Positions 1 to 64,000 of a stretch of DNA of 64,000 nt are shown here, piece after piece. Location: NCBI GenBank assembly GCA_013426805.1, contig JACDZG010000019.1:1-64000 (forward strand), written 5' to 3'. A program made the translations under genes and the position numbers. The DNA is from Chromatiaceae bacterium (GTDB lineage: Bacteria > Pseudomonadota > Gammaproteobacteria > Chromatiales > Chromatiaceae). The notes beneath the pieces are model-generated. The model saw only the letters and a list, made by a program, of their open reading frames with translations. It was not told the DNA's origin and did not search any database. Numbering within the stretch: the stretch's first letter is position 1; every line of letters begins with the position of its first letter.

Positions 1-328
1 CCTACGGAGCTTGATTCTTGATAGCGTCTTATTCGGAAATCGCCTAAAGTCCGACCGGCTGCTAGCTCTTATGAGAATGTTTGATGGGACTAATCGTAGC
101 AGAGGGTCGCTGCGGCCGCTCCTGACGACGCACGCCGCTGGCCGGGATGACGATCAAGGCCGTGTTGCGATTGGACGGCGCGGTCCTGTTGCGGTACGCC
201 GAACGGCAGTGAAGACCCGGACCAGCATCAGATGACCGCCGCGCCGCCGGGCGCCGGGACGAGGTGCTGCATCGGAGCGGTGCCGGGCATCCCGGCGCGG
301 ACGAGGGTAAGAGGGTAAAAGTGCCAAG
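1..328. other. Left edge, no supportable gene
   Basis: No convincing coding sequence is seen; a 74-codon open frame here has no recognisable features. The right end (about 303-336) is homologous to the segment that follows each of the three FGE repeats in the adjacent gene, so it is repeat tail left outside the reading frame. The segment around 142-165 also contains a short motif (CCGG-GATGACGATCAAGG-like) that recurs near 16750 and 31479. Confidence 0.5.
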
Positions 329-3300
329 CTATACGGTCCTCGAAAGGCGGAAACCGAGGAGGCCGTCGCGGTAGGACGGGTGCCCGTAGCTGCGGTACGC
401 CGAGCGGCAGAAGCCGGCGTCGCCGTTCCAGGAGCCGCCCCGAATCACCCGGTTGGAGCCCGTCTCGGGGCCACTGGGATTCTCACTGGCGAACTGCTGC
501 GCGCCACTGGCGCCTGCTGGGTTTCCACTGTAACTCGCTGCAGCATCGTTTGCACCGAACACCAACGCTCTAGCAATACGTCGCAAGCCACCCGCGCGCT
601 GCTGGCCGCCACTCGTAGCGCGCTCATTGTTACTGGCGGCTGCTGCGAGCGGGCCAGTAAGTTGCTCATAATAGTCTACCGCATACCAGTCCGCACACCA
701 CTCCCAGACGTTGCCGTGCATATCGTACAACCCCCAGGCGTTGGCCCGTTTCTGCCCGACCGGATGGAGTCGGCCGCCCGCATTCTCGCTGAACCAGGCG
801 TAGTCGCCCAGCCCGCCCGCGTCGTCGCCGCAACACAAGCGGGTCGCAGTCCCGGCACGGCAGGCATATTCCCACTGCGCCTCGCTGGCCAGTGCGTAAC
901 GCTCGCCGGTCTGTTCGCTCAGCCACGCGCAGTAGGCGCCTGCGTTGTCCCAGGAGATACCGACCACCGGCAGGTCCAGCGCCGCGCGGCCGACACCGAT
1001 CTTGTTGTAACGGTCGTTTTTGCCGGTCTCCACATGGTACTCGTTGCCCAACTCCAACCATTTGGGCCAGTGCTTGCCGGTCGCCTCGCAGAAGCCCAGG
1101 TACTCACCCCAGGTCACCGGAGTGCGTCCCAGGGCAAAGGCATCGAGCCGCACCGGGTGGACCGGCTGCTCGTCGCTGCCGCCTTGTTCGTCGCCCATTA
1201 GGAAGGTCCCGCCTGGGAGATAGACCATCTCCGGGGCCGCGAGCGCCGACGCGGCGCCGTCCTGGCCCGCGCTCTCCAGCGGATCGCGGAAGACCTCATA
1301 GGGCGCGAAGCTACGCTTCTGCGGTGGTGCTGGGGTTTGGGCGCCGACAAGGGTAAGAGGGTCAGAGTGCCAAGGGCCAGTCCTCGAAAGGCGGAAACCG
1401 AGGTCGCGGTGGCGGTAGGACGGCTCGCTCCTGCCGCGGTACGCCGAGCGGCAGTAGCCGGCGGGGTCGTCCCAGGAGCCGCCGCGCATCACCCGGTCGG
1501 AGCCCGACTCAGGGCCACTGGGATTCTCACTGGCAGGCTGCTCCGCGCCACTCGCATCTGCTGCAGTAGACTGCAAGTGGGCCGTAGGGTGCGGTGAGGA
1601 ACGAACCGCACCAGCCCCCAGCGGTGCGGTTCGTTCCTCACCGCACCCTACGTCATAGTCGCCCGCGTACCAATCCTGGCACCATTCCCACACATTGCCG
1701 TGCATGTCATGCAGGTGCCAGGCGTTGGGGCGCTTCTCTCCGACCGGATGAGTCTTGCGTCCGGAGTTCTCGGCGTACCAGGCGTAGTCGCCCAACCGCG
1801 ACTCCTCGTCGCCGTACGACCAACGGGTTTGGCTGCCTGCACGGCAGGCATATTCCCATTCGGCCTCGGTCGCGAGGCGGTAGGTCTCGCCAGTCTCCCC
1901 GCTCAGCCAGACGCAATACGCCTGGGCGTCGTCCCAACTGATGTTGATGGCCGGCTGTCGATCGCGGCCCCAACCCCGATCCTGCGGCTGCGTGCAGCCG
2001 GTGGCCGCGCAGAAGCGGTCGTACTCGGCGAAGGTCACCGGGTACTGGCCGATGGAAAAGGCCCCGACCCGCACCGGGTGGGCGGGCTTTTCGTCCGCGT
2101 GGGGACTGTCGTCCTGTCCCATGGTGAAGGTGCCGCCCGGCAGCCAAACCATCGCCGGACCTTGGGTCCCGTCAGGGAGCGGATCGCGCAGGTTGGGGAT
2201 GGGCTCCGGCTCGCGCGGGCCAAGGGTAAAAGGGTAAGAGTGTAAAGGGCCAGTCCTCGAAAGGCGGAAACCGAGGTGGCCGTAGCGGCGGGACGGGCGC
2301 CTGATGAGGCGGTACGCCGAGCGGCAGTTGCCGGCGTCGAGGCTCCAGGAGCCGCCCCGAATCACCCGGTCGGAGCCCGTCTCCGGGCCAGTGGGACCCG
2401 TTGCCAGTGGCTGCTCGCCGCTGCTCGCGGCCACTGCAGCGCCACTCGCCATAGTGAGAGTGGACTGCGAGGCGCCGTAGGGTCCGCTGCGCGGACCATG
2501 CGCCGCGCTCACCTCGGGGGCGTCGGTCCGCACAGCGGACCCTACGAACTGCTGGTAGTAGTCACCCGAGTACCAGTCCCGACACCACTCCCACATATTG
2601 CCGTGCAGGTCGTGCAGCCGCCAGGCATTGGCTTGCTTTAATCCGACCGGCCGGGTCCCATCACCCGCATTGCGACTGTACCAGGCGTAGTCCTCCAGCT
2701 GATTCGCATCGTCGCCGAAGCAGTAGCGCGTCACGCTACCCGCCCGGCAGGCGTGCTCCCACTGCGCCTCGCTCAGCAGTCCGTAGCGCTGACCGGTCTC
2801 CCCGCTCAGCCAATCGCAATAGGCTTGGGCATCGTTCCAACTGATGCAGACTACGGGGTGGCGGTCGTCCTGCGCAAAATAGGGGTTCCGCCAGCTCGCG
2901 TCATTCTTATTGCCCCAGTTTCCTTTGCCCCACACAAAGGCACCATCCCTCTTCTCCGCCTCCGTGCGGTAGCCGGTCGCCTCGCAGAACCGCCGAAACT
3001 CCCCGACCGTGACCGGGTACTTGCCGACCGCGTGGTGGCTCAAGGTCACGTCATGGGCCGGCCGCGCGTTGTCGGCACCGACACCCGCGGGGCTGCCCAT
3101 GCGGAAAGTGCCGCCGGGGAGCCAGATCATCTCAGGACCAGCATCGGACCCGTCCTGGAAGCCGTCCCGGAAAGGCGTGGGGACGGTGGGTACGGCAGAC
3201 GGCGCGGGAGGCTGCTCCGCCGCCGCCTCCGCCCGGAACTCCGCGAGAACCTCCAGGTCCCCGGCGCCCACCGCCGCCAAGGCGCGGGCGACCCGGGCGT

Positions 3301-5008
3301 AAGAACCGCCGAGCCGGGCCAGGACCGTGGCGGCGATGGTCGCGAAGTGCCTGGTATTGAGATCATCCAGCGCACGGTCCAGGCCGGCCGCCGCCGGCAG
3401 CCGCAGCGAACCGGGCAGTTCGAGCAGTGCCTTGAAGTCGAGGGCCTGGCCGAAGCGCGCCGCGAGCAGGCCGGAGACCTCCTGGAGCACGTGCAGGCTG
3501 ACGGCACCGCTGGACAGGTCGAGCAGTGCCGCGCGCACGCCCGGATGGAAGTCGAAGAAGGGCTCGCCGTCCGTTTGCTCCAACCGCGGCTCGCGGCGCA
3601 GCAGTCCGCTGACGAAGATCTCGGCCAGGTGGGTCTGGCCGGAGTCGCGCAGCCAGGTCTGCTGGATGAGGCGCATCACTTCGAGTGTGAGGGGCGCGGC
3701 GGCGACCAGTCCCGCGAGGTCACGGGCGGGCGCCGAGGCCGTGGCGAGAAAGCGTTCGAGCCGCCGCTGCACCGCCGCCGCGTCCGGGGCGCGCACCGCG
3801 GGCACCGCTGCCGCCGTGAGGTACCGGGTCGCGGCCCCAAAGCGCACGCCCGGCAGCGAGGCGCGCGCCTGGCCGGTCAGCAGGGCGGACCACTCGCGCA
3901 CGGCGGCGGGCTCCGGGGTCAGCACCGGCAAGACCAGGTCGGGCCGACCCGTGGCAGCGACATACCAGTCCGGGGGGATGGAGCGCGGCTCCGGGTCCAA
4001 CTCGATGAGCGCGCGCGTGGCCACTCCGGCACGGGGCGCGGCGAGCCGGATCGGCAGGCCGCGCCCGAGCGCGGTCTCCCGCCACAGGCGCGCCGGGAGC
4101 ATCTGCAAGACGGCGAGCGGACCGCCCTGGGCGAGCGGAGCCAGACAGCGCAGCACCGCGCCGGCATGCCAGGCGGGGGCGACGCAGTCGCTGGCCACCA
4201 GCACCGCGCGGCGGCCGTTGGCGGCGACGAGCCGCCCGGGGGCGAGCCGCCGGGCGCGCTCCGGGTCACCGGGGGCGTGCAGCCAGGCGTCGGGCCCGCG
4301 GGTCGCCAGCGCGAGCAGGCGCACCCGCGAGAAGGCCCCGTTGTAGGCGAGCATCCGCCGCAGTTCGGCGAGCAGCGGACCCCAGACCAGCATGGAGGAG
4401 GCGGTGTCGACGATCAGCAGCAACTCGAACCACCGCTCCCCGGCGGGCCTGAGGATGGGGGTGAGGACGGCGTGGCCGGCACTGCGCTGCTCGGCGTAAT
4501 ACGCGACGGTGGCGGCCTCGTCGAGCCGCCGCGCGGTGCGCGAGGGCAGCCGCCGGTGCAGCCGGCGCAGGGCGCGGCCGAGCGCCAGTCCATCGGGCAG
4601 CGGATGGGCGCGCGGGACGCGCAGCGGTGCCGCAGTGCGGCTTCCGGCGCGGGTGCCGGCGCTCGGCAGGACCTTGGCCGTGGGCACGGCGGTTCCTTGG
4701 GCCGGCGTCGGTTGCGGCCGCGGCGGGTCGGCGGCGTCGGCGGGACCGATCGCCGGCCGCTCCGGCCGCGCGGTCGGGACGGCATCCGCGGCATCCCGCG
4801 GCGGCGGCGAGTCCGCCGGGCGGCGGGTGCCGGTCGCCGCGCCCTGGGCCGCCAGCCACAGCACGTCCGCCAGTTCCGCGGCATCCGGATCGAGGCCGAG
4901 CCGGTGCAGGGTCGCGCGGACCTGCGCGAGGTCCGCGTCGGCCAAGGCCGGGGGCCGCGCCGCGGTCGGCGCGGCCAGGCCAAACAGGCGGCGCAACAGG
5001 CTGAGCAT
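329..5008 (-). CDS. vWA/SAV_2336-like protein with three C-terminal FGE-sulfatase domains (conflict-system sensor candidate)
   Basis: The predicted product has 1559 residues. The N-terminal part (about 130-560) resembles SAV_2336-type/vWA proteins: a Rossmann-like core with ELLLIVDTASSM near residue 195-206, a partial MIDAS, and a following helical region. Three formylglycine-generating-enzyme-type domains follow, starting near 625, 945 and 1255, each opening with M-x-x-LPGGTF-x-MG and closing with RGGSW...CRSAYR...LGFRLSRT. FGE domains have the C-type lectin fold and often act as ligand binders rather than enzymes. The gene is followed 27 bases upstream on the same strand by a MoxR ATPase and then a VMAP-like protease, the known partners of vWA proteins in NTP-dependent conflict systems. 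The three domain ends differ in a codon-restricted way typical of DGR targets, and palindromes are embedded in the coding loops of domains 1 and 2. The enzymatic activity of the FGE domains is unproven. Confidence 0.85.
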   Translation of the reverse strand: MLSLLRRLFGLAAPTAARPPALADADLAQVRATLHRLGLDPDAAELADVLWLAAQGAATGTRRPADSPPPRDAADAVPTARPERPAIGPADAADPPRPQPTPAQGTAVPTAKVLPSAGTRAGSRTAAPLRVPRAHPLPDGLALGRALRRLHRRLPSRTARRLDEAATVAYYAEQRSAGHAVLTPILRPAGERWFELLLIVDTASSMLVWGPLLAELRRMLAYNGAFSRVRLLALATRGPDAWLHAPGDPERARRLAPGRLVAANGRRAVLVASDCVAPAWHAGAVLRCLAPLAQGGPLAVLQMLPARLWRETALGRGLPIRLAAPRAGVATRALIELDPEPRSIPPDWYVAATGRPDLVLPVLTPEPAAVREWSALLTGQARASLPGVRFGAATRYLTAAAVPAVRAPDAAAVQRRLERFLATASAPARDLAGLVAAAPLTLEVMRLIQQTWLRDSGQTHLAEIFVSGLLRREPRLEQTDGEPFFDFHPGVRAALLDLSSGAVSLHVLQEVSGLLAARFGQALDFKALLELPGSLRLPAAAGLDRALDDLNTRHFATIAATVLARLGGSYARVARALAAVGAGDLEVLAEFRAEAAAEQPPAPSAVPTVPTPFRDGFQDGSDAGPEMIWLPGGTFRMGSPAGVGADNARPAHDVTLSHHAVGKYPVTVGEFRRFCEATGYRTEAEKRDGAFVWGKGNWGNKNDASWRNPYFAQDDRHPVVCISWNDAQAYCDWLSGETGQRYGLLSEAQWEHACRAGSVTRYCFGDDANQLEDYAWYSRNAGDGTRPVGLKQANAWRLHDLHGNMWEWCRDWYSGDYYQQFVGSAVRTDAPEVSAAHGPRSGPYGASQSTLTMASGAAVAASSGEQPLATGPTGPETGSDRVIRGGSWSLDAGNCRSAYRLIRRPSRRYGHLGFRLSRTGPLHSYPFTLGPREPEPIPNLRDPLPDGTQGPAMVWLPGGTFTMGQDDSPHADEKPAHPVRVGAFSIGQYPVTFAEYDRFCAATGCTQPQDRGWGRDRQPAINISWDDAQAYCVWLSGETGETYRLATEAEWEYACRAGSQTRWSYGDEESRLGDYAWYAENSGRKTHPVGEKRPNAWHLHDMHGNVWEWCQDWYAGDYDVGCGEERTAPLGAGAVRSSPHPTAHLQSTAADASGAEQPASENPSGPESGSDRVMRGGSWDDPAGYCRSAYRGRSEPSYRHRDLGFRLSRTGPWHSDPLTLVGAQTPAPPQKRSFAPYEVFRDPLESAGQDGAASALAAPEMVYLPGGTFLMGDEQGGSDEQPVHPVRLDAFALGRTPVTWGEYLGFCEATGKHWPKWLELGNEYHVETGKNDRYNKIGVGRAALDLPVVGISWDNAGAYCAWLSEQTGERYALASEAQWEYACRAGTATRLCCGDDAGGLGDYAWFSENAGGRLHPVGQKRANAWGLYDMHGNVWEWCADWYAVDYYEQLTGPLAAAASNNERATSGGQQRAGGLRRIARALVFGANDAAASYSGNPAGASGAQQFASENPSGPETGSNRVIRGGSWNGDAGFCRSAYRSYGHPSYRDGLLGFRLSRTV
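337..439 (-). repeat. Variable segment 3 (DGR-type target candidate) at the end of FGE domain 3
   Basis: This segment codes from GGSW to the final residues. Its constant blocks (GGCGGCTCCTGG, TGCCGCTCGGCGTACCGC and the 23-bp block at 337-359) are identical in DNA to the other two copies. Between them the codons differ almost only at positions 1 and 2 and nearly all end in C, as expected for adenine-directed mutagenesis of AAC codons. The copy after this one lies beyond the stop codon: a length difference of 2 bases just after the 23-bp block introduces TAG. Confidence 0.65.
1381..1483 (-). repeat. Variable segment 2 (DGR-type target candidate) at the end of FGE domain 2
   Basis: It has the same framework as the segments at 337-439 and 2254-2356. 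The 23-bp 3' block (1381-1403) is identical in all three. Variable codons here read GAC GAC CCC, then TAC, then GGC AGG AGC GAG, TAC, and CAC CGC GAC. A homologous tail of about 30 bp (1348-1380) follows and remains in frame. Confidence 0.65.
1583..1652. repeat. Perfect 30-bp palindromic element inside the FGE gene
   Basis: Arms 1583-1612 and 1623-1652 are perfect inverted repeats of 30 bp around a 10-base loop. The core GGTGAGGAACGAACC recurs in the intergenic element near 16486. It lies in the coding sequence, in the loop before the conserved GSDRV-MRGGSW segment of FGE domain 2, and encodes part of the insert that makes this loop longer than in a minimal FGE domain. The reading frame stays open through it. 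Confidence 0.9.
2254..2356 (-). repeat. Variable segment 1 (DGR-type target candidate) at the end of FGE domain 1
   Basis: It has the same framework as the other two segments. Variable codons read AGC CTC GAC, then AAC, then CTC ATC AGG CGC, CGC, and TAC GGC CAC, between DNA blocks identical to the other copies. The homologous tail at 2225-2253 remains in frame and leads into FGE domain 2. Confidence 0.65.
2476..2546. repeat. 22-bp palindromic element inside the FGE gene
   Basis: Arms 2476-2497 and 2525-2546 are inverted repeats with one mismatch and a 27-base spacer. The arm sequence (TAGGGTCCGCTG-type) is the same family as the intergenic palindrome at 16689-16746. It sits in the same structural loop of FGE domain 1 that holds the unrelated palindrome of domain 2, and is read through in frame. 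Confidence 0.85.
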
Positions 5009-5035
5009 GGGGTGCGCGCGCTCCGCTCTGCCGGT

Positions 5036-6049
5036 TCAGCCGGAAAGGCTGCGCAGCAGGGCGTCGAGCAGGGACCGCTGGTCCTGGTAGCGGGCCTCCG
5101 GGTCGATGTCTTTGAGGACCAGATAGACGGCGTTGAGCAACTGGTCCGCCGCCAGCTCCTGCTGCCGATGGTCGCGCCGGTCGATGAAGATCCGCACCAG
5201 CTCGGCGATGCGCGCCTCCAGTGCCGCATCGCCGCCTGCCGCCGCGGTCCCGGCGCGGAACAGGTGGCCCTTGACGATGGCGATGAGTTCATCGTTGTCC
5301 GGCGGGGTCATCTCGAGCTGCAGGCAGCGGCGCAGGAAGGCCGGGGGGAATTCGCGCTCGGCGTTGCTGGTCATGATCACCAGCGGGAACTGACCGCAGC
5401 GCACCACACCGCGCGCGATGGGAATCCCGTGGGAGGCCAGGGTGGCGCCGGGCGGGGCATCGTAGGGGAGGATCGGCGGGTCATCCTGGCCCTGGGGCAG
5501 GCGCGCCAGTTCCGGGATCTCGAACTCGCCCTCCTCGAAGATGTGCAGCAGGTCGTTGGGCAGGTCGATGTCGCTCTTGTCGATCTCATCGATCAGCAGT
5601 ACCCGCGGCCGGTCGGCGGAGTCGAGGAAGGCGCTGCCGAGCGGCCCCAGGCGCAGGAAATGACCAATGGGCGGCGGGTCGAGCCGCTCCTTCTCGCAGC
5701 GCGAGGTCTCTTGCAGCCGGCCGATGGCGTCGTAGCGGTAGAGCCCGTCGTACAGTCTGGTCTGGGTGGTGACCGACCAGCGCAGCACGGCCTTGAGTCC
5801 CAGTTCGGCGGCCACGGCATAGGCGAGCGAGGTTTTGCCGACCCCGGGCTTGCCGGTGACGAGCAGCGGCCGGCGCAGATAGAGCGCGGCATTGACCAGC
5901 GCGATCTCTTCCCGGCGGGCCTGGAACTCGGCACCGCGGGCGGCCTTCGCCGCCGCGCTGAAGCGGCGCCAGGGCGGCGGCTCGGGCAGGTCGGCGACGG
6001 CCTTGGGACCGCGGAAGACCCACCAGTCGGGTGGTTCGATTGGTGTCAT
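5036..6049 (-). CDS. MoxR-family AAA+ ATPase
   Basis: The product has 337 residues. The start ATG at 6049 (MTPIEPPDWW) is preferred because upstream in-frame sequence is unconserved in character. Visible motifs are Walker A (LLVTGKPGVGKTSLAYAV, about residue 60-77) and Walker B with the following helix (RVLLIDEIDKSDIDLPNDL, about 150-168), then the sensor-type sequence TSNAEREFPPAFLRR. MoxR ATPases remodel client complexes with a vWA partner. Here the vWA-FGE protein is directly downstream (27-base gap) and the protease/VMAP-like gene is upstream, which supports the energy-coupling role in a ternary conflict system. Family assignment is firm; the role is inferred from the neighbourhood. Confidence 0.9.
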   Translation of the reverse strand: MTPIEPPDWWVFRGPKAVADLPEPPPWRRFSAAAKAARGAEFQARREEIALVNAALYLRRPLLVTGKPGVGKTSLAYAVAAELGLKAVLRWSVTTQTRLYDGLYRYDAIGRLQETSRCEKERLDPPPIGHFLRLGPLGSAFLDSADRPRVLLIDEIDKSDIDLPNDLLHIFEEGEFEIPELARLPQGQDDPPILPYDAPPGATLASHGIPIARGVVRCGQFPLVIMTSNAEREFPPAFLRRCLQLEMTPPDNDELIAIVKGHLFRAGTAAAGGDAALEARIAELVRIFIDRRDHRQQELAADQLLNAVYLVLKDIDPEARYQDQRSLLDALLRSLSG

Positions 6050-6173
6050 TGCTGTTCTCCAGTGAGGTGGATCAGCGTAGCGCATCCACCATCAGTCAGC
6101 CGCGTCGCCAACACGTCGCCGACGGCGGCCACCGAAATTTGGAATTGCTGGGAGGGACGCCAGCACCCGGCGG

Positions 6174-8003
6174 TCATTCGCCGACACCGTAGAGCCCCTC
6201 CCAATCGCCCACCGGGGGCGGGTCCCAGAGCAGGGTCAGATGGGCCGCGGCGTCGTCCGGGCCGGGTTGATCCGGCAGGGCGCGGCGCAATCCGCGCATC
6301 AGCTCGGCCAGGTCGCGCAGCGGCCGGCCGGCGAGCGCGGTATCGACGCACCGGCGCAGCCGTTGCGCGTCCAGCGCCCGACGCGGCCACAGGACGACCG
6401 GAGCGAAACGTCCGCCGAGCAGATACCTCAACAGGTTGGTATTGCCGTCGCCGTCGGCCGTCGGCGGTTGACCGAGGGCGATGCAAGCGCCCGCCTCCAG
6501 GGCGCCGCGAGCGGCGTCCTTGGCTTGGGCAATATCGGCGGCAGGCGCGTCGCACCAATGCAGCGGTGCCGGAAAGGGCTCGTGCAGGCGCGCTTCGAGC
6601 GTACTCCAGTGGGTTTGCCAGAGCCAATTGCAATCGGCAGCGGCGTGGCGCGGGGCATACTGGACCACCACCGGGAAGTCGGCGCCGATGGGGTCGCCGT
6701 CGCTCGGCCGCCAGCGATCGACGGGCAGCGCGAGCTGGGACCAGGGGAGACGGAAGGCGAAGGTCACGCGCTGCCCGGCGCCGGCATAGCGCCCCAGGCG
6801 GCCCAGGAGCAGATCGAGCAGTTCCCCTGTCGCGACCGCGTTCCTGGGATCGAGACCGTCGCGGTCGAGCCACCGACCCAGGTCCACCGATCGCGGCGCT
6901 TGTCCGCCCGGCGGCGCGAAGCGGGCCTGGACATAGAAACGCTTGCCGGTCTGTTCCGGCACCACATCGAGCAACTCGATCTCCATGCAGCACGGCTCCG
7001 CGGCAGGGTCGTCCGCCGCGGGCTGGGTGCAGTCGAGGTCCGGATTGCAAGCGGCGATGGCCTCCCGGATGTCGCGCAGGCGCTGTCGTCTCAGATCGTC
7101 CGTTATTGCCGGCTCCAGGCGCGCCAGCACGTCGTAGAGCAAGAGATGGCGGTTCACCAGGCGGCCCTTGCGGATCAGCCAGAAGAGAAAGGCAAAGGGG
7201 TCGCCGCCGGGCGGAAAGTCGAGTTCGAGGCCGGGGGGTGCGCACCGCTCGCAATGGACTTTGAGGGCGTCGAGGGTCAAGCCCGCGGGGAGGGGGGAGA
7301 AGAGTTCAGCAAGCGATTGGCTGGTGTCGCCGTCGAGCGGTTGGTCAGCCAAGTCCTGCCATACCAGGCCGGGGGCATCGTCGGGCCAGATCTCGCGCAG
7401 GTGCTCGATGGCGATGGCATAGCCGGCTCCCCCGTCGCCATGCTTGTAGCGGGCCACGGCAAAGACGGCATGCTGAGTCAGGCAGATGACCGGCGCCCCG
7501 CTGTACCCATGGTCGATCAGCGGCTCCTCGGGGTCGAAGCGTGCGGAATCGGCGTCGGCGAAACCCGCGACCTTCAGCGCCAACGTGTGCTGGGTGGTCC
7601 CTGGTTGACGCGAGAAGCGTTTGCGGCGTCCCACGACCGTGCGCAGCCGTTCACACTGCTGGTCCTTCGCGCCCTGCGCCACCGCATGCCACCCGGGGAC
7701 ATCCGCCGCGGTACCGTACAGCGTAGTCAGGCCCCAGGGCCGCGCATCCAGCCGGCCCTCGACCTTGAGGACGGCCAGATCGATGTCGGGGCGCTCCTTG
7801 CCGACGGACTGGGCCGGTCTGCCGTCGACCCTGACCCCGTCCGGCGCGCCGTCCTCGATCACATGGGCACAGGTGACGACCCAGGTGGCGTCGTCCGCGA
7901 CCTGGACGACGAAGCCCGTCCCGACGGTCTCTTTACTGCCGGACGGCCGGCCGGCAGTGACCTGAACGATCGAGTCCCAGTCGGCCTCGGCCCAATGTGT
8001 CAC
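6174..8003 (-). CDS. Trypsin-like serine protease with effector-associated and VMAP-C-like regions
   Basis: The product has about 609 residues. The GTG at 8003 is chosen because AAGGAGGG lies 6 bases upstream; a TTG at 8006 is the alternative. The N-terminal 210 residues form a trypsin-like peptidase: TCAHVIEDG supplies the histidine, DIDLAVLKV the aspartate and GYSGAPVI the serine. A helical region (about 225-330, SLAELFSPLPAGLTL...) resembles effector-associated domains. The C-terminal half, ending in the HLTLLWDPPPV segment, resembles the VMAP-C domain of vWA-MoxR-associated proteins. In this class the VMAP is thought to link an effector to the MoxR/vWA pair, the protease being the likely effector. 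Domain names come from memory of the family pattern and need a profile search. Confidence 0.8.
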   Translation of the reverse strand: MTHWAEADWDSIVQVTAGRPSGSKETVGTGFVVQVADDATWVVTCAHVIEDGAPDGVRVDGRPAQSVGKERPDIDLAVLKVEGRLDARPWGLTTLYGTAADVPGWHAVAQGAKDQQCERLRTVVGRRKRFSRQPGTTQHTLALKVAGFADADSARFDPEEPLIDHGYSGAPVICLTQHAVFAVARYKHGDGGAGYAIAIEHLREIWPDDAPGLVWQDLADQPLDGDTSQSLAELFSPLPAGLTLDALKVHCERCAPPGLELDFPPGGDPFAFLFWLIRKGRLVNRHLLLYDVLARLEPAITDDLRRQRLRDIREAIAACNPDLDCTQPAADDPAAEPCCMEIELLDVVPEQTGKRFYVQARFAPPGGQAPRSVDLGRWLDRDGLDPRNAVATGELLDLLLGRLGRYAGAGQRVTFAFRLPWSQLALPVDRWRPSDGDPIGADFPVVVQYAPRHAAADCNWLWQTHWSTLEARLHEPFPAPLHWCDAPAADIAQAKDAARGALEAGACIALGQPPTADGDGNTNLLRYLLGGRFAPVVLWPRRALDAQRLRRCVDTALAGRPLRDLAELMRGLRRALPDQPGPDDAAAHLTLLWDPPPVGDWEGLYGVGE

Positions 8004-8032
8004 CAAACGCCCTCCTTGCCGCGCCGCGGGAT

Positions 8033-8383
8033 TCAGCCGGCGCCGGGGTCCGGCTTCGGCCCCGGCTTCGGCTCAGGCTTCGGCGCCAGCTTGAGCCGGA
8101 CCTTGAGGTTGGCGCTGCCTTTCGCCTTGGTGACGAACAGATTGCCCTCGCCCTCGAAGCCCAAGCCGATCTCGACCTCCGCCTCCCGGACCTCCAGGTC
8201 CTTGTTCAACTCCCGCCACACCTCGACCATTGGCTTGGCGACCCGCAGCAGCAGCGGCCGGATGTTCTCGACCGTCACCCCCTTGATCAGCCGCGGTCCG
8301 TCGGCCACCTCCTCCACCTGCGCCGCGGTCGCCTCGACCTCGATCAAGGTGCCGTCTTCCAACTCGATCAGTCTGAACGCCAT
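8033..8383 (-). CDS. Trypsin-co-occurring (Trypco1-like, CU044_2847-type) protein
   Basis: The product has 116 residues from ATG 8383 (MAFRLIELEDGTLIEVEAT). The pattern of an N-terminal beta strand with LEDGT, a central helix and a C-terminal GLGFEGEGNLFVTKAKGSANLKV strand region matches the small domain that co-occurs with trypsin-like effectors in conflict systems. A Pro/Lys-rich tail (KPEPKPGPKPDPG) ends the protein. It precedes the protease gene by 29 bases on the same strand and is probably the first gene of the operon. Function is unknown; regulation or recruitment of the protease is an inference. Confidence 0.75.
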   Translation of the reverse strand: MAFRLIELEDGTLIEVEATAAQVEEVADGPRLIKGVTVENIRPLLLRVAKPMVEVWRELNKDLEVREAEVEIGLGFEGEGNLFVTKAKGSANLKVRLKLAPKPEPKPGPKPDPGAG

Positions 8384-8603
8384 GGCAACGACTCCGCGGG
8401 TGTGCGCCGGTAGTGAATCCACGACTGAGGATAACACGCGCGGAAAGGTGGTTGACAGCGGCCGGCGCACCGGCCGCCTCAGGCAGTGCAGGGCCGGAAC
8501 GGCGGCTTGCGACTCCGCCGCGAGGGGAGACTTTGCGTCGAGCGGTCACGCCTCCCGACTTGGGAGGTAAAATGTGCGGCAACAACCGAGTGGTGTTCAA
8601 TGA

Positions 8604-8975
8604 ATGACTATTCAGCCGATACGCAATGACGCGGACTTGCGCGCCGCGTTCGAACGGCTGGAGTCCATTTTCCAAGCAACTCCAGGGACGCCCGAGGCGG
8701 ATGAGATGGAGGTGCTCGCGACGTTGGTCGAGTCTTACGAGAACCGACATTACCCCATCGGCCCTGCCGACCCGGTGGATGCCATCAAATTCCGCATGGA
8801 TCAACAAGGTCTGGCGGCGAAAGACCTGGAGCCTTTCATTGGCTCGAGCGGACGCGTCTCGGAGGTGCTGAACCGCAAGCGCTCGCTCAGCCTGCGCATG
8901 GTGCAACGCCTGCACCATGGCCTCAAGATCCCATACGACAGCCTGCTGTCCAATGCGTCTGGTCGGGGTGAATAA
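8604..8975 (+). CDS. HigA-like helix-turn-helix antitoxin without visible toxin
   Basis: The product has 123 residues. The N-terminal part (DADLRAAFERLESIFQATPGTPEADEMEVL) and central YENRHYPIGPADPVDAIKFRMDQQGL are typical of the HigA/YgjM family. The HTH region is LAAKDLEPFIGSSGRVSEVLNRKRSLSL. HigA proteins are DNA-binding antitoxins normally encoded just after higB. The 220 bases upstream contain no HigB-like reading frame, so the toxin has been lost or the gene acts as a lone regulator. Confidence 0.8.
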   Translation: MTIQPIRNDADLRAAFERLESIFQATPGTPEADEMEVLATLVESYENRHYPIGPADPVDAIKFRMDQQGLAAKDLEPFIGSSGRVSEVLNRKRSLSLRMVQRLHHGLKIPYDSLLSNASGRGE

Positions 8976-9081
8976 CAGGACGACAGACAGTTCCGCGCCG
9001 GAGCCGAGACTCTGGTGAGCGCAGTCGTCGAGCTTGAGTGCAGACACGGCGTCAGTCACCAGCACCAGGACGCGGCGCCGC

Positions 9082-10857
9082 TCAATCAGCCAGCAGACCG
9101 AAGACCCAGCGGTCCCGCGGCGCATCGAAACCCCGAACGTAGAGTCGCCCCCGGTCACCGAGCCGCGCCAGCACGCGGCCATCGGCGCTGGCCCGCAAGG
9201 CGATGCCGTCCGGGTCGACCGCCACCGGCGCGCCCACCGCCGCCGCCACATCGGCGGTATAGACCTTGACCTCCAGCGGCGGGTCGTCGAGCAAACAGTA
9301 GAGCCGATTGCCTTGCAGACCCATCACGGTCCCGCGTCGGCGTGGCCGCTCGGCCGCGGGGAGCTCCAGGTCCGCCCGGAAGAGCGCATCGATGACGGCC
9401 CGGTTGAGATCCTTCACCAGCCGTGACTGGAGTTCCCGGGCGCGGTTGGCGCCGTCGATGACCCGTTGGCGCAGCGCACGGTCGTTGCTCGCACCGCTGG
9501 GCGCTGCTCCGGTCAGCTTCTCGATGGTTTCGTGGTGCAGGAAAATGCCCACGATCTCCCGCATGGGGGCGGTGAAGCGGCCGTAGACTTCGGCCCCCAC
9601 CCCCGCATGGGGCGCCGGCGCGGCCGAGTAGGTGGCGCGCAGGTTGGTGATCACCGCCTGCCGGTTCACGACCTGGGCCAGCCGCCCCGCGTCCCCGTCG
9701 GCCGGCAGTCCACGCAGATAGTCGGCCAGGCTCTGACCGGCTTGCCGCTGCCAGGTCCAGACCGCCGGGTCGAGCTGCCGCAGCGCCACCAGTCCGGCAA
9801 GACGCCGCTCCAACGCGGCCAGCGCCGCGGGCGGCGGAGCCGGGTGGACCCGGTAGATCGGCTTGATGGCATCGTCGGCGTTGTCACCCTCTAGGAGGAA
9901 GCGCGCGCCCTGCGTGTTGCAGAGCACGGAGACTTCTTCATTCCAGCGCTCCACGGGGTTCACCACCGGCCGCACCGGGACCAGTCCTCGGCCGCCCGCG
10001 GTCAGGGTCAGATCGACCTCATCGCGCCGATAGCGCACCACCCCCTCCCGGTCGCGCCGCCGCGCCAGGGTCTCGCCCAGGTCGCGAAAGGCGGCCAAGC
10101 TCGCGAGCAATGCAGGCGCTTCCGGACCGGCGCCGGCGTCTCCGGCAAGCATCAGCGCCACCTGTCCGAACGCCAGCTTGGCGCGGCTGCGGATGCGCGC
10201 CCGCACCCAGTCGCGCCGACTGACCTGGCCGTCGGCGTCGAGCTCCAGGACCATGACCAGCGCCCGCCGTGCAACCGCGGGGGCGAGCGAGACGATGTCT
10301 TCGGACAGCACCCTGGGGAGCATGGGGATCGTGAGCCCCGGCAGATAGACGCTCGATGCCCGCCGCAAGGCCTCCGCGAACAGGGCGCTGCCCAGGGGCG
10401 CGAACCATGCGGCATCCGCCAAGGCGTAATGGAGCCGAAAGCCCTTCACCAAGGCTTCGACGTGGAGCGCCTGGTCCAGGTCGCGGGTCGTGGGACCATC
10501 GATGGTGCAGAACGGCAGCCCCGTCAGGTCCGCGAGCAGCGGGTCGTCGATCCCTGGGCGCGCGCGCAGCGCGTCCGCGTCCGCCATGACCCTGGGCGGA
10601 AACACAGGATTCAGCCCGTGGCGAACGGCCAGCGTATAGACCGCGGCCAAGGCGCTGCCGGAGGTGGCGAGACGCTCGCGCACCCACGCACCCCGGGAGT
10701 CCGTCTCGGCAAGCACATAGTCGCCGTCACCGACCGCCTCGCCTACGGCCAGCGGCGACCGGCGCGCGGGGGTGGGGTCGAAGCAACGTTCCAACAGCGG
10801 TCGGCCCTCGACGTGGATGCCGAAGCCCAGAAACAATTCGCGGTCAGACTGGTCCAT
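9082..10857 (-). CDS. RNB-domain ribonuclease (RNase II/R family)
   Basis: The product has 591 residues from ATG 10857 (MDQSDRELFLGFGI); an upstream in-frame start at 10962 would add 35 atypical residues. The signature of the RNB catalytic core is present: PFCTIDGPTTRDLDQAL supplies the acidic metal ligands, followed by YALADAAWF, LPRVLSEDIVSLAP and, near the C-terminus, YGRFTAPMREIVG. This class degrades RNA 3' to 5'. It is shorter than RNase R, and cold-shock and S1 domains are not obvious; the last 100 residues look like a degenerate OB fold. No operon partner is evident. Confidence 0.88.
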   Translation of the reverse strand: MDQSDRELFLGFGIHVEGRPLLERCFDPTPARRSPLAVGEAVGDGDYVLAETDSRGAWVRERLATSGSALAAVYTLAVRHGLNPVFPPRVMADADALRARPGIDDPLLADLTGLPFCTIDGPTTRDLDQALHVEALVKGFRLHYALADAAWFAPLGSALFAEALRRASSVYLPGLTIPMLPRVLSEDIVSLAPAVARRALVMVLELDADGQVSRRDWVRARIRSRAKLAFGQVALMLAGDAGAGPEAPALLASLAAFRDLGETLARRRDREGVVRYRRDEVDLTLTAGGRGLVPVRPVVNPVERWNEEVSVLCNTQGARFLLEGDNADDAIKPIYRVHPAPPPAALAALERRLAGLVALRQLDPAVWTWQRQAGQSLADYLRGLPADGDAGRLAQVVNRQAVITNLRATYSAAPAPHAGVGAEVYGRFTAPMREIVGIFLHHETIEKLTGAAPSGASNDRALRQRVIDGANRARELQSRLVKDLNRAVIDALFRADLELPAAERPRRRGTVMGLQGNRLYCLLDDPPLEVKVYTADVAAAVGAPVAVDPDGIALRASADGRVLARLGDRGRLYVRGFDAPRDRWVFGLLAD

Positions 10858-10972
10858 GGCTACCTCGGCGTCGCCCTCGGGGCGCTTGCGTATTGGACAA
10901 AACCGTCGCAGGAGCAGCGCTACGTCACATCGTTGACTGACCGCGCTTGGCCGACCCTTCATGCCGCTGCCA

Positions 10973-11506
10973 TCATTCGGCCAGCGTCAGCGTCACGTGG
11001 ATGACATCGTCGCGGCGCTCCACCGTCATGGGCAGTCCGCAGCGGGAAAAGACAGCGAGCATCGCGCCGTTACGCTGCAACACATCCGCTTCCAGCCGTG
11101 CTAGCCCACGCTCGCCGGCAATCCGGATCAGGTGTCGCAGGAGACGGCTGGCGAGACCCTGACCTTGGTACTGTTCCTCGACGGTGAAGGCGATTTCGCC
11201 GCTGCGCACACCGTCCGACTCGAACACATCGTAGCGGGCACCACCGATGATGGTCTCCCCTTCCCCCTGCCCGACGGTCACGACCAACACGACGTCCCGC
11301 TCGAAGTCCACTTCGGTGGCACGCCGGAGATCCTCGTCAGTCAACGCGTTCTTATGCGCAAAAAACCGCGTGTAAATGGATTCGGGCTCCAACTCCCGGA
11401 ACGCCGCCAGGAGTCTGGGCTTGTCATCCGGGCGAATGGCCCTGACCGTCACCGCCGTGCCATCTTTCAGATGCTCGGCGGTGGCGAAGTTGCGAAGGTC
11501 CAGCAC
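10973..11506 (-). CDS. GNAT-family N-acetyltransferase
   Basis: The product has 177 residues. The N-terminal GTAVTVRAIRPDDKPRLLAAFREL and the acetyl-CoA binding loop EEQYQGQGLASRLLRHLIRIA (about 110-130) define a GNAT domain. The arrangement (RAIRPDDKP...ESIYTRFF) resembles the C-terminal acetyltransferase domain of the protein acetylase Pat, here as a stand-alone enzyme without the CoA-ligase part. The substrate is unknown. It ends 115 bases upstream of the RNase start on the same strand. Confidence 0.85.
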   Translation of the reverse strand: MLDLRNFATAEHLKDGTAVTVRAIRPDDKPRLLAAFRELEPESIYTRFFAHKNALTDEDLRRATEVDFERDVVLVVTVGQGEGETIIGGARYDVFESDGVRSGEIAFTVEEQYQGQGLASRLLRHLIRIAGERGLARLEADVLQRNGAMLAVFSRCGLPMTVERRDDVIHVTLTLAE

Positions 11507-12062
11507 GTCGGCGCCCCCAATTCAATCGTTGTTGCTTTCCACCAGATTATCACTTGTCGAAGCTCGCCGTACCGATGCCCTCAGCCCGACGCCCCCCAGC
11601 GGGCTGCGCTCGCCACACTCGATCACGGACTGCCATTGCGCGCGGGTAGGGTGCCGGCGACGCGGGATCGACCGGCAGACCGAACAACTGGTTGGCCAAT
11701 CCGTGGTGGTCTCGCCGACCAGCAGATTGATGTGCGTGCTTGACACCGGCTCGACGCGTTGCTTGAAGATCATGGTATGTGCGCAGACGCACAGACGGGT
11801 TCCTCACGGATTTCCAGCATCCGCGATGTGCGGGCAACCTCGCCCCCCCGCTCAGCATGTCCTATGCGGTTTATGTCAAGATCGTGTTTGCGCGGCACTG
11901 GTCCGGCTAAGACGATTTCCGAAGAATTTCATACCACGCGAGATCTACCTCCGGTAACTCGGGCGACGCGACCGGAGGCCGACGCTTTAGCGGGCGGCGG
12001 TGCCGCGTCCGGCTGAAGCCTCGACCTCCGGTCTGTTGTGCGTGTGCATTTTCATCCGGCGA
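11507..12062. other. 556-base intergenic segment without supportable gene
   Basis: Short open frames occur (for example 11522-11773, minus), but their translations look like random GC-rich sequence and no ribosome-binding site supports them. The segment separates two minus-strand genes. No palindrome of the families found elsewhere was noticed here. Confidence 0.4.
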
Positions 12063-13019
12063 TCAAGGCCCGAATCGCTCGGGATCGGTCAACACCCAGG
12101 TCCGGACACGGGGCACCGTGAGTCCCGTGTCCTCGGCGAAGATCCGCTCCGTTTCGGCCAGCGCTCCGTCGTCGAACATGCCGGTCGCATTCAGGCCATC
12201 GGACGCCCACAGGCGGGCAAAGACGGCCGCTGCAATCGGCGGTGAGAGCCCATAGAACTCGACCAGCTTGGCTATCGTGTCGTCTGGGTGCGCGCGCAGA
12301 TCCCGGAGCGCGCGCTGATAGATCGTGATGAACGCCGCGAGGGAGGCTCGGTGGCTGCGACTGCCGAGCCACGATCGATTGAGATTGGCCACCACCCCCT
12401 GATACCGCGGGACGACCGCATTCCCGCTCAAGGCGGCAATGCGGGTGACGCCGGGCCGGTAAGAAAACGGCGGGTTCAAGAGCGTCGCGTCGAGTTCCTG
12501 TGCCCGTAGTTTTTCATAGCGCAGGTCAGTCGCACCGGCCATGATCCACACGAGTTGGCGATACGCGTCAGCGTTCGACAAACGATCACGCAGGTATCGG
12601 CGCAGCGCCCGCGCATAACCCGTATCGGTATCAATGCCCACGCGGTTCTTGTTGGCGGCCAGATCGAGGGTGCCGCACAGGTCCAGCAGGCCGCCATGAA
12701 TGGGCATAAAGGCCGCGATCTCACCGTACTGCTCCTGAAGCGCCATGGACAAGGTATCGTCGTAGGACATGAACACGATGTCCGCTTGCTGCCTTCTCAA
12801 GCGGGTATGGGCTTCGTCGGCGTTCTTGACGTAGGTGATCTGGAGGGCGACGGCATAATCCTTGCGGACCGTCTCGAGTAGGAAGGCCGAAATGTCCCGA
12901 AACGCGGCGATCTGCAAGGGTGGCGTGGCTGGATCAGCGGCACAGCGCTGGCCGCGCAGCAACACCGAAAGAAGCAACACGCCGAGCAACTCCCAGACAA
13001 CGAGCGAGCGATTGAACAT
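12063..13019 (-). CDS. Periplasmic solute-binding protein of ABC-transporter type (SsuA/PhnD-like)
   Basis: The product has 318 residues from ATG 13019, giving a signal peptide (MFNRSLVVWELLGVLLLSVLLRG) with processing near the CAADPA segment. The domain then reads as a type-2 periplasmic-binding protein: ITYVKNADEAHTRLRRQQADIVFMSYDD is a typical first lobe, and ATLLNPPFSYRPGVTRI and the C-terminal PDDTIAKLVEFYGLSP helix fit the SsuA/NMT1 group. No permease or ATPase gene lies beside it, so it is either an orphan binding protein or a periplasmic sensor subunit. The ligand cannot be told. Confidence 0.7.
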   Translation of the reverse strand: MFNRSLVVWELLGVLLLSVLLRGQRCAADPATPPLQIAAFRDISAFLLETVRKDYAVALQITYVKNADEAHTRLRRQQADIVFMSYDDTLSMALQEQYGEIAAFMPIHGGLLDLCGTLDLAANKNRVGIDTDTGYARALRRYLRDRLSNADAYRQLVWIMAGATDLRYEKLRAQELDATLLNPPFSYRPGVTRIAALSGNAVVPRYQGVVANLNRSWLGSRSHRASLAAFITIYQRALRDLRAHPDDTIAKLVEFYGLSPPIAAAVFARLWASDGLNATGMFDDGALAETERIFAEDTGLTVPRVRTWVLTDPERFGP

Positions 13020-13163
13020 CGTTGGTGTGTCCGATGGTGGCAATACCGGTGTCGGCGAGTCTAATGAAATCGGCGCGCTGCCGATAGACCGACCCTCGCC
13101 CGAATCAGGGTTTTTCGGCGACTGTCGACCGCTTCACCAAGGCATCGCACGCTTGTGACACCG

Positions 13164-13206
13164 CTCCGCGGTGTCATGCCTGCCTGAGGCGCTCTGCGCC
13201 GAGTGG
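13164..13206. repeat. Direct repeat copy 1 bordering the ATPase/PIN module
   Basis: These 43 bases match 16587-16629 in the same orientation with three mismatches. Immediately to the left, 13141-13166 matches about 16205-16230 with one mismatch. The left border therefore looks like a contiguous copy of sequence that is split by about 356 bases on the right side of the module. Confidence 0.8.
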
Positions 13207-13758
13207 TCAAGTCCCAAGCATTCGCGCCGGTTCATGGGGTGCCCCGGCCGCGAGCCACTCCAGCGGGTGCTCGCTCTCCATGGTCGGATTGACCCATACC
13301 ACGTCGCGCAAGACGGCCAGCGTCGGCGAGCACGCACGGAAGTGGTTGCGAACCTTTTCATCGTGAGCAGCAACCGAAGCGTTACCCGCAGCCGCGGATG
13401 CCTCGATCAAATGGGAATCCTTCAGCATCGCCGCACTCCAGGCATCCGCCGTCTCGGTATCGTTGTTCGCTCGGTGCTTGGCACAAGCAACCAAACCCCG
13501 TCGAAGCAGTGGGTCGCCAATGGATTGCAGTCGCGTCACCCGCCTTCCCGCGTACATTGAGGTAAGCCATTGCCGCGCGAAGCGAGACCGATGTGCCTTC
13601 CACTCGGCATGAAGTTCGCTGCCGAACACAAGCGTCAGCGATCCCGCGCGGAGCGCTTCAAGGAATGCGCGGCACGCGCGAGAGGTGGGGTGCTCCGTTG
13701 CTCCTGCTGCTTGCGCGATGGATGCGTCCACAACAATCGAATTACACTTCGAAGTCAT
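13207..13758 (-). CDS. PIN-like nuclease, partner of the adjacent DUF3696-type ATPase
   Basis: The product has 183 residues. The start SIVVDASIAQAAG places an aspartate as in the first PIN strand. The middle DTETADAWSAAMLKDSHLIEAS and the later VAAHDEKVRNHF supply further acidic positions in the order expected for PIN-like folds, although the protein is longer than VapC and lacks a clean PIN signature. Its start overlaps the stop of the upstream ATPase by four bases, so the two are probably co-translated. The likely role is an RNA- or DNA-cleaving effector controlled by the ATPase. Confidence 0.6.
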   Translation of the reverse strand: MTSKCNSIVVDASIAQAAGATEHPTSRACRAFLEALRAGSLTLVFGSELHAEWKAHRSRFARQWLTSMYAGRRVTRLQSIGDPLLRRGLVACAKHRANNDTETADAWSAAMLKDSHLIEASAAAGNASVAAHDEKVRNHFRACSPTLAVLRDVVWVNPTMESEHPLEWLAAGAPHEPARMLGT

Positions 13759-15047
13759 CGTGCGCTCCGCGCCTCGACAGCATCAAGGTAGGCACCTTCG
13801 ACGTCCAGCGCTACATCGTCGAAGTCCGTTGGCCACTCGCCAAAAGCGCCGTCAGCGTCCAGTGCGGCCCGACTCACCGCAGAAACGCCGGTTTCCGGAT
13901 CGCGCGCGAACCAATTAAGGCTCACGTCATGCTCACTGATCTCGCCGAGAGCGACCGCCGTTTGAATGCTGCGCAGCAAGATCCCGCTATGCGTTTCGAC
14001 GACGACCCGCACGCCGCGCCTTGCCGCCGCCACGAGCGTTGAGGCCATCGCGGCCTGCGCCCGTGGATGCAAATGTAACTCGGGCTGCTCAATATAGACC
14101 AGACGGCCGGCGTCGGCAACGTGGAGCGCTACCAGCACCGACAGGCTTTGGGATACGCCGAAACCGACATCCGCGATGTCCACAAGATCCTGATTGGTCG
14201 AGCGGCGGTCTGCGGGAAGGCGTCCTACGCGGAGTTGAACCTGAGTGTCGTTAACCGGCTCGGCGCTAATGTAGGGCGCCAAGCCAAGCGTTTGCAGGTC
14301 CTGAACCAGTGCCCAAAAACGCGACTCATCCAAACGTTGCCAATGCCGGATCAGGCTGGCCACATAGGGCTCGAAAGTGCCGGGAAAGTGGCGCATGACT
14401 TCCGTCGTTTGGTAAGCGCGCTCAGGATTGCCGCGCAGACCGGGGACGTGGATGATGTCCTGAAGGTTCGGGATCAGTGGTGCAGCCGGCTCTAAGACCC
14501 TGCGGTCACTCGCTCTCACCAGGGCCAGATAGGTCAACATTGGATCGCTCGAAGACAATTCAAGAAATGCAAAACTGCGTCGGGTGCTGATCTCCGGAAT
14601 TGCGGAATCGCTATCGTCAACCCGATAATCCACCAGGATGCTGCGCAACGCGGCCCAGAGTTCAGACTTATCACTCGACGGCGTGATCGTTGCCATTGGC
14701 TCGCCGCGCGAGCGTCGAAATGACATGGCCTTGATATCAAACTTGCGGTCGTCCCGGCGTCCATAGACCATGCGAATCGCTGTGCCTTGGACGCTATCCA
14801 CCTCAATCTCGAATTGGTCGCGGCCTTCAGATAGGAACTGCTCTGCCGACGTGAAGTGAACGCAAGGTCCATTCAACAGCAATGCTCCCGGATCGAACGG
14901 CGCTTCCAGCGTTTGTTTCCACAAGAGAAGGGGCTGCATAATGCTCGATTTGCCGGCGCTGTTGGCTCCCGCCAATAGCGTGAGCGGTGCAACCTCAATC
15001 TGCTGCTCGGTGTCGATGGACTTGAAGCCCTTAACAGCGATGCGCAT
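13755..15047 (-). CDS. AAA family ATPase of the DUF3696/OLD-like ABC-ATPase type
   Basis: The product has 430 residues from ATG 15047 (MRIAVKGFKSIDTEQ). Walker A is LLAGANSAGKSS (about residue 24-35). The ABC-type Walker B/D-loop is LVYIEQPELHLHPRAQAAM, followed by VVVETHSGILL. The C-terminus (LDADGAFGEWPTDFDDVALDVEGAYLDA) matches the DUF3696 tail. Such SMC/OLD-like ATPases pair with nuclease effectors in anti-phage systems. Here the partner is the downstream PIN-like gene, joined by an ATGA overlap. The sensing function and target are inferred, not shown. Confidence 0.85.
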   Translation of the reverse strand: MRIAVKGFKSIDTEQQIEVAPLTLLAGANSAGKSSIMQPLLLWKQTLEAPFDPGALLLNGPCVHFTSAEQFLSEGRDQFEIEVDSVQGTAIRMVYGRRDDRKFDIKAMSFRRSRGEPMATITPSSDKSELWAALRSILVDYRVDDSDSAIPEISTRRSFAFLELSSSDPMLTYLALVRASDRRVLEPAAPLIPNLQDIIHVPGLRGNPERAYQTTEVMRHFPGTFEPYVASLIRHWQRLDESRFWALVQDLQTLGLAPYISAEPVNDTQVQLRVGRLPADRRSTNQDLVDIADVGFGVSQSLSVLVALHVADAGRLVYIEQPELHLHPRAQAAMASTLVAAARRGVRVVVETHSGILLRSIQTAVALGEISEHDVSLNWFARDPETGVSAVSRAALDADGAFGEWPTDFDDVALDVEGAYLDAVEARSAR

Positions 15048-15143
15048 GATACCCGACTCGGGAGGGGGTACGCGGAGAGGGCGATCAGGCATGAATGTCT
15101 ACCAATAATTCGAGGGGGTAGAAGGGTTGGGATCGAGTATTGA

Positions 15144-15326
15144 TCAGTCGCTGGAGCGGCGGCTTCCGGCCCCATTGCTGTTACGGAGCAATTCCAGGTT
15201 CATGGGTCGCTTCCGACCCGAGAATTTCATCCGACCCGCGTATCTGAGCACGCCGAGATGGTTTGACTGACGCATTGCCGCAGCCCAAGTTCGCACCATG
15301 GCCTGAATCCGTTTAGCGATGCTCAT
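15144..15326 (-). CDS. Possible small basic protein between the ATPase and HerA remnant
   Basis: An open frame of 60 codons starts with ATG at 15326 preceded by a weak GAAGAA. It is rich in Arg and Ser, shows no recognisable domain, and lies 20 bases after the HerA-like pseudogene on the same strand. It may be a non-coding remnant. Confidence 0.25.
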   Translation of the reverse strand: MSIAKRIQAMVRTWAAAMRQSNHLGVLRYAGRMKFSGRKRPMNLELLRNSNGAGSRRSSD

Positions 15327-15346
15327 TTCTTCGATCGTCCTGGCCG

Positions 15347-16209
15347 TTATGTCCCCTCCGCCGGATCTGCCCCTTGATCCTGCGCTTGGTACTGCCCCAG
15401 TGCCACGCGGATCGGCGCCCGCAGCCCTTCCCCGTAATACATCGCTTGATACTTTGGCATCTGCTTGATGCGGTCGGTATAAAGCCCGACCTTGTCCGCG
15501 CCGGCGAAGCTCTTGGCCATCAGCTTGGCGTCGGGCTCATTCAGACGCAGGGCCAGGTAATTGGCGACCGCGGTGAATAGCGAGGGGTCAAAATCCTTGG
15601 CCTCCTGAGACGCGATCACGAAAGCGATGCCGTACTTGCGGCACTCCTTGACCATGGTCGGAATCAGCTTGAGGCACGCGGCGCGGTGGGCCTCGTCGAA
15701 GATCACCGCGTGGGTGATACGCCCCTGGGTACCGCGGCGGAACATCCCCTGATACAGATTGTGGAGGACGAAGGTCGCGAAGCCGCGCTGCAAGTGCTCG
15801 TTCTGCGTGCCGTGGATCGCGATCAGGGAGAGTCGCTTCTGATCCAGCAGGGTCGGCGCCCCACTGCCGACATAGAATAACCCTTAGTCGTCCAGTTCGT
15901 CCAACCGAGTGAGCAACCCCTTATCAGGCTTATCCTCGGTGCGCAGTCGGTCCAGGAAGGTGTGGAAATGTCCTCGTGATAGGAGAAAACGATGGGCGTC
16001 ACCCCCTGCTCCTCAAACTGAAGACAGATGTTGATCAGGCTGGTGGTCTTGCCCATCCCGGGTTGACCCAGGATCATAAGATGCGGATTGGCCAGGATGT
16101 TGGCACGCCAGATCACCGGTTCGCCGCCCGACTCCCGGTGGCCAAGCAACACCGTCGCCTCGCCCGCCGCCGTCGCCGAGCGGCTTGCGGCGGCATCGAC
16201 AAGAGGCAT
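15347..16209 (-). pseudogene. HerA/DUF87-like ATPase, disrupted
   Basis: The N-terminal part starts at 16209 and carries Walker A (LMILGQPGMGKTTSLINICLQF). After the HEDIST segment (about 15980) a single-base frameshift moves the frame to FLDRLRTEDKPDKGLL...LDELDD, which meets an in-frame TAA (about 15887). The same frame then continues GLFYVGSGAPTLLDQKRLSLIAIHG into a long C-terminal part with Walker B (THAVIFDEAHRAACL) and FVIASQEAKDFDP. At about 290 codons in total the gene is also shorter than usual, suggesting internal deletion. HerA-like ATPases serve DNA-translocating defence or conjugation complexes; this copy is probably dead. Confidence 0.8.
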
Positions 16210-16485
16210 CGCACGCTCGTGACACCGCTCTGAGATTGTGAAAGTCTTCGCTCCGAACCCGAAAACATCGCAATGCCGTAGGTTGCCGTGAAAGTCCGGC
16301 TGGCTGTGGCGCAAACTCAACCCTCGCCGTCTCAAAGAGACACGATGCGGATACGAAGCCTGCTAAGCATCCGGCGGTCGGCCAAGCACTACCCCCGTGG
16401 GTGCCTATAGCGTCGCGCCTTGGGCTCGGCACCAGCAAGGATAGCTGGACTTTCATGGGCGGGGGCGAGCGCCCCGATCATGACC

Positions 16486-16562
16486 GTTGGGGTGAGGAAC
16501 GAACCCCAATATTTCAGCGCCTTACGTTTGGCTGCTCGTTGGGCTTCGTTCCTCAGCCGAAC
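16486..16562. repeat. Imperfect palindrome of the GGTGAGGAACGAACC family
   Basis: The left arm 16486-16509 and right arm 16538-16562 are inverted copies with a few mismatches. The core GTGAGGAACGAACC is shared with the perfect palindrome embedded in the FGE gene at 1583-1652. Confidence 0.7.
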
Positions 16563-16586
16563 CTACAAGGAATACTTGCCCAAACT

Positions 16587-16629
16587 CTCCGCGGTGTCAC
16601 GCCTTTCTGAGGCGCTCTGCGCCGAGTGG
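16587..16629. repeat. Direct repeat copy 2 bordering the ATPase/PIN module
   Basis: This is the partner of 13164-13206, with 40 of 43 bases identical in the same orientation. It lies inside a repeat-rich gene-free stretch. Confidence 0.8.
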
Positions 16630-16688
16630 CCGTGCTCAGTTGGGGCCTTAGTCATACACCCGGCCACCGCGCGATCGGCACGGTCGTC

Positions 16689-16746
16689 GGTCCGCACAGC
16701 GGACCCTACAGGTCACGGTGTTACCGTAGGGTCCGCTGTGCGGACC
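16689..16746. repeat. Perfect 21-bp palindrome of the TAGGGTCCGCTG family
   Basis: Arms 16689-16709 and 16726-16746 are perfect inverted repeats with a 16-base loop. The arm sequence is that of the element inside the FGE gene at 2476-2546, but with the arms arranged in the opposite order relative to the loop. Confidence 0.85.
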
Positions 16747-17030
16747 GTCCGCGGCCGGCCGGAACGATGATCAAGGCCTCGTCTTCTCCAGGGCCGAAGT
16801 CCGGGTGCCGAAGATCTGGCTCCAGCGCCGCACCTTATTCAATGTCGCGCACAGCATTGAGGAGGACCGCTGGTTTACCCTCGGTGAGACAACCCGCTGC
16901 GGACTCCTAGCTGGGTCTCACAGGTATGTCAACGAACCTGGGAAAAGCGTCTTGGTCCGCATCCTCTCAGCCGGAGAAGCCACACGTAGCGAGCGCCAAC
17001 AGTGCCGGAACGCGCCACAATAGGTCCGCC

Positions 17031-17261
17031 ATGTCAAACCAGCTAGACAACAACAACGAGATGCCCGCAGAGTTCGACTTCTCCGGGACGCAACGGGGTA
17101 GATTTTTCCGCGAGGGTACTGTGCTTAGACTTCCGGTATACTTGGATGGCGAGATCCAGATCTACCTGGCCGCTCGCGCGGATGCCAAGGAAATTTCGTT
17201 TGATCGTTTGGTCAATGATCTTCTCAAAAAGGATATCGAGCTGACTGAGGCGTTAAGATAG
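17031..17261 (+). CDS. CopG/BrnA-like antitoxin, orphan
   Basis: The product has 76 residues from ATG 17031. The pattern EFDFSGTQRGRFFREGTVLRLPVYLDGEIQ followed by LAARADAKEISFDRLVNDLLKKDIELTEAL is the ribbon-helix-helix-like family often annotated as CopG or BrnA-type antitoxin. The usual toxin partner is absent; the next gene, 54 bases downstream, encodes a nuclease-fold protein instead. Lower GC than the flanking genes suggests acquisition. Confidence 0.7.
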   Translation: MSNQLDNNNEMPAEFDFSGTQRGRFFREGTVLRLPVYLDGEIQIYLAARADAKEISFDRLVNDLLKKDIELTEALR

Positions 17262-17315
17262 CTTGCAGGGCGCGATACCTCTGCGCTTTGTTCCACTTGG
17301 GGACCTGCTGCAGAA

Positions 17316-17822
17316 ATGAGCATTGAGCAACGATATAATTGGAACCGCCTTAATAAGCAACAGGTTGGGGCGTTTGCCGAGTATTTCGTTAAGATGGAGC
17401 TGACGATGTACGGCTTCCAGGTCTATGGGACAGAGGTTGACGACCGCGGCGTTGATTTTATCGCGAGATATGAACAAGGACCATTCATCGAAATACAAGT
17501 AAAATCGCTTCGCTCCCATGGCTACGTATTCATGCAGAAGAAGAAATTTCCTCTCAAGCAGAATTTTTATCTCGCACTCGGGCTACTCGAAGAAAACGAG
17601 CCACCGAAGCTCTATTTGATATTGGCTTGGAAGTCTCAAGACTCACTGCTGGTTGGCCGAGATTACGAAGGTCTTAAGAGTAAGCCCGAGTGGGGAATCA
17701 ATGTTTCGAGAAAAAATCTGTCTTTACTAGAGGTATACCGCTTTGAGCAAGTTGTTTTGCCTCTTCTGGCTAATACGGCAGACTCGATCGTCCCCACCGA
17801 CGCTTTAGCGTCTCGCTGCTAA
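17316..17822 (+). CDS. DUF4365-like protein with PD-(D/E)XK nuclease features
   Basis: The product has 168 residues. The segment GAFAEYFVKMELTMYGFQVYGTEVDDRGVDFIAR followed by FIEIQVKSLR places E, D and ExQ-K residues as in PD-(D/E)XK nucleases, and the N-terminal KQQVGAFAEYFVKMEL matches the DUF4365 start. GC content is clearly below the genome-like average here, suggesting transfer. It lies between an orphan antitoxin and a second nuclease-fold gene on the same strand. The substrate is unknown. Confidence 0.7.
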   Translation: MSIEQRYNWNRLNKQQVGAFAEYFVKMELTMYGFQVYGTEVDDRGVDFIARYEQGPFIEIQVKSLRSHGYVFMQKKKFPLKQNFYLALGLLEENEPPKLYLILAWKSQDSLLVGRDYEGLKSKPEWGINVSRKNLSLLEVYRFEQVVLPLLANTADSIVPTDALASRC

Positions 17823-17859
17823 TAATACGTTTGGCGCTGGCCGATGCAGCCGAGGAATT

Positions 17860-18861
17860 ATGTCACTTTTTGAAATCACTCTGTCCGGTCTACAGCAGAT
17901 TCCGCGTGGCTCATTTGCAGTTGAGGGCGTGAAAGAGCGACAGGATCTCCAGCAGTGGCTGCGGATCAACCCGGTAGTCCTCGGCGAGAACCTCTTGATC
18001 ATTGCCGTAGAATTCGGAAGCTGGGAAGACAGCAAGCGCCGTATCGACCTCTTGGCGCTGGATGAGGATGGCAACCTCGTTGTCATTGAGTTGAAGCGCA
18101 CGGAAGACGGCGGGCACATGGATTTGCAGGCGATCCGCTACGCGGCCATGATTTCGGCAATGCGTTTTGATGACGTGGTTCGCACTTTTGAAGAGTACCT
18201 GAAGGTCTATGAGCCAGTCGCCGTAGACCAAGCCCAGGTGCGCATCCGGCAGTTCCTTGGTACACCGGATGACGAGGACGTGCTGATCAGCACTGTCCCG
18301 AGAATTCTACTCGTTTCCGCAGATTTCTCGCTTGAAATCACGACGACTGTGTTGTGGCTAATAGACCGAGGAATCGATATTCGCTGCATTCAAATAGCTC
18401 CGTACAAGATAGGCGAAAAGCTGCTTATCGATCTACGGCAAGTAATCCCACTTGCTCAGGCCCGCGATTATCAGATCAGGTTGCGTCAGAAAGAGGAAGT
18501 GGTCCGTCAAGCAAGCGGCGGACGACGCGAACTGACGCTAAAGGTGCTTGCGCGACATGGCATTATAGAGGCAGGGACGGAAATCGAGATCGTTCCTATC
18601 GCTCTCCCTGTCGACCACTCAACTGTCGAACCGAATGTTTTTCGGGCGCGCATCGCGGATCCAACGCAAAGGTCTTCGGTTACCTGGCTGGGGGACGATA
18701 ATACCTACTCTCTCACGCAGTTGACCCGTAAACTCACCGAAGAGCATGGTGTCAGGTGGTTGGCGCACAATATCGCCAAACATTGGCGGATCGTCGGGCA
18801 GACTGAGTCACTATGGAATCAAGCAGAGCGACTGTCGCGTGACCCGGTGTCGCCCGCTTGA
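17860..18861 (+). CDS. NucS/DUF91-like PD-(D/E)XK nuclease-domain protein
   Basis: The product has 333 residues. The N-terminal half contains ERQDLQQWLRINPVVLGENLLIIAVEFGSWEDSKRRIDLLALDEDGNLVVIELKR: an acidic E, RIDLLALD and VIELKR are the catalytic series of EndoMS/NucS-like and related nucleases. The C-terminal 100 residues include a TLTQLTRKL-like winged-helix segment. Proteins of this type are frequent in defence islands. It starts 38 bases after the previous nuclease-like gene and may share its transcript. Confidence 0.75.
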   Translation: MSLFEITLSGLQQIPRGSFAVEGVKERQDLQQWLRINPVVLGENLLIIAVEFGSWEDSKRRIDLLALDEDGNLVVIELKRTEDGGHMDLQAIRYAAMISAMRFDDVVRTFEEYLKVYEPVAVDQAQVRIRQFLGTPDDEDVLISTVPRILLVSADFSLEITTTVLWLIDRGIDIRCIQIAPYKIGEKLLIDLRQVIPLAQARDYQIRLRQKEEVVRQASGGRRELTLKVLARHGIIEAGTEIEIVPIALPVDHSTVEPNVFRARIADPTQRSSVTWLGDDNTYSLTQLTRKLTEEHGVRWLAHNIAKHWRIVGQTESLWNQAERLSRDPVSPA

Positions 18862-18978
18862 CTGAAGTCGAGATTCAGGGCGGAGAAGACACCTTTCGGA
18901 GTTGGGGCGAGCAGCTTAGTCATGGCAATGCTCCGGCCGATCGGCAACACGCTCTCGCAGCGCCTTTGAAATACTCTA

Positions 18979-19218
18979 TCACGTCGGTGCGGTTTGTCCG
19001 AATCGCGCCTTACCACTGCGAATGCTAAGCAGCGCATAAGCCCGGGCCTTCTGCAGGGTGATCGCGCCGTAACGCTCGCGCAACAGCGCAAGCTCAGCCT
19101 GGTCTTCAGACGCCAGTCCGGCTGAGCGTTGTCCGAGATCCGAAAGACGCTGTTGCTCCGGCTCCGACATAGTGCTGTGAGCGATTGTGAGCAGTGGTCC
19201 GTCATCCAGCCAGGTCAT
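18979..19218 (-). CDS. Small conserved-type protein downstream of an antitoxin
   Basis: The product has 79 residues from ATG 19218 (MTWLDDGPLLTIAHS). The helical C-terminal part (EQQRLSDLGQRSAGLASEDQAELALLRERYGAITLQKARAYALL) has the character of a real protein and of small leucine-rich genes that travel with toxin-antitoxin loci. Its start overlaps the stop of the upstream antitoxin-like gene by 17 bases. Function is unknown. Confidence 0.55.
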   Translation of the reverse strand: MTWLDDGPLLTIAHSTMSEPEQQRLSDLGQRSAGLASEDQAELALLRERYGAITLQKARAYALLSIRSGKARFGQTAPT

Positions 19219-19441
19219 TATTGCGCAGGCGGCGATGCTCCGGCAGCGGTGCTGACTGAGGTGCCTGCTCCTTGAGTTGCACATCAGTCGGCGACTGTAA
19301 AACGTGGAATCCCAACTCGCGACAGTGAGCATCCGCTGCCCTTGAATACGCTGCAAGATCGTTGTGAAAGCGTTGGGCAAGTTGCTCGCGAATGGCATGA
19401 ATTTCAGCCACTATCGGATCTCGCCAGACGGGGGTGGTCAT
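19202..19441 (-). CDS. Antitoxin-like protein paired with a truncated VapC
   Basis: The product has 79 residues. The start VWRDPIVAEIHAIREQLAQRFHNDLAAYSRAADAHCRE resembles the small antitoxins (DPIVEEIRxIRDxxAxxFxxDL pattern) encoded immediately after PIN toxins. The ATG overlaps the stop codon of the upstream truncated VapC by four bases. The C-terminus is Pro- and Arg-rich with no clear domain. Confidence 0.6.
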   Translation of the reverse strand: MTTPVWRDPIVAEIHAIREQLAQRFHNDLAAYSRAADAHCRELGFHVLQSPTDVQLKEQAPQSAPLPEHRRLRNNDLAG

Positions 19442-19710
19442 TGCAAAAATTCGGCAAGCTCAAGGATCTCCGGATTGACCGGCAGCACAGGAATCGGCCG
19501 CAATGCCGCGAGGCGTTGTTCAGCGGCCTGGGGATCGCCATTGCTGGCCTCTTCGATTACATAGGGCGAAATGTATGCGGAGACCATTACTCGCCCGACA
19601 TCCCACCACGACCGGGTAATCTGCTGGCAGGCCGCGACGATGCTATCCTGACTCGGACGAGCGGTCAGGTAGCTGACTACAGACGTTTCGATGTAGACCG
19701 TTCTTCGCAT
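19438..19710 (-). CDS. VapC-family PIN toxin, C-terminally truncated
   Basis: The product has 90 residues from ATG 19710. RTVYIETSVVSYLTARPSQDSIVAACQQITRSWWD is the first half of a VapC-type PIN domain, with E8 (in place of the usual D) and the conserved VIEEASNGDPQAAEQRLAAL helix. Full-length relatives are about 150 residues with two further acidic residues (the DALH region) that are missing here. The protein ends at ELAEFLQ, so nuclease activity is doubtful. The start overlaps the stop of the upstream NERD gene (TAATG). Confidence 0.75.
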   Translation of the reverse strand: MRRTVYIETSVVSYLTARPSQDSIVAACQQITRSWWDVGRVMVSAYISPYVIEEASNGDPQAAEQRLAALRPIPVLPVNPEILELAEFLQ

Positions 19711-20057
19711 TACTGACGCGCTGCCTTCAACTGGGCCAATGACTCGAGCCGCGCGCGCAGTTTGCCGGCCACGCGCTTTGCCTTGGCGTCGATCCGGTCG
19801 GCCTCGCGCTCCGCGATCTGCGGGTTCTTGCGCAGGTACTCGAGGTCCCAATGCTTGATCTCGACAACCCAGACACCGGGCGGGCCGATGATGACAGCGT
19901 CGATTTCGTCCGAGCGGACGCTGGGGTGCTGGGCGTGATTGAGGTTGGAGAGGATGATCCAGTCGCCCTCGGCGCCCTGGAGCGTGACGCGCAAGCGTTC
20001 GCAGGCGATGTGCTCGCTCTCGTTGACGGCGATCCCGCAGGGGATGTGACGGACCAT
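19710..20057 (-). CDS. NERD-domain protein, short
   Basis: The product has 115 residues. The segment SVRSDEIDAVIIGPPGVWVVEIKHWD is the core of a nuclease-related domain (D, E-x-K). NERD proteins are usually longer and often fused to other domains; this one stops soon after the core, in an Arg/Lys-rich helix (NPQIAEREADRIDAKAKRVAGKLRARLESL). It leads a string of overlapping small genes (NERD, VapC part, antitoxin, small protein) that may be the residue of larger modules. Confidence 0.7.
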   Translation of the reverse strand: MVRHIPCGIAVNESEHIACERLRVTLQGAEGDWIILSNLNHAQHPSVRSDEIDAVIIGPPGVWVVEIKHWDLEYLRKNPQIAEREADRIDAKAKRVAGKLRARLESLAQLKAARQ

Positions 20058-20221
20058 CGCGGTGTCTCCCTTGTTTCCTTGAATCCTGGAATCGGAGTTG
20101 CTCCGGGAGTCGACCTTATCAGGGCGTTAACGATCGGGCAAGAGGACTCAGGTGTCTTACTTGCGCCTTGTCTCGCCAGCCGTGCAAGTTTATCCTCCGA
20201 TTAGCTAATCGGGGACTAACC

Positions 20222-20470
20222 ATGCAAACCCAGTTCAACATCCACGAAGCCAAGTCACACTTGTCCCGGCTCATCGAACAGGTGGAGGCCGGTGGCGAGG
20301 CCGTCATCGCCCGCGCCGGCACGCCGGTCGTGCGCCTGGTGCTGGTCGGTAAGGCACCGCAGCGGCGCGTGCTCGGTCGGCTGGAAGGCTGCTTCAGTCT
20401 GCCTGACGAACATGCACCGCCGATCCCGGAGACCCCGGATGACTTCACCGACGCTGTCGAGGGCCGCTGA
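20222..20470 (+). CDS. Phd/YefM-family antitoxin
   Basis: The product has 82 residues. MQTQFNIHEAKSHLSRLIEQVEAGGEAVIARAGTPVVRLV is the classic Phd/YefM DNA-binding fold, with a short acidic tail (PETPDDFTDAVEG) that would occupy the toxin. The stop and the vapC start share one base (TGATG). The antitoxin normally represses its own operon. Confidence 0.92.
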   Translation: MQTQFNIHEAKSHLSRLIEQVEAGGEAVIARAGTPVVRLVLVGKAPQRRVLGRLEGCFSLPDEHAPPIPETPDDFTDAVEGR

Positions 20471-20874
20471 TGCGGGTGCTGACCGACACCCACATCCTGC
20501 TGTGGGCCTTGCGGCCCGCGCGGCTCGATGCTGCGTGCAGGGACGTGCTGGAATCACCCGAGCACCGGGTCTTCTTCAGCGCCGTCAATATCTGGGAGAT
20601 TGCGATCAAGCGTGCCCTCGACCGCCCGGATTTCGGCGTGGAGCCTGATGCGATCCATCGCGCGGCACTGGCAACCGGTTTTCGCGAGCTGCCGATATCC
20701 GCCGTCCATGCCGCTGCCGTCCGTCACCTGCCAGTTCATCATCGCGATCCGTTTGACCGCCTGCTGATCGTCCAGGCGCAAACCGAGCCGCTGCTGTTGA
20801 TGACCGATGACCCACTGATCAGCCTCTACCCGGTTCAGCGGATTGGCGGGGTCGCAGCCGGCAAGAAGGCGTAG
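20470..20874 (+). CDS. VapC-family PIN-domain toxin
   Basis: The product has 134 residues. LTDTHILLWALRPARL gives the first PIN aspartate, VNIWEIAIKRALDR the conserved glutamate, and HRDPFDRLLIVQAQTEPLLLMTDDPLI the last two acidic positions, so the catalytic set is complete. It is probably an RNA-cleaving toxin neutralised by the upstream Phd-like antitoxin, with which it is translationally coupled. Confidence 0.92.
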   Translation: MRVLTDTHILLWALRPARLDAACRDVLESPEHRVFFSAVNIWEIAIKRALDRPDFGVEPDAIHRAALATGFRELPISAVHAAAVRHLPVHHRDPFDRLLIVQAQTEPLLLMTDDPLISLYPVQRIGGVAAGKKA

Positions 20875-20929
20875 GCAAACGATCAGGTCTTACCTCCTGC
20901 GCGTCTTCGCGCTGAATCTCTCGGGAATG

Positions 20930-20958
20930 AAGGGTTCCCTTACTCAGGGAATTCCCTT
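20930..20958. terminator. Stem-loop after vapC
   Basis: The arms AGGGTTCCCT and AGGGAATTCCCT pair around a five-base loop with a two-base bulge. It lies 56 bases after vapC and before rlpA. There is no clear U-run, so termination is a guess; a 5' structure for rlpA is an alternative. Confidence 0.35.
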
Positions 20959-21051
20959 AGTATCCGGCCATCCGCAAACGACCGACCGACTTCCCACCCC
21001 CTTTATCCGCGCAGGAGGGACCGGGTCGGCAAAAATAAACGGTTGATAGTG

Positions 21052-21474
21052 ATGAAAAAAGCTCTGATCATGTCGGCTCTGGCGACACAACTGCTCGGCA
21101 CCGCGGTCGCGGCCCGCGCAAGTTTCCCGCAGGAGCCGTCGGGCTCCTCCCAGGCCGGTGTGGCCTCCTATTACGCCGACCGCTTCCACGGACGGCGCAC
21201 CGCCAGCGGCGCCCGCTACGACCGCAATGGGTACAGTGCCGCCCATCGCACGCTCCCTCTGGGAACCCAGGTGCGGGTGACCGATGTCGGCTCCGGCGAG
21301 AGCGTGGTGGTGCACATCAACGACCGCGGTCCCTTCGGACGGGGCCGGGTCATCGATCTCTCGCGCGCCGCGGCTTCCGAGATCGGGCTCACCCGCAAGG
21401 GTGTTGCCAAGGTCCGGCTGGAGGTCCTGAACAAAGCCAAATCCCAACCACTGACCCTGAACGACGTGTTCTGA
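21052..21474 (+). CDS. rlpA: RlpA-family septal ring lytic transglycosylase (double-psi beta-barrel)
   Basis: The product has 140 residues from ATG 21052, giving a signal peptide ([23 protein letters not shown]). [43 protein letters not shown] and [23 protein letters not shown] are the RlpA double-psi barrel with the catalytic-type HIND...GPF motif. It lacks a SPOR domain, so it is a short, periplasmic form acting on peptidoglycan. It stands alone; no RodA/MrdB genes are beside it. Confidence 0.9.
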
Positions 21475-21593
21475 CCTCCCTCAAGCCCGCCTCGCGGTCA
21501 CTCGCCGACCGCAGACGGGCGATTGCATCATTCACCCGTCTCGCGTAGGCTCTATGCGTGCCAATCTATCGGATCACCGGATCAGGATTCATC

Positions 21594-22247
21594 GTGAAGC
21601 GCTTGCTCCCCATCGTTGCCGCCGTGTTGTTCGCGGGCCAGGTCCATGCTGCTCTGGTGCTGGGTAATCTGAGCACCACGACGCCTGGTGCGCAGCTCTC
21701 TTTCGGCTCGACCACCACCATCAACGCGGTGCAAAGTAAGGCGGTGAGTTTTACGGTCGATGAGGACTTTAGACTTGGCTCCGTGTATCTCGGGCTCTCG
21801 AACTTCGATGATGCTGACGTCTTCGACGTCTTCCTGGGCAGCCTGTCCGGCACGGTGATTACCAAGGTTGCGCAATTGAGCCTGACGGCTCCCGTGCGCT
21901 CCCAGGATAATTCCGCGCTGGTTTGGCAGTTCAACCTGACCGGGCTCAGCGAGTTCCTGCTCCAGCCGGGAACCACCTACGCCTTGACGCTCATGGGCGG
22001 CAGCACCACCAGCTACACTTGGGGCCGCGAGGGACTGGACCCGATCCCACCGACCGGCCCCGCAAATTTCGGCAACTATTACTTCAGCAACGATTCAGGC
22101 GTAACCTACAACGTCTCGACCGATACACACCTGACCAACTCCTTTGCCATCGACGGCACTCCGCTGCCGCTCCCCGCGCCCATCACCCTGCTGCCTGCCG
22201 GCTTGGTCTTACTCGCGTTGCGCCGTCCGCGGTTGCGGGCCAATTAA
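21594..22247 (+). CDS. Exported protein with VPLPA/PEP-CTERM-like sorting tail
   Basis: The product has 217 residues if GTG 21594 is used, which gives a clean signal peptide (KRLLPIVAAVLFAGQVHAA); 21558 is the alternative. The body is beta-rich and Ser/Thr/Gly-rich, of the choice-of-anchor type (FTVDEDFRLGSVYLGLSN...TYALTLMGG). The C-terminus PLPLPAPITLLPAGLVLLALRRPRLRAN is a sorting signal: a PLPA motif, a hydrophobic helix and a basic end. It is likely cut by an exosortase/archaeosortase-type enzyme and exported or surface-attached. Confidence 0.8.
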   Translation: MKRLLPIVAAVLFAGQVHAALVLGNLSTTTPGAQLSFGSTTTINAVQSKAVSFTVDEDFRLGSVYLGLSNFDDADVFDVFLGSLSGTVITKVAQLSLTAPVRSQDNSALVWQFNLTGLSEFLLQPGTTYALTLMGGSTTSYTWGREGLDPIPPTGPANFGNYYFSNDSGVTYNVSTDTHLTNSFAIDGTPLPLPAPITLLPAGLVLLALRRPRLRAN

Positions 22248-22269
22248 CGCAGGGAGCGCCTGAGTGAGC

Positions 22270-22298
22270 GGATGGGTTTCGCTACGCTCTACCCATCC
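22270..22298. repeat. Short palindrome between convergent genes
   Basis: Arms GGATGGGT (22270-22277) and ACCCATCC (22291-22298) flank a 13-base loop. It lies between the ends of the PEP-CTERM-like gene and lon, so it may act as a bidirectional terminator, but it also looks like the small dispersed palindromes of this genome. Confidence 0.55.
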
Positions 22299-22337
22299 TA
22301 CGAAACATGCGCGACCTGCGGCGAATCCAGGCAACGA

Positions 22338-24788
22338 TTACCCCTTGCGCTCCGCTCGGCGTGGTTCCTTGAAGAGCAGCGGCAGCACCTCCTCGTAGCG
22401 TGAGACGAAGTGGATGCGGAATCCCTTGCGGACATGCTCCGGAACTTCATCGAATTCGCCGCGGTTGTCCTCGGGGAGGATCAGTTCGCTGATCCCGGCG
22501 CGGCGGGCGGCGATGAGTTTCTCGCGGACACCGCCGATGGGGAAGACCTCGCCGGTGAGGGTGATCTCACCGGTCATGGCGATGCGCCGCACCGGCTCGT
22601 TGCGGGCAAGCGAGAGCAGGGCTGAGGCCATGGTGATGCCGGCGGACGGTCCATCCTTAGGGGTGGCGCCGGCCGGAACATGCAGGTGGATGAAGGCTTT
22701 GTCGAAGAAGGCCGGCTCGGCTCCCAGGTCGCGCGCGCGGCTGGCGACATAGGTGTAGGCGATCTCGGCGGACTCTTTCATCACATCGCCCAACTGGCCG
22801 GTGAGTTTGAAGCCGCGCGCCTGTTCATGGGCCCGCACCGCCTCGATCGACAGGGTGGCACCGCCCATGGCGGTCCAGGCGAGACCGGTGACGACACCGG
22901 GACCGGAGAGCTTGCGCTCGTCGCGGAAAACCGGACTGCCGAGATAGCCCTTCAGGTCATCGGGTGTGATGATGATGGGTGTTTCCTGCCCTTCGAGCAG
23001 GCGCACCGCCACCTTGCGCACGATCTTGCCGAGTTGCTTCTCCAGGCGGCGCACACCGGCATCACGGGCATAGCCGTCGATCAGCGGACGCAGGGTCGCG
23101 GTGTCGAGTTTGATGGTGTCCTTGGCCAGCCCGGCCCGGTCGAGTTGGCGCGGCAGCAGAAACCGCCGGGCGATCTGCAGCTTCTCCTCGGCGATGTAGC
23201 CGGCAAGGGAAATCTGCTCCATGCGGTCCAAGAGCGGCCCCGGAATGCTGTCGGTCTGATTGGCAGTGCAGACGAACAGGACCTTGGACAGATCGAAGCG
23301 CAGGTCCAGATAGTGGTCGAGGAAATCCGAGTTCTGCTCCGGGTCCAGGACTTCCAGCAGGGCCGAGGCCGGATCGCCCTGGTAGGAGGCGCCGATCTTG
23401 TCGATCTCGTCGAGCATGATGACCGGATTGGCGGTGCCCGCGTCCTTGATGGCCTGCAAGAATTTGCCGGGCATGGCACCGATGTAGGTGCGCCGATGGC
23501 CCTTGATCTCGGCCTCGTCACGCATGCCGCCAACCGAGAACCGATAGAAGCGTCGACCCAGGGCATCGGCGATGGAGCGGCCGACCGAGGTCTTGCCCAC
23601 ACCGGGCGGCCCCACCAGCAGGATGATGGACCCGGCGATCTCGCCCTTGTGGATGCCGACCGCCAGGAATTCGAGGATGCGCTCCTTCACATCCGCCAGC
23701 CCGTAGTGGTCGCGGTCGAGAATGCGGCGGGCGCGCTTCAGATCCAGTTTGTCCGCGGAGTGCTGCCCCCAGGGCAAGAGCGTGATCCAGTCGAGATAGT
23801 TGCGGGTCACCGAGTATTCCGGCGAGCCGGTTTCCAGGATCGCCATCTTCTCGAGTTCCTCGCCGACGCGCTTCTCGGCCTCCTCCGTGAGCGTGAGTTT
23901 GGCCAGACGCGCCTTGAACTTATCCACCTCGGCGGTCCGGTCGTCCTTGGCCAGACCCAACTCCTTCTGGATGGCCTTGAGCTGCTCCTTCAAAAAGAAC
24001 TCGCGCTGCTGCTTCTGCATCCGCTCCTCGACCGAGTGGCGGATCTTTTGCTGCGCCTTGGCCAGTTCCAGTTCATTGTTGAGCAGTACCAGCACCTTTT
24101 CCATGCGCGGCAGGAGCGGCACTGCCTCCAGGACCTCCTGTAACTGCTCTTTCTTCGAGGTGGTGAGGCTGGCGGCAAAGTCGGAGAGGTGTGAGGGATC
24201 GTCCGGGCCGAAGCGGTCCAGGAACATGCGCAGCTCTTCCACATACAGCGGATTGAGCGGCAGCAGTTCCTTGATGGTATTGATCACCGCCATCGCGTAG
24301 GCGCGGACCTGATCGTCCGGCGGACCGGCGGGCTCCGGCAGGTAGGAGACCCGGGCATTGAAGGGGACCTCGCCGTGGACCCAGCCTTCGATATGGAAGC
24401 GCTGCAGGCACTCGATCAGGACCTGCAAATGGTCATCCTGACGGTGCACCCGATGCACGCGGCAGGCGGTGCCGACGGTGTAGAAATCCTGGGAGCCGGC
24501 ATCCTCCGAGGTCTCGCTGCGGACCAGCACCACGCCGAGGATCTTGTGCTCGGTGGTGCCGACCGCCTCGATGGTGGACGACCAGTGCTCCGCCGCCATC
24601 ATGAGCGGCACGGCCTGACCAGGGAAAAAGGGTCGGGAAGCCACCGGTAACAGATGAATCTGTCCCGGCAACATGTCACTTGCCCGTGCCAATTGGATCT
24701 GCCCGCCCGCCGCTTGGTCAGGGCTGTCCTCGACATCCGCGCTTTCCATGTCCAGGCTGTCCGCTACCACGCTGTCCGACTCAGGCAT
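22338..24788 (-). CDS. lon: ATP-dependent protease La (Lon)
   Basis: The product has 816 residues, the usual size for bacterial LonA. The N-terminal substrate-binding domain (LLPVASRPFFPGQAVPL, about 45-62) is followed by a coiled coil with KQQREFFLKEQLKAIQKELG, Walker A (VGPPGVGKTSVGRSIADALGR, near 395), Walker B (PVIMLDEIDKIG), and a protease domain with the catalytic serine in PKDGPSAG (near 714) and the lysine in IGGVREKLIAA. The acidic N-terminal extension of about 40 residues is poorly conserved in character. It degrades damaged and regulatory proteins in the cytoplasm. No heat-shock promoter was identified with confidence. Confidence 0.97.
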   Translation of the reverse strand: MPESDSVVADSLDMESADVEDSPDQAAGGQIQLARASDMLPGQIHLLPVASRPFFPGQAVPLMMAAEHWSSTIEAVGTTEHKILGVVLVRSETSEDAGSQDFYTVGTACRVHRVHRQDDHLQVLIECLQRFHIEGWVHGEVPFNARVSYLPEPAGPPDDQVRAYAMAVINTIKELLPLNPLYVEELRMFLDRFGPDDPSHLSDFAASLTTSKKEQLQEVLEAVPLLPRMEKVLVLLNNELELAKAQQKIRHSVEERMQKQQREFFLKEQLKAIQKELGLAKDDRTAEVDKFKARLAKLTLTEEAEKRVGEELEKMAILETGSPEYSVTRNYLDWITLLPWGQHSADKLDLKRARRILDRDHYGLADVKERILEFLAVGIHKGEIAGSIILLVGPPGVGKTSVGRSIADALGRRFYRFSVGGMRDEAEIKGHRRTYIGAMPGKFLQAIKDAGTANPVIMLDEIDKIGASYQGDPASALLEVLDPEQNSDFLDHYLDLRFDLSKVLFVCTANQTDSIPGPLLDRMEQISLAGYIAEEKLQIARRFLLPRQLDRAGLAKDTIKLDTATLRPLIDGYARDAGVRRLEKQLGKIVRKVAVRLLEGQETPIIITPDDLKGYLGSPVFRDERKLSGPGVVTGLAWTAMGGATLSIEAVRAHEQARGFKLTGQLGDVMKESAEIAYTYVASRARDLGAEPAFFDKAFIHLHVPAGATPKDGPSAGITMASALLSLARNEPVRRIAMTGEITLTGEVFPIGGVREKLIAARRAGISELILPEDNRGEFDEVPEHVRKGFRIHFVSRYEEVLPLLFKEPRRAERKG

Positions 24789-24893
24789 TCACGTCTCCCG
24801 GGCCTTGGCCCGTTGCTGATTGAACCCGCGCCCAAACGCACCGCCAGCGGCGCCGCATGGGGGGGCTAATACCTTGTTATCTATAGGCGAATT

Positions 24894-25709
24894 TCAGGGC
24901 GCGGCGCGGGAATTGCAAGCGGGTTCGGCATCCGGGCGATCAACGGCATTGGCCAGCCGGATGAAGCCGGCCACATCGACGGTCTCCGCCCGCAGCCCCG
25001 GATCGATCCCGGCGGCGGCGAAGACAGCCGCATCCGCCAGCCCCCACAGACTGTTGCGCAAGGTCTTACGGCGCTGGGAAAAAGCCGCGGCCACCAGCCG
25101 CGCATGCCGGGCCGGATCGACCAGGGGGTGCGGCAGGGGCCGCAACGGCCGCAGACGCAGCAAGGCGGACTCCACCTTGGGGGCCGGCGTAAAGGCTCCC
25201 GGACCGATCCGGAACAGCAACTGCGCCTCGCACCAGGTTTGCACCATCACTGAGAGCCGGCCATAGACCTTGCTGCCCGGGTCCGCGGCGATGCGCTCCA
25301 CCACCTCGCGTTGCAGCATCAGATGCATGTCGGCGATGCACTCGGCCTGCTCCAGAAAGCGGAACATGAGCGGGGTCGAGAGGTTGTAGGGCAAATTGCC
25401 GACCAGCCGCAGCGACGCCGGCCGCGGCGCCAGAGTGCACAGATCGAAGCGCAGCGCATCGGCACTGTGGATGCGCAAGGCGCCGACCCCGGCCAGACGC
25501 TCCCGCAGCGGGTCGATCAGGTCGCGATCGAGTTCGATCGCGTCCAGCGCACCGGCCTGCTCCAGCAGACCCCGTGTAATGGCGCCCTGCCCTGGGCCGA
25601 TCTCGACCAGAGACTCTCCAGGGCGTGGACGGATGGCCTCCAGGATGCGGCGGATGGTACCGGGATCATGAAGGAAGTTCTGGCCGAAACGTTTGCGCGC
25701 TTGATGCAT
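24894..25709 (-). CDS. rsmA: 16S rRNA dimethyladenosine transferase RsmA (KsgA)
   Basis: The product has 271 residues. HQARKRFGQNFLHDPGTIRRIL is the family N-terminus, VEIGPGQGAITRGLLEQ is the SAM-binding motif I, and LVGNLPYNLSTPLMFRFLEQ carries the NLPY catalytic motif. It dimethylates two adjacent adenines (A1518 and A1519) near the 3' end of 16S rRNA. It lies 105 bases upstream of lon on the same strand. Confidence 0.97.
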   Translation of the reverse strand: MHQARKRFGQNFLHDPGTIRRILEAIRPRPGESLVEIGPGQGAITRGLLEQAGALDAIELDRDLIDPLRERLAGVGALRIHSADALRFDLCTLAPRPASLRLVGNLPYNLSTPLMFRFLEQAECIADMHLMLQREVVERIAADPGSKVYGRLSVMVQTWCEAQLLFRIGPGAFTPAPKVESALLRLRPLRPLPHPLVDPARHARLVAAAFSQRRKTLRNSLWGLADAAVFAAAGIDPGLRAETVDVAGFIRLANAVDRPDAEPACNSRAAP

Positions 25710-25894
25710 AGCCCACAGTGTGGCCGAATCACCAGCCGGAATCGAGCCCTAATGCGGCCACGAGCCGGTCAAACGCACGCTGGAACCTGGGCTAGCCTGC
25801 TCACCTGATATCCAGACAGACCCTTGGTGCATGCAGGGGTAGGTTTGCAACCCGCCCCGACCTCCGATCATCGCGTTCGACCCCAATGCTCGCC

Positions 25895-26416
25895 TCAATA
25901 GACCCAGGGCACGAACTTACGGACCTTGAGCGCGTAACCGGCGTACTCGGGATGACGCTCGGTCAGCCAGCTTTCCTCCTTGGCTGCCTTGAAGTCGAAG
26001 AACAGAAAACCGAGGATCAGTAGAACCAAGTGACTGAGACTCAGGGTATAGAAGACCCAACCCAGGGCCACGAACAACTGGCTGCTGTACAGTGGGTGAC
26101 GCACCAGCCCGTAGACGCCGTTCGTCACTAACCGGCTGTGATCCACCGGATAGGGCAAAGGCGTCAGGTACCGGCGAATGCCCAGCGCGCCGAGCGCGCC
26201 GAAAACCACGCCGAGGGTACTCAGGATCAGCAGGACGACCCAACGGGGCTGGGCGGTTGCGGCCATCAGATCCGGTGTCAGCCAGGGGTTCCAAATGGGA
26301 ACCATGACAAAGACGAAGACGAGCGCGAACTGGACGGCGACCAGAAGTTCGCCACGCCGACCGTGCCAGGCGGCCGCGGGTGTCGACGGGGCGCCGGAGC
26401 GCGGATCGGGAGACAT
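25895..26416 (-). CDS. Isoprenylcysteine carboxyl methyltransferase-family (ICMT/PEMT-like) membrane protein
   Basis: The product has 173 residues with four to five predicted membrane segments. The C-terminal motif TNGVYGLVRHPLYSSQLFVALGW, then EESWLTERHPEYAGYALKVRKFVPWVY, is the conserved SAM/substrate site of the ICMT/PEMT superfamily. Bacterial members methylate varied lipid or small-molecule substrates; the substrate here is unknown. A 9-bp tandem repeat lies upstream of the gene. Confidence 0.85.
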   Translation of the reverse strand: MSPDPRSGAPSTPAAAWHGRRGELLVAVQFALVFVFVMVPIWNPWLTPDLMAATAQPRWVVLLILSTLGVVFGALGALGIRRYLTPLPYPVDHSRLVTNGVYGLVRHPLYSSQLFVALGWVFYTLSLSHLVLLILGFLFFDFKAAKEESWLTERHPEYAGYALKVRKFVPWVY

Positions 26417-26497
26417 GGATCATCCTGCGGGTGATTATTCGGTGTCACTCAGGTGCGGGCGCGCGGCCGCAAGGCAAGACACATGAGATCGCGCGAC

Positions 26498-26551
26498 GTT
26501 GCACCGGTTGCACCGGTTGCACCGGTTGCACCGGTTGCACCGGTTCCACCG
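26498..26551. repeat. Tandem 9-bp repeat, six units
   Basis: The unit GTTGCACCG occurs five times exactly, followed by one copy with a single change (GTTCCACCG). It lies about 80 bases upstream of the ICMT-like gene start and just after the end of the gene at 26575-27204. Such an array can vary in copy number by slippage. Confidence 0.95.
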
Positions 26552-26574
26552 TTGGACTGTTTCCGCCGCTGGTT

Positions 26575-27204
26575 TCAGCCGTGGCGTTGGTCCGCCAACG
26601 CTTGGGCAAGCCAGGTGATCCGACAGCGCCCGCCGTCCTCCAGGACGCCCGCCCCAGGTGTCACAGCCTCGATCAGGTGCAACCGCACCGGCTCACCCAA
26701 CCCGACCGTCGCCCGGCGTAAGGCGCCCAGGTCGACCGACCAGTCAGGGCTGCCGCTGCGGCGCACTGCCACGTCCGTGGCGCCGTCGCGGTCGAAGTCG
26801 CCGATCACGAAGTGGACCCGCGGCTGCTGCGCCACGGAGACATCACCGACGATGCTGTCGCGGCAGACCTCCAGCGAGAACTCGGATCCCGCCACGGAGA
26901 CATTGATTACGGGCTCGAAGCGGCCGCTGATGGCGGCATCGCTGAGTGCGCTCTCGACGATCATCTGCCCCAGAGCACCGATCAGTCCGGTCAGATTGGC
27001 CTCGGGCGCACGCGCAAGCGCGGCAGTGAGCACGGCCAGATCCTCGGCACCACCGCCGCCGATCAACCGAACAGGAACGGACGCGCAGCGACCCGGTTGC
27101 ACCTGGGAGGTGCCATCAAGGTTGAGCGTCGCGGCGGCCGCGCTGAGCACTGACAGGCTCAGAACGATCACAACCAGGAGAGTGCGTTGGCTGTACGTGT
27201 TCAT
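26575..27204 (-). CDS. Secreted protein of unknown function with an FG-GAP-like segment
   Basis: The product has 209 residues. A signal peptide (MNTYSQRTLLVVIVLSLSVLSAAAA) is followed by a region without recognised family. The segment VHFVIGDFDRDGATDVAVRRSGS resembles a calcium-binding FG-GAP/VCBS-type repeat, present only once. It has two or three cysteines. It appears to be a lone gene. Confidence 0.6.
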   Translation of the reverse strand: MNTYSQRTLLVVIVLSLSVLSAAAATLNLDGTSQVQPGRCASVPVRLIGGGGAEDLAVLTAALARAPEANLTGLIGALGQMIVESALSDAAISGRFEPVINVSVAGSEFSLEVCRDSIVGDVSVAQQPRVHFVIGDFDRDGATDVAVRRSGSPDWSVDLGALRRATVGLGEPVRLHLIEAVTPGAGVLEDGGRCRITWLAQALADQRHG

Positions 27205-27638
27205 GCGTCGATCTCCATATTTTTTATCGCGGCGTCCGGTCTGGCGATCTGCAATCCGGTGGGCGGATCGCGAACCGACCCTCGTCCCGATTGACCCGGC
27301 GCCGCTGCCTGAAGAGCAGCAACAACCGTACCGCCGACATGAATGCCAACCACGGGCGCCTGTTCATCCTCTCAGCCAGCAAGAGTTTATCAGCGGCCGG
27401 CTGTATTTCAAGACTCTTCGACCAGAGCACAGAAATCCGGGATGACCCGAGTCAGGGCCGGTACCGCCGCCGCTGCTGACCCTGGGTGCTCTGACCTGAC
27501 CCTGGCGTCATGAACGGACAATTTGCGTCACGGAACCGAACAAGACCACCAGCCGCCAGCGATGACGCTCGGCGACCGGTCTGATTGCGGTGCGCAAGGC
27601 AGCCGGATCAGGAGCCGCGGGCAAGTCACTTGCCGTGG
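27205..27638. other. 434-base intergenic segment
   Basis: No convincing gene is present. A short A/T-rich stretch (ATATTTTTTATC, near 27220) just upstream of the preceding gene may be part of its promoter. No repeat of the palindromic families was seen. Confidence 0.4.
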
Positions 27639-28424
27639 TCATGGGTGCCGCGGAGGAGCCGCCGCATCAGCCGGATTCCGGGCTTCCGGCACCGGACCCT
27701 CCGTCATGATGGGCTTGATGGCATGGAGGATGTTGGCGAACAGGTGTGGGTGCCCGGATTCCTCCCGCGCCAGTAGGGCTTTCATGTACTCCCGACGGGT
27801 CGGCATGGAGAAACAGGCCGGGCAACTGTCGGGCACCACCGGCAACCCGGCCGCGCGGGCGAAATCCGCCGTCTGGCGCTCACGGCAATAGGCGAGTGGT
27901 CGGATGATGCGAATATCCCCCGCGTCGTTGACATAATGAGCCTTCATGGTCCGCAACTGGCCGCCGTGGAACAGCGACATCAGGAGGCTCTCCGCCAGAT
28001 CGTCCAGATGTTGGCCCAGCGCCAGGACGTTGTACCCCTGCTCACGGCAGATGCGGTACATGATCCCGCGCTTCATGCGCGAACAGTAGGCACAGAACGA
28101 GTCGCCGTCCATATGGGTGCGGGCCTGTTCCATGAGCGGTTGGCGCTCGTAGAACCAGACGAGCCCCAGACGCGCGTAATAGTCCCGCAAATGCGATGGA
28201 TCAAATCCAGGCACCTGCGGATCGACCGTCAGCGCCGCCAGCGCGAAACGGACCGGCGCATAGGTCTGAAGGTGATGCAGGAGCATCAGCAGCGACAGCG
28301 AGTCCTTGCCGCCCGAAACCCCGAGCAGGATGCGGTCGCCATCGCGGATCATGCCGAAGTCGGCAATCGCGCGGCCCACCTGACGCAACAGGGATTTCGG
28401 CGGCTTGGAAAAAGACTCGGTCAT
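27639..28424 (-). CDS. ttcA: tRNA 2-thiocytidine biosynthesis protein TtcA
   Basis: The product has 261 residues from ATG 28424 (MTESFSKPPKSLLRQVG). The PP-loop ILLGVSGGKDSLSLLMLL (about 35-52), the CAYCSRMKRG motif holding iron-sulfur cysteines, and LGQHLDDLAESLLMSLFHGG are characteristic of TtcA, which installs 2-thiocytidine at tRNA position 32. A third cysteine pair lies in SCPACF. The length is slightly below average. Confidence 0.95.
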   Translation of the reverse strand: MTESFSKPPKSLLRQVGRAIADFGMIRDGDRILLGVSGGKDSLSLLMLLHHLQTYAPVRFALAALTVDPQVPGFDPSHLRDYYARLGLVWFYERQPLMEQARTHMDGDSFCAYCSRMKRGIMYRICREQGYNVLALGQHLDDLAESLLMSLFHGGQLRTMKAHYVNDAGDIRIIRPLAYCRERQTADFARAAGLPVVPDSCPACFSMPTRREYMKALLAREESGHPHLFANILHAIKPIMTEGPVPEARNPADAAAPPRHP

Positions 28425-28443
28425 CACCGGCAACACACTGTAC

Positions 28444-29442
28444 TCAGGCGATGGTCAAAGCCAGCTTGCCGGTCACATGGCCGCCCTCGATCAGCCGATG
28501 GGCCTCCTGCACCTGCTCCAGCGGAAAGGTCTGAGAGACGTGAATCCGCAACTCCCCCGTATCGATCATCTTGCCGCAGCGGCGCAGGATTTCGCCTTGG
28601 TGAGCACGCGCCCGCGGCAGCTCGCGCAGTTGCGGCGTCAGCATCAGCTCCAGGCTGATGCGCAGGTTGCGGTTGCGCGCCTCCTTCAGATCCAGATCCG
28701 GACCCGGGTCCAGAATGGTCACCAGATTGCCGTAGGCCGCCATCGCCGGAATGCTGGCACGAAAACACGCGGGTCCCACGGTGTCGAGGGCGACGTCCAC
28801 CCCGCGCCCGCCGGTCCACTCCATCACCGCCTCGACCAGATTCTCCTCCCGGTAATTGATGCAATACTCGGCCCCCAAGGCATGGGCAAAGTCAGCCTTT
28901 TCAGGACTACTGACCGTGGTGCAGACCCGCGCCCCGACAGCCCGCGCAAGTTGAATCGCGACATGCCCGACCCCGCCGGCACCGGCATGGATCAACACCG
29001 TCTGATCCGCCAGCAAACCCGCCCGGTCAGCCAAGGCTTCCCAGGCGGTCAGCAGCACCAGCGGGGCCGCGGCGGCCTCGACGAAACTGATCCCGCGCGG
29101 CTTTGCCTGAGCGAACTGGTTATCCAGGCAGATATAGTCTGCATAGTTACCGACCGGTCCGCCCAGTCCGCCGTGACAGAACCAGACCTCGTCGCCGACC
29201 TTGAACCGGGTGACCTCGGCACCGACCGCCTCCACCACGCCGGACCCGTCGCAACCCAGGACGGCCGGCAGCCCGTCGGGGAGGAGCGGTCCGCGGGCGC
29301 GGATCTTAGTATCAACCGGATTGATTCCGGCCGCCGCGAGCCTGACCAGAATATCCGTCGGGTTCGTCAGCTCCGGTTGGGAACGCTCCGTCAATTGAAG
29401 CACCGCGGGCCCGCCGGTTTCACGCATCTCGATAACTTTCAT
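28444..29442 (-). CDS. Zinc-type NADPH:quinone oxidoreductase family protein (MDR)
   Basis: The product has 332 residues from ATG 29442 (MKVIEMRETGGPAVLQL). The medium-chain dehydrogenase fold shows TDILVRLAAAGINPVDTKIR, VLGCDGSGVVEAVGAEVTRFKVGDEV and the nucleotide-binding loop HAGAGGVGHVAIQLARAVGARV. Zinc-ligand cysteines are not obvious, as in the quinone reductase branch, so it probably reduces quinones or related carbonyls using NADPH. The stop is 19 bases upstream of the ttcA start on the same strand, so the two may share a transcript. Confidence 0.9.
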   Translation of the reverse strand: MKVIEMRETGGPAVLQLTERSQPELTNPTDILVRLAAAGINPVDTKIRARGPLLPDGLPAVLGCDGSGVVEAVGAEVTRFKVGDEVWFCHGGLGGPVGNYADYICLDNQFAQAKPRGISFVEAAAAPLVLLTAWEALADRAGLLADQTVLIHAGAGGVGHVAIQLARAVGARVCTTVSSPEKADFAHALGAEYCINYREENLVEAVMEWTGGRGVDVALDTVGPACFRASIPAMAAYGNLVTILDPGPDLDLKEARNRNLRISLELMLTPQLRELPRARAHQGEILRRCGKMIDTGELRIHVSQTFPLEQVQEAHRLIEGGHVTGKLALTIA

Positions 29443-29695
29443 GAATAGTCCCCTCGCGTCATTGTCATGTTCCGGAGCGACCAGCGCCGCGCGCTTCGCG
29501 CCCCATGCCGCAGGATGTCGCGCCAAGCACCTCAAGAAGCAACAGTAGCCTTGAGCGCACCTGTCTGACAACACCAGGTCACCAATCCAACCCGCAACGG
29601 CGACGGCAACCCGCGTCTGAACGGAAACTGACCCGTCCCGCAGCGGCCCGATGACCGGTACAATTCGGCAACACGCAGACCATAGGACCGAGACC

Positions 29696-31462
29696 ATGAG
29701 CGACCCGACGGACTTCGATGACCTGAAGGGCCAGATCGCCGAACTCCAGGCCCAGATCGCGCGGTCGGCGGTGGTCCGGCAGCAGTTGCTGGCCACCCAG
29801 GACGATTTGAACCGCACGCTGGAACGTTTCGCGGGCATCCAGTCTTATCACACCCGCGCCATCGCCGTGCGTGATCAAGGCGTTTTTGCCGAAATCACCG
29901 CCGAAGCGGTGATGGAGTTGTTCGACCTCAGCTTCGGACTCCTGTGGCTGACCGCGCCCGACGGCACCCCCGCGGACCACCCGGCCGCCGTCGTCGGGAT
30001 CGCGCCCACGACCATCAGCGCCGCCGCGCTGGACACACTGCGCGCCGATGCGCGTTTTCGGCGCGACCACACCGGACTATGGGGTCCGCAAGCGCACCCC
30101 CTGCTGCGGGACCTGGGGTTACGGCAACTGGTCGCGAGCGCCTGTATCGGCCCCAGCGAGACCGGTTTCGCCTTGGTCCTCGGCGGGGTCACGGCGCACG
30201 GAAACACCCGCTGCCGCGAACTGACCGCCGCGCAACTCGAATCATTCACCGTTTTCGCCCAGCAAGTCGGCGCGCTGCTCCAGAACCGCAGCGATCAGGC
30301 CCTGATCGAAGCCCAGCGCGAGCGGGCCGAGGCCGCCAGCCGCGCCAAGAGCGAGTTCCTGGCAACCGTCAGCCATGAACTGTACACGCCAATGAACGGT
30401 GTACTCGGCATGCTGCATCTCCTGCAGACCAATAACCCCGCGCCGGAACAGGTCAGACACATCGTCCTGGCGCAGCAGGCCGGCGATCGGCTGCTGCACA
30501 TCATCCAGGACATCCTTGACATGTCGACACTCGAAGCGGGCGCGCTGGAGCCTCGCTATGCCCCACTGGAACCCGGTGCGGAACTGGAGTCGGCGGCGGA
30601 GTCGTTGCGCGACCGCTGCAGGGCCAAGGGCTTAGAGCTGGTGATCACGCGTGATCCGGCACTGCCCGGGCACCTGCTGGGAGACGCGCGGCGGTTGCGC
30701 CAGATTGCCGGCAACCTGATCGACAACGCGATCAAATTCACCGACCGGGGCACCGTGACCGTGACCATCGGCGGCACCCCCCTGAGCGACGACCGCTACG
30801 AACTGGCACTCGTGGTATCCGACACGGGAATCGGGATCAAGTCCGATGTCCAAACCCGACTCTTCACCCCCTTCACCCTGGGTGACGCCTCATTCACCCG
30901 ACGCCACGGCGGTGCCGGGCTCGGACTCGCGATCTGCCGCCGACTGCTGGACCTCATGGGCGGCCGCATCAGCGTGGACAGCCAGCCCGATCACGGTGCC
31001 ATCTTCAAGGTCCAGGTGCCCTTGACCGTCAGTCACCCGGCGGGGGCCGCGCCGCGGTCTCCGGCACCGGCACCGGCCGCGCCATGGCGGGTCCTGCTGG
31101 TCGAGGACAATCTGGTCGGTCAGAAGGTGGCGGCGGCCATGCTCAAGCGGCTTGGCTGTTCCACGGTCATCGCAACCAACGGCCTGGAGGCGTTGGACAT
31201 CTTTGGCCTGGGCGGCATTGATATTGTTCTGATGGATGTCCAGATGCCGATCATGGACGGCTTCGAAGCCACGCGCCTGCTGCGTGACCTGGAAGCCGAA
31301 CGGGGCTGGCCGCGCACCCCGGTGCTGGCCCTCACCGCCAATACCCTCGACACCGATCGCAATGCCTGTCTGGCGGCCGGCATGGATGACTTTGTCGCCA
31401 AACCGATGACCAAGGCGGGGCTCCAGGATGCGCTGGGGCGGTGGGTGGATTTGGGGCCTTGA
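29696..31462 (+). CDS. Hybrid sensor histidine kinase/response regulator
   Basis: The product has 588 residues from ATG 29696. An N-terminal coiled coil (FDDLKGQIAELQAQIARS) leads into a GAF-like sensor region (about 50-210). It continues with a HisKA domain (TVSHELYTPMNGVLGML, His near 229), a HATPase domain (GNLIDNAIKFTDRGTVTV, VSDTGIGI, GGAGLGLAICRRL) and a C-terminal receiver (LLVEDNLVGQKVAAAML, phosphoacceptor Asp in VLMDVQMPIMDG near 513). There are no membrane segments, so it is a cytoplasmic kinase. The second position of the H-box reads ELYTP rather than ELRTP. No target regulator gene is next to it. Confidence 0.92.
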   Translation: MSDPTDFDDLKGQIAELQAQIARSAVVRQQLLATQDDLNRTLERFAGIQSYHTRAIAVRDQGVFAEITAEAVMELFDLSFGLLWLTAPDGTPADHPAAVVGIAPTTISAAALDTLRADARFRRDHTGLWGPQAHPLLRDLGLRQLVASACIGPSETGFALVLGGVTAHGNTRCRELTAAQLESFTVFAQQVGALLQNRSDQALIEAQRERAEAASRAKSEFLATVSHELYTPMNGVLGMLHLLQTNNPAPEQVRHIVLAQQAGDRLLHIIQDILDMSTLEAGALEPRYAPLEPGAELESAAESLRDRCRAKGLELVITRDPALPGHLLGDARRLRQIAGNLIDNAIKFTDRGTVTVTIGGTPLSDDRYELALVVSDTGIGIKSDVQTRLFTPFTLGDASFTRRHGGAGLGLAICRRLLDLMGGRISVDSQPDHGAIFKVQVPLTVSHPAGAAPRSPAPAPAAPWRVLLVEDNLVGQKVAAAMLKRLGCSTVIATNGLEALDIFGLGGIDIVLMDVQMPIMDGFEATRLLRDLEAERGWPRTPVLALTANTLDTDRNACLAAGMDDFVAKPMTKAGLQDALGRWVDLGP

Positions 31463-31511
31463 ACCCGCGGCCACGCCAGTGACCGGAACGACGATCAAGC
31501 CCGGCTTGTAT

Positions 31512-31727
31512 TCAGTTGAAGGGCCTCCACACCGCAATGACTTGGGTACCATCCGGCCGCGTGCTCACGGTGAGGCGTTGAAAGTCGGCGTCGTTCGCGA
31601 CCCGGCGGCGGATTGTCCATCGGCCGGCCCCGTCTTGCGACTTGATATAGTCGGCCGGCAGTGTCGCGGTCGCCACCGGGTCGTCGATCAAATCCTTCGA
31701 AGATCCCGCGACGCCAAGTCCGCGCAT
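31512..31727 (-). CDS. Possible small protein at the end of the eCIS operon
   Basis: The 71-codon frame from ATG 31727 ends in YIKSQDGAGRWTIRRRVANDADFQRLTVSTRPDGTQVIAVWRPFN, which reads like a genuine C-terminal beta domain. The same frame is open further upstream, so this could be the end of a longer or broken gene. Function is unknown; it is the last candidate gene on this strand after the DUF4157 gene. Confidence 0.4.
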   Translation of the reverse strand: MRGLGVAGSSKDLIDDPVATATLPADYIKSQDGAGRWTIRRRVANDADFQRLTVSTRPDGTQVIAVWRPFN

Positions 31728-31998
31728 CGCTCTCCCCGGCGCCGGACAGGGCACGCGCCACTGGCGCGGGCAGCGCAACAGATCGATGCACGCCGTCGGC
31801 GGGCACCGACCCGGCCGCCGCCCGACAGGCAGGACAGGGCGTGACCGCACCCGCGCAGGCCGTACAGGCCGGGGCGCCTGAAACGGCCTGGCGGGCCAGC
31901 GTACGCGCCTGCTGCTCCTCGCGGTCACCCGGACGGCTGACCTTCACCCGCTTGCGGGAGTCCTACTCGGCGACGGTGGCCCGACCAGCGGCCATGAC

Positions 31999-33156
31999 CT
32001 ACTTCTTTTCCGGCGCGCCGCCAAGCTGCAAGCGCAGCCAGGGCGGGAGCAGCGGCAGTTGGGTCAGGTCGACGCTGATGAAGGCGCCGAAGCCCGCCGG
32101 TCCCATACTCGGACCCGTCTCCGGGAGGCGCTGCATCGACCAGGCGGGGGCGCCGTTGGGGTCGGTCACGGGGGTCGGCCAACTCAGGCCCACCCCGGCC
32201 CCGGCCGACAGGTTCAGGCCGGGCAGCAGGCCGAGGTCGACCTTACCGCCGGACAGGCCCAGGTGATCGCTGCCCGGATCATAGCGCCAGGTGAGGTCGA
32301 TCCCGAGGGTCGGGGCAAACTGGTCCTTTGCCGTGCCGAATGCCAGGCGCAGCCAATCGTCGCCCTTGAGCCGCCCGCCGAACATGATCGGCCCCTCCCC
32401 CGCCGGCGGCAGGATGAACCGCACCTCATCGAGCGTGCCATAGGGCACCACGGCGAGCGGCGTGGTCAGGTTGAAGTCGGACAGGAGCGCGCGGCCCTTG
32501 GCGCTGGACAGCATCCCGGCCAAAAAGGTGCCGTACATCGCAATGCCGCCCACGGCCACGCCCGCCTGCGCATCCGCCGGGAGTTGGTTCCACTTGGCCT
32601 CGGCATACGCCTTGAGCGGATCCATGAGGGACGGCTGCTGCGTGGCCACATCGACCACGGTTTCGAGTCCCCCGCCGACGGCCTCGGCAGTCGCCGCGGC
32701 CTCCTTGTCCGGGAGCTTCAACTCCGGCTCGCCCGGACGCGGCGGACCGTCGAGCTGCACGGCCGCAACGCCGCTCGCCCCCTGCTCCAGAACATGCGCC
32801 AGCTCGTGCCCGAGCAACCGGCGACCCTCGCGGGTCCCTGGACGGAAGCGCCCTGGGGCCAAGCCGATGTCGCGTCCGGCGGCGAAGGCATTGGCGTCAA
32901 GGGCGGCGGCGGCGCTCGATCCGGGGTGGAGCCGCACGGCCGACAGGTCGGTCCCCAGACGCTGCTGAAAATAGCCGAGCTCAGCCGCGGGCAGCGGCTG
33001 ACCCGGCCCGAGCTCCAGTGCGGCGGGGGCGCGGGTGGCCGGCACCCGCCCCCCCGGGGACGGGCGCTCACCGTGCGCGATACGCTCGGCGCGGTGCTCG
33101 GCGCCGCGATCATGGGTCGGGGCCGGCAGCCTGGCGCGGATGAGTCGACGAGCCAT
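31999..33156 (-). CDS. DUF4157-domain protein, candidate eCIS cargo
   Basis: The product has 385 residues. The N-terminal GTDLSAVRLHPGSSAAAALDANAFAAGRDI and EGRRLLGHELAHVLEQG (zinc-binding HELAH near residue 116) form the DUF4157 domain, which is repeatedly found at the start of eCIS-associated effectors. The C-terminal 250 residues have no recognised toxin domain; the last part (PTLGIDLTWRYDPGSDHLGLSGGKVDLGLLPGLNLSAGAGVGL) is beta-rich and resembles a porin- or barrel-like stretch. It is the last large gene of the eCIS operon, a usual position for cargo. Confidence 0.8.
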   Translation of the reverse strand: MARRLIRARLPAPTHDRGAEHRAERIAHGERPSPGGRVPATRAPAALELGPGQPLPAAELGYFQQRLGTDLSAVRLHPGSSAAAALDANAFAAGRDIGLAPGRFRPGTREGRRLLGHELAHVLEQGASGVAAVQLDGPPRPGEPELKLPDKEAAATAEAVGGGLETVVDVATQQPSLMDPLKAYAEAKWNQLPADAQAGVAVGGIAMYGTFLAGMLSSAKGRALLSDFNLTTPLAVVPYGTLDEVRFILPPAGEGPIMFGGRLKGDDWLRLAFGTAKDQFAPTLGIDLTWRYDPGSDHLGLSGGKVDLGLLPGLNLSAGAGVGLSWPTPVTDPNGAPAWSMQRLPETGPSMGPAGFGAFISVDLTQLPLLPPWLRLQLGGAPEKK

Positions 33157-33166
33157 GATCGGATCC

Positions 33167-34072
33167 TCAAGGACCGGGCGGGGGCGGCGGCGGGTTCAGG
33201 GCGGCGCTGACCGCCACCGCGGCGTCCGCGTCGCGGGTGGAGCCCTTGGCCGCCATCTCGGCCCGCTTGATCGCCAGGTTGAGCCGACGCTGGGTCACCA
33301 GGGTGCGGGCGACGAGCAGGTCGGCCAGCGCCGACAGGGCCTGATCGCGCGCGGTGTTCCAGTCGGTCGTGAGCTTGGTCTCGGCGCTGGCCTGGTTGGC
33401 GTCATTCAGGACCTGGCGCGCCGCCTCATAGTCCGCGTAGGCGACCGCGGCGGCGGCACCTTGGGGCGGCGGGGTCGCCGCCCCCGCCTTGCCCAGGGTC
33501 GCCGCCGCTTCGCGCCGCACCAGCGCACGGGCCAGGGTCTTGGGCAGGTCGATCGGGGCCGCCTCCGCCGCGGCCAGGGCCGCGTCGGCGGCCATCTGCT
33601 TTGCGTCGTAGGCCGCCTGCTTGACCAGCAGGTCTTTCTCCGCGGAGTCCAGGTCGTTCACCGCGGTGTCGTCCAGCTTGGCGATCTCGCCATCGACCTT
33701 GGTGACCGCCGGGAGCGCGTCGCTCGTCAGCTTGGCCGGGGTGGTGCCCGCGGCGATTGCCACCGCCGCGGCCAGGGCGGCGGCGGTGGCGTCAGCCAGG
33801 GGCTTGCCGCCCGCGGTGCGCTCCAGCTCGGCTTTGGCCAGCGCCGCCGCGCGGGCCGTGAGCGCCTGGGTCAACTTGGCGTCCCGCGCCACGAGTTGGC
33901 CGCGCAGGCCATCGGCCTGCGCCTTGGCGGCCGCGAGCTCGGCGACGGCCTGCCAGGCCGCCGCCGCGGTCTGGGCCTGGGCGGCCCCCCCGGCGGCGGC
34001 GGCGGCCGCGGTCTGCTGCAGTGCCGCCAGGGTGGCCTCGGTCTGGGTCAGGGTCGTATTGATGTCAGTCAT
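33167..34072 (-). CDS. Ala-rich coiled-coil protein of the eCIS operon
   Basis: The product has 301 residues, very rich in Ala, Leu, Lys and Glu, and predicted almost wholly helical (TLTQTEATLAALQQTAAAAAAGG...LAELAAAKAQADGLRGQL). It has no recognised domain. Its start overlaps the stop of the AAA ATPase gene by four bases, and it precedes the DUF4157 gene by 10 bases. A structural, adaptor or packaging role for cargo is possible, but only the position suggests it. Confidence 0.75.
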   Translation of the reverse strand: MTDINTTLTQTEATLAALQQTAAAAAAGGAAQAQTAAAAWQAVAELAAAKAQADGLRGQLVARDAKLTQALTARAAALAKAELERTAGGKPLADATAAALAAAVAIAAGTTPAKLTSDALPAVTKVDGEIAKLDDTAVNDLDSAEKDLLVKQAAYDAKQMAADAALAAAEAAPIDLPKTLARALVRREAAATLGKAGAATPPPQGAAAAVAYADYEAARQVLNDANQASAETKLTTDWNTARDQALSALADLLVARTLVTQRRLNLAIKRAEMAAKGSTRDADAAVAVSAALNPPPPPPGP

Positions 34073-36051
34073 CCGGCTCCTCCCGGGCGGCCGGGAAAAG
34101 GCCGGCCCTTCTTGTTGAATTCCTCGGCCACCGCCGCCTCGAGGAGCGCGCCGGTAACCACCCCATCGCCGTCGGCGGCGGCAAAGGCCGCGCCGATGGC
34201 CGCGTTGCGGATCTCACCTCCGGTGAGTTCAAAGCGCAGCGCCAGTTGCTCTTCCGTGACGCCCGGCGCCACCCGTCCCTGCGGCAGATGGCCACGCCAG
34301 ATGTGCAGCCGCTCGGCCACCCCCGGGCGCGGGAAGTGGATGACCTGGTCGAAGCGCCGCAGGAAGGCCTCGTCCACCCCCTGCAGCAGGTTGGTCGCGA
34401 GGATGGCGCACCCCTCGAACGCCTCCAGGCGTTGCAGGAGATAGTTGACCTCGATGTTGGCGTAACGGTCGTGAGCGTCCTGCACATTGGTGCGGCGCCC
34501 GAACAGGGCGTCGGCCTCGTCGAAGAAGAGCAGCGCCGCGAAGCCCTCGGCGGCGGCAAAGAGCTCCGCGAGGTTCTTCTCGGTCTCGCCGATGTACTTC
34601 GAGACCACGAGTGACAGGTCGACCGCCAGCATGGGTAGCTGCAACCGGGTGGCCATGGCCTCGGCGGCCAGGGTCTTGCCGGTGCCGGAGTCGCCATGCA
34701 GCAGCCCGATCACCGAGCGTCCACGCCCGCCCGCGGCCATGCCCCAGCGCAGTTGCACCGTGACCCGGCGGCGCACCCGCCGCACCAGGTCGGCCAACCG
34801 TGTCCGGGTCTCCACCGGGACCACCAGCCGCCCCCAGGGAACCTGGGGCGTGCGGCGGGTGGCGAGCCGCAGGGCGCGCGGTGGAGTCAGGCTGGCCACC
34901 TCGGCCAGGACCTCCTCCAGCCCGGCGGCGCGGGCGCCGGTTGCGGGCGCCGCCAGGAGCGCCGCGGCGACGAGCCGCGGCGCATCCGTGTCCAGCCAGT
35001 TGCGCCCGGCCAGTTCATCCGCATCCGCCTGATCCAGACCCAGGGCCGCGCGCCAGGCGTCGGACAGCTCCAGGGGGTCATTGGCGCCGACCTCCAACCG
35101 CACCAGCCGCGCCTGAGGTCCGCGCAGGATGAACGTGGCCGGGGCGATGATCGGCAATGGCGCGGCGGCCCCGCCGACCGGTCGCCCGTCGGCGCCGAAC
35201 CAGGGGGCGGCCAACTGCAGAGCGTCGGTCCGCAGGGCGACCAGGGCACCGGTGCCCAGCCGAACCACTTGCGCCTCGGCCCAGGGCGGGGCGGCCTGGG
35301 GATCGTCCGGGGCGTCCAGGACCAGGGCACCGGCCGCCCCGGCGACCACCGCCAGGACCTGCTCGGCGCGCTCCGGCTGACCCGCCAGGTGGACACAGAT
35401 CCCCGGTTGCGCGGCCAGCCGTTCGGCCGCCCGCCGGATGCTCTCGGTGGGCCGGGGCTGGGGCTGCACCCAACGCGGGCGCCAGCCCTCCCCCACCTGG
35501 GCCGGAACCGCACCGTCGAGCCCGGCCAGCAGGGACTCGGTGGGGTCCAGCCGACGCTCCAGGGTCGGACGCGCGGCCTCGCCGGGATGGATCAGGCCGC
35601 TCGACCACAGGGGCGAGGCGCGTACCGCGGCGCGCACCGCGACCGGATCCGCGGCGTCGCCGAACAACAGTTTCAGGGCCAGCCCCAGCGTCAGCCGGCG
35701 CGCGCCGCCGCTGAGCTCGGCGACCGTCGCGGCGCCATCCTCGCTCAAACAGGGCAGCACGGCGAAGGCGAGCAGGTCCAAGTCGAACCCGGACAGACCG
35801 CAGCCGGCGCTGATCCGCCCCAAAGGCTCACGCTCGGGATGGTCGGCAAGGGCGGCGAACAGGCCGACGGACGCGGCGGCGATCCACTCGGCCAGGGCGC
35901 GCGGGTCGGCGGCGGGCTGGTACGCGGTGACCAGGCGCCGCAGTCCCGCGTCCTCCGGGCGGCGCAACAGCAGGCGCCCGGCGGCCAGGGCCAGCCACCG
36001 GTCGAGCAGGGCGAGCGGCGGCGCCGGCGGCACGGGACGCACCGCGCTCAT
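34069..36051 (-). CDS. AAA+ ATPase of the eCIS (Afp15/Pvc15-like)
   Basis: The product has 660 residues from ATG 36051 (MSAVRPVPPAPPLALLDRW). The N-terminal 430 residues form a helical and mixed region seen in eCIS ATPases. The AAA domain has Walker A (LLHGDSGTGKTLAAEAMATRL, near 452), the region LSLVVSKYIGETEKNLAELF, Walker B (AALLFFDEADALFG, near 508) and ATNLLQGVDEAFLRRFDQVIHFPRPG with the arginine finger. These ATPases are needed for assembly or disassembly of the contractile particle or cargo loading. Its ends overlap both neighbours by four bases. Confidence 0.9.
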   Translation of the reverse strand: MSAVRPVPPAPPLALLDRWLALAAGRLLLRRPEDAGLRRLVTAYQPAADPRALAEWIAAASVGLFAALADHPEREPLGRISAGCGLSGFDLDLLAFAVLPCLSEDGAATVAELSGGARRLTLGLALKLLFGDAADPVAVRAAVRASPLWSSGLIHPGEAARPTLERRLDPTESLLAGLDGAVPAQVGEGWRPRWVQPQPRPTESIRRAAERLAAQPGICVHLAGQPERAEQVLAVVAGAAGALVLDAPDDPQAAPPWAEAQVVRLGTGALVALRTDALQLAAPWFGADGRPVGGAAAPLPIIAPATFILRGPQARLVRLEVGANDPLELSDAWRAALGLDQADADELAGRNWLDTDAPRLVAAALLAAPATGARAAGLEEVLAEVASLTPPRALRLATRRTPQVPWGRLVVPVETRTRLADLVRRVRRRVTVQLRWGMAAGGRGRSVIGLLHGDSGTGKTLAAEAMATRLQLPMLAVDLSLVVSKYIGETEKNLAELFAAAEGFAALLFFDEADALFGRRTNVQDAHDRYANIEVNYLLQRLEAFEGCAILATNLLQGVDEAFLRRFDQVIHFPRPGVAERLHIWRGHLPQGRVAPGVTEEQLALRFELTGGEIRNAAIGAAFAAADGDGVVTGALLEAAVAEEFNKKGRPFPGRPGGAG

Positions 36052-37625
36052 CCCGGTTCCCCGAAGCGCAGGCGCAGGGTGCGCCCGAGCCAGGGCACCC
36101 AACCCGGGTCCTGGTCCCAGCCGGCGCGGCGCAGGGCCAGATCCGCCGCGGCCAGGGGCCAGGTCAGCTCGGCCTCCCAGTCGGTGACGCGCAGCCGCCC
36201 CGGGCGCAGCAGGAGCCGGGCGAGCCGCAGGTCGGCCGCGGTACCGATGGCCGGGGTCGCGGCACCGAAGACCCGGCGCGCGGCACCGGGCGCGAAGGCG
36301 GTTTCCACCGGGATGACGGCGCTCAGGGCGGCCAGCAGATCGGCGGCCGCCGCGGGGTCGCGTACCGGGATGGCGGCGATGCGCACCCCCCAGTCGCACT
36401 CCGGGGCGAACACCGCGAGCAGGGGCCGCTCGCGCTCCTGCGCCGCCGCCAGTTCACCGGGCGGCAGCGGGGCCAGAACCCGGCGCAGCGCGGTGAGCGC
36501 CAGGTCACCCAAACGACTTGCCAGTTGCGGCGCGTCCGGAAGCAGCCCGAGTTTGAGCAGCGGGCGGATCAGGAGCAGCAGGCCCCCGGCATGGATCGGC
36601 ATCCCATCGGTCGATTCCTCCTCCGGCGCGCCGGTTGCGCGGCGGGAGTCCGGGAACGACTCGGCCGGTGCCGCGGCACCAGTCCCTTGGTCGAGTCGCC
36701 CGGCGACCGTCGGCTGCCGCACGCCGGGGTGGGCGTCGGCCGCGGGCGAGCGCGCCCACTGGACGAGCATCCGCGCGATCAGGTCCAGGATCAGGGTTGG
36801 CGACAGCCGACAGACCGCGGGGCATCGGGCGAACAGGGCGGCGGCCAGCCAGGGAGCAGCCAGGCTCAAACCAACGGCATCCGCGCCCCCGCCGGCCGCC
36901 GTCAACGACTCGGCCAGGCCGCGAAGACGGCCCAACGCTTCCCGCAGGAATGCGGTGCGCGCACGCTCGGCCCCGCCGTCATCCGCCGGCGCCCCCTCCC
37001 CGTCCGGCAACCCGGGCGCGGCGGCACCCAGACCGACCACCAGTGCCCGGGTCAGGTCCGTCGCCTCCGGCTGGCTGAGCAGGCGCGTGACCCGCTGGTC
37101 GACCGCGGCGAGCGCGGTCATCGCGATCACCGCCCGCGGCGGGTCCAGTTCCAGCCAGCGCTGCAGAATGACGGCGGGTCGCGGTGCGTCCGCCCCCGCG
37201 CCCACCAGCGCCGGGACCCACCAGGCCGGGGGCAACCCGGCCGCGGCCAGTTCCAGGTAGCGGCACTCCGCCGCCCAGGTATCCGGGAACCAGACCTGAT
37301 CCGCGGCATCGGCGTCCGACCCCGCGAGCGCCCCGACCAGGGACTGCGCCAGGGCCTGCTCACAGGCGTCGGCCCAGCCCTGGGAGAGGCGGCCGCTGTC
37401 CACCCCAACGCCGACCCGCAAACGCAGACTCAGCCGACGCATCGCCACCACCGCACGCGCCGGCAGACCGGCGCGGGCCAGGGCGCGGCCGGCGATCCCA
37501 TCCAGGTCCTGCCGGAGCCGCCCGTCGAGCACGGCGCGAACCTGTCCGGTCAGCACCGCGGCCAAGTCCGGGTCGGCGGCCCGGATGCGGGTCGCGAGCC
37601 GATCGATGGCGAGCGTGGCGGTCAT
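36048..37625 (-). CDS. Contractile injection system tape-measure-like protein
   Basis: The product has 525 residues. The start (IDRLATRIRAADPDLAAVLTGQVRAVLDGRLRQDLDG...LRLRVGVGVDSGRLSQGWADACEQALAQSL) follows the pattern of the CIS tape measure (Afp14-like) family N-terminal domain. The GGLLLLIRPLLKLGLLPDAPQLASRL segment fits the G-G-L-x-L-L block used by those proteins. The tape measure sets tube length inside the sheath. Length is modest, which would imply a short particle. It lies next to the ATPase gene, as in other eCIS loci. The family call is from pattern memory. Confidence 0.6.
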   Translation of the reverse strand: MTATLAIDRLATRIRAADPDLAAVLTGQVRAVLDGRLRQDLDGIAGRALARAGLPARAVVAMRRLSLRLRVGVGVDSGRLSQGWADACEQALAQSLVGALAGSDADAADQVWFPDTWAAECRYLELAAAGLPPAWWVPALVGAGADAPRPAVILQRWLELDPPRAVIAMTALAAVDQRVTRLLSQPEATDLTRALVVGLGAAAPGLPDGEGAPADDGGAERARTAFLREALGRLRGLAESLTAAGGGADAVGLSLAAPWLAAALFARCPAVCRLSPTLILDLIARMLVQWARSPAADAHPGVRQPTVAGRLDQGTGAAAPAESFPDSRRATGAPEEESTDGMPIHAGGLLLLIRPLLKLGLLPDAPQLASRLGDLALTALRRVLAPLPPGELAAAQERERPLLAVFAPECDWGVRIAAIPVRDPAAAADLLAALSAVIPVETAFAPGAARRVFGAATPAIGTAADLRLARLLLRPGRLRVTDWEAELTWPLAAADLALRRAGWDQDPGWVPWLGRTLRLRFGEPG

Positions 37626-37628
37626 GGC

Positions 37629-40490
37629 CTAGCGGCCCGGCGTGCGCTTGATGCGCTGCAGGGCGGCCAGGTTGCCGCCGTTGATGCGCAGCACCGTGGC
37701 GGCGGAGTCGAGCAGCGGTCGGTTCTCGATGGAAGTGCCCGCCTTGACTTTCTCGATCGCCGCCGCGGGGGTGGACCCGGCGCGGATCTCGGTCTCCAGC
37801 GCGTCCGCCATGGCCGTCGGCACGCCCTTGCTCAAGACTTCCGCACCCGCGGTGGCCGCCACCCGCTCGGTGGTGAAGGCCGCGGTGAACAACTTGTAGG
37901 TTTCAGTGCCCAGGACCGCCTCGGCCTCGGCCGGGGAGCGCACCAAGACGTCTTGGGCGGTCAACTCGGTCTTGGCATCCGGCACATAGTCGCTGATCTT
38001 GCGCTCGCCCATCGTCCGGCGCAGGTCCGCATAGAGTGAGCGGGAGTCATTATCCGCAAAGACCGTGGGACCCGCCGCCGTCAGGGCGTCCGCCACGGTT
38101 CCCTGGCGCGCGGCGGCCCGGCCGATGGCGAGCTTGTCGACCACCGCGAGGGTCCGGGTCGGGGGCTGGGCGGCGGCCAGGATCTGCATGACCTGGTAGT
38201 CCGGGTACTCGGCGGCATAGGCATCCGCCACCCGATCGACAGCGGTGCGGCGGCGCAGCGTCTCGTCCGGAATCTCGAAGACCAGGGGCGCCTCGACCGC
38301 GGCCACGTCGCGCCGAAATGCCTGGTTACGGCTGGTGATCGCGAGCTCCGAGCCGGAGAGGTCCGCGGCCTGCACCAACGTTTCCTGAACCTCCGGGCGG
38401 CCCAGCACGGCGACCATGATGGCACGCTTCTCCGCCGGTTGGGCGGCGAGCGCACGGCGGTAATCCTCGACCTGGGGCGCCCGGATGTGGGCTTGGTCGC
38501 CCGCGGTGTTCTGCGCGCTGCCCACCTTGACGATGGCGCCGGCCAGGGTCACCCACTCGATCAGGACGTGGATCAGTTCCAATACATAGAACAGCAGATC
38601 CAGGAGCACCAGACGCTGTTTGACATAGACCACGAAGTGCCGCGGCAGCATGTCGAGTCCCAGGCGCTGCATGATCCCGGCCAGGGCCGCGGCCTCCGGA
38701 AACAGCTGCGGGTCCAGGTTGGCGAGCGGTCCGCCAGCGGTGGCCGCCGGGTTCACCCCCCAGGCGGCCCCCTGGGGCAGCGCGTCCGCGGCGATCGGCC
38801 CGAGCAGCGGGTGCCGTCGGGTGAGCCCTTGCAGCGGCACCACCAGCTTGACGATCTCGGTGCGGCGGTTGACCAGGTGCTCCAGGCCCAGCACCCGGAA
38901 CAGGACCTCGAGGGTGGCGAAGAACCGGTTGGTCGCGAGCACCTGGTAAGCACTCGTCGGCTTATGAGTGCTCAGCGCTGCCGACTGTTGCGTACGATCG
39001 TAGAGCGATCGGTCGAGCTTCCAATGGGGCCTGGTGACCTGAATCGGGTCTTTATCGAAGACGTTGCCCAGGTCCTCCAGGATGTCGTCGTCGTGCAGCG
39101 CGACGACACCGTAGGTGATGACGTTGGTATTGTCGAAATAGCGTGCCGCCTCGGCCATGCCGCGGCGCACCAGGGGCGAGACCAGGAAGTCCCCGGCCCC
39201 GGCCATGGCGAAAATCTCGTCGAACGCGGCCACGCCGATGTTTGAGTCCGGGTTGTTGCCCTGGTCTTCCCGCGGGTCGAGCCGCAGCGGCAGGAAGCCG
39301 ATGGGCGGGATGTGCCTGAAACCGCGGGTGTAGAGATCGTTGCGGACGGCGCTCAGCGGCTCGCGGGTCAGCCCCTGCGCCAACATGCACTGGAACTGGT
39401 GGATACGCGCCCAGGCGGCAGCGCGGGGCGGGGCGCCGAAGCGGGTGCGGTGCCAGTCCTCGGCCGGGGTGTCGCAGATGGTCCGGCGCGGGATCCACTG
39501 ATCCAGAAACAGCACGGTGCCGTCCTCGGCCAGGTGGAGCATCGCCAGCGCGATGGCCCCGGCATCGTGGCGCCCGGGCCCGGTGTCCCGGCAGAAGACC
39601 CCGTCGGCCGGAAAGTCCGGGTCCCAGCGCCGCCACAGCGGGTGCTCGAAGACATCGAAGTAGTAAGCGGACAGGGTGCCGCGCAAGTCCCAGGCGGTGC
39701 CCAGGTCCGGCCGCAGCGGCAGTTCCACCGGGAAGCGCACCAGCGAGAGTCCGAAGCCGCCGCGCCAGGCATCCGCCCGACAGGTGACGGGGGCGGCGCC
39801 GGCGCAGACCTCCCCCATGACCTTGGCCCCGCCCTCCTCGGTCTCCCCGGCTTCAATGACCAGCAGATAGGTACCGGGGGGCACCGCCGGACCGCCGCCG
39901 GCGGCTCCGGCCGGGTCCGGGGCGAGACAGATGCAGGGGGCAAACTCGGTCCCGCCGCCGACCACCCGCTGGGGCGTCTTGCGATAGGTGCCGATCAATT
40001 GCTCCACGGTGAAGTTGAACGCCTGTGAGACCAGGATGGGCCGGCCGAAGTGGTCGAAAGCGAGCCCGCGCTGGAGCGCAATCGGCCGGTTCACCGGGAA
40101 GCCGTTGCTCCGCTGGTTTTCGTCGACGTTGGGAAGGACGGAGGTGCCGTTGGCCCCGTCGACCGCGAGCCCCAGACCCCAGGCGATACCGGACATGCGT
40201 GCATGGGCGTTGAGCCGGGACCGGGCGTCGAAATAGGTGTCCTGCCGCGACAGTGCCTCGGCGGTGAGATAGCGCCCGTTGAACCAATTGGTCCGGCGCA
40301 GGTTGTTATCGCCGCGCACGTCCCCCGCCGGGCCGCCGGGCAGGCCCGGCGTCGCCTCTTGTGGGCTGAATCCCGTGAGATAGTCCGCAACCAACCGCTC
40401 TTCGGCCAGGGTCAGGCGCTCATTGCCGGCCATTTTCGCCATGACCCTGAAGAATCCCGGGTCCACCTTCATCTGACTGTATGCGCTCAT
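37629..40490 (-). CDS. Large eCIS-associated protein, related in part to the next upstream gene
   Basis: The product has 953 residues. Residues about 60-180 (RTNWFNGRYLTAEALSRQDTYFDARSRLNAHARMSGIAWGLGLAVDG) share a layout with the start of the protein at 40504-41745 (YGQLLGAEDFETEQRYFLLRSRLHNALLHGVGTAWGLRV), so both seem to carry the same module. The C-terminal 250 residues are helical. No fibre or enzyme domain is recognised. Located between baseplate and tape-measure genes, it may be a baseplate-peripheral or fibre-attachment protein. That role is inferred. Confidence 0.7.
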   Translation of the reverse strand: MSAYSQMKVDPGFFRVMAKMAGNERLTLAEERLVADYLTGFSPQEATPGLPGGPAGDVRGDNNLRRTNWFNGRYLTAEALSRQDTYFDARSRLNAHARMSGIAWGLGLAVDGANGTSVLPNVDENQRSNGFPVNRPIALQRGLAFDHFGRPILVSQAFNFTVEQLIGTYRKTPQRVVGGGTEFAPCICLAPDPAGAAGGGPAVPPGTYLLVIEAGETEEGGAKVMGEVCAGAAPVTCRADAWRGGFGLSLVRFPVELPLRPDLGTAWDLRGTLSAYYFDVFEHPLWRRWDPDFPADGVFCRDTGPGRHDAGAIALAMLHLAEDGTVLFLDQWIPRRTICDTPAEDWHRTRFGAPPRAAAWARIHQFQCMLAQGLTREPLSAVRNDLYTRGFRHIPPIGFLPLRLDPREDQGNNPDSNIGVAAFDEIFAMAGAGDFLVSPLVRRGMAEAARYFDNTNVITYGVVALHDDDILEDLGNVFDKDPIQVTRPHWKLDRSLYDRTQQSAALSTHKPTSAYQVLATNRFFATLEVLFRVLGLEHLVNRRTEIVKLVVPLQGLTRRHPLLGPIAADALPQGAAWGVNPAATAGGPLANLDPQLFPEAAALAGIMQRLGLDMLPRHFVVYVKQRLVLLDLLFYVLELIHVLIEWVTLAGAIVKVGSAQNTAGDQAHIRAPQVEDYRRALAAQPAEKRAIMVAVLGRPEVQETLVQAADLSGSELAITSRNQAFRRDVAAVEAPLVFEIPDETLRRRTAVDRVADAYAAEYPDYQVMQILAAAQPPTRTLAVVDKLAIGRAAARQGTVADALTAAGPTVFADNDSRSLYADLRRTMGERKISDYVPDAKTELTAQDVLVRSPAEAEAVLGTETYKLFTAAFTTERVAATAGAEVLSKGVPTAMADALETEIRAGSTPAAAIEKVKAGTSIENRPLLDSAATVLRINGGNLAALQRIKRTPGR

Positions 40491-40503
40491 GTTGGACTCC
40501 GGG

Positions 40504-41745
40504 TCAGGGGGTGACTTGGTAGACGGAAAACAGGCAGGCGTCCCGGCCGCTGCCGGCCGGTACCGACTCGCCCACCACGCCGGCCAACACGCGGCCCTGC
40601 GTGTCCAGCAGGGCGTGATCGCCGGTGCCCGAAAGCAGGACCTGGAATCGGGTCGCGGACGCCCAAGCCCCGGTCACCGCGATGACGATGCCGGTCGGGG
40701 TGACCGCGCGGTTGCTGACCGTCGGCTCCGTCCAGCCGACGTTGGGGGTGGGGTCCCAGTACAGCACCCGGACGGACGGGGCGGTCAGGGTTGCCGCGTT
40801 CACTGGGGCGCTGGTGGTCACGGTGACGATCATCTCGCCCGTCTCCTCCAGCGCGGCGGAGACGCCAACCGCCTGGAAGGCGGAAGCGCCCGGCGCACCG
40901 TCCAGGCGCACGCCGAGCGCCAGGTCCGCGACCGCCTGGAGCGAGGGCAGGATGGCGCGGACCCCGTTGTCGATCGCGCCGGCCAACTCCACCCGCTCGA
41001 CCGGATCGCCCACCGGCCGTAGATCCAGCACCGCGAGCACGAGCGGGGCCTCGTCCGCCCCGCCCCAGAAGCGGGCGAGGTCAAGGCTGGGGTTCAGGAT
41101 CAATTCGAGCAGCCGCTCACGCACCCCGGGCGGAGCGCTGAGTGCGGTGATATCGCGCTGAGTGGCGGCGGGATCCGGCGGCGTCTCGGCCTGGAGACAG
41201 ACCCGGTAGCCGTCGAGGATGCGCGAGTGAACCAACGCGGCGTCGCTGTCCGCGCAGGGGGGTGTCACGGCCGGAACCGGGGCGCTCAGACAGGCGCGGT
41301 AGCTCAAGACCACATAGACCCGGCGGCGCGGATCGGCGCCCTCTTCCTCTTCTTCAGCCTCATCGTCGCCCGGCGCTGTCGGCGGCGCCAGGTCGCCCCA
41401 GAAGTGGGTGGCGGCGAGTCCGGTCAAGTCCAGGCAGACCTGTTGCGGAACGTAGATCTCCCGCCCCAGGGCGTCGATGGCGAGTCCGGGCTCGCAGATC
41501 AGGCGCAGCCCCGCCGGTTCGGTGGTGACCTGCGCGCGCACCCGCAGCCCCCAAGCAGTGCCGACCCCATGCAGCAGGGCGTTGTGGAGCCGGCTGCGCA
41601 GCAGGAAATAGCGTTGCTCGGTCTCGAAGTCCTCGGCCCCGAGCAACTGGCCGTAGTGGTAACGCAGCCGGGTGAAGGGGTCGCCCGGAGTGGCGGGGTC
41701 CAGGTCATCCAGCGGAGTGAAGGTCTCGGCGGTCATCGTGCTCAT
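40504..41745 (-). CDS. eCIS-associated protein with GAEDF module
   Basis: The product has 413 residues from ATG 41745. The N-terminal 150 residues carry the same module as the adjacent 953-aa protein (RYHYGQLLGAEDFETEQRYFLLRSRLHN). The remainder is beta-rich, with a final Ig-like or fibronectin-like region (PTVSNRAVTPTGIVIAVTGAWASATRFQVLLSG). Such modules suggest a surface or fibre-like role. The start overlaps the upstream gene by four bases (ATGA). Confidence 0.7.
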   Translation of the reverse strand: MSTMTAETFTPLDDLDPATPGDPFTRLRYHYGQLLGAEDFETEQRYFLLRSRLHNALLHGVGTAWGLRVRAQVTTEPAGLRLICEPGLAIDALGREIYVPQQVCLDLTGLAATHFWGDLAPPTAPGDDEAEEEEEGADPRRRVYVVLSYRACLSAPVPAVTPPCADSDAALVHSRILDGYRVCLQAETPPDPAATQRDITALSAPPGVRERLLELILNPSLDLARFWGGADEAPLVLAVLDLRPVGDPVERVELAGAIDNGVRAILPSLQAVADLALGVRLDGAPGASAFQAVGVSAALEETGEMIVTVTTSAPVNAATLTAPSVRVLYWDPTPNVGWTEPTVSNRAVTPTGIVIAVTGAWASATRFQVLLSGTGDHALLDTQGRVLAGVVGESVPAGSGRDACLFSVYQVTP

Positions 41746-44165
41746 AGCGCCGTCCCCCATGGGGTCATGGGTTTGAAGGAAGGGTAGCGGTCGTCGTAGC
41801 GGCCGCGGTGGAGGGTGGTGAAGCCCGACAGCACGGCGTCGCCGAGCACCGCGGGGGCGGGACGCCGCACCGACCCCAGGTGTGAGATGCCCACCAGGCT
41901 GGCGCTACCCACGCGGTAGCCGGCGTCCAGCCAGCACAGGCGGTGGATGGTGTGCGCCGGCTTGTGGGTCTCGGTGGCCAGCTCCAGCACCGCCTCCAGG
42001 ACCGCATCGCAGGGGCGCGGGACGATGACGGTAAAGCGGTGGGCGTGACGCCGATAGAAGCCGATCAGGGGGTCGTCCGGGAGCGGGTCGGCGGGCGCCG
42101 CGGCGGGACAGGGGTGGTCGTCGCCCGCCCGGCGCAGCAGCAAGGCCGCGTACCCGACGCGCAGATCGCGCTCCCAGGCCTCGGCGCCGGTCAGGTCGAA
42201 AGCGCCTTCGCGTCCGCCGATCTCCAAGCCGGGACCCACGGCGGAGTCGCCGACAAAGGCCGCCGTGGGTCGACGCAGCCGGAACCCCTCGACGATCTGC
42301 ACCGCCGCTTCGGCAAGGATCGAGAGCAGTCGGGTCAGGCCCGGCAGGGTCCCGCGCGCCCGGTAGAGTTGCGCCATTTCGATCAGGAGTTGGCGCCGCA
42401 CCCCCTCGCGCACGCGCTCGTCGAAGACCAGGGCAAGGAAGGAGGCGAGCCACTCCAATGCCTCGCTCGGGGCCAGGCGGGGGTCGAACAGTCGCCGAAG
42501 CACGTCGATCCGCCCATCGAGTTCCGTGGTCCAGCCCTCGAACAGGGCCAGCGCCCGCTCCGTGGCCGCCCCGCCCGGCTCCTCGGCGCGCCAGTAGGCG
42601 GGCAGATAGTCCAGCAGCGAGGGACGGGGGAAACCGGCGCGCAGGGCAACGAGTGCGGGACCCCGCCGGCGGGTGCCGGCGAGCCGCAGACGCAGCCACA
42701 GGTAGCGCCCGGGCGGGGCAACGATCAGCCACTCATGGGTCTGCAGCGCCGCGGGTGCCGCCGACTGGGTCCCGCGGTATGCGGCCAGCGGGTCCTCGGC
42801 GGGCCGCTCCAGGTCCAGCCCGGGAAGCGGCAGGTCGGCGCGACCCGGGCGGGCCGCGGCGCAGCCGAGCGGTACCCAGCCCTCGGTCTCCTGCGTCGTC
42901 AGCGAGCCCAAGGGCAACCAGGGGTCGTTCCGGTCGGGCATGACCAGCGCGCTGCCGCCGCTCGGGATCAGGTCGGCCGGCAGCCGCCGCCCGCGCCGCA
43001 CGGCGAACGGCGGCAGGTCATCGCCGGTCTTGGCCTCCACCGTCACCGCACAGTCCGCGGGCAGGCAAAGGTCCAGAAACAGGCGGTGCCAGACACAGGC
43101 GAAGACGCCGGAGTCCAGGGCGAAGGTCTCCACCACACCCGCACCGCGCAGGGATTGCTCACGGGGATAAAGGACCCGGGCACCGGCGGCGGTGGTGGCA
43201 TAGACCTGACCCGCGTCCAGCCAGAGGGCGCGCCCGTCGAAACCGCGCACCGCGAACCCCCGTTCCGCCTCCGGCCCCGTCGGCTTGAGCAGAATCTCCC
43301 GAAAGAAAAAGGGCCGACGGTCGCCCGGCCGCTGCGCGGCCTCGCCCACCAACAGCGTATCGGCGGCGGTCAGGATCAGGTGCAGCGGCTCGCGCACCAC
43401 GGGCAGGCCCCAGAGGGTGACGCCGCCCGCGCCGATCACCAGCAGCCGGTGCGCACCGGCCGCCCCGCGCAGCAGCGCGACCGCACGCGGGAAGCGCGGG
43501 TCCGCGGCGAGCGCGACCAGGGCCTCGCCGGCCGCCGGGTGCGGTACCTGATAACCCCGCCATGCGCCGCCCCAGGGTTGCACCAGGAGCCGGGACGTCG
43601 CGGCATCCGCCACCACCAGACCGAAGGCGGTACAGCCGAGCAGCAGCGGATCGCACCCGGCGGGCAGCGCCGACGACGCCTCCACCCGCAGATCCGGGGC
43701 CAACAGCCGCACCGTCCGACCGACGCGATCCAGCAGCCAGAGCCGGCCCCAGGGGTCCTGGCTAATGGCGGCGGGGGCCGCCGGACCCGGGGGCGGAGCC
43801 AGGGGCGCGAAGTCCAGACCAGCGGCGACCAACGGGGCGGTTGCCGCCGGCGGCACCGGCAGGTCGATCCAACCCTGGGGCGTCAGCAGCGTGAGCGGCC
43901 GCCCGCCGCCGCCGACCAGGACCCGGCTCGCGGCGCAGCGGTCGGGGGCACAGGCGATCACCACCGCCGACCCCATGACCGCCCGCCAGGCGGCCAGGTC
44001 GGCCGGGCTCAGAACCGGGCCGCCGCCGCCCGCGTCATCGGCGCCGGCCAGCACCACGGCCCCGGACGCGCCGGGCTGCCCCTCGATGCGGGTCCCGTCG
44101 TGGTCGCAGCGCCCCCACATAGAACGGCCGGTGAGATGGGCGAAGGCCGGAGTGGGCATCAGCAT
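41742..44165 (-). CDS. Phage tail protein I-like baseplate protein with N-terminal propeller-like region (Afp12-type)
   Basis: The product has 807 residues. The N-terminal 430 residues contain repeated beta segments (WGRLWLLDRVGRTVRLLAPDLRVEA) that resemble NHL/propeller repeats. From about 520 the sequence LDYLPAYWRAEEPGGAATERALALFEGWTTELDGRIDVLRRLFDPRLAPSEALEWLASFLAL is the tail protein I/gpI family domain, continuing to RGTLPGLTRLLSILAEAAVQIVEGFRLR. It probably forms the outer baseplate wedge and binds fibres. Alternative start: 44159. Confidence 0.85.
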   Translation of the reverse strand: MLMPTPAFAHLTGRSMWGRCDHDGTRIEGQPGASGAVVLAGADDAGGGGPVLSPADLAAWRAVMGSAVVIACAPDRCAASRVLVGGGGRPLTLLTPQGWIDLPVPPAATAPLVAAGLDFAPLAPPPGPAAPAAISQDPWGRLWLLDRVGRTVRLLAPDLRVEASSALPAGCDPLLLGCTAFGLVVADAATSRLLVQPWGGAWRGYQVPHPAAGEALVALAADPRFPRAVALLRGAAGAHRLLVIGAGGVTLWGLPVVREPLHLILTAADTLLVGEAAQRPGDRRPFFFREILLKPTGPEAERGFAVRGFDGRALWLDAGQVYATTAAGARVLYPREQSLRGAGVVETFALDSGVFACVWHRLFLDLCLPADCAVTVEAKTGDDLPPFAVRRGRRLPADLIPSGGSALVMPDRNDPWLPLGSLTTQETEGWVPLGCAAARPGRADLPLPGLDLERPAEDPLAAYRGTQSAAPAALQTHEWLIVAPPGRYLWLRLRLAGTRRRGPALVALRAGFPRPSLLDYLPAYWRAEEPGGAATERALALFEGWTTELDGRIDVLRRLFDPRLAPSEALEWLASFLALVFDERVREGVRRQLLIEMAQLYRARGTLPGLTRLLSILAEAAVQIVEGFRLRRPTAAFVGDSAVGPGLEIGGREGAFDLTGAEAWERDLRVGYAALLLRRAGDDHPCPAAAPADPLPDDPLIGFYRRHAHRFTVIVPRPCDAVLEAVLELATETHKPAHTIHRLCWLDAGYRVGSASLVGISHLGSVRRPAPAVLGDAVLSGFTTLHRGRYDDRYPSFKPMTPWGTAL

Positions 44166-46453
44166 TCCTCCTTGCCGACCGGGACCGGCATGGCGTCCAC
44201 CGGCAGCGGCGCGGGCTCAGTGTCCAGCGGCGGCAAGGGTTCGGCCACCGCGTCCGCTCCGATCGCCACGCGCACCTCCAGCAGGACCGGCAGTTGCCAG
44301 GGCAGCAGCGGGACAGTCTGGGTCACCGGGGCCGGGGTGCCGCTGCGGCTGATGGATTGGCCGACGATCAGGACCTCATTGACCAGCCGCACCCCCTGGA
44401 CCCGCAGCACCGCCGCTTCGCAGTCACGGTCGCGCACGGCGCGGCCGAAAGGCCAGCCGGAGCCGTCCGGTCCATAGGGCGGCAATGGCGCCAGGTGCTG
44501 GCGCAGGGCCAACTCCACATGGCGCCGCAGGGTCTCCTCCCCGGCCCCGGCGTCCGGTTCCACGGCCACCGAACAGGACAGCCGCACGTACTGCGGCGGG
44601 GTCACATAGAGCTCGGTGGTCACCAGGCGCCGCGGCTCCAGGTGGGCGCAAACCCGCCGCAACTGTTCCCGGTCCGGTGTGGGTTGGTCGGGTTGCAGGG
44701 GGTCATAGGTCGGCAGCACGATCAGGGTGACGGTGCCGGGCACGCCGTCGACCCGCTCGTGCGGCTTGTGGCGGGGCAGGCAATGGGCACGGCCGACCGC
44801 GGTGCCGGGGGTCGCCAGGGCCAGGGTCACGAAGTCTTCCGCGGCCACCGCACGGTCGTTGGTGCGCAACACCGTGGGGATGCGGGCGGCAGCGGCGTCC
44901 TGCGTCTCGGCGTCGGCGCCGCCCTCCGCGGGCAGCGGGTTGGTGGCCTTCAATGCCAGGGCGCCGGGCGGGCAGGCGGCACGCACCCGGTTGATCCGCG
45001 CGGCCCCCAGATTGCCCTGGACCCCGCCGCCATAGCGATACGACTGACAGCGGATGGCCTCGCCCGGCAGCGGGATGCGGCCATGGATGCCGTCGCCGAA
45101 GGTGACGGTCCCATCGCCCGGATCCAGGGTATAGAAGGGGTCGTCGGGTCCGGCCAGCGCCAGGTCGTCCACCCGGGTCCAGTTCTCCCAACCCAGCACA
45201 CCGCGGACCTGGATGCGCTCGGAGTCCAGGATCGCCGGGGTGCGCGACAGCCGACCGGTCTGCCCGGTTCGCCCGTTACCATAGCCCAGGATCTCCGGGG
45301 GCGCGGTCACTGCCTGCTCCACCCGCACCATATTGGCATCGATGAAGCGCAGCCGGATCGGCGGGTGTGCGGGGTCCGCCCGGCGCAGACGAATCCATGC
45401 CAGCACGCGGGCGGCGAGCTGGTCGTCATCCAGCCGCGGCGGCAACTCGCCAACCCCGAGCAGGTCCGGGTCGGGCGGAGCGAAGGCGTCCGCGGTCCAG
45501 TTGCCGAAGGGGGTGGAGCCGTCCGGGGCTTGGTCCGGCAGCCGCAGGCGCAGAGTGCCGGAACGGGTGAGCCCGGCGGTGCCGTCCGCCACCACCGTCA
45601 GACGCTGGTAGAGCACCCGATCCACCCGTCGCGCCGCACCGGAAAAGCGCCCGGTGGAGATCTCGAAACGGACCGGCCACCGGGGCGGGTCCGCGCCCGG
45701 ATCCGGGCAGCGCGCGTGGTCGGCGGCACCGCAGAGGATGTCGTCGGTGCGCACGCCCAGATTCAGGATCTGGCCGGCCAGCGCCCCGCGAACCTGTTGC
45801 AGGGCAGCGGCATCGTTGCCGAGTTGCTTGAATACCGGGGCCGGGGCGAGCAGGGCCAGCCAGATCCGACCGTCCCGGCTGGAGGCGGTGGAGACCCCCG
45901 CGGGCAGCACCCCACCCGCGGGGGCGGGCAGCGGCAGCGGCTGGTACTTGGTCAGCAGCGGGGTGCTGCCCAGATGGTCCTCAAGCAGGGTGTTCAGGTT
46001 GTCCTCCCCGCCGGCAAGCACGGCCCCGTCATAGCCCTGTTTGATCCAGGCGGTCAACTCCACCGGCAGCGCGGTAACCTCCTCCAGCGCCTGGAAACGG
46101 ACCTCCCCGGCCGACAACTCCAGGCGCGGGGTACCGCCCCCGAGGAACTCCGGCGTCACCGGTTGCAACGCCTTGGGCGGCAGCGCGATGCGCACCTGCG
46201 CCTGAGCGACCCGGGCGGGGTTGGGCAGGATGGCCAGCAGGCGCAGAAACTCCAGCCGCGACGCCTCCGGCACCCGATTGAGCCGATACAGCAGATTGTC
46301 GCCCAGGGCGGCAAAGAGCTCGATCAGGGCGATCCCCGGATCCGCGGCATTGTGGTCGGTCCACTCCGGAGCATGAATGGGGATGCGGCGCTTGAGCTCG
46401 GCGCTCAGGTCCGCGAAGCTGCGATCGTCCAGGCGCGGCGGAATGATGGCCAT
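44159..46453 (-). CDS. Baseplate assembly protein J-like (gpJ, Afp11-type)
   Basis: The product has 764 residues. The start IIPPRLDDRSFADLSAELKRRIPIHAPEWTDHNAADPGIALIELFAALGDNLLYRLNRVPE is the recognisable N-terminus of the putative baseplate assembly (gpJ) family. The C-terminal half (NDRAVAAEDFVTLALATPGTAVGRAHCLP, VTLIVLPTYDP) also matches. It forms the inner baseplate wedge with gp25. One base overlaps the gp25 gene. Confidence 0.92.
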   Translation of the reverse strand: MAIIPPRLDDRSFADLSAELKRRIPIHAPEWTDHNAADPGIALIELFAALGDNLLYRLNRVPEASRLEFLRLLAILPNPARVAQAQVRIALPPKALQPVTPEFLGGGTPRLELSAGEVRFQALEEVTALPVELTAWIKQGYDGAVLAGGEDNLNTLLEDHLGSTPLLTKYQPLPLPAPAGGVLPAGVSTASSRDGRIWLALLAPAPVFKQLGNDAAALQQVRGALAGQILNLGVRTDDILCGAADHARCPDPGADPPRWPVRFEISTGRFSGAARRVDRVLYQRLTVVADGTAGLTRSGTLRLRLPDQAPDGSTPFGNWTADAFAPPDPDLLGVGELPPRLDDDQLAARVLAWIRLRRADPAHPPIRLRFIDANMVRVEQAVTAPPEILGYGNGRTGQTGRLSRTPAILDSERIQVRGVLGWENWTRVDDLALAGPDDPFYTLDPGDGTVTFGDGIHGRIPLPGEAIRCQSYRYGGGVQGNLGAARINRVRAACPPGALALKATNPLPAEGGADAETQDAAAARIPTVLRTNDRAVAAEDFVTLALATPGTAVGRAHCLPRHKPHERVDGVPGTVTLIVLPTYDPLQPDQPTPDREQLRRVCAHLEPRRLVTTELYVTPPQYVRLSCSVAVEPDAGAGEETLRRHVELALRQHLAPLPPYGPDGSGWPFGRAVRDRDCEAAVLRVQGVRLVNEVLIVGQSISRSGTPAPVTQTVPLLPWQLPVLLEVRVAIGADAVAEPLPPLDTEPAPLPVDAMPVPVGKEEC

Positions 46454-46842
46454 CAGGCACCCCCGCTGAGATAGAAAGGAAAGACCAGATTGCGCGCCCC
46501 GGGCTCACCCAGGACCTCATAGCGAATAGCAATGCGCAGCACCGTGGGTTCGCGCTCGTCGGTGGCGACCCCGACCGACTCCAGCCGGATGCGCGGCTCG
46601 TCGCGCTCCAACGCCTCGGTGACCGCGAGCCGGATGCGGGTGCGCAGTTCCAGCCCGTTGGGCGCGAACAGGAACCGGCGCAGTCCGGCCCCGTAATTCG
46701 GCCGGGCGATGCGCTCCCCGGGCTCGGTGAGCAGGATGGCGCGGATGGATTGCTCCACCGCGGCGACTCCCGCGACCCAGCCGAAGCCGGCCGCGGTCAC
46801 CAAGGGAAAACGCAACCCTTGTCCCAACTTGGACTCGCTCAT
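46453..46842 (-). CDS. gp25/GPW-like baseplate wedge protein
   Basis: The product has 129 residues from ATG 46842 (MSESKLGQGLRFPLVT). The pattern VEQSIRAILLTEPGERIARPNYGAGLRRFLFAPN is the gp25/lysozyme-like baseplate family signature. The wedge protein starts sheath assembly. It is separated from the upstream 843-aa gene by 52 bases, one of the few gaps in the operon. Confidence 0.93.
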   Translation of the reverse strand: MSESKLGQGLRFPLVTAAGFGWVAGVAAVEQSIRAILLTEPGERIARPNYGAGLRRFLFAPNGLELRTRIRLAVTEALERDEPRIRLESVGVATDEREPTVLRIAIRYEVLGEPGARNLVFPFYLSGGA

Positions 46843-46894
46843 GCGCTCCTCCCGGCGCACGGCGCCCCGGCGAACGGTGTCGGGCTGCTCATGG

Positions 46895-49426
46895 TCATGA
46901 CCCCTTCTTCGGGAATGGTATGCAGAATTTCAGCAGCAGCATCCAGGTGAATCCCGGAATCAGGATCAGGATGCTGAAGATCAGACTGAACAGGACCATC
47001 GCGCAGATGGTGAGCACCGGAATGCCGAAGCTGCAGATGAAGCCGATGCCCCAATCGCGCTGGGTATCCGCCATCTCCTCGCCGGTCACCAGGCCGGACC
47101 GGTCCGGGGAGACGACGGCCGCGAAGGGCCGCGCCCGCGCCTTGGCCAGGCGCGGCAGATCGCGCAGGAGCTTGGGGATGTCCGGCAGCTTGATGACCGC
47201 CGGGCGCCCCCCCAGCAGGTCGGTCGGGTCGGCGATGGCAAAGGGTTCGCTGCGCCCGGTCCAGATGATCTGCTCCGGCTCGCAGGGATGACGCCCGGCC
47301 ACCCGCACCCAGCACCAGACGGCATACAGTCGATCGGCATCGAAGCGCAGCCGCGGTGCCGTCTCGCGGGCGCGCGCCTCGGGCAGCGCCAGCGACTCGG
47401 GGGCGAGGACGAAGCGGTTCGCGGCCTGGTCCGCAAACTGCGCGAGCGTGGCCGCGACGGATGGAAAGCCGGGAAGGACCAACAGACCCTGGGCCGGCTG
47501 CTCGAACAGACTGGCCCCGGCCGCGCGCAGCGGCACCACCCCCCCGGCGATCCTGAAAACGCCGGTGATCTCACCGGCCAGCGTGGCGGCCCGGGCGCGC
47601 ATCTCGGCTCCGACCACCCCGCCCGCGGCACCGAGCCCCGCGTCCAGCGCCGCATAGAGGTCCGCCAGGGCGGCCCCGGCCCGGTGGACGCCGAGCAGGC
47701 GGCCCGCGTTGGGAAGCGCGTGGTAAGAGATCAGCGCCCAGGGTGGCGCGGTCCTGGGGTCGGCGCGGCCGGCCTCCAGGGTCAATATGGACTCGACCTC
47801 TTCCCCAAGGGCCGCCGCCGTGGCGATCGGATGCCCGTCGGCATCCAGGGCGCGCAGCCGCCCCCCGGCGTCCCCCAAGCCCACGAGCGGGCTCAGATAG
47901 GCGGCCAGGGCCAAGCGGTGACCGCGCAGACGCAGGACCGCAAGCAGCAGCAGGGCCGACAGATCCGCCGCGCCGAGCACACTGGAGTTGCCCTGGATCG
48001 GCGGGGGGATGACGCCGGTGTTCAGCCAGTGGTCGATCACCTGATGCAGCCGCTCGCGCACCAGCCGGTCCCAGTTCAGGGTGTGCTGGATGCAGTTCTG
48101 ACGCAGCCATTCGGCCGGCTGGGCGCCCGATTCGCCTGGGGCCTCGTCACTCATCGCGGAAAAAACGTCCGGCGCAGTCGCCTGGCCGGACGCTCCGCTG
48201 GACTGCCACAGGTGCTGCCCGGTCGGCACCTGCCCGGCGATGTCCAGGTTGGCGGTCGCCGCCGCGGAGACCCCGGTCCACAGGGCCGCGATGGCGCGGC
48301 GCAGCACCCAGTCCACGCCGGTCGCGACGGCATTGTGAATGTCCAGCGGGGCTGAGAACCCCAGGTGACCGGGGTTGTTGATCAGGGTGCGGGCATTGGT
48401 GATCTCCCCCGCCGTCGGGCGCGTCGGCAGGAGGGCGTCGACAAGTAGAGTGCGCAGCTCGGATGCGGCCCGAGCGCGCAGAGCGGGCGCCGCGGCAAAC
48501 AGGTCATTGAGGGTCGTTCGGCTCTGGGCGGCCAGGGTGGCGGCGATGGCGGCCACCGTCCTTTGGGAGAGCCGCGCCGTCACCACCTCCTGAGCGCTGC
48601 TGAAGACCGGCAGATAGCCGAACAGGGTGCAGTGCTCCGCGGCCTGGCCGGTATCCGGCGGCACCAGGGCCAGGGCTTGGCTGGTCAGGGCGACAGGCGG
48701 CAGCGCCTGCCCCGCCGGGATGTTCAGCAATCCGTGCAGCGCCGCCTGGGCGCTCGCCCTGAGATCCGCGACCGGCAATGCCGCCGGGTCGACCGGCTGG
48801 TGTTCGGCCGACGCGGCGGGCGGGTCCGGCGGGCGCATCTGCCCGTCGAGCAGTTCGATCCAAGCGCCGTGCTGATCATCGACCGCGATCCAATCCTGCC
48901 AGTGCTCTTCGGTTGGGTGCCGCGCCAGACGGCGGATCACCGCCCCGGACGCCATGACCCGCGGGCGCGCCAGACGCGGCCAACCGGGGGAGCGGCACAC
49001 CACATCGAAGGCGATGAGGTTGAAGCGCTCATGCAGCGGCAGATACAGCTTGCGCAGCCAGGGCGGCGTGCCGCCCGGGACCCCGTCCGGATCGATCCCG
49101 CCCCCGGACTCGGGGTCGAAGGCAAGCAGTGGACCGCGCGCGATCGAGTTCGGATAGCGCGGGGCGCCGACCGTGTCCAACATGGCATCCGGCGGTTCGG
49201 ACCAGTCACGCCAGGGCAGGAGCCTGGGCAGGGACCGGGTCTGCCCGGCCACCGCCAGGAAGTCGTCCATGAAGCCGTCGGTCGCGAACGACAGGATGAG
49301 CGGCGGTCGCGCCAGCGGGGCCTGCGTCAGGTCGCGCAGGAAGAAGGGGGCGACCGGGACCAGGATCTCCCGCAGCGCGGGGCGCAGGGCCGGAACCAGG
49401 AGCCGTGTGGAGGTCTTGGCGCTCAC
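46895..49426 (-). CDS. eCIS-associated protein with hydrophobic C-terminal anchor
   Basis: The product has 843 residues with no recognised domain. The last 60 residues contain two closely spaced hydrophobic segments (WGIGFICSFGIPVLTICAMVLFSLIFSILILIPGFTWMLLLKFCI) followed by a basic end (PFPKKGS). This looks like a C-terminal membrane anchor, unusual in a soluble tail particle. The preceding region includes Ala-rich helices and strand segments. It lies between spike and gp25 genes, where PAAR or small baseplate genes usually sit. A role tethering the particle to the membrane is inferred from the tail only. Confidence 0.7.
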   Translation of the reverse strand: MSAKTSTRLLVPALRPALREILVPVAPFFLRDLTQAPLARPPLILSFATDGFMDDFLAVAGQTRSLPRLLPWRDWSEPPDAMLDTVGAPRYPNSIARGPLLAFDPESGGGIDPDGVPGGTPPWLRKLYLPLHERFNLIAFDVVCRSPGWPRLARPRVMASGAVIRRLARHPTEEHWQDWIAVDDQHGAWIELLDGQMRPPDPPAASAEHQPVDPAALPVADLRASAQAALHGLLNIPAGQALPPVALTSQALALVPPDTGQAAEHCTLFGYLPVFSSAQEVVTARLSQRTVAAIAATLAAQSRTTLNDLFAAAPALRARAASELRTLLVDALLPTRPTAGEITNARTLINNPGHLGFSAPLDIHNAVATGVDWVLRRAIAALWTGVSAAATANLDIAGQVPTGQHLWQSSGASGQATAPDVFSAMSDEAPGESGAQPAEWLRQNCIQHTLNWDRLVRERLHQVIDHWLNTGVIPPPIQGNSSVLGAADLSALLLLAVLRLRGHRLALAAYLSPLVGLGDAGGRLRALDADGHPIATAAALGEEVESILTLEAGRADPRTAPPWALISYHALPNAGRLLGVHRAGAALADLYAALDAGLGAAGGVVGAEMRARAATLAGEITGVFRIAGGVVPLRAAGASLFEQPAQGLLVLPGFPSVAATLAQFADQAANRFVLAPESLALPEARARETAPRLRFDADRLYAVWCWVRVAGRHPCEPEQIIWTGRSEPFAIADPTDLLGGRPAVIKLPDIPKLLRDLPRLAKARARPFAAVVSPDRSGLVTGEEMADTQRDWGIGFICSFGIPVLTICAMVLFSLIFSILILIPGFTWMLLLKFCIPFPKKGS

Positions 49427-50124
49427 CAGACGTTCCCCGCCCCCGGCGTATAGCTCGCCGAGACCACGCTGTTGGTAATCACCGTATCCGCCTTGACCAC
49501 GCCGGAGAACTTCGACATGGCCGCGTCCACCGTGACCATGGCGGCCGTGATGTCGAGCCCCGCCGGGGCCTGGATCTTGACCTTGACGTTGGCGGTGATT
49601 TCGATGTTGCCGGCCGCGTCGATCGTGATCTTGGCGCCGTTGGCGTGTTCGAGGGTGACGATGCCCCCGGCACTGTCGTTTAGGGTCAGAGTGTGTCCGC
49701 CCTGGGTCTCCAACACCACCTGCTCGGCCCCGGCGGTGTCGTCGAAGACGAGCCGGTGACCGGAGCGGGAGGTGACCGAGCGGACGTTGTTGTCGCTATC
49801 CATGGTTTCCGGCGGGGCGTCCACGCCGTTCCAGAGGGCACCGATCACCACCGGACGGCGCGGGTCGCCGCCGACAAAGGCGACCAGCACCTCATCGTCG
49901 ACCTCGGGGATGAACCAGGTCCCGCGGTCGCCGCCGGCCATCAGGGTCGCCAGGCGCGCCCATGCCAGGGCCGCGCCGCCGTCCCCCGCCTCCACGAAGG
50001 GCAGGCGAAGCTGCACCCGCCCCTGGGCGTCCGGGTCCTGCACGTCGGTCACCTGGGCCGGATAGACACCATAGAGGCGGAAGCGGTCCTGGCCGAGCGC
50101 GGCGGGGCTGGCGCCGGGGATCAT
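49423..50124 (-). CDS. gpV/gp5-like central spike protein
   Basis: The product has 233 residues from ATG 50124. LYGVYPAQVTDVQDPDAQGRVQLRLPFVE, AWARLATLMAGGDRGTWFIPEVDDEVLVAFVGGDPRRPVVIGALWNG is the OB-fold domain of phage baseplate V/VgrG-type spikes. The rest (HTLTLNDSAGGIVTLEHANGAKITIDAAGNIEITANVKVKI) is the beta-helical shaft. It sits at the tip of the tube. It has four-base overlaps with both neighbours. Confidence 0.93.
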   Translation of the reverse strand: MIPGASPAALGQDRFRLYGVYPAQVTDVQDPDAQGRVQLRLPFVEAGDGGAALAWARLATLMAGGDRGTWFIPEVDDEVLVAFVGGDPRRPVVIGALWNGVDAPPETMDSDNNVRSVTSRSGHRLVFDDTAGAEQVVLETQGGHTLTLNDSAGGIVTLEHANGAKITIDAAGNIEITANVKVKIQAPAGLDITAAMVTVDAAMSKFSGVVKADTVITNSVVSASYTPGAGNVW

Positions 50125-51203
50125 GATCCGTCCCCCAGGTCGGCACGCTGGGCCTCGAACTCGGTGCGGTAGCCGTCCACCTGGTCGAAGCGATGCGTGA
50201 CGGCGGTGACCAGATAGGTCCCGGCGAACCAGGGACCCAGATCCACCAGATTGACCCGTGAACCCACCCGCAGGGCCGGAGTCCCCTTGGTGGTTCCGAC
50301 CCCACGCACGAAGCGACGCGCCCGGCGCCGCATGGCCGCCTCCGCCAGGGTGCGCGCCTCGGCGCCGGTGGCCGGGACCTCCAGATGCAAATCCTCGGCG
50401 GCCTGGGGAAAGACCTCGGCCACCACCTCGGGGCCGAGCCGCCCGCCGCTCGCCTCCGGGCGCACCGCATCCGCGCCGGCGCTCTCGTGGATTGCCTCCT
50501 TGGCGGCGACGTCCCAGCCATGGACCCGCACCGCGCCGCGCTGGTGGGCCAGGTCGGCGAGCACGGCGAAGCGGATCAAGTCGTTCTCGCGGGTGAGTTC
50601 GATCGGTGGAGCGTTGGCGTTGACGGGTTCCAGCACCCGCACGACGCCGTCGCGCAACCCGATCAGGGCATCCCCCGTGCGCTCGCGCAAGGCACTCAAC
50701 TCGTCTTGATTGACCTGCCACAACGCGGTGTGGCTCGCCCCGTCGCGCGCGACCGCGGCACGCAGACCCGCGTCCTCCAGGATACGGGTCGCGATTGACC
50801 CATCGGTCTGGTCGTCGCTCAAGCGGGTGCGGCGGCGATAGCGCAACCCGGTCAGGGCGTCCTCGGCGAGCAGGGTCAGCTCCGGCGCACGCAGTTCCGG
50901 ATAGGCCGCGCCGATGCCGGTGATCAGGCCGTCGAAGATGGTCTCCGGGACGGCCGTAACAGCGAAGGCAATGCCGATACGTTTGCCGAAGTCGATGGCG
51001 GTCCGGTCGAAGTGCACGAAGTCGACCGGCTTGCCCTCCTCCCGGCTGCCCCAGTTGAGGAAGACCGCCTCCAGGGAGGCCACCCCGGCCGCGTCCGCCC
51101 GCGCCTCCAGCCGGATCAGATCCGCTTCCAGGCGCGTGGCGGGGGCGCCGTCCACCTGGATGCGTGGGCGACCCGTGGCGCTGAGTTCGGGCTGGCCGCT
51201 CAT
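50121..51203 (-). CDS. gpD/gp27-like hub protein (late control D family)
   Basis: The product has 360 residues from ATG 51203; a TTG at 51209 is an alternative start. The segment RRRTRLSDDQTDGSIATRILEDAGLRAAV with NQDELSALRERTGDALIGLRDGVVRVL is the phage late control D/gp27 fold that forms the hub between tube and spike. It lies immediately before the spike gene, consistent with a gpD-gpV complex. Confidence 0.9.
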   Translation of the reverse strand: MSGQPELSATGRPRIQVDGAPATRLEADLIRLEARADAAGVASLEAVFLNWGSREEGKPVDFVHFDRTAIDFGKRIGIAFAVTAVPETIFDGLITGIGAAYPELRAPELTLLAEDALTGLRYRRRTRLSDDQTDGSIATRILEDAGLRAAVARDGASHTALWQVNQDELSALRERTGDALIGLRDGVVRVLEPVNANAPPIELTRENDLIRFAVLADLAHQRGAVRVHGWDVAAKEAIHESAGADAVRPEASGGRLGPEVVAEVFPQAAEDLHLEVPATGAEARTLAEAAMRRRARRFVRGVGTTKGTPALRVGSRVNLVDLGPWFAGTYLVTAVTHRFDQVDGYRTEFEAQRADLGDGS

Positions 51204-51394
51204 GGGCAATCGCCCTGTCGACGCAGCCAGCGCTCGAGTTCTTCCGCCACCAGGGCGCGGACGAGCGGACGCAGGTCTTCGAGCTGTACCTCGAAGGCCG
51301 TTCCTTCCTGCGGACTGGGCGCGGCACCGGGTTCGCCGCCGCCCGTCGGCGCGGACTCGATGGTGGTGGTCATCTCACCGATGTGCACGGTCAT
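51200..51394 (-). CDS. Small conserved eCIS protein
   Basis: The product has 64 residues. It starts TVHIGEMTTTIESAP and ends in a helix, RPLVRALVAEELERWLRRQGD. Small proteins of this size lie between the tube adaptor and hub genes in several eCIS loci; this one is like DUF5908-type genes in position, though similarity is uncertain. It overlaps both neighbours by four bases. Confidence 0.65.
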   Translation of the reverse strand: MTVHIGEMTTTIESAPTGGGEPGAAPSPQEGTAFEVQLEDLRPLVRALVAEELERWLRRQGDCP

Positions 51395-52683
51395 CGGTCA
51401 CCCCCGCCCGACCCGCCGCTTGACTGACCGGACGACTGACCGGAAGCTCCCGCACCGCAGCGTCGGCAGCCGCACCCGGGCGGGTGAACGGCGGCCGTCG
51501 CCGCGGCGGGCGGCAGCGACTCCCAGCGTGGGCGGCATTCGCCCAGATCGCGGGAGGCCGGGAGGCCGCCGACGCTGAGCAGGGGGACCGCGAGGCCGAG
51601 CGAACGCTGGGGCGCGAGCGGCGGGCTGCCGCGGACCGGGAGCGGCGATGTTGCCGCGGTGCCGCCGGGGCCGAACGCCGCCGCGGGGGCCGGTCGGGCC
51701 ACCGCCCCGCCCGCCCGCTGGTTGGCGACCACGGCGGCGAGTCCGGCCGCGCGACTCCCCGGGGCCGGACCCTCGGGCGCCCAGGGGTTGGGGACGGCAC
51801 CGGCCGCCGCAAGTCCGGGTGAGGGCTCAGGCAGTGCCGACGCGCTCCGTCCTAAGTCCACCCCGCCGCCGCCCAGGGCCGCGACACCGAACAGGTCCAC
51901 CGCGGCGGCGGCGTCCAGGTGGACCCCGGCTCCCACCGAGAGACCGAGATCGGCGGAGGCGCCGAACTTTGCGGACAGCCCCAAATCCGCCGACAGCCCC
52001 AGATCCAGGTCCAGATCGAGGCCGACTTCGAGTGCAAAGCCCGCGCTCAGTTCCAACCCCAGCCCGGCGCCGAAGGGACCGCCCGCCCCCAACACACTGC
52101 CCGCTCCGGCAGCGGCGGCCTGGGCGCGCGCGCCGCCGGCGGCCTGCTCGACCGCCTGGCGGCGCCGGGCGGCATCGGTGGCGGCCACGTCGTAGCGGAA
52201 CTCCTGTTCGGTCAGGGTCAACTGAACCTTGGACCGCAGCGGCACCCCGCTCGGGCTGAAATACTCGAACACTTCCTGGTGCGAGCTGATGACCCCGTTG
52301 AAGATCAGGGTCCCCCACGCGAACTGGACGCGCCGCGGCGCCTGCTCTTTGCCGCTGCCGAACACTTGAAGCAGATCGGCGATCGGCTTGGTGCGCAGGC
52401 GCACATCCAGCAGTTCCTCGCCGCTCCCGCCGTCACCGCCCTGGCCGTCGCGCGGGCGCGTGGAGTCGAACACGCATTCAAAGTTCAGCGTCGCCTTGGA
52501 GGCGCCGACATTCTGCACCTGCTGGCGTCCTTTACGGCCCTTGTCCTTCTGCTCACCGCCCGAGACCTTGAGGGTCAGGGTTTCCGGGTTGAAATCGAGC
52601 GGGATGGCGCGCGCCTCCTCAAGCTGCTTGCCCCCGGCAGCGAACGGGATCAGCTTGGCGCGTTTGAATTCAGCGGTGCTCAT
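51391..52683 (-). CDS. CIS tube adaptor (Afp7/gp53-like) with repetitive C-terminal tail
   Basis: The product has 430 residues. The N-terminal domain (about 1-180: LIPFAAGGKQLEEARAIPLDFNPETLTLKVS ... RVQFAWGTLIFNGVISSHQEVFEYFSPSG) is the CIS tube protein N-terminal domain, which joins tube to baseplate. Relatives end in a LysM domain. Here the tail is instead a low-complexity repeat of alternating Gly, Leu, Asp and Ser (GLDLDLDLGLSADLGLSAKFG) followed by Pro/Ala/Gly-rich sequence; no LysM is visible. Confidence 0.85.
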   Translation of the reverse strand: MSTAEFKRAKLIPFAAGGKQLEEARAIPLDFNPETLTLKVSGGEQKDKGRKGRQQVQNVGASKATLNFECVFDSTRPRDGQGGDGGSGEELLDVRLRTKPIADLLQVFGSGKEQAPRRVQFAWGTLIFNGVISSHQEVFEYFSPSGVPLRSKVQLTLTEQEFRYDVAATDAARRRQAVEQAAGGARAQAAAAGAGSVLGAGGPFGAGLGLELSAGFALEVGLDLDLDLGLSADLGLSAKFGASADLGLSVGAGVHLDAAAAVDLFGVAALGGGGVDLGRSASALPEPSPGLAAAGAVPNPWAPEGPAPGSRAAGLAAVVANQRAGGAVARPAPAAAFGPGGTAATSPLPVRGSPPLAPQRSLGLAVPLLSVGGLPASRDLGECRPRWESLPPAAATAAVHPPGCGCRRCGAGASGQSSGQSSGGSGGGDR

Positions 52684-53171
52684 GCCGGTTCCCCCTGGGG
52701 CTCCCGGCTCAAGCCCTCATGGACGATGTGCAGTTCCTCCAAGGGCACCTCCCGCCCGGCCGCGGCGTTGAGATCCGCGGCCTTGACCTTGTTGACGATC
52801 CCGTTCTCGAAGCGCCACACCCCGGCCGGCGCCGCCGCCCCGCCGGCCTGGTAGACCCGCACCGTGCCGGCCACATAGGGCAGCGGAAAGGTGCCGTTCA
52901 GGCAATGCTGCACCCAGGTCCAGAAGGCCGGATCCAGGGACAGGCCGCGCTTGAGCACCAAGGGCGGATTGGTGGTCTTCCCGACCAACTGACGCACACC
53001 GCGGTTGTAGCCGCCCTCCCGGAAGGTGACCGGCTCCAGGGTGATCTCGAGTCCGGAGACCTCCGAGAAGGCCCCGCGGGCGCCGAGCGCCAGACCCTCG
53101 TCCCCGCCCAGGCCGGACAACTCGATCTGGACGGCAAAGTTATAGTTGGTGAGCAGGACCTCGGTGCCCAT
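52680..53171 (-). CDS. Tail tube protein 2 (gp19-like, Afp5-type)
   Basis: The product has 163 residues. YNFAVQIELSGLGGDEGLALGARGAFSEVSGLEITLEPVTFREGGYNRGVRQLVGKTTNPPLVLKRGL is the gp19/tube fold with the characteristic FSEVSGL segment. It is encoded with its own sheath; the second sheath/tube pair lies further upstream. Confidence 0.93.
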   Translation of the reverse strand: MGTEVLLTNYNFAVQIELSGLGGDEGLALGARGAFSEVSGLEITLEPVTFREGGYNRGVRQLVGKTTNPPLVLKRGLSLDPAFWTWVQHCLNGTFPLPYVAGTVRVYQAGGAAAPAGVWRFENGIVNKVKAADLNAAAGREVPLEELHIVHEGLSREPQGEPA

Positions 53172-55321
53172 CAGCGGGCCTCCATACGTGCATTGTCGGC
53201 GCCGTGGCGGACCAGGCGAAAGACGATGAACTCCGCCGGTACCGCGGGCGCCACACCGATCAGCAGGGTCGCGCGGCCCGCGTCCAAGTCGGATTGGGGG
53301 TTGGTGCCGGCATCGCAGCGCACGAAGAAGCTGTCGCTGTCGGTGCGCCCGGCCAGCGCCCCGGCGTCGAACAGGGGCATCAGCCGCCGCCGGGCGGTGC
53401 CGGCCATGGCCGACCAGAGTGCCCCGTCGTTGGGCTCGAAGGGCGCCCAGGCCAGGTCCGCGGCGAGTTGCGCTTTGAGCCAGTCGACCAGACGGCGCAC
53501 GCCGATGTGGGTCCAGTCCCGATCAGTGGAGGTGGTGCGGGAACCGAGCAGCAGCAGGCCGCGCTCGGTGTGCCGAATCTCGTCGATGCGCTCCTCGAAC
53601 AGGAACCCGGGGTCCGGCCGCCCCTGATCCTCGGCGCGGGCGAAGACACCCAGGACCAACCGGTTGGCGGGCGCGGCCCAGACCCCGATCGCGTTCTCCA
53701 CCTGGGCGACGATGCCGGCCGCGGCGCCCCCGGGCGGGACGGTGAGCGCCGCACCGTCCGCGTCCACCCGCAGCCAGGGTGCATAGAGCGCGGCCCGGTC
53801 GCTGGCCAGCGACCGCCGCCATGCTACGACCTCCCCGGCACCCAGCCCGGGGGGCAGATCGAGCAGCGCGAGGCGTCCGCCCTGGGCCTCGCAATGGGCC
53901 ACCAGCCGCAGTTGGGCCGCGCGGAGATCCGCAGCGTCGAAACCCAGGAGCGGGTAACCGCGCACCTGGGGTGCCGACGCGACGGGCGGCGCGGCGCAGA
54001 CGGCGGAGAAGCAGAACGGGTCCACGGGCTGTGGCGGCGCGGCCGCGGGCGGCTCCGGGGTACTGGGGTGGAGCAGGTCGGGCAGATAGACCATCGCGAT
54101 GGGTTCGAACGGGAAGGCGTCATCCCAGCGGACCAGGGCGTCCAGCGCGCCGGGCCGAAAACCGAAGGGGATGAGTCGGTGGTCGCTGTCCGCGGCGGCC
54201 TGGGCCGGGTACATTTCGGTCGTCTCGAAGAACTGCGCGCGCCCGGTGGTGGCGTTGGCGTCGCGCCCGCGGCGGGAGGCCGGCAACTGCGCCCCGGACA
54301 GATAGAGCCCGGTCGGCGCGTCCAGCAGCGCCTTGCGGGGACGCAGCCAGACGTCGGTGAGGAGCGCACTCGGACGCAGGTACTCCGAGCCCCAGGGGTC
54401 GTCCAGTCCGCCCCACAACCGGTCGGCCTCGGCCCCCGGGTCCTCCGGGTCCGGGTCATGGACCGGCGGCGGACGCAGGGCCTCGGTCGCCGCGCGCCGC
54501 CCGATCAGCCGGGGCAGATAGCGGGGATGGTCCGGGTGCAGGCCGGTGTCCTCCCAGCGCTCCACCAGTCGGCCATCCAGGTGAATCTCCAGGGTCAGGG
54601 TGAGCTCCTGCGCGGCGCGCAGCAGTTTGGGGTCGCGGAAGGCGGCGGTGACGGCGGGATAAAGCGCAACCTCCGCCGCGCCCGGCCGGCTGGTGCCCAA
54701 CCCGGCCCCCGCGGCGGGATCAGGGGCGATACCGGGCCCCAGACCGGTGACCCGGAAGAGCCGCAGCCGGGGGGCGGCGCCAGGGGAGGCCGGCAAGCCG
54801 GTCAGCCGCAGGGTGCTGCCGACCAGGGTGCGGCGGTCCGGGGCCAGATAATGGGGCTGGCCGGCGACGTCGATTGCAAGGTCAAGCGGCAGGGGCCGCG
54901 CCACCACGCGCAGCCGCAACCCCAGGCCATTGCCCCAGGCCCCGGGGTTGCGCGCGGCCACCCGGGCCTGGCGCCCGGCGGTGCCGCGCAGGGCACGGAT
55001 TCCGGGAAGGATGAACCGGGCGGTGCGGACCGTCGTATGATCCAGGCAACGCACCACCACACAGCGCCGGCCGCCGTTGGCGAAAAACAGGCGCACCGCC
55101 TGGGGCAGGTTGAGGCCCGGCAGCGCCCGCCCGAACAACGCCGTGAACTGGCCGGGATCGTCGATCCCCACCGGGGTATTGATCGGACCGCGCTCGCTGA
55201 GCCCGATCAGGGCGGCGACATCGAGCCGGACCCGCGGCCGGCGGGCGACCGCAGGGACCTCCTCGAAGACGCCGGGCGGCAGACCGGGCCGCCACAGGCT
55301 GCCTTGCAGTGCGACACTCAT
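53171..55321 (-). CDS. Tail sheath protein 2
   Basis: The product has 716 residues. The N-terminus PGVFEEVPAVARRPRVRLDVAALIGLSERGPINTPVGIDDPGQFTALFG and the C-terminus DWTHIGVRRLVDWLKAQLAADLAWAPFEPNDGALW... FFVRCDAGTNPQSDLDAGRATLLIGVAPAVPAEFIVFRL are the two most conserved parts of contractile sheaths. The central 350 residues, unlike the other sheath, form a long inserted domain. One base is shared with the tube gene. Confidence 0.93.
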   Translation of the reverse strand: MSVALQGSLWRPGLPPGVFEEVPAVARRPRVRLDVAALIGLSERGPINTPVGIDDPGQFTALFGRALPGLNLPQAVRLFFANGGRRCVVVRCLDHTTVRTARFILPGIRALRGTAGRQARVAARNPGAWGNGLGLRLRVVARPLPLDLAIDVAGQPHYLAPDRRTLVGSTLRLTGLPASPGAAPRLRLFRVTGLGPGIAPDPAAGAGLGTSRPGAAEVALYPAVTAAFRDPKLLRAAQELTLTLEIHLDGRLVERWEDTGLHPDHPRYLPRLIGRRAATEALRPPPVHDPDPEDPGAEADRLWGGLDDPWGSEYLRPSALLTDVWLRPRKALLDAPTGLYLSGAQLPASRRGRDANATTGRAQFFETTEMYPAQAAADSDHRLIPFGFRPGALDALVRWDDAFPFEPIAMVYLPDLLHPSTPEPPAAAPPQPVDPFCFSAVCAAPPVASAPQVRGYPLLGFDAADLRAAQLRLVAHCEAQGGRLALLDLPPGLGAGEVVAWRRSLASDRAALYAPWLRVDADGAALTVPPGGAAAGIVAQVENAIGVWAAPANRLVLGVFARAEDQGRPDPGFLFEERIDEIRHTERGLLLLGSRTTSTDRDWTHIGVRRLVDWLKAQLAADLAWAPFEPNDGALWSAMAGTARRRLMPLFDAGALAGRTDSDSFFVRCDAGTNPQSDLDAGRATLLIGVAPAVPAEFIVFRLVRHGADNARMEAR

Positions 55322-55394
55322 GGATCCGGAACCTCAGGTCTGACGGGGCGACACAGCGGCCGGGGCGGCACCGGCGCGCCCGCGGAGTCGGCGG

Positions 55395-55850
55395 TCATTC
55401 GTACTCCAGGTCCTCACAGACCAGGGTGAGTTCCTCCATCGCCACGTCCGAAGCCCCTTTGGCGGCCAGGGTGGGGCCGGTCCATTTGGACGGTCGGGCG
55501 TTGACCAGCCGCCAGGTGGCCACCGTGGCCGCGTGGTCCTCGCTCAGCAACTCGATGACCACCGTGGCGCGCGCCTGCATGTTGCCCTTGCGCACCGCCA
55601 CCACCCAGTTCCACAGATCCAGGGAGGCGATCAGTCCGCGCTTGAGGGTGACATCCCCGGCCTTGTACATCAGCGGCACCTTGCGCGGGCGGTTGGCGGC
55701 ATCCGTGCCCTCCCGGTAGTCGGCATAGGTGATCTCGCTCGACAGTCCCGAGCAATCCGAGAACCCGCCCCTGAACTCGCCACCGCTCCCGGGGGAGATG
55801 GTGACCTTGAAGTTGAACGGACCGTAGGGGTCTTCACGCAGCGTTGCCAT
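55395..55850 (-). CDS. Tail tube protein 1 (gp19-like, Afp1-type)
   Basis: The product has 151 residues from ATG 55850 (MATLREDPYGPFNFKVTI). GGFSDCSGLSSEITYADYREGTDAANRPRKVPLMYKAGDVTLKRGL is the tube protein signature. Paired with the sheath encoded just upstream (86-base gap), it would form the main tube. Confidence 0.95.
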   Translation of the reverse strand: MATLREDPYGPFNFKVTISPGSGGEFRGGFSDCSGLSSEITYADYREGTDAANRPRKVPLMYKAGDVTLKRGLIASLDLWNWVVAVRKGNMQARATVVIELLSEDHAATVATWRLVNARPSKWTGPTLAAKGASDVAMEELTLVCEDLEYE

Positions 55851-55936
55851 GTCTGGTCTCCGTAGCAAATTCGGTCGCCGACGATCCGCACCGCGGACCG
55901 GGCCGTCGAGAACGGTTCAGGCCCGGACGCCGGGCC

Positions 55937-57823
55937 TCAGACGAGCGAGGCATCCGCGGTCCACTGGCCGATGCGGAAGATCACGAACTCCGCGGGCTTG
56001 GTGGGCGCGACCCCGATCAGGCAGACCAGACGGCCGTTGTCCAGGTCCGATTGACTCATGGTGGTCCGGTCGCAACGCACGAAAAAGGCGTCTTCCGGGC
56101 TCGCACCCAAGAGGGCACCCTTGCGCCATTCGTCGTAGAGGAACCCCTCGATGGTGAGACGGATCTTGAGCCAGAGCTCCGCGTTGTTCGGCTCGAAGAC
56201 CGCCCACTGGGTACTGCGGTCGATCGAATGCTCCAGATAGATGAAGAGCCGACGCACGTTGACATAGGTCCATTCCGGATCCGAGGTGATGGTGCGTGCC
56301 CCCCAGACCCGGTAGCCGCGCCCCTCGAAAAAGCGCAGGCAGTTGATCCCTTCCGGGTTGAGGACGTCCTGCTCGCCCTTGTTGACGTTCCGGGAAAAAC
56401 GCAGGATGCCGCGGACTGTCTCGTTGGCCGGGGCCTTATGCACGCCGCGTTCGATATCGCTGCGGGCAAAGATGCCGGCCATGGCACCCTCCGGGGACAG
56501 CAGCATGGTCTCGCGCGCCCCGCCCGAGACACTGACGACCAGCCAGGGGTAATAGAGCGCGGCGTAGGTGGAGTCGAACTTGCCGCGGACCTCGCGGATC
56601 TCGGCCTGATCGGCGTTGACAGGCCCGGCCAGGATGGCGAAGCGGTAGCGCAGATTGCTCGCGTGGGTGATCAGGCCGTCGTTGACCGCCTGACGTTCAT
56701 CGGCGTTCTCCAGCGCGGCGGACCCAGGCGCCGCGACGATGGCGATATCCTCGATCTCGGCCAGGGCCGCGAGCCCCGTTGCCGCATGCCCGCTGCCCCC
56801 GCCCGCAAAGGTGGCCGGCTCCGGCGGGCGCCCGTCCACGCCCCCGGCGAGGGTCATCGGTGACCGCGCGATCAGCACGTTCAGCAGATCGCGGGCGAAG
56901 GAGGTGCGGTCGGCCGGCAGACTGGGCAGCTCGGCCACCGGATCGAACCAGACTCGCTGGCCGCGATCGGCCGGCGGCTCGACCCCGTTGGCCGGGTCCT
57001 CATGGCGCAGGATGCGGCCGACGAACTGGTCGGAGTCGGGATGCGTGGACAGCCGCGAAATCAGGTCCAGCCGGCCGCCGGTCGAGCCGTCCTTATTCGG
57101 TCCAATGGTCAGGTCCAGGGTGATCTTCTGCACCGCGGTCAACCCCGCGGCATTCAGATCCAGCGGATTGGCCGGGGGATTGGCGTCGTTAGTCAACACC
57201 GGGCGTCCCGCCGAGTCGAAACTGACCGAATAGAAGTTGGTTCCGACTACGGCCTGAGGACCGCTGGCGGTCACCACCCGGTCCTTGACCGCTCCGCCGC
57301 CGGTCACCGCCTCCACCACGTCGCCCAACCGCAGACCGCTGACCGTTCGGTTGGGCGCCGTGCCGATCAGCAGATTGCCGCTGCGAAACCCGCGTGCCGT
57401 CACGACCACATTGCCCGCGGCGCCAGGGTAGCGGGCCCGCAGGAAGCGATCCGCGCCGAGCACCGAGAGCGCCAAGGGGTCAGGGCCGGCCGGCGTGCCC
57501 GCCCGGCTGAGCGCGGTCGTGCTGTCGGCCGCGGGGCGGAACACGCGCGCCACATAGACCCGCTTGCCGCCGTTCTCGAAGAACAGGCGCACCGCATGGG
57601 CCAGATGGTTGGTCGTCGGGACACCGGCGAGCAGCAGGGGATCCGCGTCGCCGAACCGGCGCTGGAAGTCTTCGAAGCCGGTGATCAGGACCGGCAGGCC
57701 CTCCACCGGTCCGAAGCGCGCCTGACCGACGAAGCCGGCCGTGGAGGTGGCCACGCCCTCGATCGACTTGGCGCGGAAACTGGTCTCTTCGACATAGACA
57801 CCGGGGGCAAGATACTCGGGCAT
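55937..57823 (-). CDS. Tail sheath protein 1
   Basis: The product has 628 residues from ATG 57823. The N-terminus PEYLAPGVYVEETSFRAKSIEGVATSTAGFVGQARFGPVEGLPVLI and C-terminus EWTYVNVRRLFIYLEHSIDRSTQWAVFEPNNAELWLKIRLTIEGFLYDEWRKGALLG...FFVRCDRTTMSQSDLDNGRLVCLIGVAPTKPAEFVIFRI are typical of eCIS/T4-type sheaths, the outer contractile polymer. It is closer to the standard length than the second sheath. Confidence 0.96.
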   Translation of the reverse strand: MPEYLAPGVYVEETSFRAKSIEGVATSTAGFVGQARFGPVEGLPVLITGFEDFQRRFGDADPLLLAGVPTTNHLAHAVRLFFENGGKRVYVARVFRPAADSTTALSRAGTPAGPDPLALSVLGADRFLRARYPGAAGNVVVTARGFRSGNLLIGTAPNRTVSGLRLGDVVEAVTGGGAVKDRVVTASGPQAVVGTNFYSVSFDSAGRPVLTNDANPPANPLDLNAAGLTAVQKITLDLTIGPNKDGSTGGRLDLISRLSTHPDSDQFVGRILRHEDPANGVEPPADRGQRVWFDPVAELPSLPADRTSFARDLLNVLIARSPMTLAGGVDGRPPEPATFAGGGSGHAATGLAALAEIEDIAIVAAPGSAALENADERQAVNDGLITHASNLRYRFAILAGPVNADQAEIREVRGKFDSTYAALYYPWLVVSVSGGARETMLLSPEGAMAGIFARSDIERGVHKAPANETVRGILRFSRNVNKGEQDVLNPEGINCLRFFEGRGYRVWGARTITSDPEWTYVNVRRLFIYLEHSIDRSTQWAVFEPNNAELWLKIRLTIEGFLYDEWRKGALLGASPEDAFFVRCDRTTMSQSDLDNGRLVCLIGVAPTKPAEFVIFRIGQWTADASLV

Positions 57824-57840
57824 GGGACCCTCCGTCGGCC

Positions 57841-58707
57841 TCAGGGGAACAGCTCGATATCCCACCGGACGCGTTCGCCGATGGACACCGTGGTTAAGGG
57901 ATTCCGGCCATTGGCAGGCTCGCGCAGGGCACCAACGGCCGGGCGCAGCCGGAAGTCAGGCACTTGGAACAGTCCATTGCGATCCGCGTCCGCGAGCCCG
58001 AAGACATCCGTCGGCAGCGCCTGCAAATAGCCCTGGGAGCCGGCCAGGGCGGCTGCCAGGGGCGGCCGCGGGACCTCGACGGTCAGGCGGCGGTCGAAGC
58101 GGCGTGCCGGGGGCGCAACACCGCGATCGATCGCCTCGCCGGGCAGCACCAGGAGGTAACAGCCGTCCGGGCCGCTGATGCTGGTGACCCGGTCCGCCAC
58201 CCCGGTGCGTATCGTATCCAGCCCCACTAGGGCGCCAGGGACCGGACGCCGGTCATCGCGCCCGCGCACGACCCCCCAGATCGCCGCGGTGCCCGGGGGG
58301 ACGGCGAAATCGATCGCCGGGCGCAGCGCGACGTCCAGATACAGGGGCCGCGGCGCGTCCGCGCCCGGCACGTCGCCCGCCTCCAAGGCCGCCCGCACCG
58401 ACTGCCGATTCGCTACCGCGGCGGTCAGCGCCTGCGGCAGGTAGCGGCCGGCGGGGTCCGACACCTCGACCCGGACGGTCCCCGGCGGCAGCCGGAGAAA
58501 GCCGTAAAGCCCGGTCGACTGATGCCACACAGGTCGCTCCTCGCGGTCCGGCACGCGCACCATCAGCCCCGGAATCGGCGTGAGTCCCAAGGGCACTCCA
58601 TCACTGAAATAACGCCGCGGCCGCAGGGCCAGGACCCCAACCGCGGCGATCCGGTCCGGGGCGTGCCCGGCGGCCCAGGTCATCAATTGTTCGGCGGGGA
58701 CAGCCAT
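57841..58707 (-). CDS. eCIS-associated protein with carboxypeptidase-regulatory-like domains
   Basis: The product has 288 residues. The middle and C-terminal parts (YLDVALRPAIDFAVPPGTAAIWGVVRGRDDRRPVPGALVGLDTIRTGVADRVTSISGPDGCYLLVLPGEAID) look like an immunoglobulin-like carboxypeptidase-regulatory domain. No known eCIS role is attached to it. It sits between the DUF4255 cap gene and the first sheath, starting 1 base after the former ends, so co-expression is likely. Confidence 0.7.
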   Translation of the reverse strand: MAVPAEQLMTWAAGHAPDRIAAVGVLALRPRRYFSDGVPLGLTPIPGLMVRVPDREERPVWHQSTGLYGFLRLPPGTVRVEVSDPAGRYLPQALTAAVANRQSVRAALEAGDVPGADAPRPLYLDVALRPAIDFAVPPGTAAIWGVVRGRDDRRPVPGALVGLDTIRTGVADRVTSISGPDGCYLLVLPGEAIDRGVAPPARRFDRRLTVEVPRPPLAAALAGSQGYLQALPTDVFGLADADRNGLFQVPDFRLRPAVGALREPANGRNPLTTVSIGERVRWDIELFP

Positions 58708-58708
58708 C

Positions 58709-59290
58709 TCAGGGGCTGACCGGGGCGACGGCCGGGGTCACGATCAGGGTCCGGGTATCGGTGATCGGGGGATCGGCGCGCTCGCGCACGGCCAACCGCA
58801 CGGTGCGCACCACATAGGGCACCGAGATCTGATAGGGAGGCTCCAGGCTGTCCCAAAGCCTCAGCATGTCCTCGGTACTCAAGTGCGAAAGTGAGACCCG
58901 CAGTGCGTCCTCGGGCTCCCAGGGGTAACCGGGGTCCAGCAGGGTGCCGGTGATCACGGCGTGGCGATCCAGGATGTCCATGCAGCGCGCCAGCATCATC
59001 TGCTCTCCCTCCGCCGACTGACCGGTACCCCACACCGTGAGCAGGTAATGGAGTTCCAGCCCCAGGGCCACCCGCCGCGGGGCAGTCGGCGCCAGCCGGG
59101 GCAGCTCGACGTGGCGGCGCGCCTCGTCCACTTCCACGCGATAGAGAAAAACGGCGACCGTGTTGGTCAACCCCGGGGAAAAATGACGCGTGGAAAAAAG
59201 CGAAACCGTGAAAGGGTTGACCCCGCCGGTGGCGGCCAACTGATCTTCAAGTAACCGCCGCAGGGTGGCGCTGGCGCCGGCAATAAACAT
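58709..59290 (-). CDS. DUF4255 cap/terminator protein (Pvc16-like)
   Basis: The product has 193 residues with a good ribosome-binding site (AAGGAG, about 8 bases upstream). TVSLFSTRHFSPGLTNTVAVFLYRVEVDEARRHVELPRLAP and LGLELHYLLTVWGTGQSAEGEQMMLARCMDILD match the DUF4255 family, the cap at the top of eCIS particles. It opens the structural part of the operon, as in many eCIS clusters. Confidence 0.92.
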   Translation of the reverse strand: MFIAGASATLRRLLEDQLAATGGVNPFTVSLFSTRHFSPGLTNTVAVFLYRVEVDEARRHVELPRLAPTAPRRVALGLELHYLLTVWGTGQSAEGEQMMLARCMDILDRHAVITGTLLDPGYPWEPEDALRVSLSHLSTEDMLRLWDSLEPPYQISVPYVVRTVRLAVRERADPPITDTRTLIVTPAVAPVSP

Positions 59291-59372
59291 GAATAAGGCT
59301 CCTTAGGCTGCGTTTAGCGGGGCGCCGTCGCCGACCGGGCATGGCTGACCGATGCGATCCGTTTGCTTGCGT

Positions 59373-59705
59373 CTAAGTCCCGGACCCATCGGGGTCGCTC
59401 CGACGACGGTCCGCCACGGGTTCGACGGACGCGTCTGCCGACGACTGGCGCGTGCCTCCCGCGTCACCCCCCGGCAACATATAAAGAATCCGGCCGGCCG
59501 GTGTGACCTTGGACTGGACCAGCGCCTCATCCACCAGGTAGTCGAGGGCGCGTTGCACCCGCCACCGGGTCTCTTCGAGCCGCTGCCGCTTGATCCACCA
59601 ACGGGCGATCCCGTCGACCGTATCCGCCGCCTCCCCATGAGCTTCCAGATACCTGAGGATTTCCCGCGCGAGCGACTCGACATCGACTTCGGGATTCATG
59701 CCCAT
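59373..59705 (-). CDS. Small winged-helix protein at the head of the eCIS operon
   Basis: The product has 110 residues from ATG 59705, chosen because GAGG lies 6 bases upstream; 59711 and 59699 also start in frame. SLAREILRYLEAHGEAADTVDGIARWWIKRQRLEETRWRVQRALDYLVDEALVQSKVTPAGRILYMLP is a winged-helix-like pattern with a beta wing at the end. It lies between the regulator and the DUF4255 gene and may regulate the operon or bind a component. A candidate sigma54 site lies about 50 bases upstream of its start. Confidence 0.75.
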   Translation of the reverse strand: MGMNPEVDVESLAREILRYLEAHGEAADTVDGIARWWIKRQRLEETRWRVQRALDYLVDEALVQSKVTPAGRILYMLPGGDAGGTRQSSADASVEPVADRRRSDPDGSGT

Positions 59706-59754
59706 CGCCATCCTCGTCTCACGTCGGCCAAGCGCTGATGCCATACCCGAGTAA

Positions 59755-59771
59755 GGCACTTCGGATGCCAA
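59755..59771 (-). promoter_or_regulatory. Candidate sigma54-type promoter for the eCIS operon
   Basis: Read on the minus strand the site is TTGGCATCCGAAGTGCC: a GG doublet, exactly ten bases, then a GC doublet, with TGGCA and TGC parts agreeing with the consensus; several other positions differ. It would put the transcript start about 40 bases before the winged-helix gene. The next gene upstream encodes a sigma54-type regulator. The call rests on spacing and position only. Confidence 0.45.
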
Positions 59772-59978
59772 CGCGAGTCTTCTCGTAAGCACTTGCATTT
59801 CAATAGTATGTTGTGGCCGGGACCGGGCCGCGGGTTGATCAGGACCCACCGTCATCCGCGGTCGCGACAGTAACTAGAGCGGTATCAGAACCTTATGCGG
59901 CTCACGCGAGAACTGTCGGCGGGTCCCCCGCGACCCGCGCGGGTCGGAAGCGACCCACCCTCAAACCGACGACGGCTG

Positions 59979-61412
59979 TCAGGCTGGGTACGTTGAATCG
60001 CACCCGTTCGCGGAGGCTGCGGTGATCCCGTATTTCTTGAGTAGCTTGCCAAGGGCACGCCGCTCTTTTCCTGCCACCCGGGCAGCGCGGGTCACGTTGC
60101 CGTTGGCCTCCGCCATCAAGCGGATCAGATACTCTTTCTCGAAAATCTCGACGGCCCGACTCTTGGCCGCGGCAAAACTGATCCCGGCGAGCGGGTGGTC
60201 GTCGGGCTGAAAAGGCCCCAAAGACTGTGCGGAATCGGCCGCGGGGAACACCCGCAACAGGTCGCCGCCCGCCAGGAGAACCTCACGATGCATCAGGTTC
60301 TCGAGTTCCCGCACATTCCCGGGCCAGTGATAGGCGCGCAGCAGACGCAGCGTTCCCGGGTCCAGCGTCTTGACCCGCAGGCCGTACTGATGACAGAACA
60401 TCTCGACGAAGTGGCGCGCGAGCAGGTCGATATCGTCCACCCGCTCGCGCAGCGGCGGCAGCCGCAGTGACAGGATATTCAACCGGAAGTACAGATCGGC
60501 CCGAAACCCCTGCCGGGCCGACAACGCGCGCAGGTCGGCGTTGCTGGCGGTGACGACGCGGGTATCGGCGTGGCGCAGCCGCTGCCCGCCGAGCGGGCGG
60601 TATTCCTTGTTCTGCAGAAACCGCAACAGGGCCGTCTGCGCCTTAGGCGAGAGTGCCTCGACCTCATCGAGGAAAAGGGTCCCACCGGCGGCCTCACCGA
60701 TCGCGCCCACGGCGGCGGAGCGGGCATCCGTGTAGGCACCGCGTTCATGGCCGAAGAGTTCGTTTTCGACCAGATGATCAGGCAGCGCCCCGCAGTTGAC
60801 CGGCACGAAGGGTCCACCCGCCCGCCCGCCCAGGTAATGCAAGGCCCGCGCGACCAGTTCCTTGCCGGTGCCGGTCTCACCCTCGATCAGCACCGGGGCC
60901 GCGCATTGGGCCAGCCGGCGCACCCGGCCGATGGCATCAAGAAAACTCGGGGAGCGGCCAATCAGATTGAGTTCGCCCAGGGTCTGCGCGAGCTCGGGAT
61001 CCAGACGCTCCGGCGCCGGGCGCCGCTCATGGCACAGGCGCTTCAGCCGGTAAGCCAGTTCATCTTCAGCACAAGGCCAGCGGGCACAGTCGCAGCAGCG
61101 CTCGATCAACTCCGGCTCCCACACCGCCTCGCCGGTGACCAGCAGTGCCAGACTTGGCATCGCCCGCGCCGAGTCCATGGCCGCCAGGACATGATCCCGA
61201 CGACCGGCTGAACCGAGCAGGAACACGACCGTCCCCGGCCACCCGGTCATCGCTCCGTCGTTCACCTGCGCGGGCGACAGGACCCGTGGTTGGTAGCCGA
61301 GCGCGTCGAGGGCCGCGCGCATGGCCGCGTCGGTATCCGGATGGGCGAAGGGAACCAAGGCCAAGGGCGAGGCGTTCAAGAGGTTCTCCGGGGCTTGCGG
61401 TTGAGTATGCAA
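59979..61412 (-). CDS. Sigma54-type AAA regulator with Fis-like HTH and altered GAFTGA motif
   Basis: The product has 477 residues. The N-terminal 140 residues are a degenerate receiver-like or unknown sensory region. The AAA domain has Walker A ([16 protein letters not shown], 177-192), Walker B (GGTLFLDE, 243-250) and the arginine-finger region. In place of GAFTGA, the loop that contacts sigma54, the sequence is GAYTDA (225-230), so direct activation of sigma54 RNA polymerase is uncertain. The C-terminus ([28 protein letters not shown]) is a Fis-type HTH. It is upstream of and co-directional with the eCIS operon and is the best candidate for its regulator. Confidence 0.9.
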
Positions 61413-61572
61413 CTAGGAGAAAGATAGCAGACGCGACGCAAGCGGTCCGCGCGCTTCAAGCGCCGCCCGTGTCGGACGCATCCCGGAACCTTGTAGGAAT
61501 CGGCTTGCCCCGACTGCCCGCGAGCGGCGATCATCGCCGACATCTTGATCAGCGGCGGCGCGGCACCCTCAG

Positions 61573-62304
61573 TTGGACTTTCACTTCTCCCCCATCGGTT
61601 TCATCCGCTCGCCGTACACCGACAAGTTCGGTATCCCGCGGCAGCCGGGCCTGGTCACCGCCGCGCAAGCGCGTCTGGACCTGCTGCCGGACTATGCCCG
61701 CGAAGAAGCCTTCAAGGGCATCGAGGGCTTCTCGCATGTCTGGTTGCTGTTCGTCTTCCATGACGACTGCCTGACCGCCGGGTGGCGGCCGACGGTCCGC
61801 CCGCCCCGTCTGGGCGGACGTGAGCGGGTGGGCGTCTTCGCCAGCCGCGCGCCCTATCGGCCCAACCCGATCGGGATGTCCGCGGTGGAACATCAGGGAC
61901 TGGAACGCACACCGACCGGCCTGGCCTTGCGCCTGCGCGGTGTCGACCTGCTCGACGGCACCCCGGTGCTCGACGTGAAGCCGTACGTCCCCTACGCCGA
62001 CGCCCTGCCCCACGCGCGCTCCGGGTTCGCGGCGGCCGGGCGAGCGCAGGACTGGGTGGTGGAGTTCAGCCCGGCGGCCTTGCACGGCCTGACGCGCGCC
62101 GACCCGGACGGCAGCCGGCAACTGCGCCAACTCATCGAACAGGTGTTGGCCCAGGACCCGCGGCCAGGATATATGGACCGGTATCCACAACGCGATGCAT
62201 TCACGCTGCGGCTCTATGACCTGGAGTTGCGCTGGCAGGTGGCGGGGCGGCGCGCCCTGGTGACTGGGTTGGACATCGCGGCGGCGGGTGCGCCGGTCGG
62301 TTGA
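61573..62304 (+). CDS. trmO: tRNA N6-threonylcarbamoyladenosine methyltransferase TrmO
   Basis: The product has 243 residues from a TTG start at 61573 (FHFSPIGFIRSPYTDKFGIPRQPGL). PIGFIRSPY, FKGIEGFSHVWLLFVFHDD, RPPRLGGRERVGVFASRAPYRPNPIGMSAVE and VLDVKPYVPYAD are family signatures of TrmO (YaeB/TsaA), which methylates t6A at position 37 of some tRNAs. The C-terminal domain is complete. It is a lone gene. Confidence 0.95.
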   Translation: MDFHFSPIGFIRSPYTDKFGIPRQPGLVTAAQARLDLLPDYAREEAFKGIEGFSHVWLLFVFHDDCLTAGWRPTVRPPRLGGRERVGVFASRAPYRPNPIGMSAVEHQGLERTPTGLALRLRGVDLLDGTPVLDVKPYVPYADALPHARSGFAAAGRAQDWVVEFSPAALHGLTRADPDGSRQLRQLIEQVLAQDPRPGYMDRYPQRDAFTLRLYDLELRWQVAGRRALVTGLDIAAAGAPVG

Positions 62305-62498
62305 GTTTGGGCTATCGGTCCGCGATTTAGGAAGGAACCATCAGTCACTAGCCCTCGAATTCATCCTGGTAACCTTGTTCGTTGCGTGTCGTCCTGGATT
62401 GAATGACCTCGATCAACGTGCTAGCGTCTTGATCCTTACCGTCTCAGGAGCCCGTTCGCCCCGGAGATCGACGACCGCGACCGCAGGAGGAGTTTGAG

Positions 62499-62597
62499 TT
62501 GATCGCAGAACCCTGGGTTTCGGTTGAGGAGGCGGCGAAGCACCTCGGGGTGGCCAAGGACTCGGTTTACCGATGGATCGAGCAGAGCGCAACGTGA
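62499..62597 (+). CDS. Very short HTH (excisionase-like) reading frame coupled to brxE
   Basis: TTG at 62499 follows GCAGGAGGAG by a proper distance and encodes 32 residues: AEPWVSVEEAAKHLGVAKDSVYRWIEQ is the helix-turn-helix of the MerR/excisionase HTH_17 family, then the frame stops. Full members continue for 30 or more residues to a recognition wing. The stop overlaps the GTG of the next gene (GTGA), which indicates translational coupling. It may be a truncated regulator or a leader. Confidence 0.55.
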   Translation: MIAEPWVSVEEAAKHLGVAKDSVYRWIEQSAT

Positions 62598-63094
62598 GTC
62601 GGCGTGCGCCGGTTGCGGTGTCGCTCCTGCAGCTTCGCTTCCTCGTCGGGGCACTGGGGGAACGGGTCGGTTGGTGGCCGTGCCGCTTCACCGATGAAAT
62701 CGGGCTGCGCCGGTTGGCCATTCCCTTTCCACGAACCGCAATCCGTGCGGCCCTTGAGTCCGTTACCATCGCGGCCCGGCGCGACCACGACGAGCGGCTC
62801 GGTCCTGCAACCGTCCACCTGTTTCGCCTGCCAAGCGCACAGGAAGACAGCCTTGCGCATCATCTCGCGCAGGGTCTGGATCTGCCTACAACGCACGGGA
62901 CGAAGGAAGATCTACTCGCCGCGCTCGACGCGTTGGGGCCGCCGGACGGATCTCCCTCCCCCGATGGCCCCTGCTCGGTGGGACGCGCCCAGCGAACTCG
63001 CCTCGCTGCCGCCGTGGCCGATATGGCTCGGATCTACGCGAGCGCCGCGCGTTCCGGGCAGCGAGCGATCCCCTACTTCGAGGTCGATACATGA
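62594..63094 (+). CDS. brxE: BrxE-like protein of a BREX system
   Basis: The product has 166 residues from GTG 62594; an ATG at 62573 would add seven. LLQLRFLVGALGERVGWWPCRFTDEIGLRRLAIPFPRTAIRAALESVTIAARRDHDERLGPATVHLFRLPSAQEDSLAHHL follows the BrxE pattern (FPRT, HDERxG and HLFRLP blocks). BrxE is found at the start of type 6 BREX operons. Its stop overlaps the brxA start (ATGA). The family call is from memory of the pattern. Confidence 0.75.
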   Translation: MSRRAPVAVSLLQLRFLVGALGERVGWWPCRFTDEIGLRRLAIPFPRTAIRAALESVTIAARRDHDERLGPATVHLFRLPSAQEDSLAHHLAQGLDLPTTHGTKEDLLAALDALGPPDGSPSPDGPCSVGRAQRTRLAAAVADMARIYASAARSGQRAIPYFEVDT

Positions 63095-63903
63095 ACGGGC
63101 TGCCCGGAAGCACCCCGCGCTACACGGCTCGGGCGATCAAGGCAACGGGCCTCGTCGAGGAGACGAAGGCGCTGCTGCGTGTATGGACGCCCGGTGAGTC
63201 CACTGCCGATCTGCGCCGCCGCGTCCGGGAGCAGGCGCTGCTGGGCAAGGCCACCGCGAGTCGTAGCGACGACGTGGTTGCCCACGCCTTCAATCAGCGC
63301 TTCCTCGGTGGCGAGCAACCCGCCGCCCAATATCTCAAGCGGCTCCTGCTGGTAAAGGGCAACGGCCGCTGGTTCACGGACCTTTGTCTGCTTTACGCGG
63401 CGCGCGCCGATGTGGTGCTGAGAGAGACGATCAACGTCTATGCCGCCGACCGGAGGGCGACGGGCCGGGACTATGTGGAGACGCCGAGCCTGGTGCGCTT
63501 CCTTGAAGACCAGGAGGCCGCTGGTCGCATGGCGCGACCATGGACCGCGGGCGTCAAGACCAGCGTCGCCCAGCACGTGCTCCGGCAGATGACCGACTTC
63601 GGCCTCGCCGGGCCGAATCGACGCGGTGTTCGCGAGTTGCTGCCATTCGCGCCGACAGATCTCGCTGTAGTCTGGCTAGCCCATGACCTGCACTTCAGCG
63701 GCTACTCTGACTCACGGTTACTGTCCCATCCGGACTGGCAAACCTGGACGCTTGACGAGGCCCGCACGCGCGAGCGCATCGCCCAGCTGGCCGGTCCGGC
63801 ACTCTGGGAGATCCAGGCCGCGGGCAGTGTCACACAAATCACTTGGGGCTGCCCAAGCATGGAGGAGGCGTTGGATGTCCTCGCTCGAATCGAGCTTCCT
63901 TAA
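63091..63903 (+). CDS. brxA: BrxA (DUF1819, NusB-like) of a BREX system
   Basis: The product has 270 residues. PRYTARAIKATGLVEETKALLRVWTPGESTADLRRRVREQALLGKATASRSDDVVAHAFNQRFL is the DUF1819/BrxA N-terminal helical pattern, and the later KGNGRWFTDLCLLYAARADVVLRETIN and SLVRFLEDQEAAGRMARPWTAGVKTSVAQHVLRQMTDFGL also fit. BrxA is an accessory component of BREX phage defence. The stop overlaps brxB by 29 bases. Confidence 0.85.
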   Translation: MNGLPGSTPRYTARAIKATGLVEETKALLRVWTPGESTADLRRRVREQALLGKATASRSDDVVAHAFNQRFLGGEQPAAQYLKRLLLVKGNGRWFTDLCLLYAARADVVLRETINVYAADRRATGRDYVETPSLVRFLEDQEAAGRMARPWTAGVKTSVAQHVLRQMTDFGLAGPNRRGVRELLPFAPTDLAVVWLAHDLHFSGYSDSRLLSHPDWQTWTLDEARTRERIAQLAGPALWEIQAAGSVTQITWGCPSMEEALDVLARIELP

Positions 63904-64000
63904 TTTGCGGTCGCGGCTCGGCGCGGTGGATCGCCTGAACCCCACCAGCGCGGACCCGCTGTACCCGTTCGTCCACCGGCCGGAGGAAACGGCCGAGCTG
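63875..64000 (+). CDS. brxB: BrxB (DUF1788), partial at the window edge
   Basis: The first 42 residues are visible: SFLNLRSRLGAVDRLNPTSADPLYPFVHRPEETAEL. The LxxLRxRL...LNPxxxxPxYxFVxxPE pattern is the start of BrxB. It continues beyond position 64000; BrxC, PglX and PglZ genes are expected after it. Confidence 0.8.
   Translation, partial: MSSLESSFLNLRSRLGAVDRLNPTSADPLYPFVHRPEETAEL

Follow-up and report, generated by a model that had tools for sequence, protein, structure and literature searches.

Several described systems join diversity-generating retroelements (DGRs) to bacterial conflict systems. Fusions of vWA to FGS with DGRs occur in gammaproteobacterial VMAP systems, and, in passages of the same paper, the association with DGRs is reported for about 80% of the VMAP systems of cyanobacteria and gammaproteobacteria (Kaur 2020, PMC7159879). 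As described in parts of a later study, DGR 4 and 5 of Thiohalocapsa sp. PB-PSB1 have MITE-like arrays in place of a reverse transcriptase (RT) gene, their targets are written in trans and their variable repeats (VRs) vary in metagenomes; the authors propose that the target serves as an antigen sensor, with MoxR as the relay and the VMAP peptidase as the effector (Dore 2024, PMC10907252).

Here we describe a locus of this kind in a window of 64,000 bp (G000:C126:1-64000) from a 7.6-Mb genome in 349 contigs that holds 12 RVT_1 matches. In our reading, to which we give a probability of about 0.65, the window encodes a three-VR DGR target, a putative VMAP sensor, which lost its cis cassette and whose VRs were later rewritten in trans. 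Its features are as follows.

329..5008, minus strand: DGR target protein, 1,559 aa, with a SAV_2336/vWA-type N-terminus and three FGE domains
3449..4885, minus strand: SAV_2336 N-terminal (vWA-type) domain, SAV_2336_NTERM, residues 42-520 (coordinates converted from residues)
2249..3172, minus strand: FGE domain 1 (FGE1), from a domain search
2254..2356, minus strand: variable repeat 1 (VR1) of FGE1, assigned to a putative template X
1376..2191, minus strand: FGE domain 2 (FGE2), FGE/C-type-lectin fold in an AlphaFold2 model
1381..1483, minus strand: variable repeat 2 (VR2) of FGE2, assigned to a putative template Y
332..1291, minus strand: FGE domain 3 (FGE3), from a domain search
337..439, minus strand: variable repeat 3 (VR3) of FGE3, assigned to the putative template X
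5036..6085, minus strand: MoxR-type AAA ATPase (AAA 1.2e-7, AAA_5 2.4e-6; the name MoxR rests on the neighbourhood)
6174..8006, minus strand: trypsin-like peptidase with a VMAP-C domain (VMAP-C 1.7e-22, Trypsin_2 2.3e-8)
8033..8470, minus strand: Trypco1 adaptor protein (8.6e-11)

VMAP-C, AAA ATPase, SAV_2336_NTERM and Trypco1 thus stand side by side, and the target itself matches SAV_2336_NTERM over residues 42-520 (NCBIfam, E 1.3e-113) and FGE-sulfatase (Pfam, E 2.8e-154). The first-pass annotation had called it a vWA-FGE protein of a conflict system; the neighbours and the SAV_2336_NTERM match bear out the conflict system, whereas for vWA the target has no Pfam hit, and its N-terminal domain is one that we take to be vWA-type from its LLIVDTASS motif rather than from a model hit. 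By sequence, the target is the SAV_2336/vWA-type component of a ternary conflict system made up of Trypco1, trypsin/VMAP and MoxR. Among plasmid records, 583 matched the target protein, all at less than 60% identity.

The target carries its VRs at the C-terminal ends of domains with a C-type-lectin/FGE fold. For FGE2, the AlphaFold2 model (mean pLDDT 88.9) predicts the FGE/C-type-lectin fold; a fold search with this model placed FGE and PvdO chains at ranks 1-6 and TvpA at rank 7, and TvpA is also the closest PDB sequence to FGE2, in line with the lectin fold of known DGR targets that had been claimed for these domains. TvpA is itself described as a DGR variable protein (Kaur 2020, PMC7159879). 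Aligned to 2aft, FGE2 has an incomplete pair of catalytic cysteines, with Cys at the second place and Asp, from a variable codon, at the 336 place. In human FGE, these cysteines are 336 and 341, and both are catalytic. At the 336 place, the VR alignment gives Leu in FGE1 and Gly in FGE3. With one of the two catalytic cysteines missing, the sequence of the FGE domains fits binding rather than catalysis.

Two perfect or near-perfect palindromic repeats, at 1583-1652 (30-nt arms) and 2476-2546 (22-nt arms), lie in frame within the linkers of FGE2 and FGE1, respectively, just upstream of the VRs, and the first coincides with the low-confidence residues 187-210 of the FGE2 model. The genome has 30 places like the 30-nt arm and 234 like the 22-nt arm, and the latter repeat stands at base 1 of some contigs (for example, C15, C31 and C67).

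The first-pass annotation had proposed DGR-type hypervariable segments at 337-439, 1381-1483 and 2254-2356, and it had both the coordinates and the strand right. Of the 33 codons between GGSW and RLS inclusive, the three copies have the same DNA at 21; the remaining 12 codons are all nonsynonymous, none is synonymous-only, and the third base varies in just 3 of the 33. The remainder of the FGE domains, 222 aligned codons, comprises 48 identical, 123 nonsynonymous and 51 synonymous-only codons, with the third base varying in 141; among 190 stretches of 33 codons outside the VRs, third-base-variable codons numbered at least 17 and identical codons at most 11, none of them near the VR values. The dozen or so differing codons and the common 23-bp 3' block of the earlier account are real, the block lying within those coordinates. 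Its codons ending in C are found in all three copies at 9 of the 12 variable codons, and the other three mix C and G.

Comparisons of VRs below use 99 bases, made up of 23 adenine sites of the template described in the next paragraph and 76 other positions. FGE1 and FGE3 differ at 15 bases, every one at a template adenine (7/8/0 by codon position), and at 0/76 elsewhere, as against 37 differences (12/12/13 by codon position) in the 99 bp just upstream. The VR of FGE2 differs from either at 5/76 non-adenine positions, so the framework identity first reported for all three copies holds between FGE1 and FGE3 and fails for FGE2.

We assembled a TR-like probe from the VRs of the window, and its best match in the genome was C259:2392-2492, a template whose variable codons carry A and which lies 30 bp after an RT open reading frame, C259:1267-2361; the template was found with that probe but is not itself built from the window VRs. 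The C259 RT carries IGNLTSQ...YMDD, in which we take the SQ after IGNLT to mark DGR RTs. Among PDB sequences, it matches 8ub7 best ('Reverse transcriptase', presumably the Bordetella phage DGR enzyme), with E 6.3e-57 as compared with 6.4e-20 for a group II intron RT. Beside it lie an Avd gene (above the NCBIfam cut-off for 'diversity-generating retroelement protein Avd') and an HRDC gene, giving a complete cassette of RT, Avd and template of one class, as the first-pass annotation had expected when it suggested looking for a template repeat next to a DGR RT elsewhere in the genome. A sister cassette on C347 has its own template and an RT 80% identical to that of C259, with one TGA flagged at the N-terminal end and an open catalytic core.

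Measured against the C259 template, VR1 and VR3 each differ at 15/23 adenines and 2/76 other bases (Fisher p 2.6e-10 for each), and VR2 differs at 13/23 adenines and 4/76 other bases (Fisher p 2.8e-7). Confinement to adenines is clear if imperfect, in agreement with the signature of an adenine-mutating RT noticed at the outset. Because an RT-linked template has A at the variable codons and the differences are concentrated there, the DGR reading is supported, and the three segments are DGR variable repeats. The C259 template alone has 14 variable codons, with no possible stop, and could yield 10^13.5 peptides per VR. We give almost no credence to ordinary domain duplication followed by diversifying selection on surface codons without a DGR: FGE modules are indeed duplicated and change in number (two in the counterpart from a congener, G002), but such a history predicts neither a template beside an RT that carries A in the codons that vary, nor 0/33 synonymous-only codons in the VR against 51/222 outside.

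Machinery of this kind is not confined to one contig. Six templates, on C259, C347, C198, C139, C152 and C311, lie 30 to 551 bp from an RT, and 14 of 19 VRs in the genome match one RT-linked template with 0 non-A mismatches, so the class works genome-wide. The 19 VRs are those seen on nine contigs (C126, C259, C71, C347, C198, C221, C152, C139 and C311, some partly covered) by similarity to the C259 framework, a search that may miss distant VRs and in which hits with low framework scores were not counted. VRs without a template of their own match one elsewhere, on three contigs (C71_1392, C71_7913 and C221_7331 with 0 mismatches, C71_6749 with 1), where C71 was covered for bases 1-12000 and C221 for bases 9000-22000. 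Candidate trans targets include L036:7331-7429 (C221), which matches the C198 template with 0 non-A mismatches, and L033:7913-8011 and 6749-6847 (C71), which match the C139 template with 0 and 1 mismatches. At the C347, C198, C152, C139 and C311 templates (L034, L035, L037, L154 and L155), VRs match at all non-A sites.

The five exceptions are C71_348 (2 non-A mismatches), C71_6749 (1) and the three window VRs, which have 2, 4 and 2 (VR1, VR2 and VR3) to the nearest template found and match none exactly. Relative to the C259 template, the VRs of FGE1, FGE3 and C71_348 have two deviating positions in common, 19 and 59, a sequence pattern that implies one putative unseen template, X (layout AAC AAC AGG CAC). 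In the VR of FGE2, four bases spread over three neighbouring codons deviate, and this likewise implies a putative template Y (layout AAC AGG AAC GAG). Since the window VRs have non-A mismatches to every template found, the sequences imply at least two candidate templates that we have not seen. The four bases of FGE2 recur in VRs of congeners, namely G002 (C69_9043 and C183_12565, and C69_7999 with further changes) and G006. Neither the C347 template (12, 6 and 12 non-A mismatches) nor those of C198, C139, C152 and C311 (21 to 30) could be the source of the window VRs.

Using a pattern that covers X and Y, a search of 210 family genomes at up to 2 mismatches returned, as intact templates, only C259, C347 and one in G112 (another genus), together with one remnant. 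With up to 3 mismatches allowed, 55 relatives gave C259, C347, remnants in G002 and the window, and, in G005, a template that belongs to another class. The G112 template has layout X in its middle codons, and five of its other bases differ from the window VRs. One possible account, which we hold tentatively, is that a further C259-class cassette with template X, and perhaps Y, was collapsed or is missing in the 349-contig draft: target genes are cut by an end of C259 and of C71, contig ends fall at the 234-place repeat with which C15, C31 and C67 start, and the G112 template shows that layout X exists in the middle codons of a real template. Against this, the genome itself yields only the two C259/C347-type templates at up to 3 mismatches, and it was scored 100% complete, by a measure that does not cover repeats.

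The window locus has no RT, accessory gene and intact template in cis, only the remnants at 163-231, and a motif scan found no DGR RT motif in the window. These remnants are:

163..210, minus strand: degenerate template-repeat remnant, joined directly to the accessory-gene remnant
209..231, minus strand: 23-bp remnant of the DNA around the C259 HRDC gene start, 95.7% identical (window tail 110-132 against C259 downstream 145-167)

On the 3' side of the stop codon, the first 78 bases of C259-type downstream DNA are kept at 92% identity, about 1.9 kb is missing relative to C259, and the contig ends at window position 1. The locus once had its own cassette, from which the accessory and RT genes were deleted. 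The same junction is found at the same place in the congener locus G002:C69; the simplest reading of this common scar is a loss before the two species split, and it could also have spread between species by recombination. The locus in G002 (L145:4816-9153), with this same 3' scar, has a different upstream part, and its one open reading frame runs trypsin - protein kinase - FGE - FGE.

At G002:C69, the positional counterpart of VR3 (L145:9043) is of layout Y, with 13/23 A sites and 6/76 other positions unlike those of VR3. Should the scar be ancestral, these different VR3 layouts mean that at least one of the two loci has been rewritten or exchanged since. The G002 assembly has no C259-class RT (a single hit, with 39% identity across 116 residues), and rewriting in trans there is therefore unsupported by present gene content; an exchange of FGE modules could also have produced the different layouts, given that the window protein has three and its G002 counterpart two. 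Between the window and G002, 33/197 bases differ in VRs and 159/1141 in flanks, so that the VRs taken whole are only slightly the more divergent, and a contrast becomes visible only when A sites are separated.

Framework differences were also counted between VRs of one protein. They number 0/74 in 4/4 pairs with a cis template, 0/74 between VR1 and VR3 of the window, 4/74 in the window pairs with VR2, 1/74 on C71, 2/74 in G002 and 3 to 15/74 in the orphan three-FGE loci of G004, G007 and G011 (G006C147_1052, with its disrupted 5' part, was left out of these counts). By that measure, VR1 and VR3 were written recently. The three-VR locus of G007 (L151:6769-8904) lies in a near-closed genome of 3 contigs, shows a framework drift of 3-4/74 and has no matching template that we found in that genome. 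We consider a fossil origin rather unlikely, in which templates that have since vanished wrote the window VRs ahead of the loss of the cassette or shortly after it, and the VRs are now fixed as a frozen sensor: non-A mismatches to every template found, the remnant TR and deleted RT, and the framework drift of the orphan loci speak for such a history, and the absence of drift between VR1 and VR3 despite 37/99 differences upstream, a 3' block and post-VR tract kept as in template-bearing loci, and the presence of the C259 machinery in the genome speak against it.

The tract just mentioned is a (YTTACCC)2-like sequence, present at three places in the window.

2221..2242, minus strand: tract that follows VR1, in a coding linker; 22-base pattern matched with 0 mismatches
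1348..1369, minus strand: tract that follows VR2, in a coding linker; 22-base pattern matched with 2 mismatches
302..323, minus strand: tract that follows VR3, beyond the stop codon; 22-base pattern matched with 3 mismatches

It follows 27 of 28 VR-like segments of the class, in coding or noncoding DNA (segments from G000, G002, G004, G006, G007, G011 and G112), degraded in some (for example, G004_VR3, G007_3 and C347_7770), tripled as repeats after one and absent after the diverged G002C183_13666. GAGGAC precedes the tract in 26/26 segments listed, and the three listed templates read GAGTAC and lack the tract; at the corresponding base 101, all six VRs compared with the C259 template (the three of the window, C71_348, C71_1392 and C259_248) have GAGGAC where it has GAGTAC, and we take this base to lie outside the copied part. 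Within the genome, the 22-base form at up to 3 mismatches occurs at 7 places, each just after a VR, as against 0 for a reversed control; after the class's eighth VR, a 20-base form is matched with 4 mismatches. The window has 4 matches, two of them overlapping, against 0.02 expected. Because the tract falls in coding linkers behind the inner FGE domains, yet past the stop codon behind the final one, its position argues for a role of the DNA itself.

A hairpin like that of BPP-1 was sought after the VRs and found no support: in 75-nt stretches, z ranged from -0.58 to 1.51 against shuffles, with 8/8 no better. This fold test leaves room for short stems, and one of 6 bp follows VR3. In other DGR classes, the DNA after the VR is T-rich with TTTACCC (C198, C221) or holds repeated CACTGA (C152) or TTGACAC (C311). 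The loci with such other-class DNA after the VR are:

L037:5557-7932
L035:5824-5922
L155:6610-9249

Such a tract is not mentioned in the parts available to us of PMC3240598, PMC12875486 or the PMC10907252 main text (without supplements), and it may be published. We see it as a concrete candidate for how this DGR class finds its targets, both internal and remote.

Taken together, we envision that an RT-Avd complex would copy the template RNA with random bases opposite adenines and that the cDNA would replace the final part of an FGE domain, with the common 3' block and, probably, the post-VR tract fixing the site, randomising about a dozen codons per domain. The locus would have had its own cassette until the accessory genes and RT were deleted, leaving the scar that it has in common with the congener, and after this deletion the window VRs would still have been rewritten in trans by C259-class DGRs, from templates slightly different from those now found in the genome. 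By analogy with the published proposal, ligand binding may then be relayed via the MoxR ATPase to the trypsin-VMAP effector. A bolder and more speculative extension, which we would hold at well under even odds, is that the orphan sensor is kept variable as a client of other DGRs (X for FGE1 and FGE3, Y for FGE2), is addressed by the (YTTACCC)2 tract and not by a hairpin, and belongs to a chassis on which templates, VRs and N-terminal signalling modules are mixed across species. If the two-template reading is true, one protein would be diversified by several templates at once. Rewriting in trans would also have a testable case here, since the target's own RT is gone.

The closest likeness is to DGR 4 and 5 of Thiohalocapsa sp. 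PB-PSB1, a member of a different genus, in which, as far as the text available to us describes them, one target likewise combines an N-terminal vWA with three tandem C-type-lectin VR domains, within a VMAP ternary system and a genome of several DGR classes (PMC10907252). Away from adenines, however, the VRs of DGR 4 and 5 agree with the DGR 2 template at every site, whereas the window VRs match no template exactly. Passages of PMC7159879 describe systems that are alike in their vWA fused to FGE/FGS, MoxR, VMAP with a trypsin-like peptidase and DGR link, and these passages mention neither three VRs per protein nor lost templates. In the same family, the L193 locus of G112 (another genus, complete 3.78-Mb genome) also has a three-FGE target with a MoxR neighbour; unlike the window, it retains an intact RT and template in cis, 3/3 of its VRs have 0 non-A mismatches and its vWA domain (VWA_CoxE) sits in a separate protein. 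The class also resembles the DGR of Bordetella phage BPP-1 in its RT, Avd, template, VRs, adenine mutagenesis and common 3' block, as given in parts of PMC3240598 and PMC12875486; efficient homing in BPP-1 depends on a hairpin that follows the VR, and the window class has a pyrimidine tract there.

Overall, the DGR-linked, three-lectin ternary architecture is already published, and the window system belongs to a described group, to which it adds the orphan state with a common scar, evidence for at least two putative unseen templates and the post-VR tract. Beside PB-PSB1, it provides another purple sulfur bacterium in which several DGRs feed the multi-lectin sensors of conflict systems.
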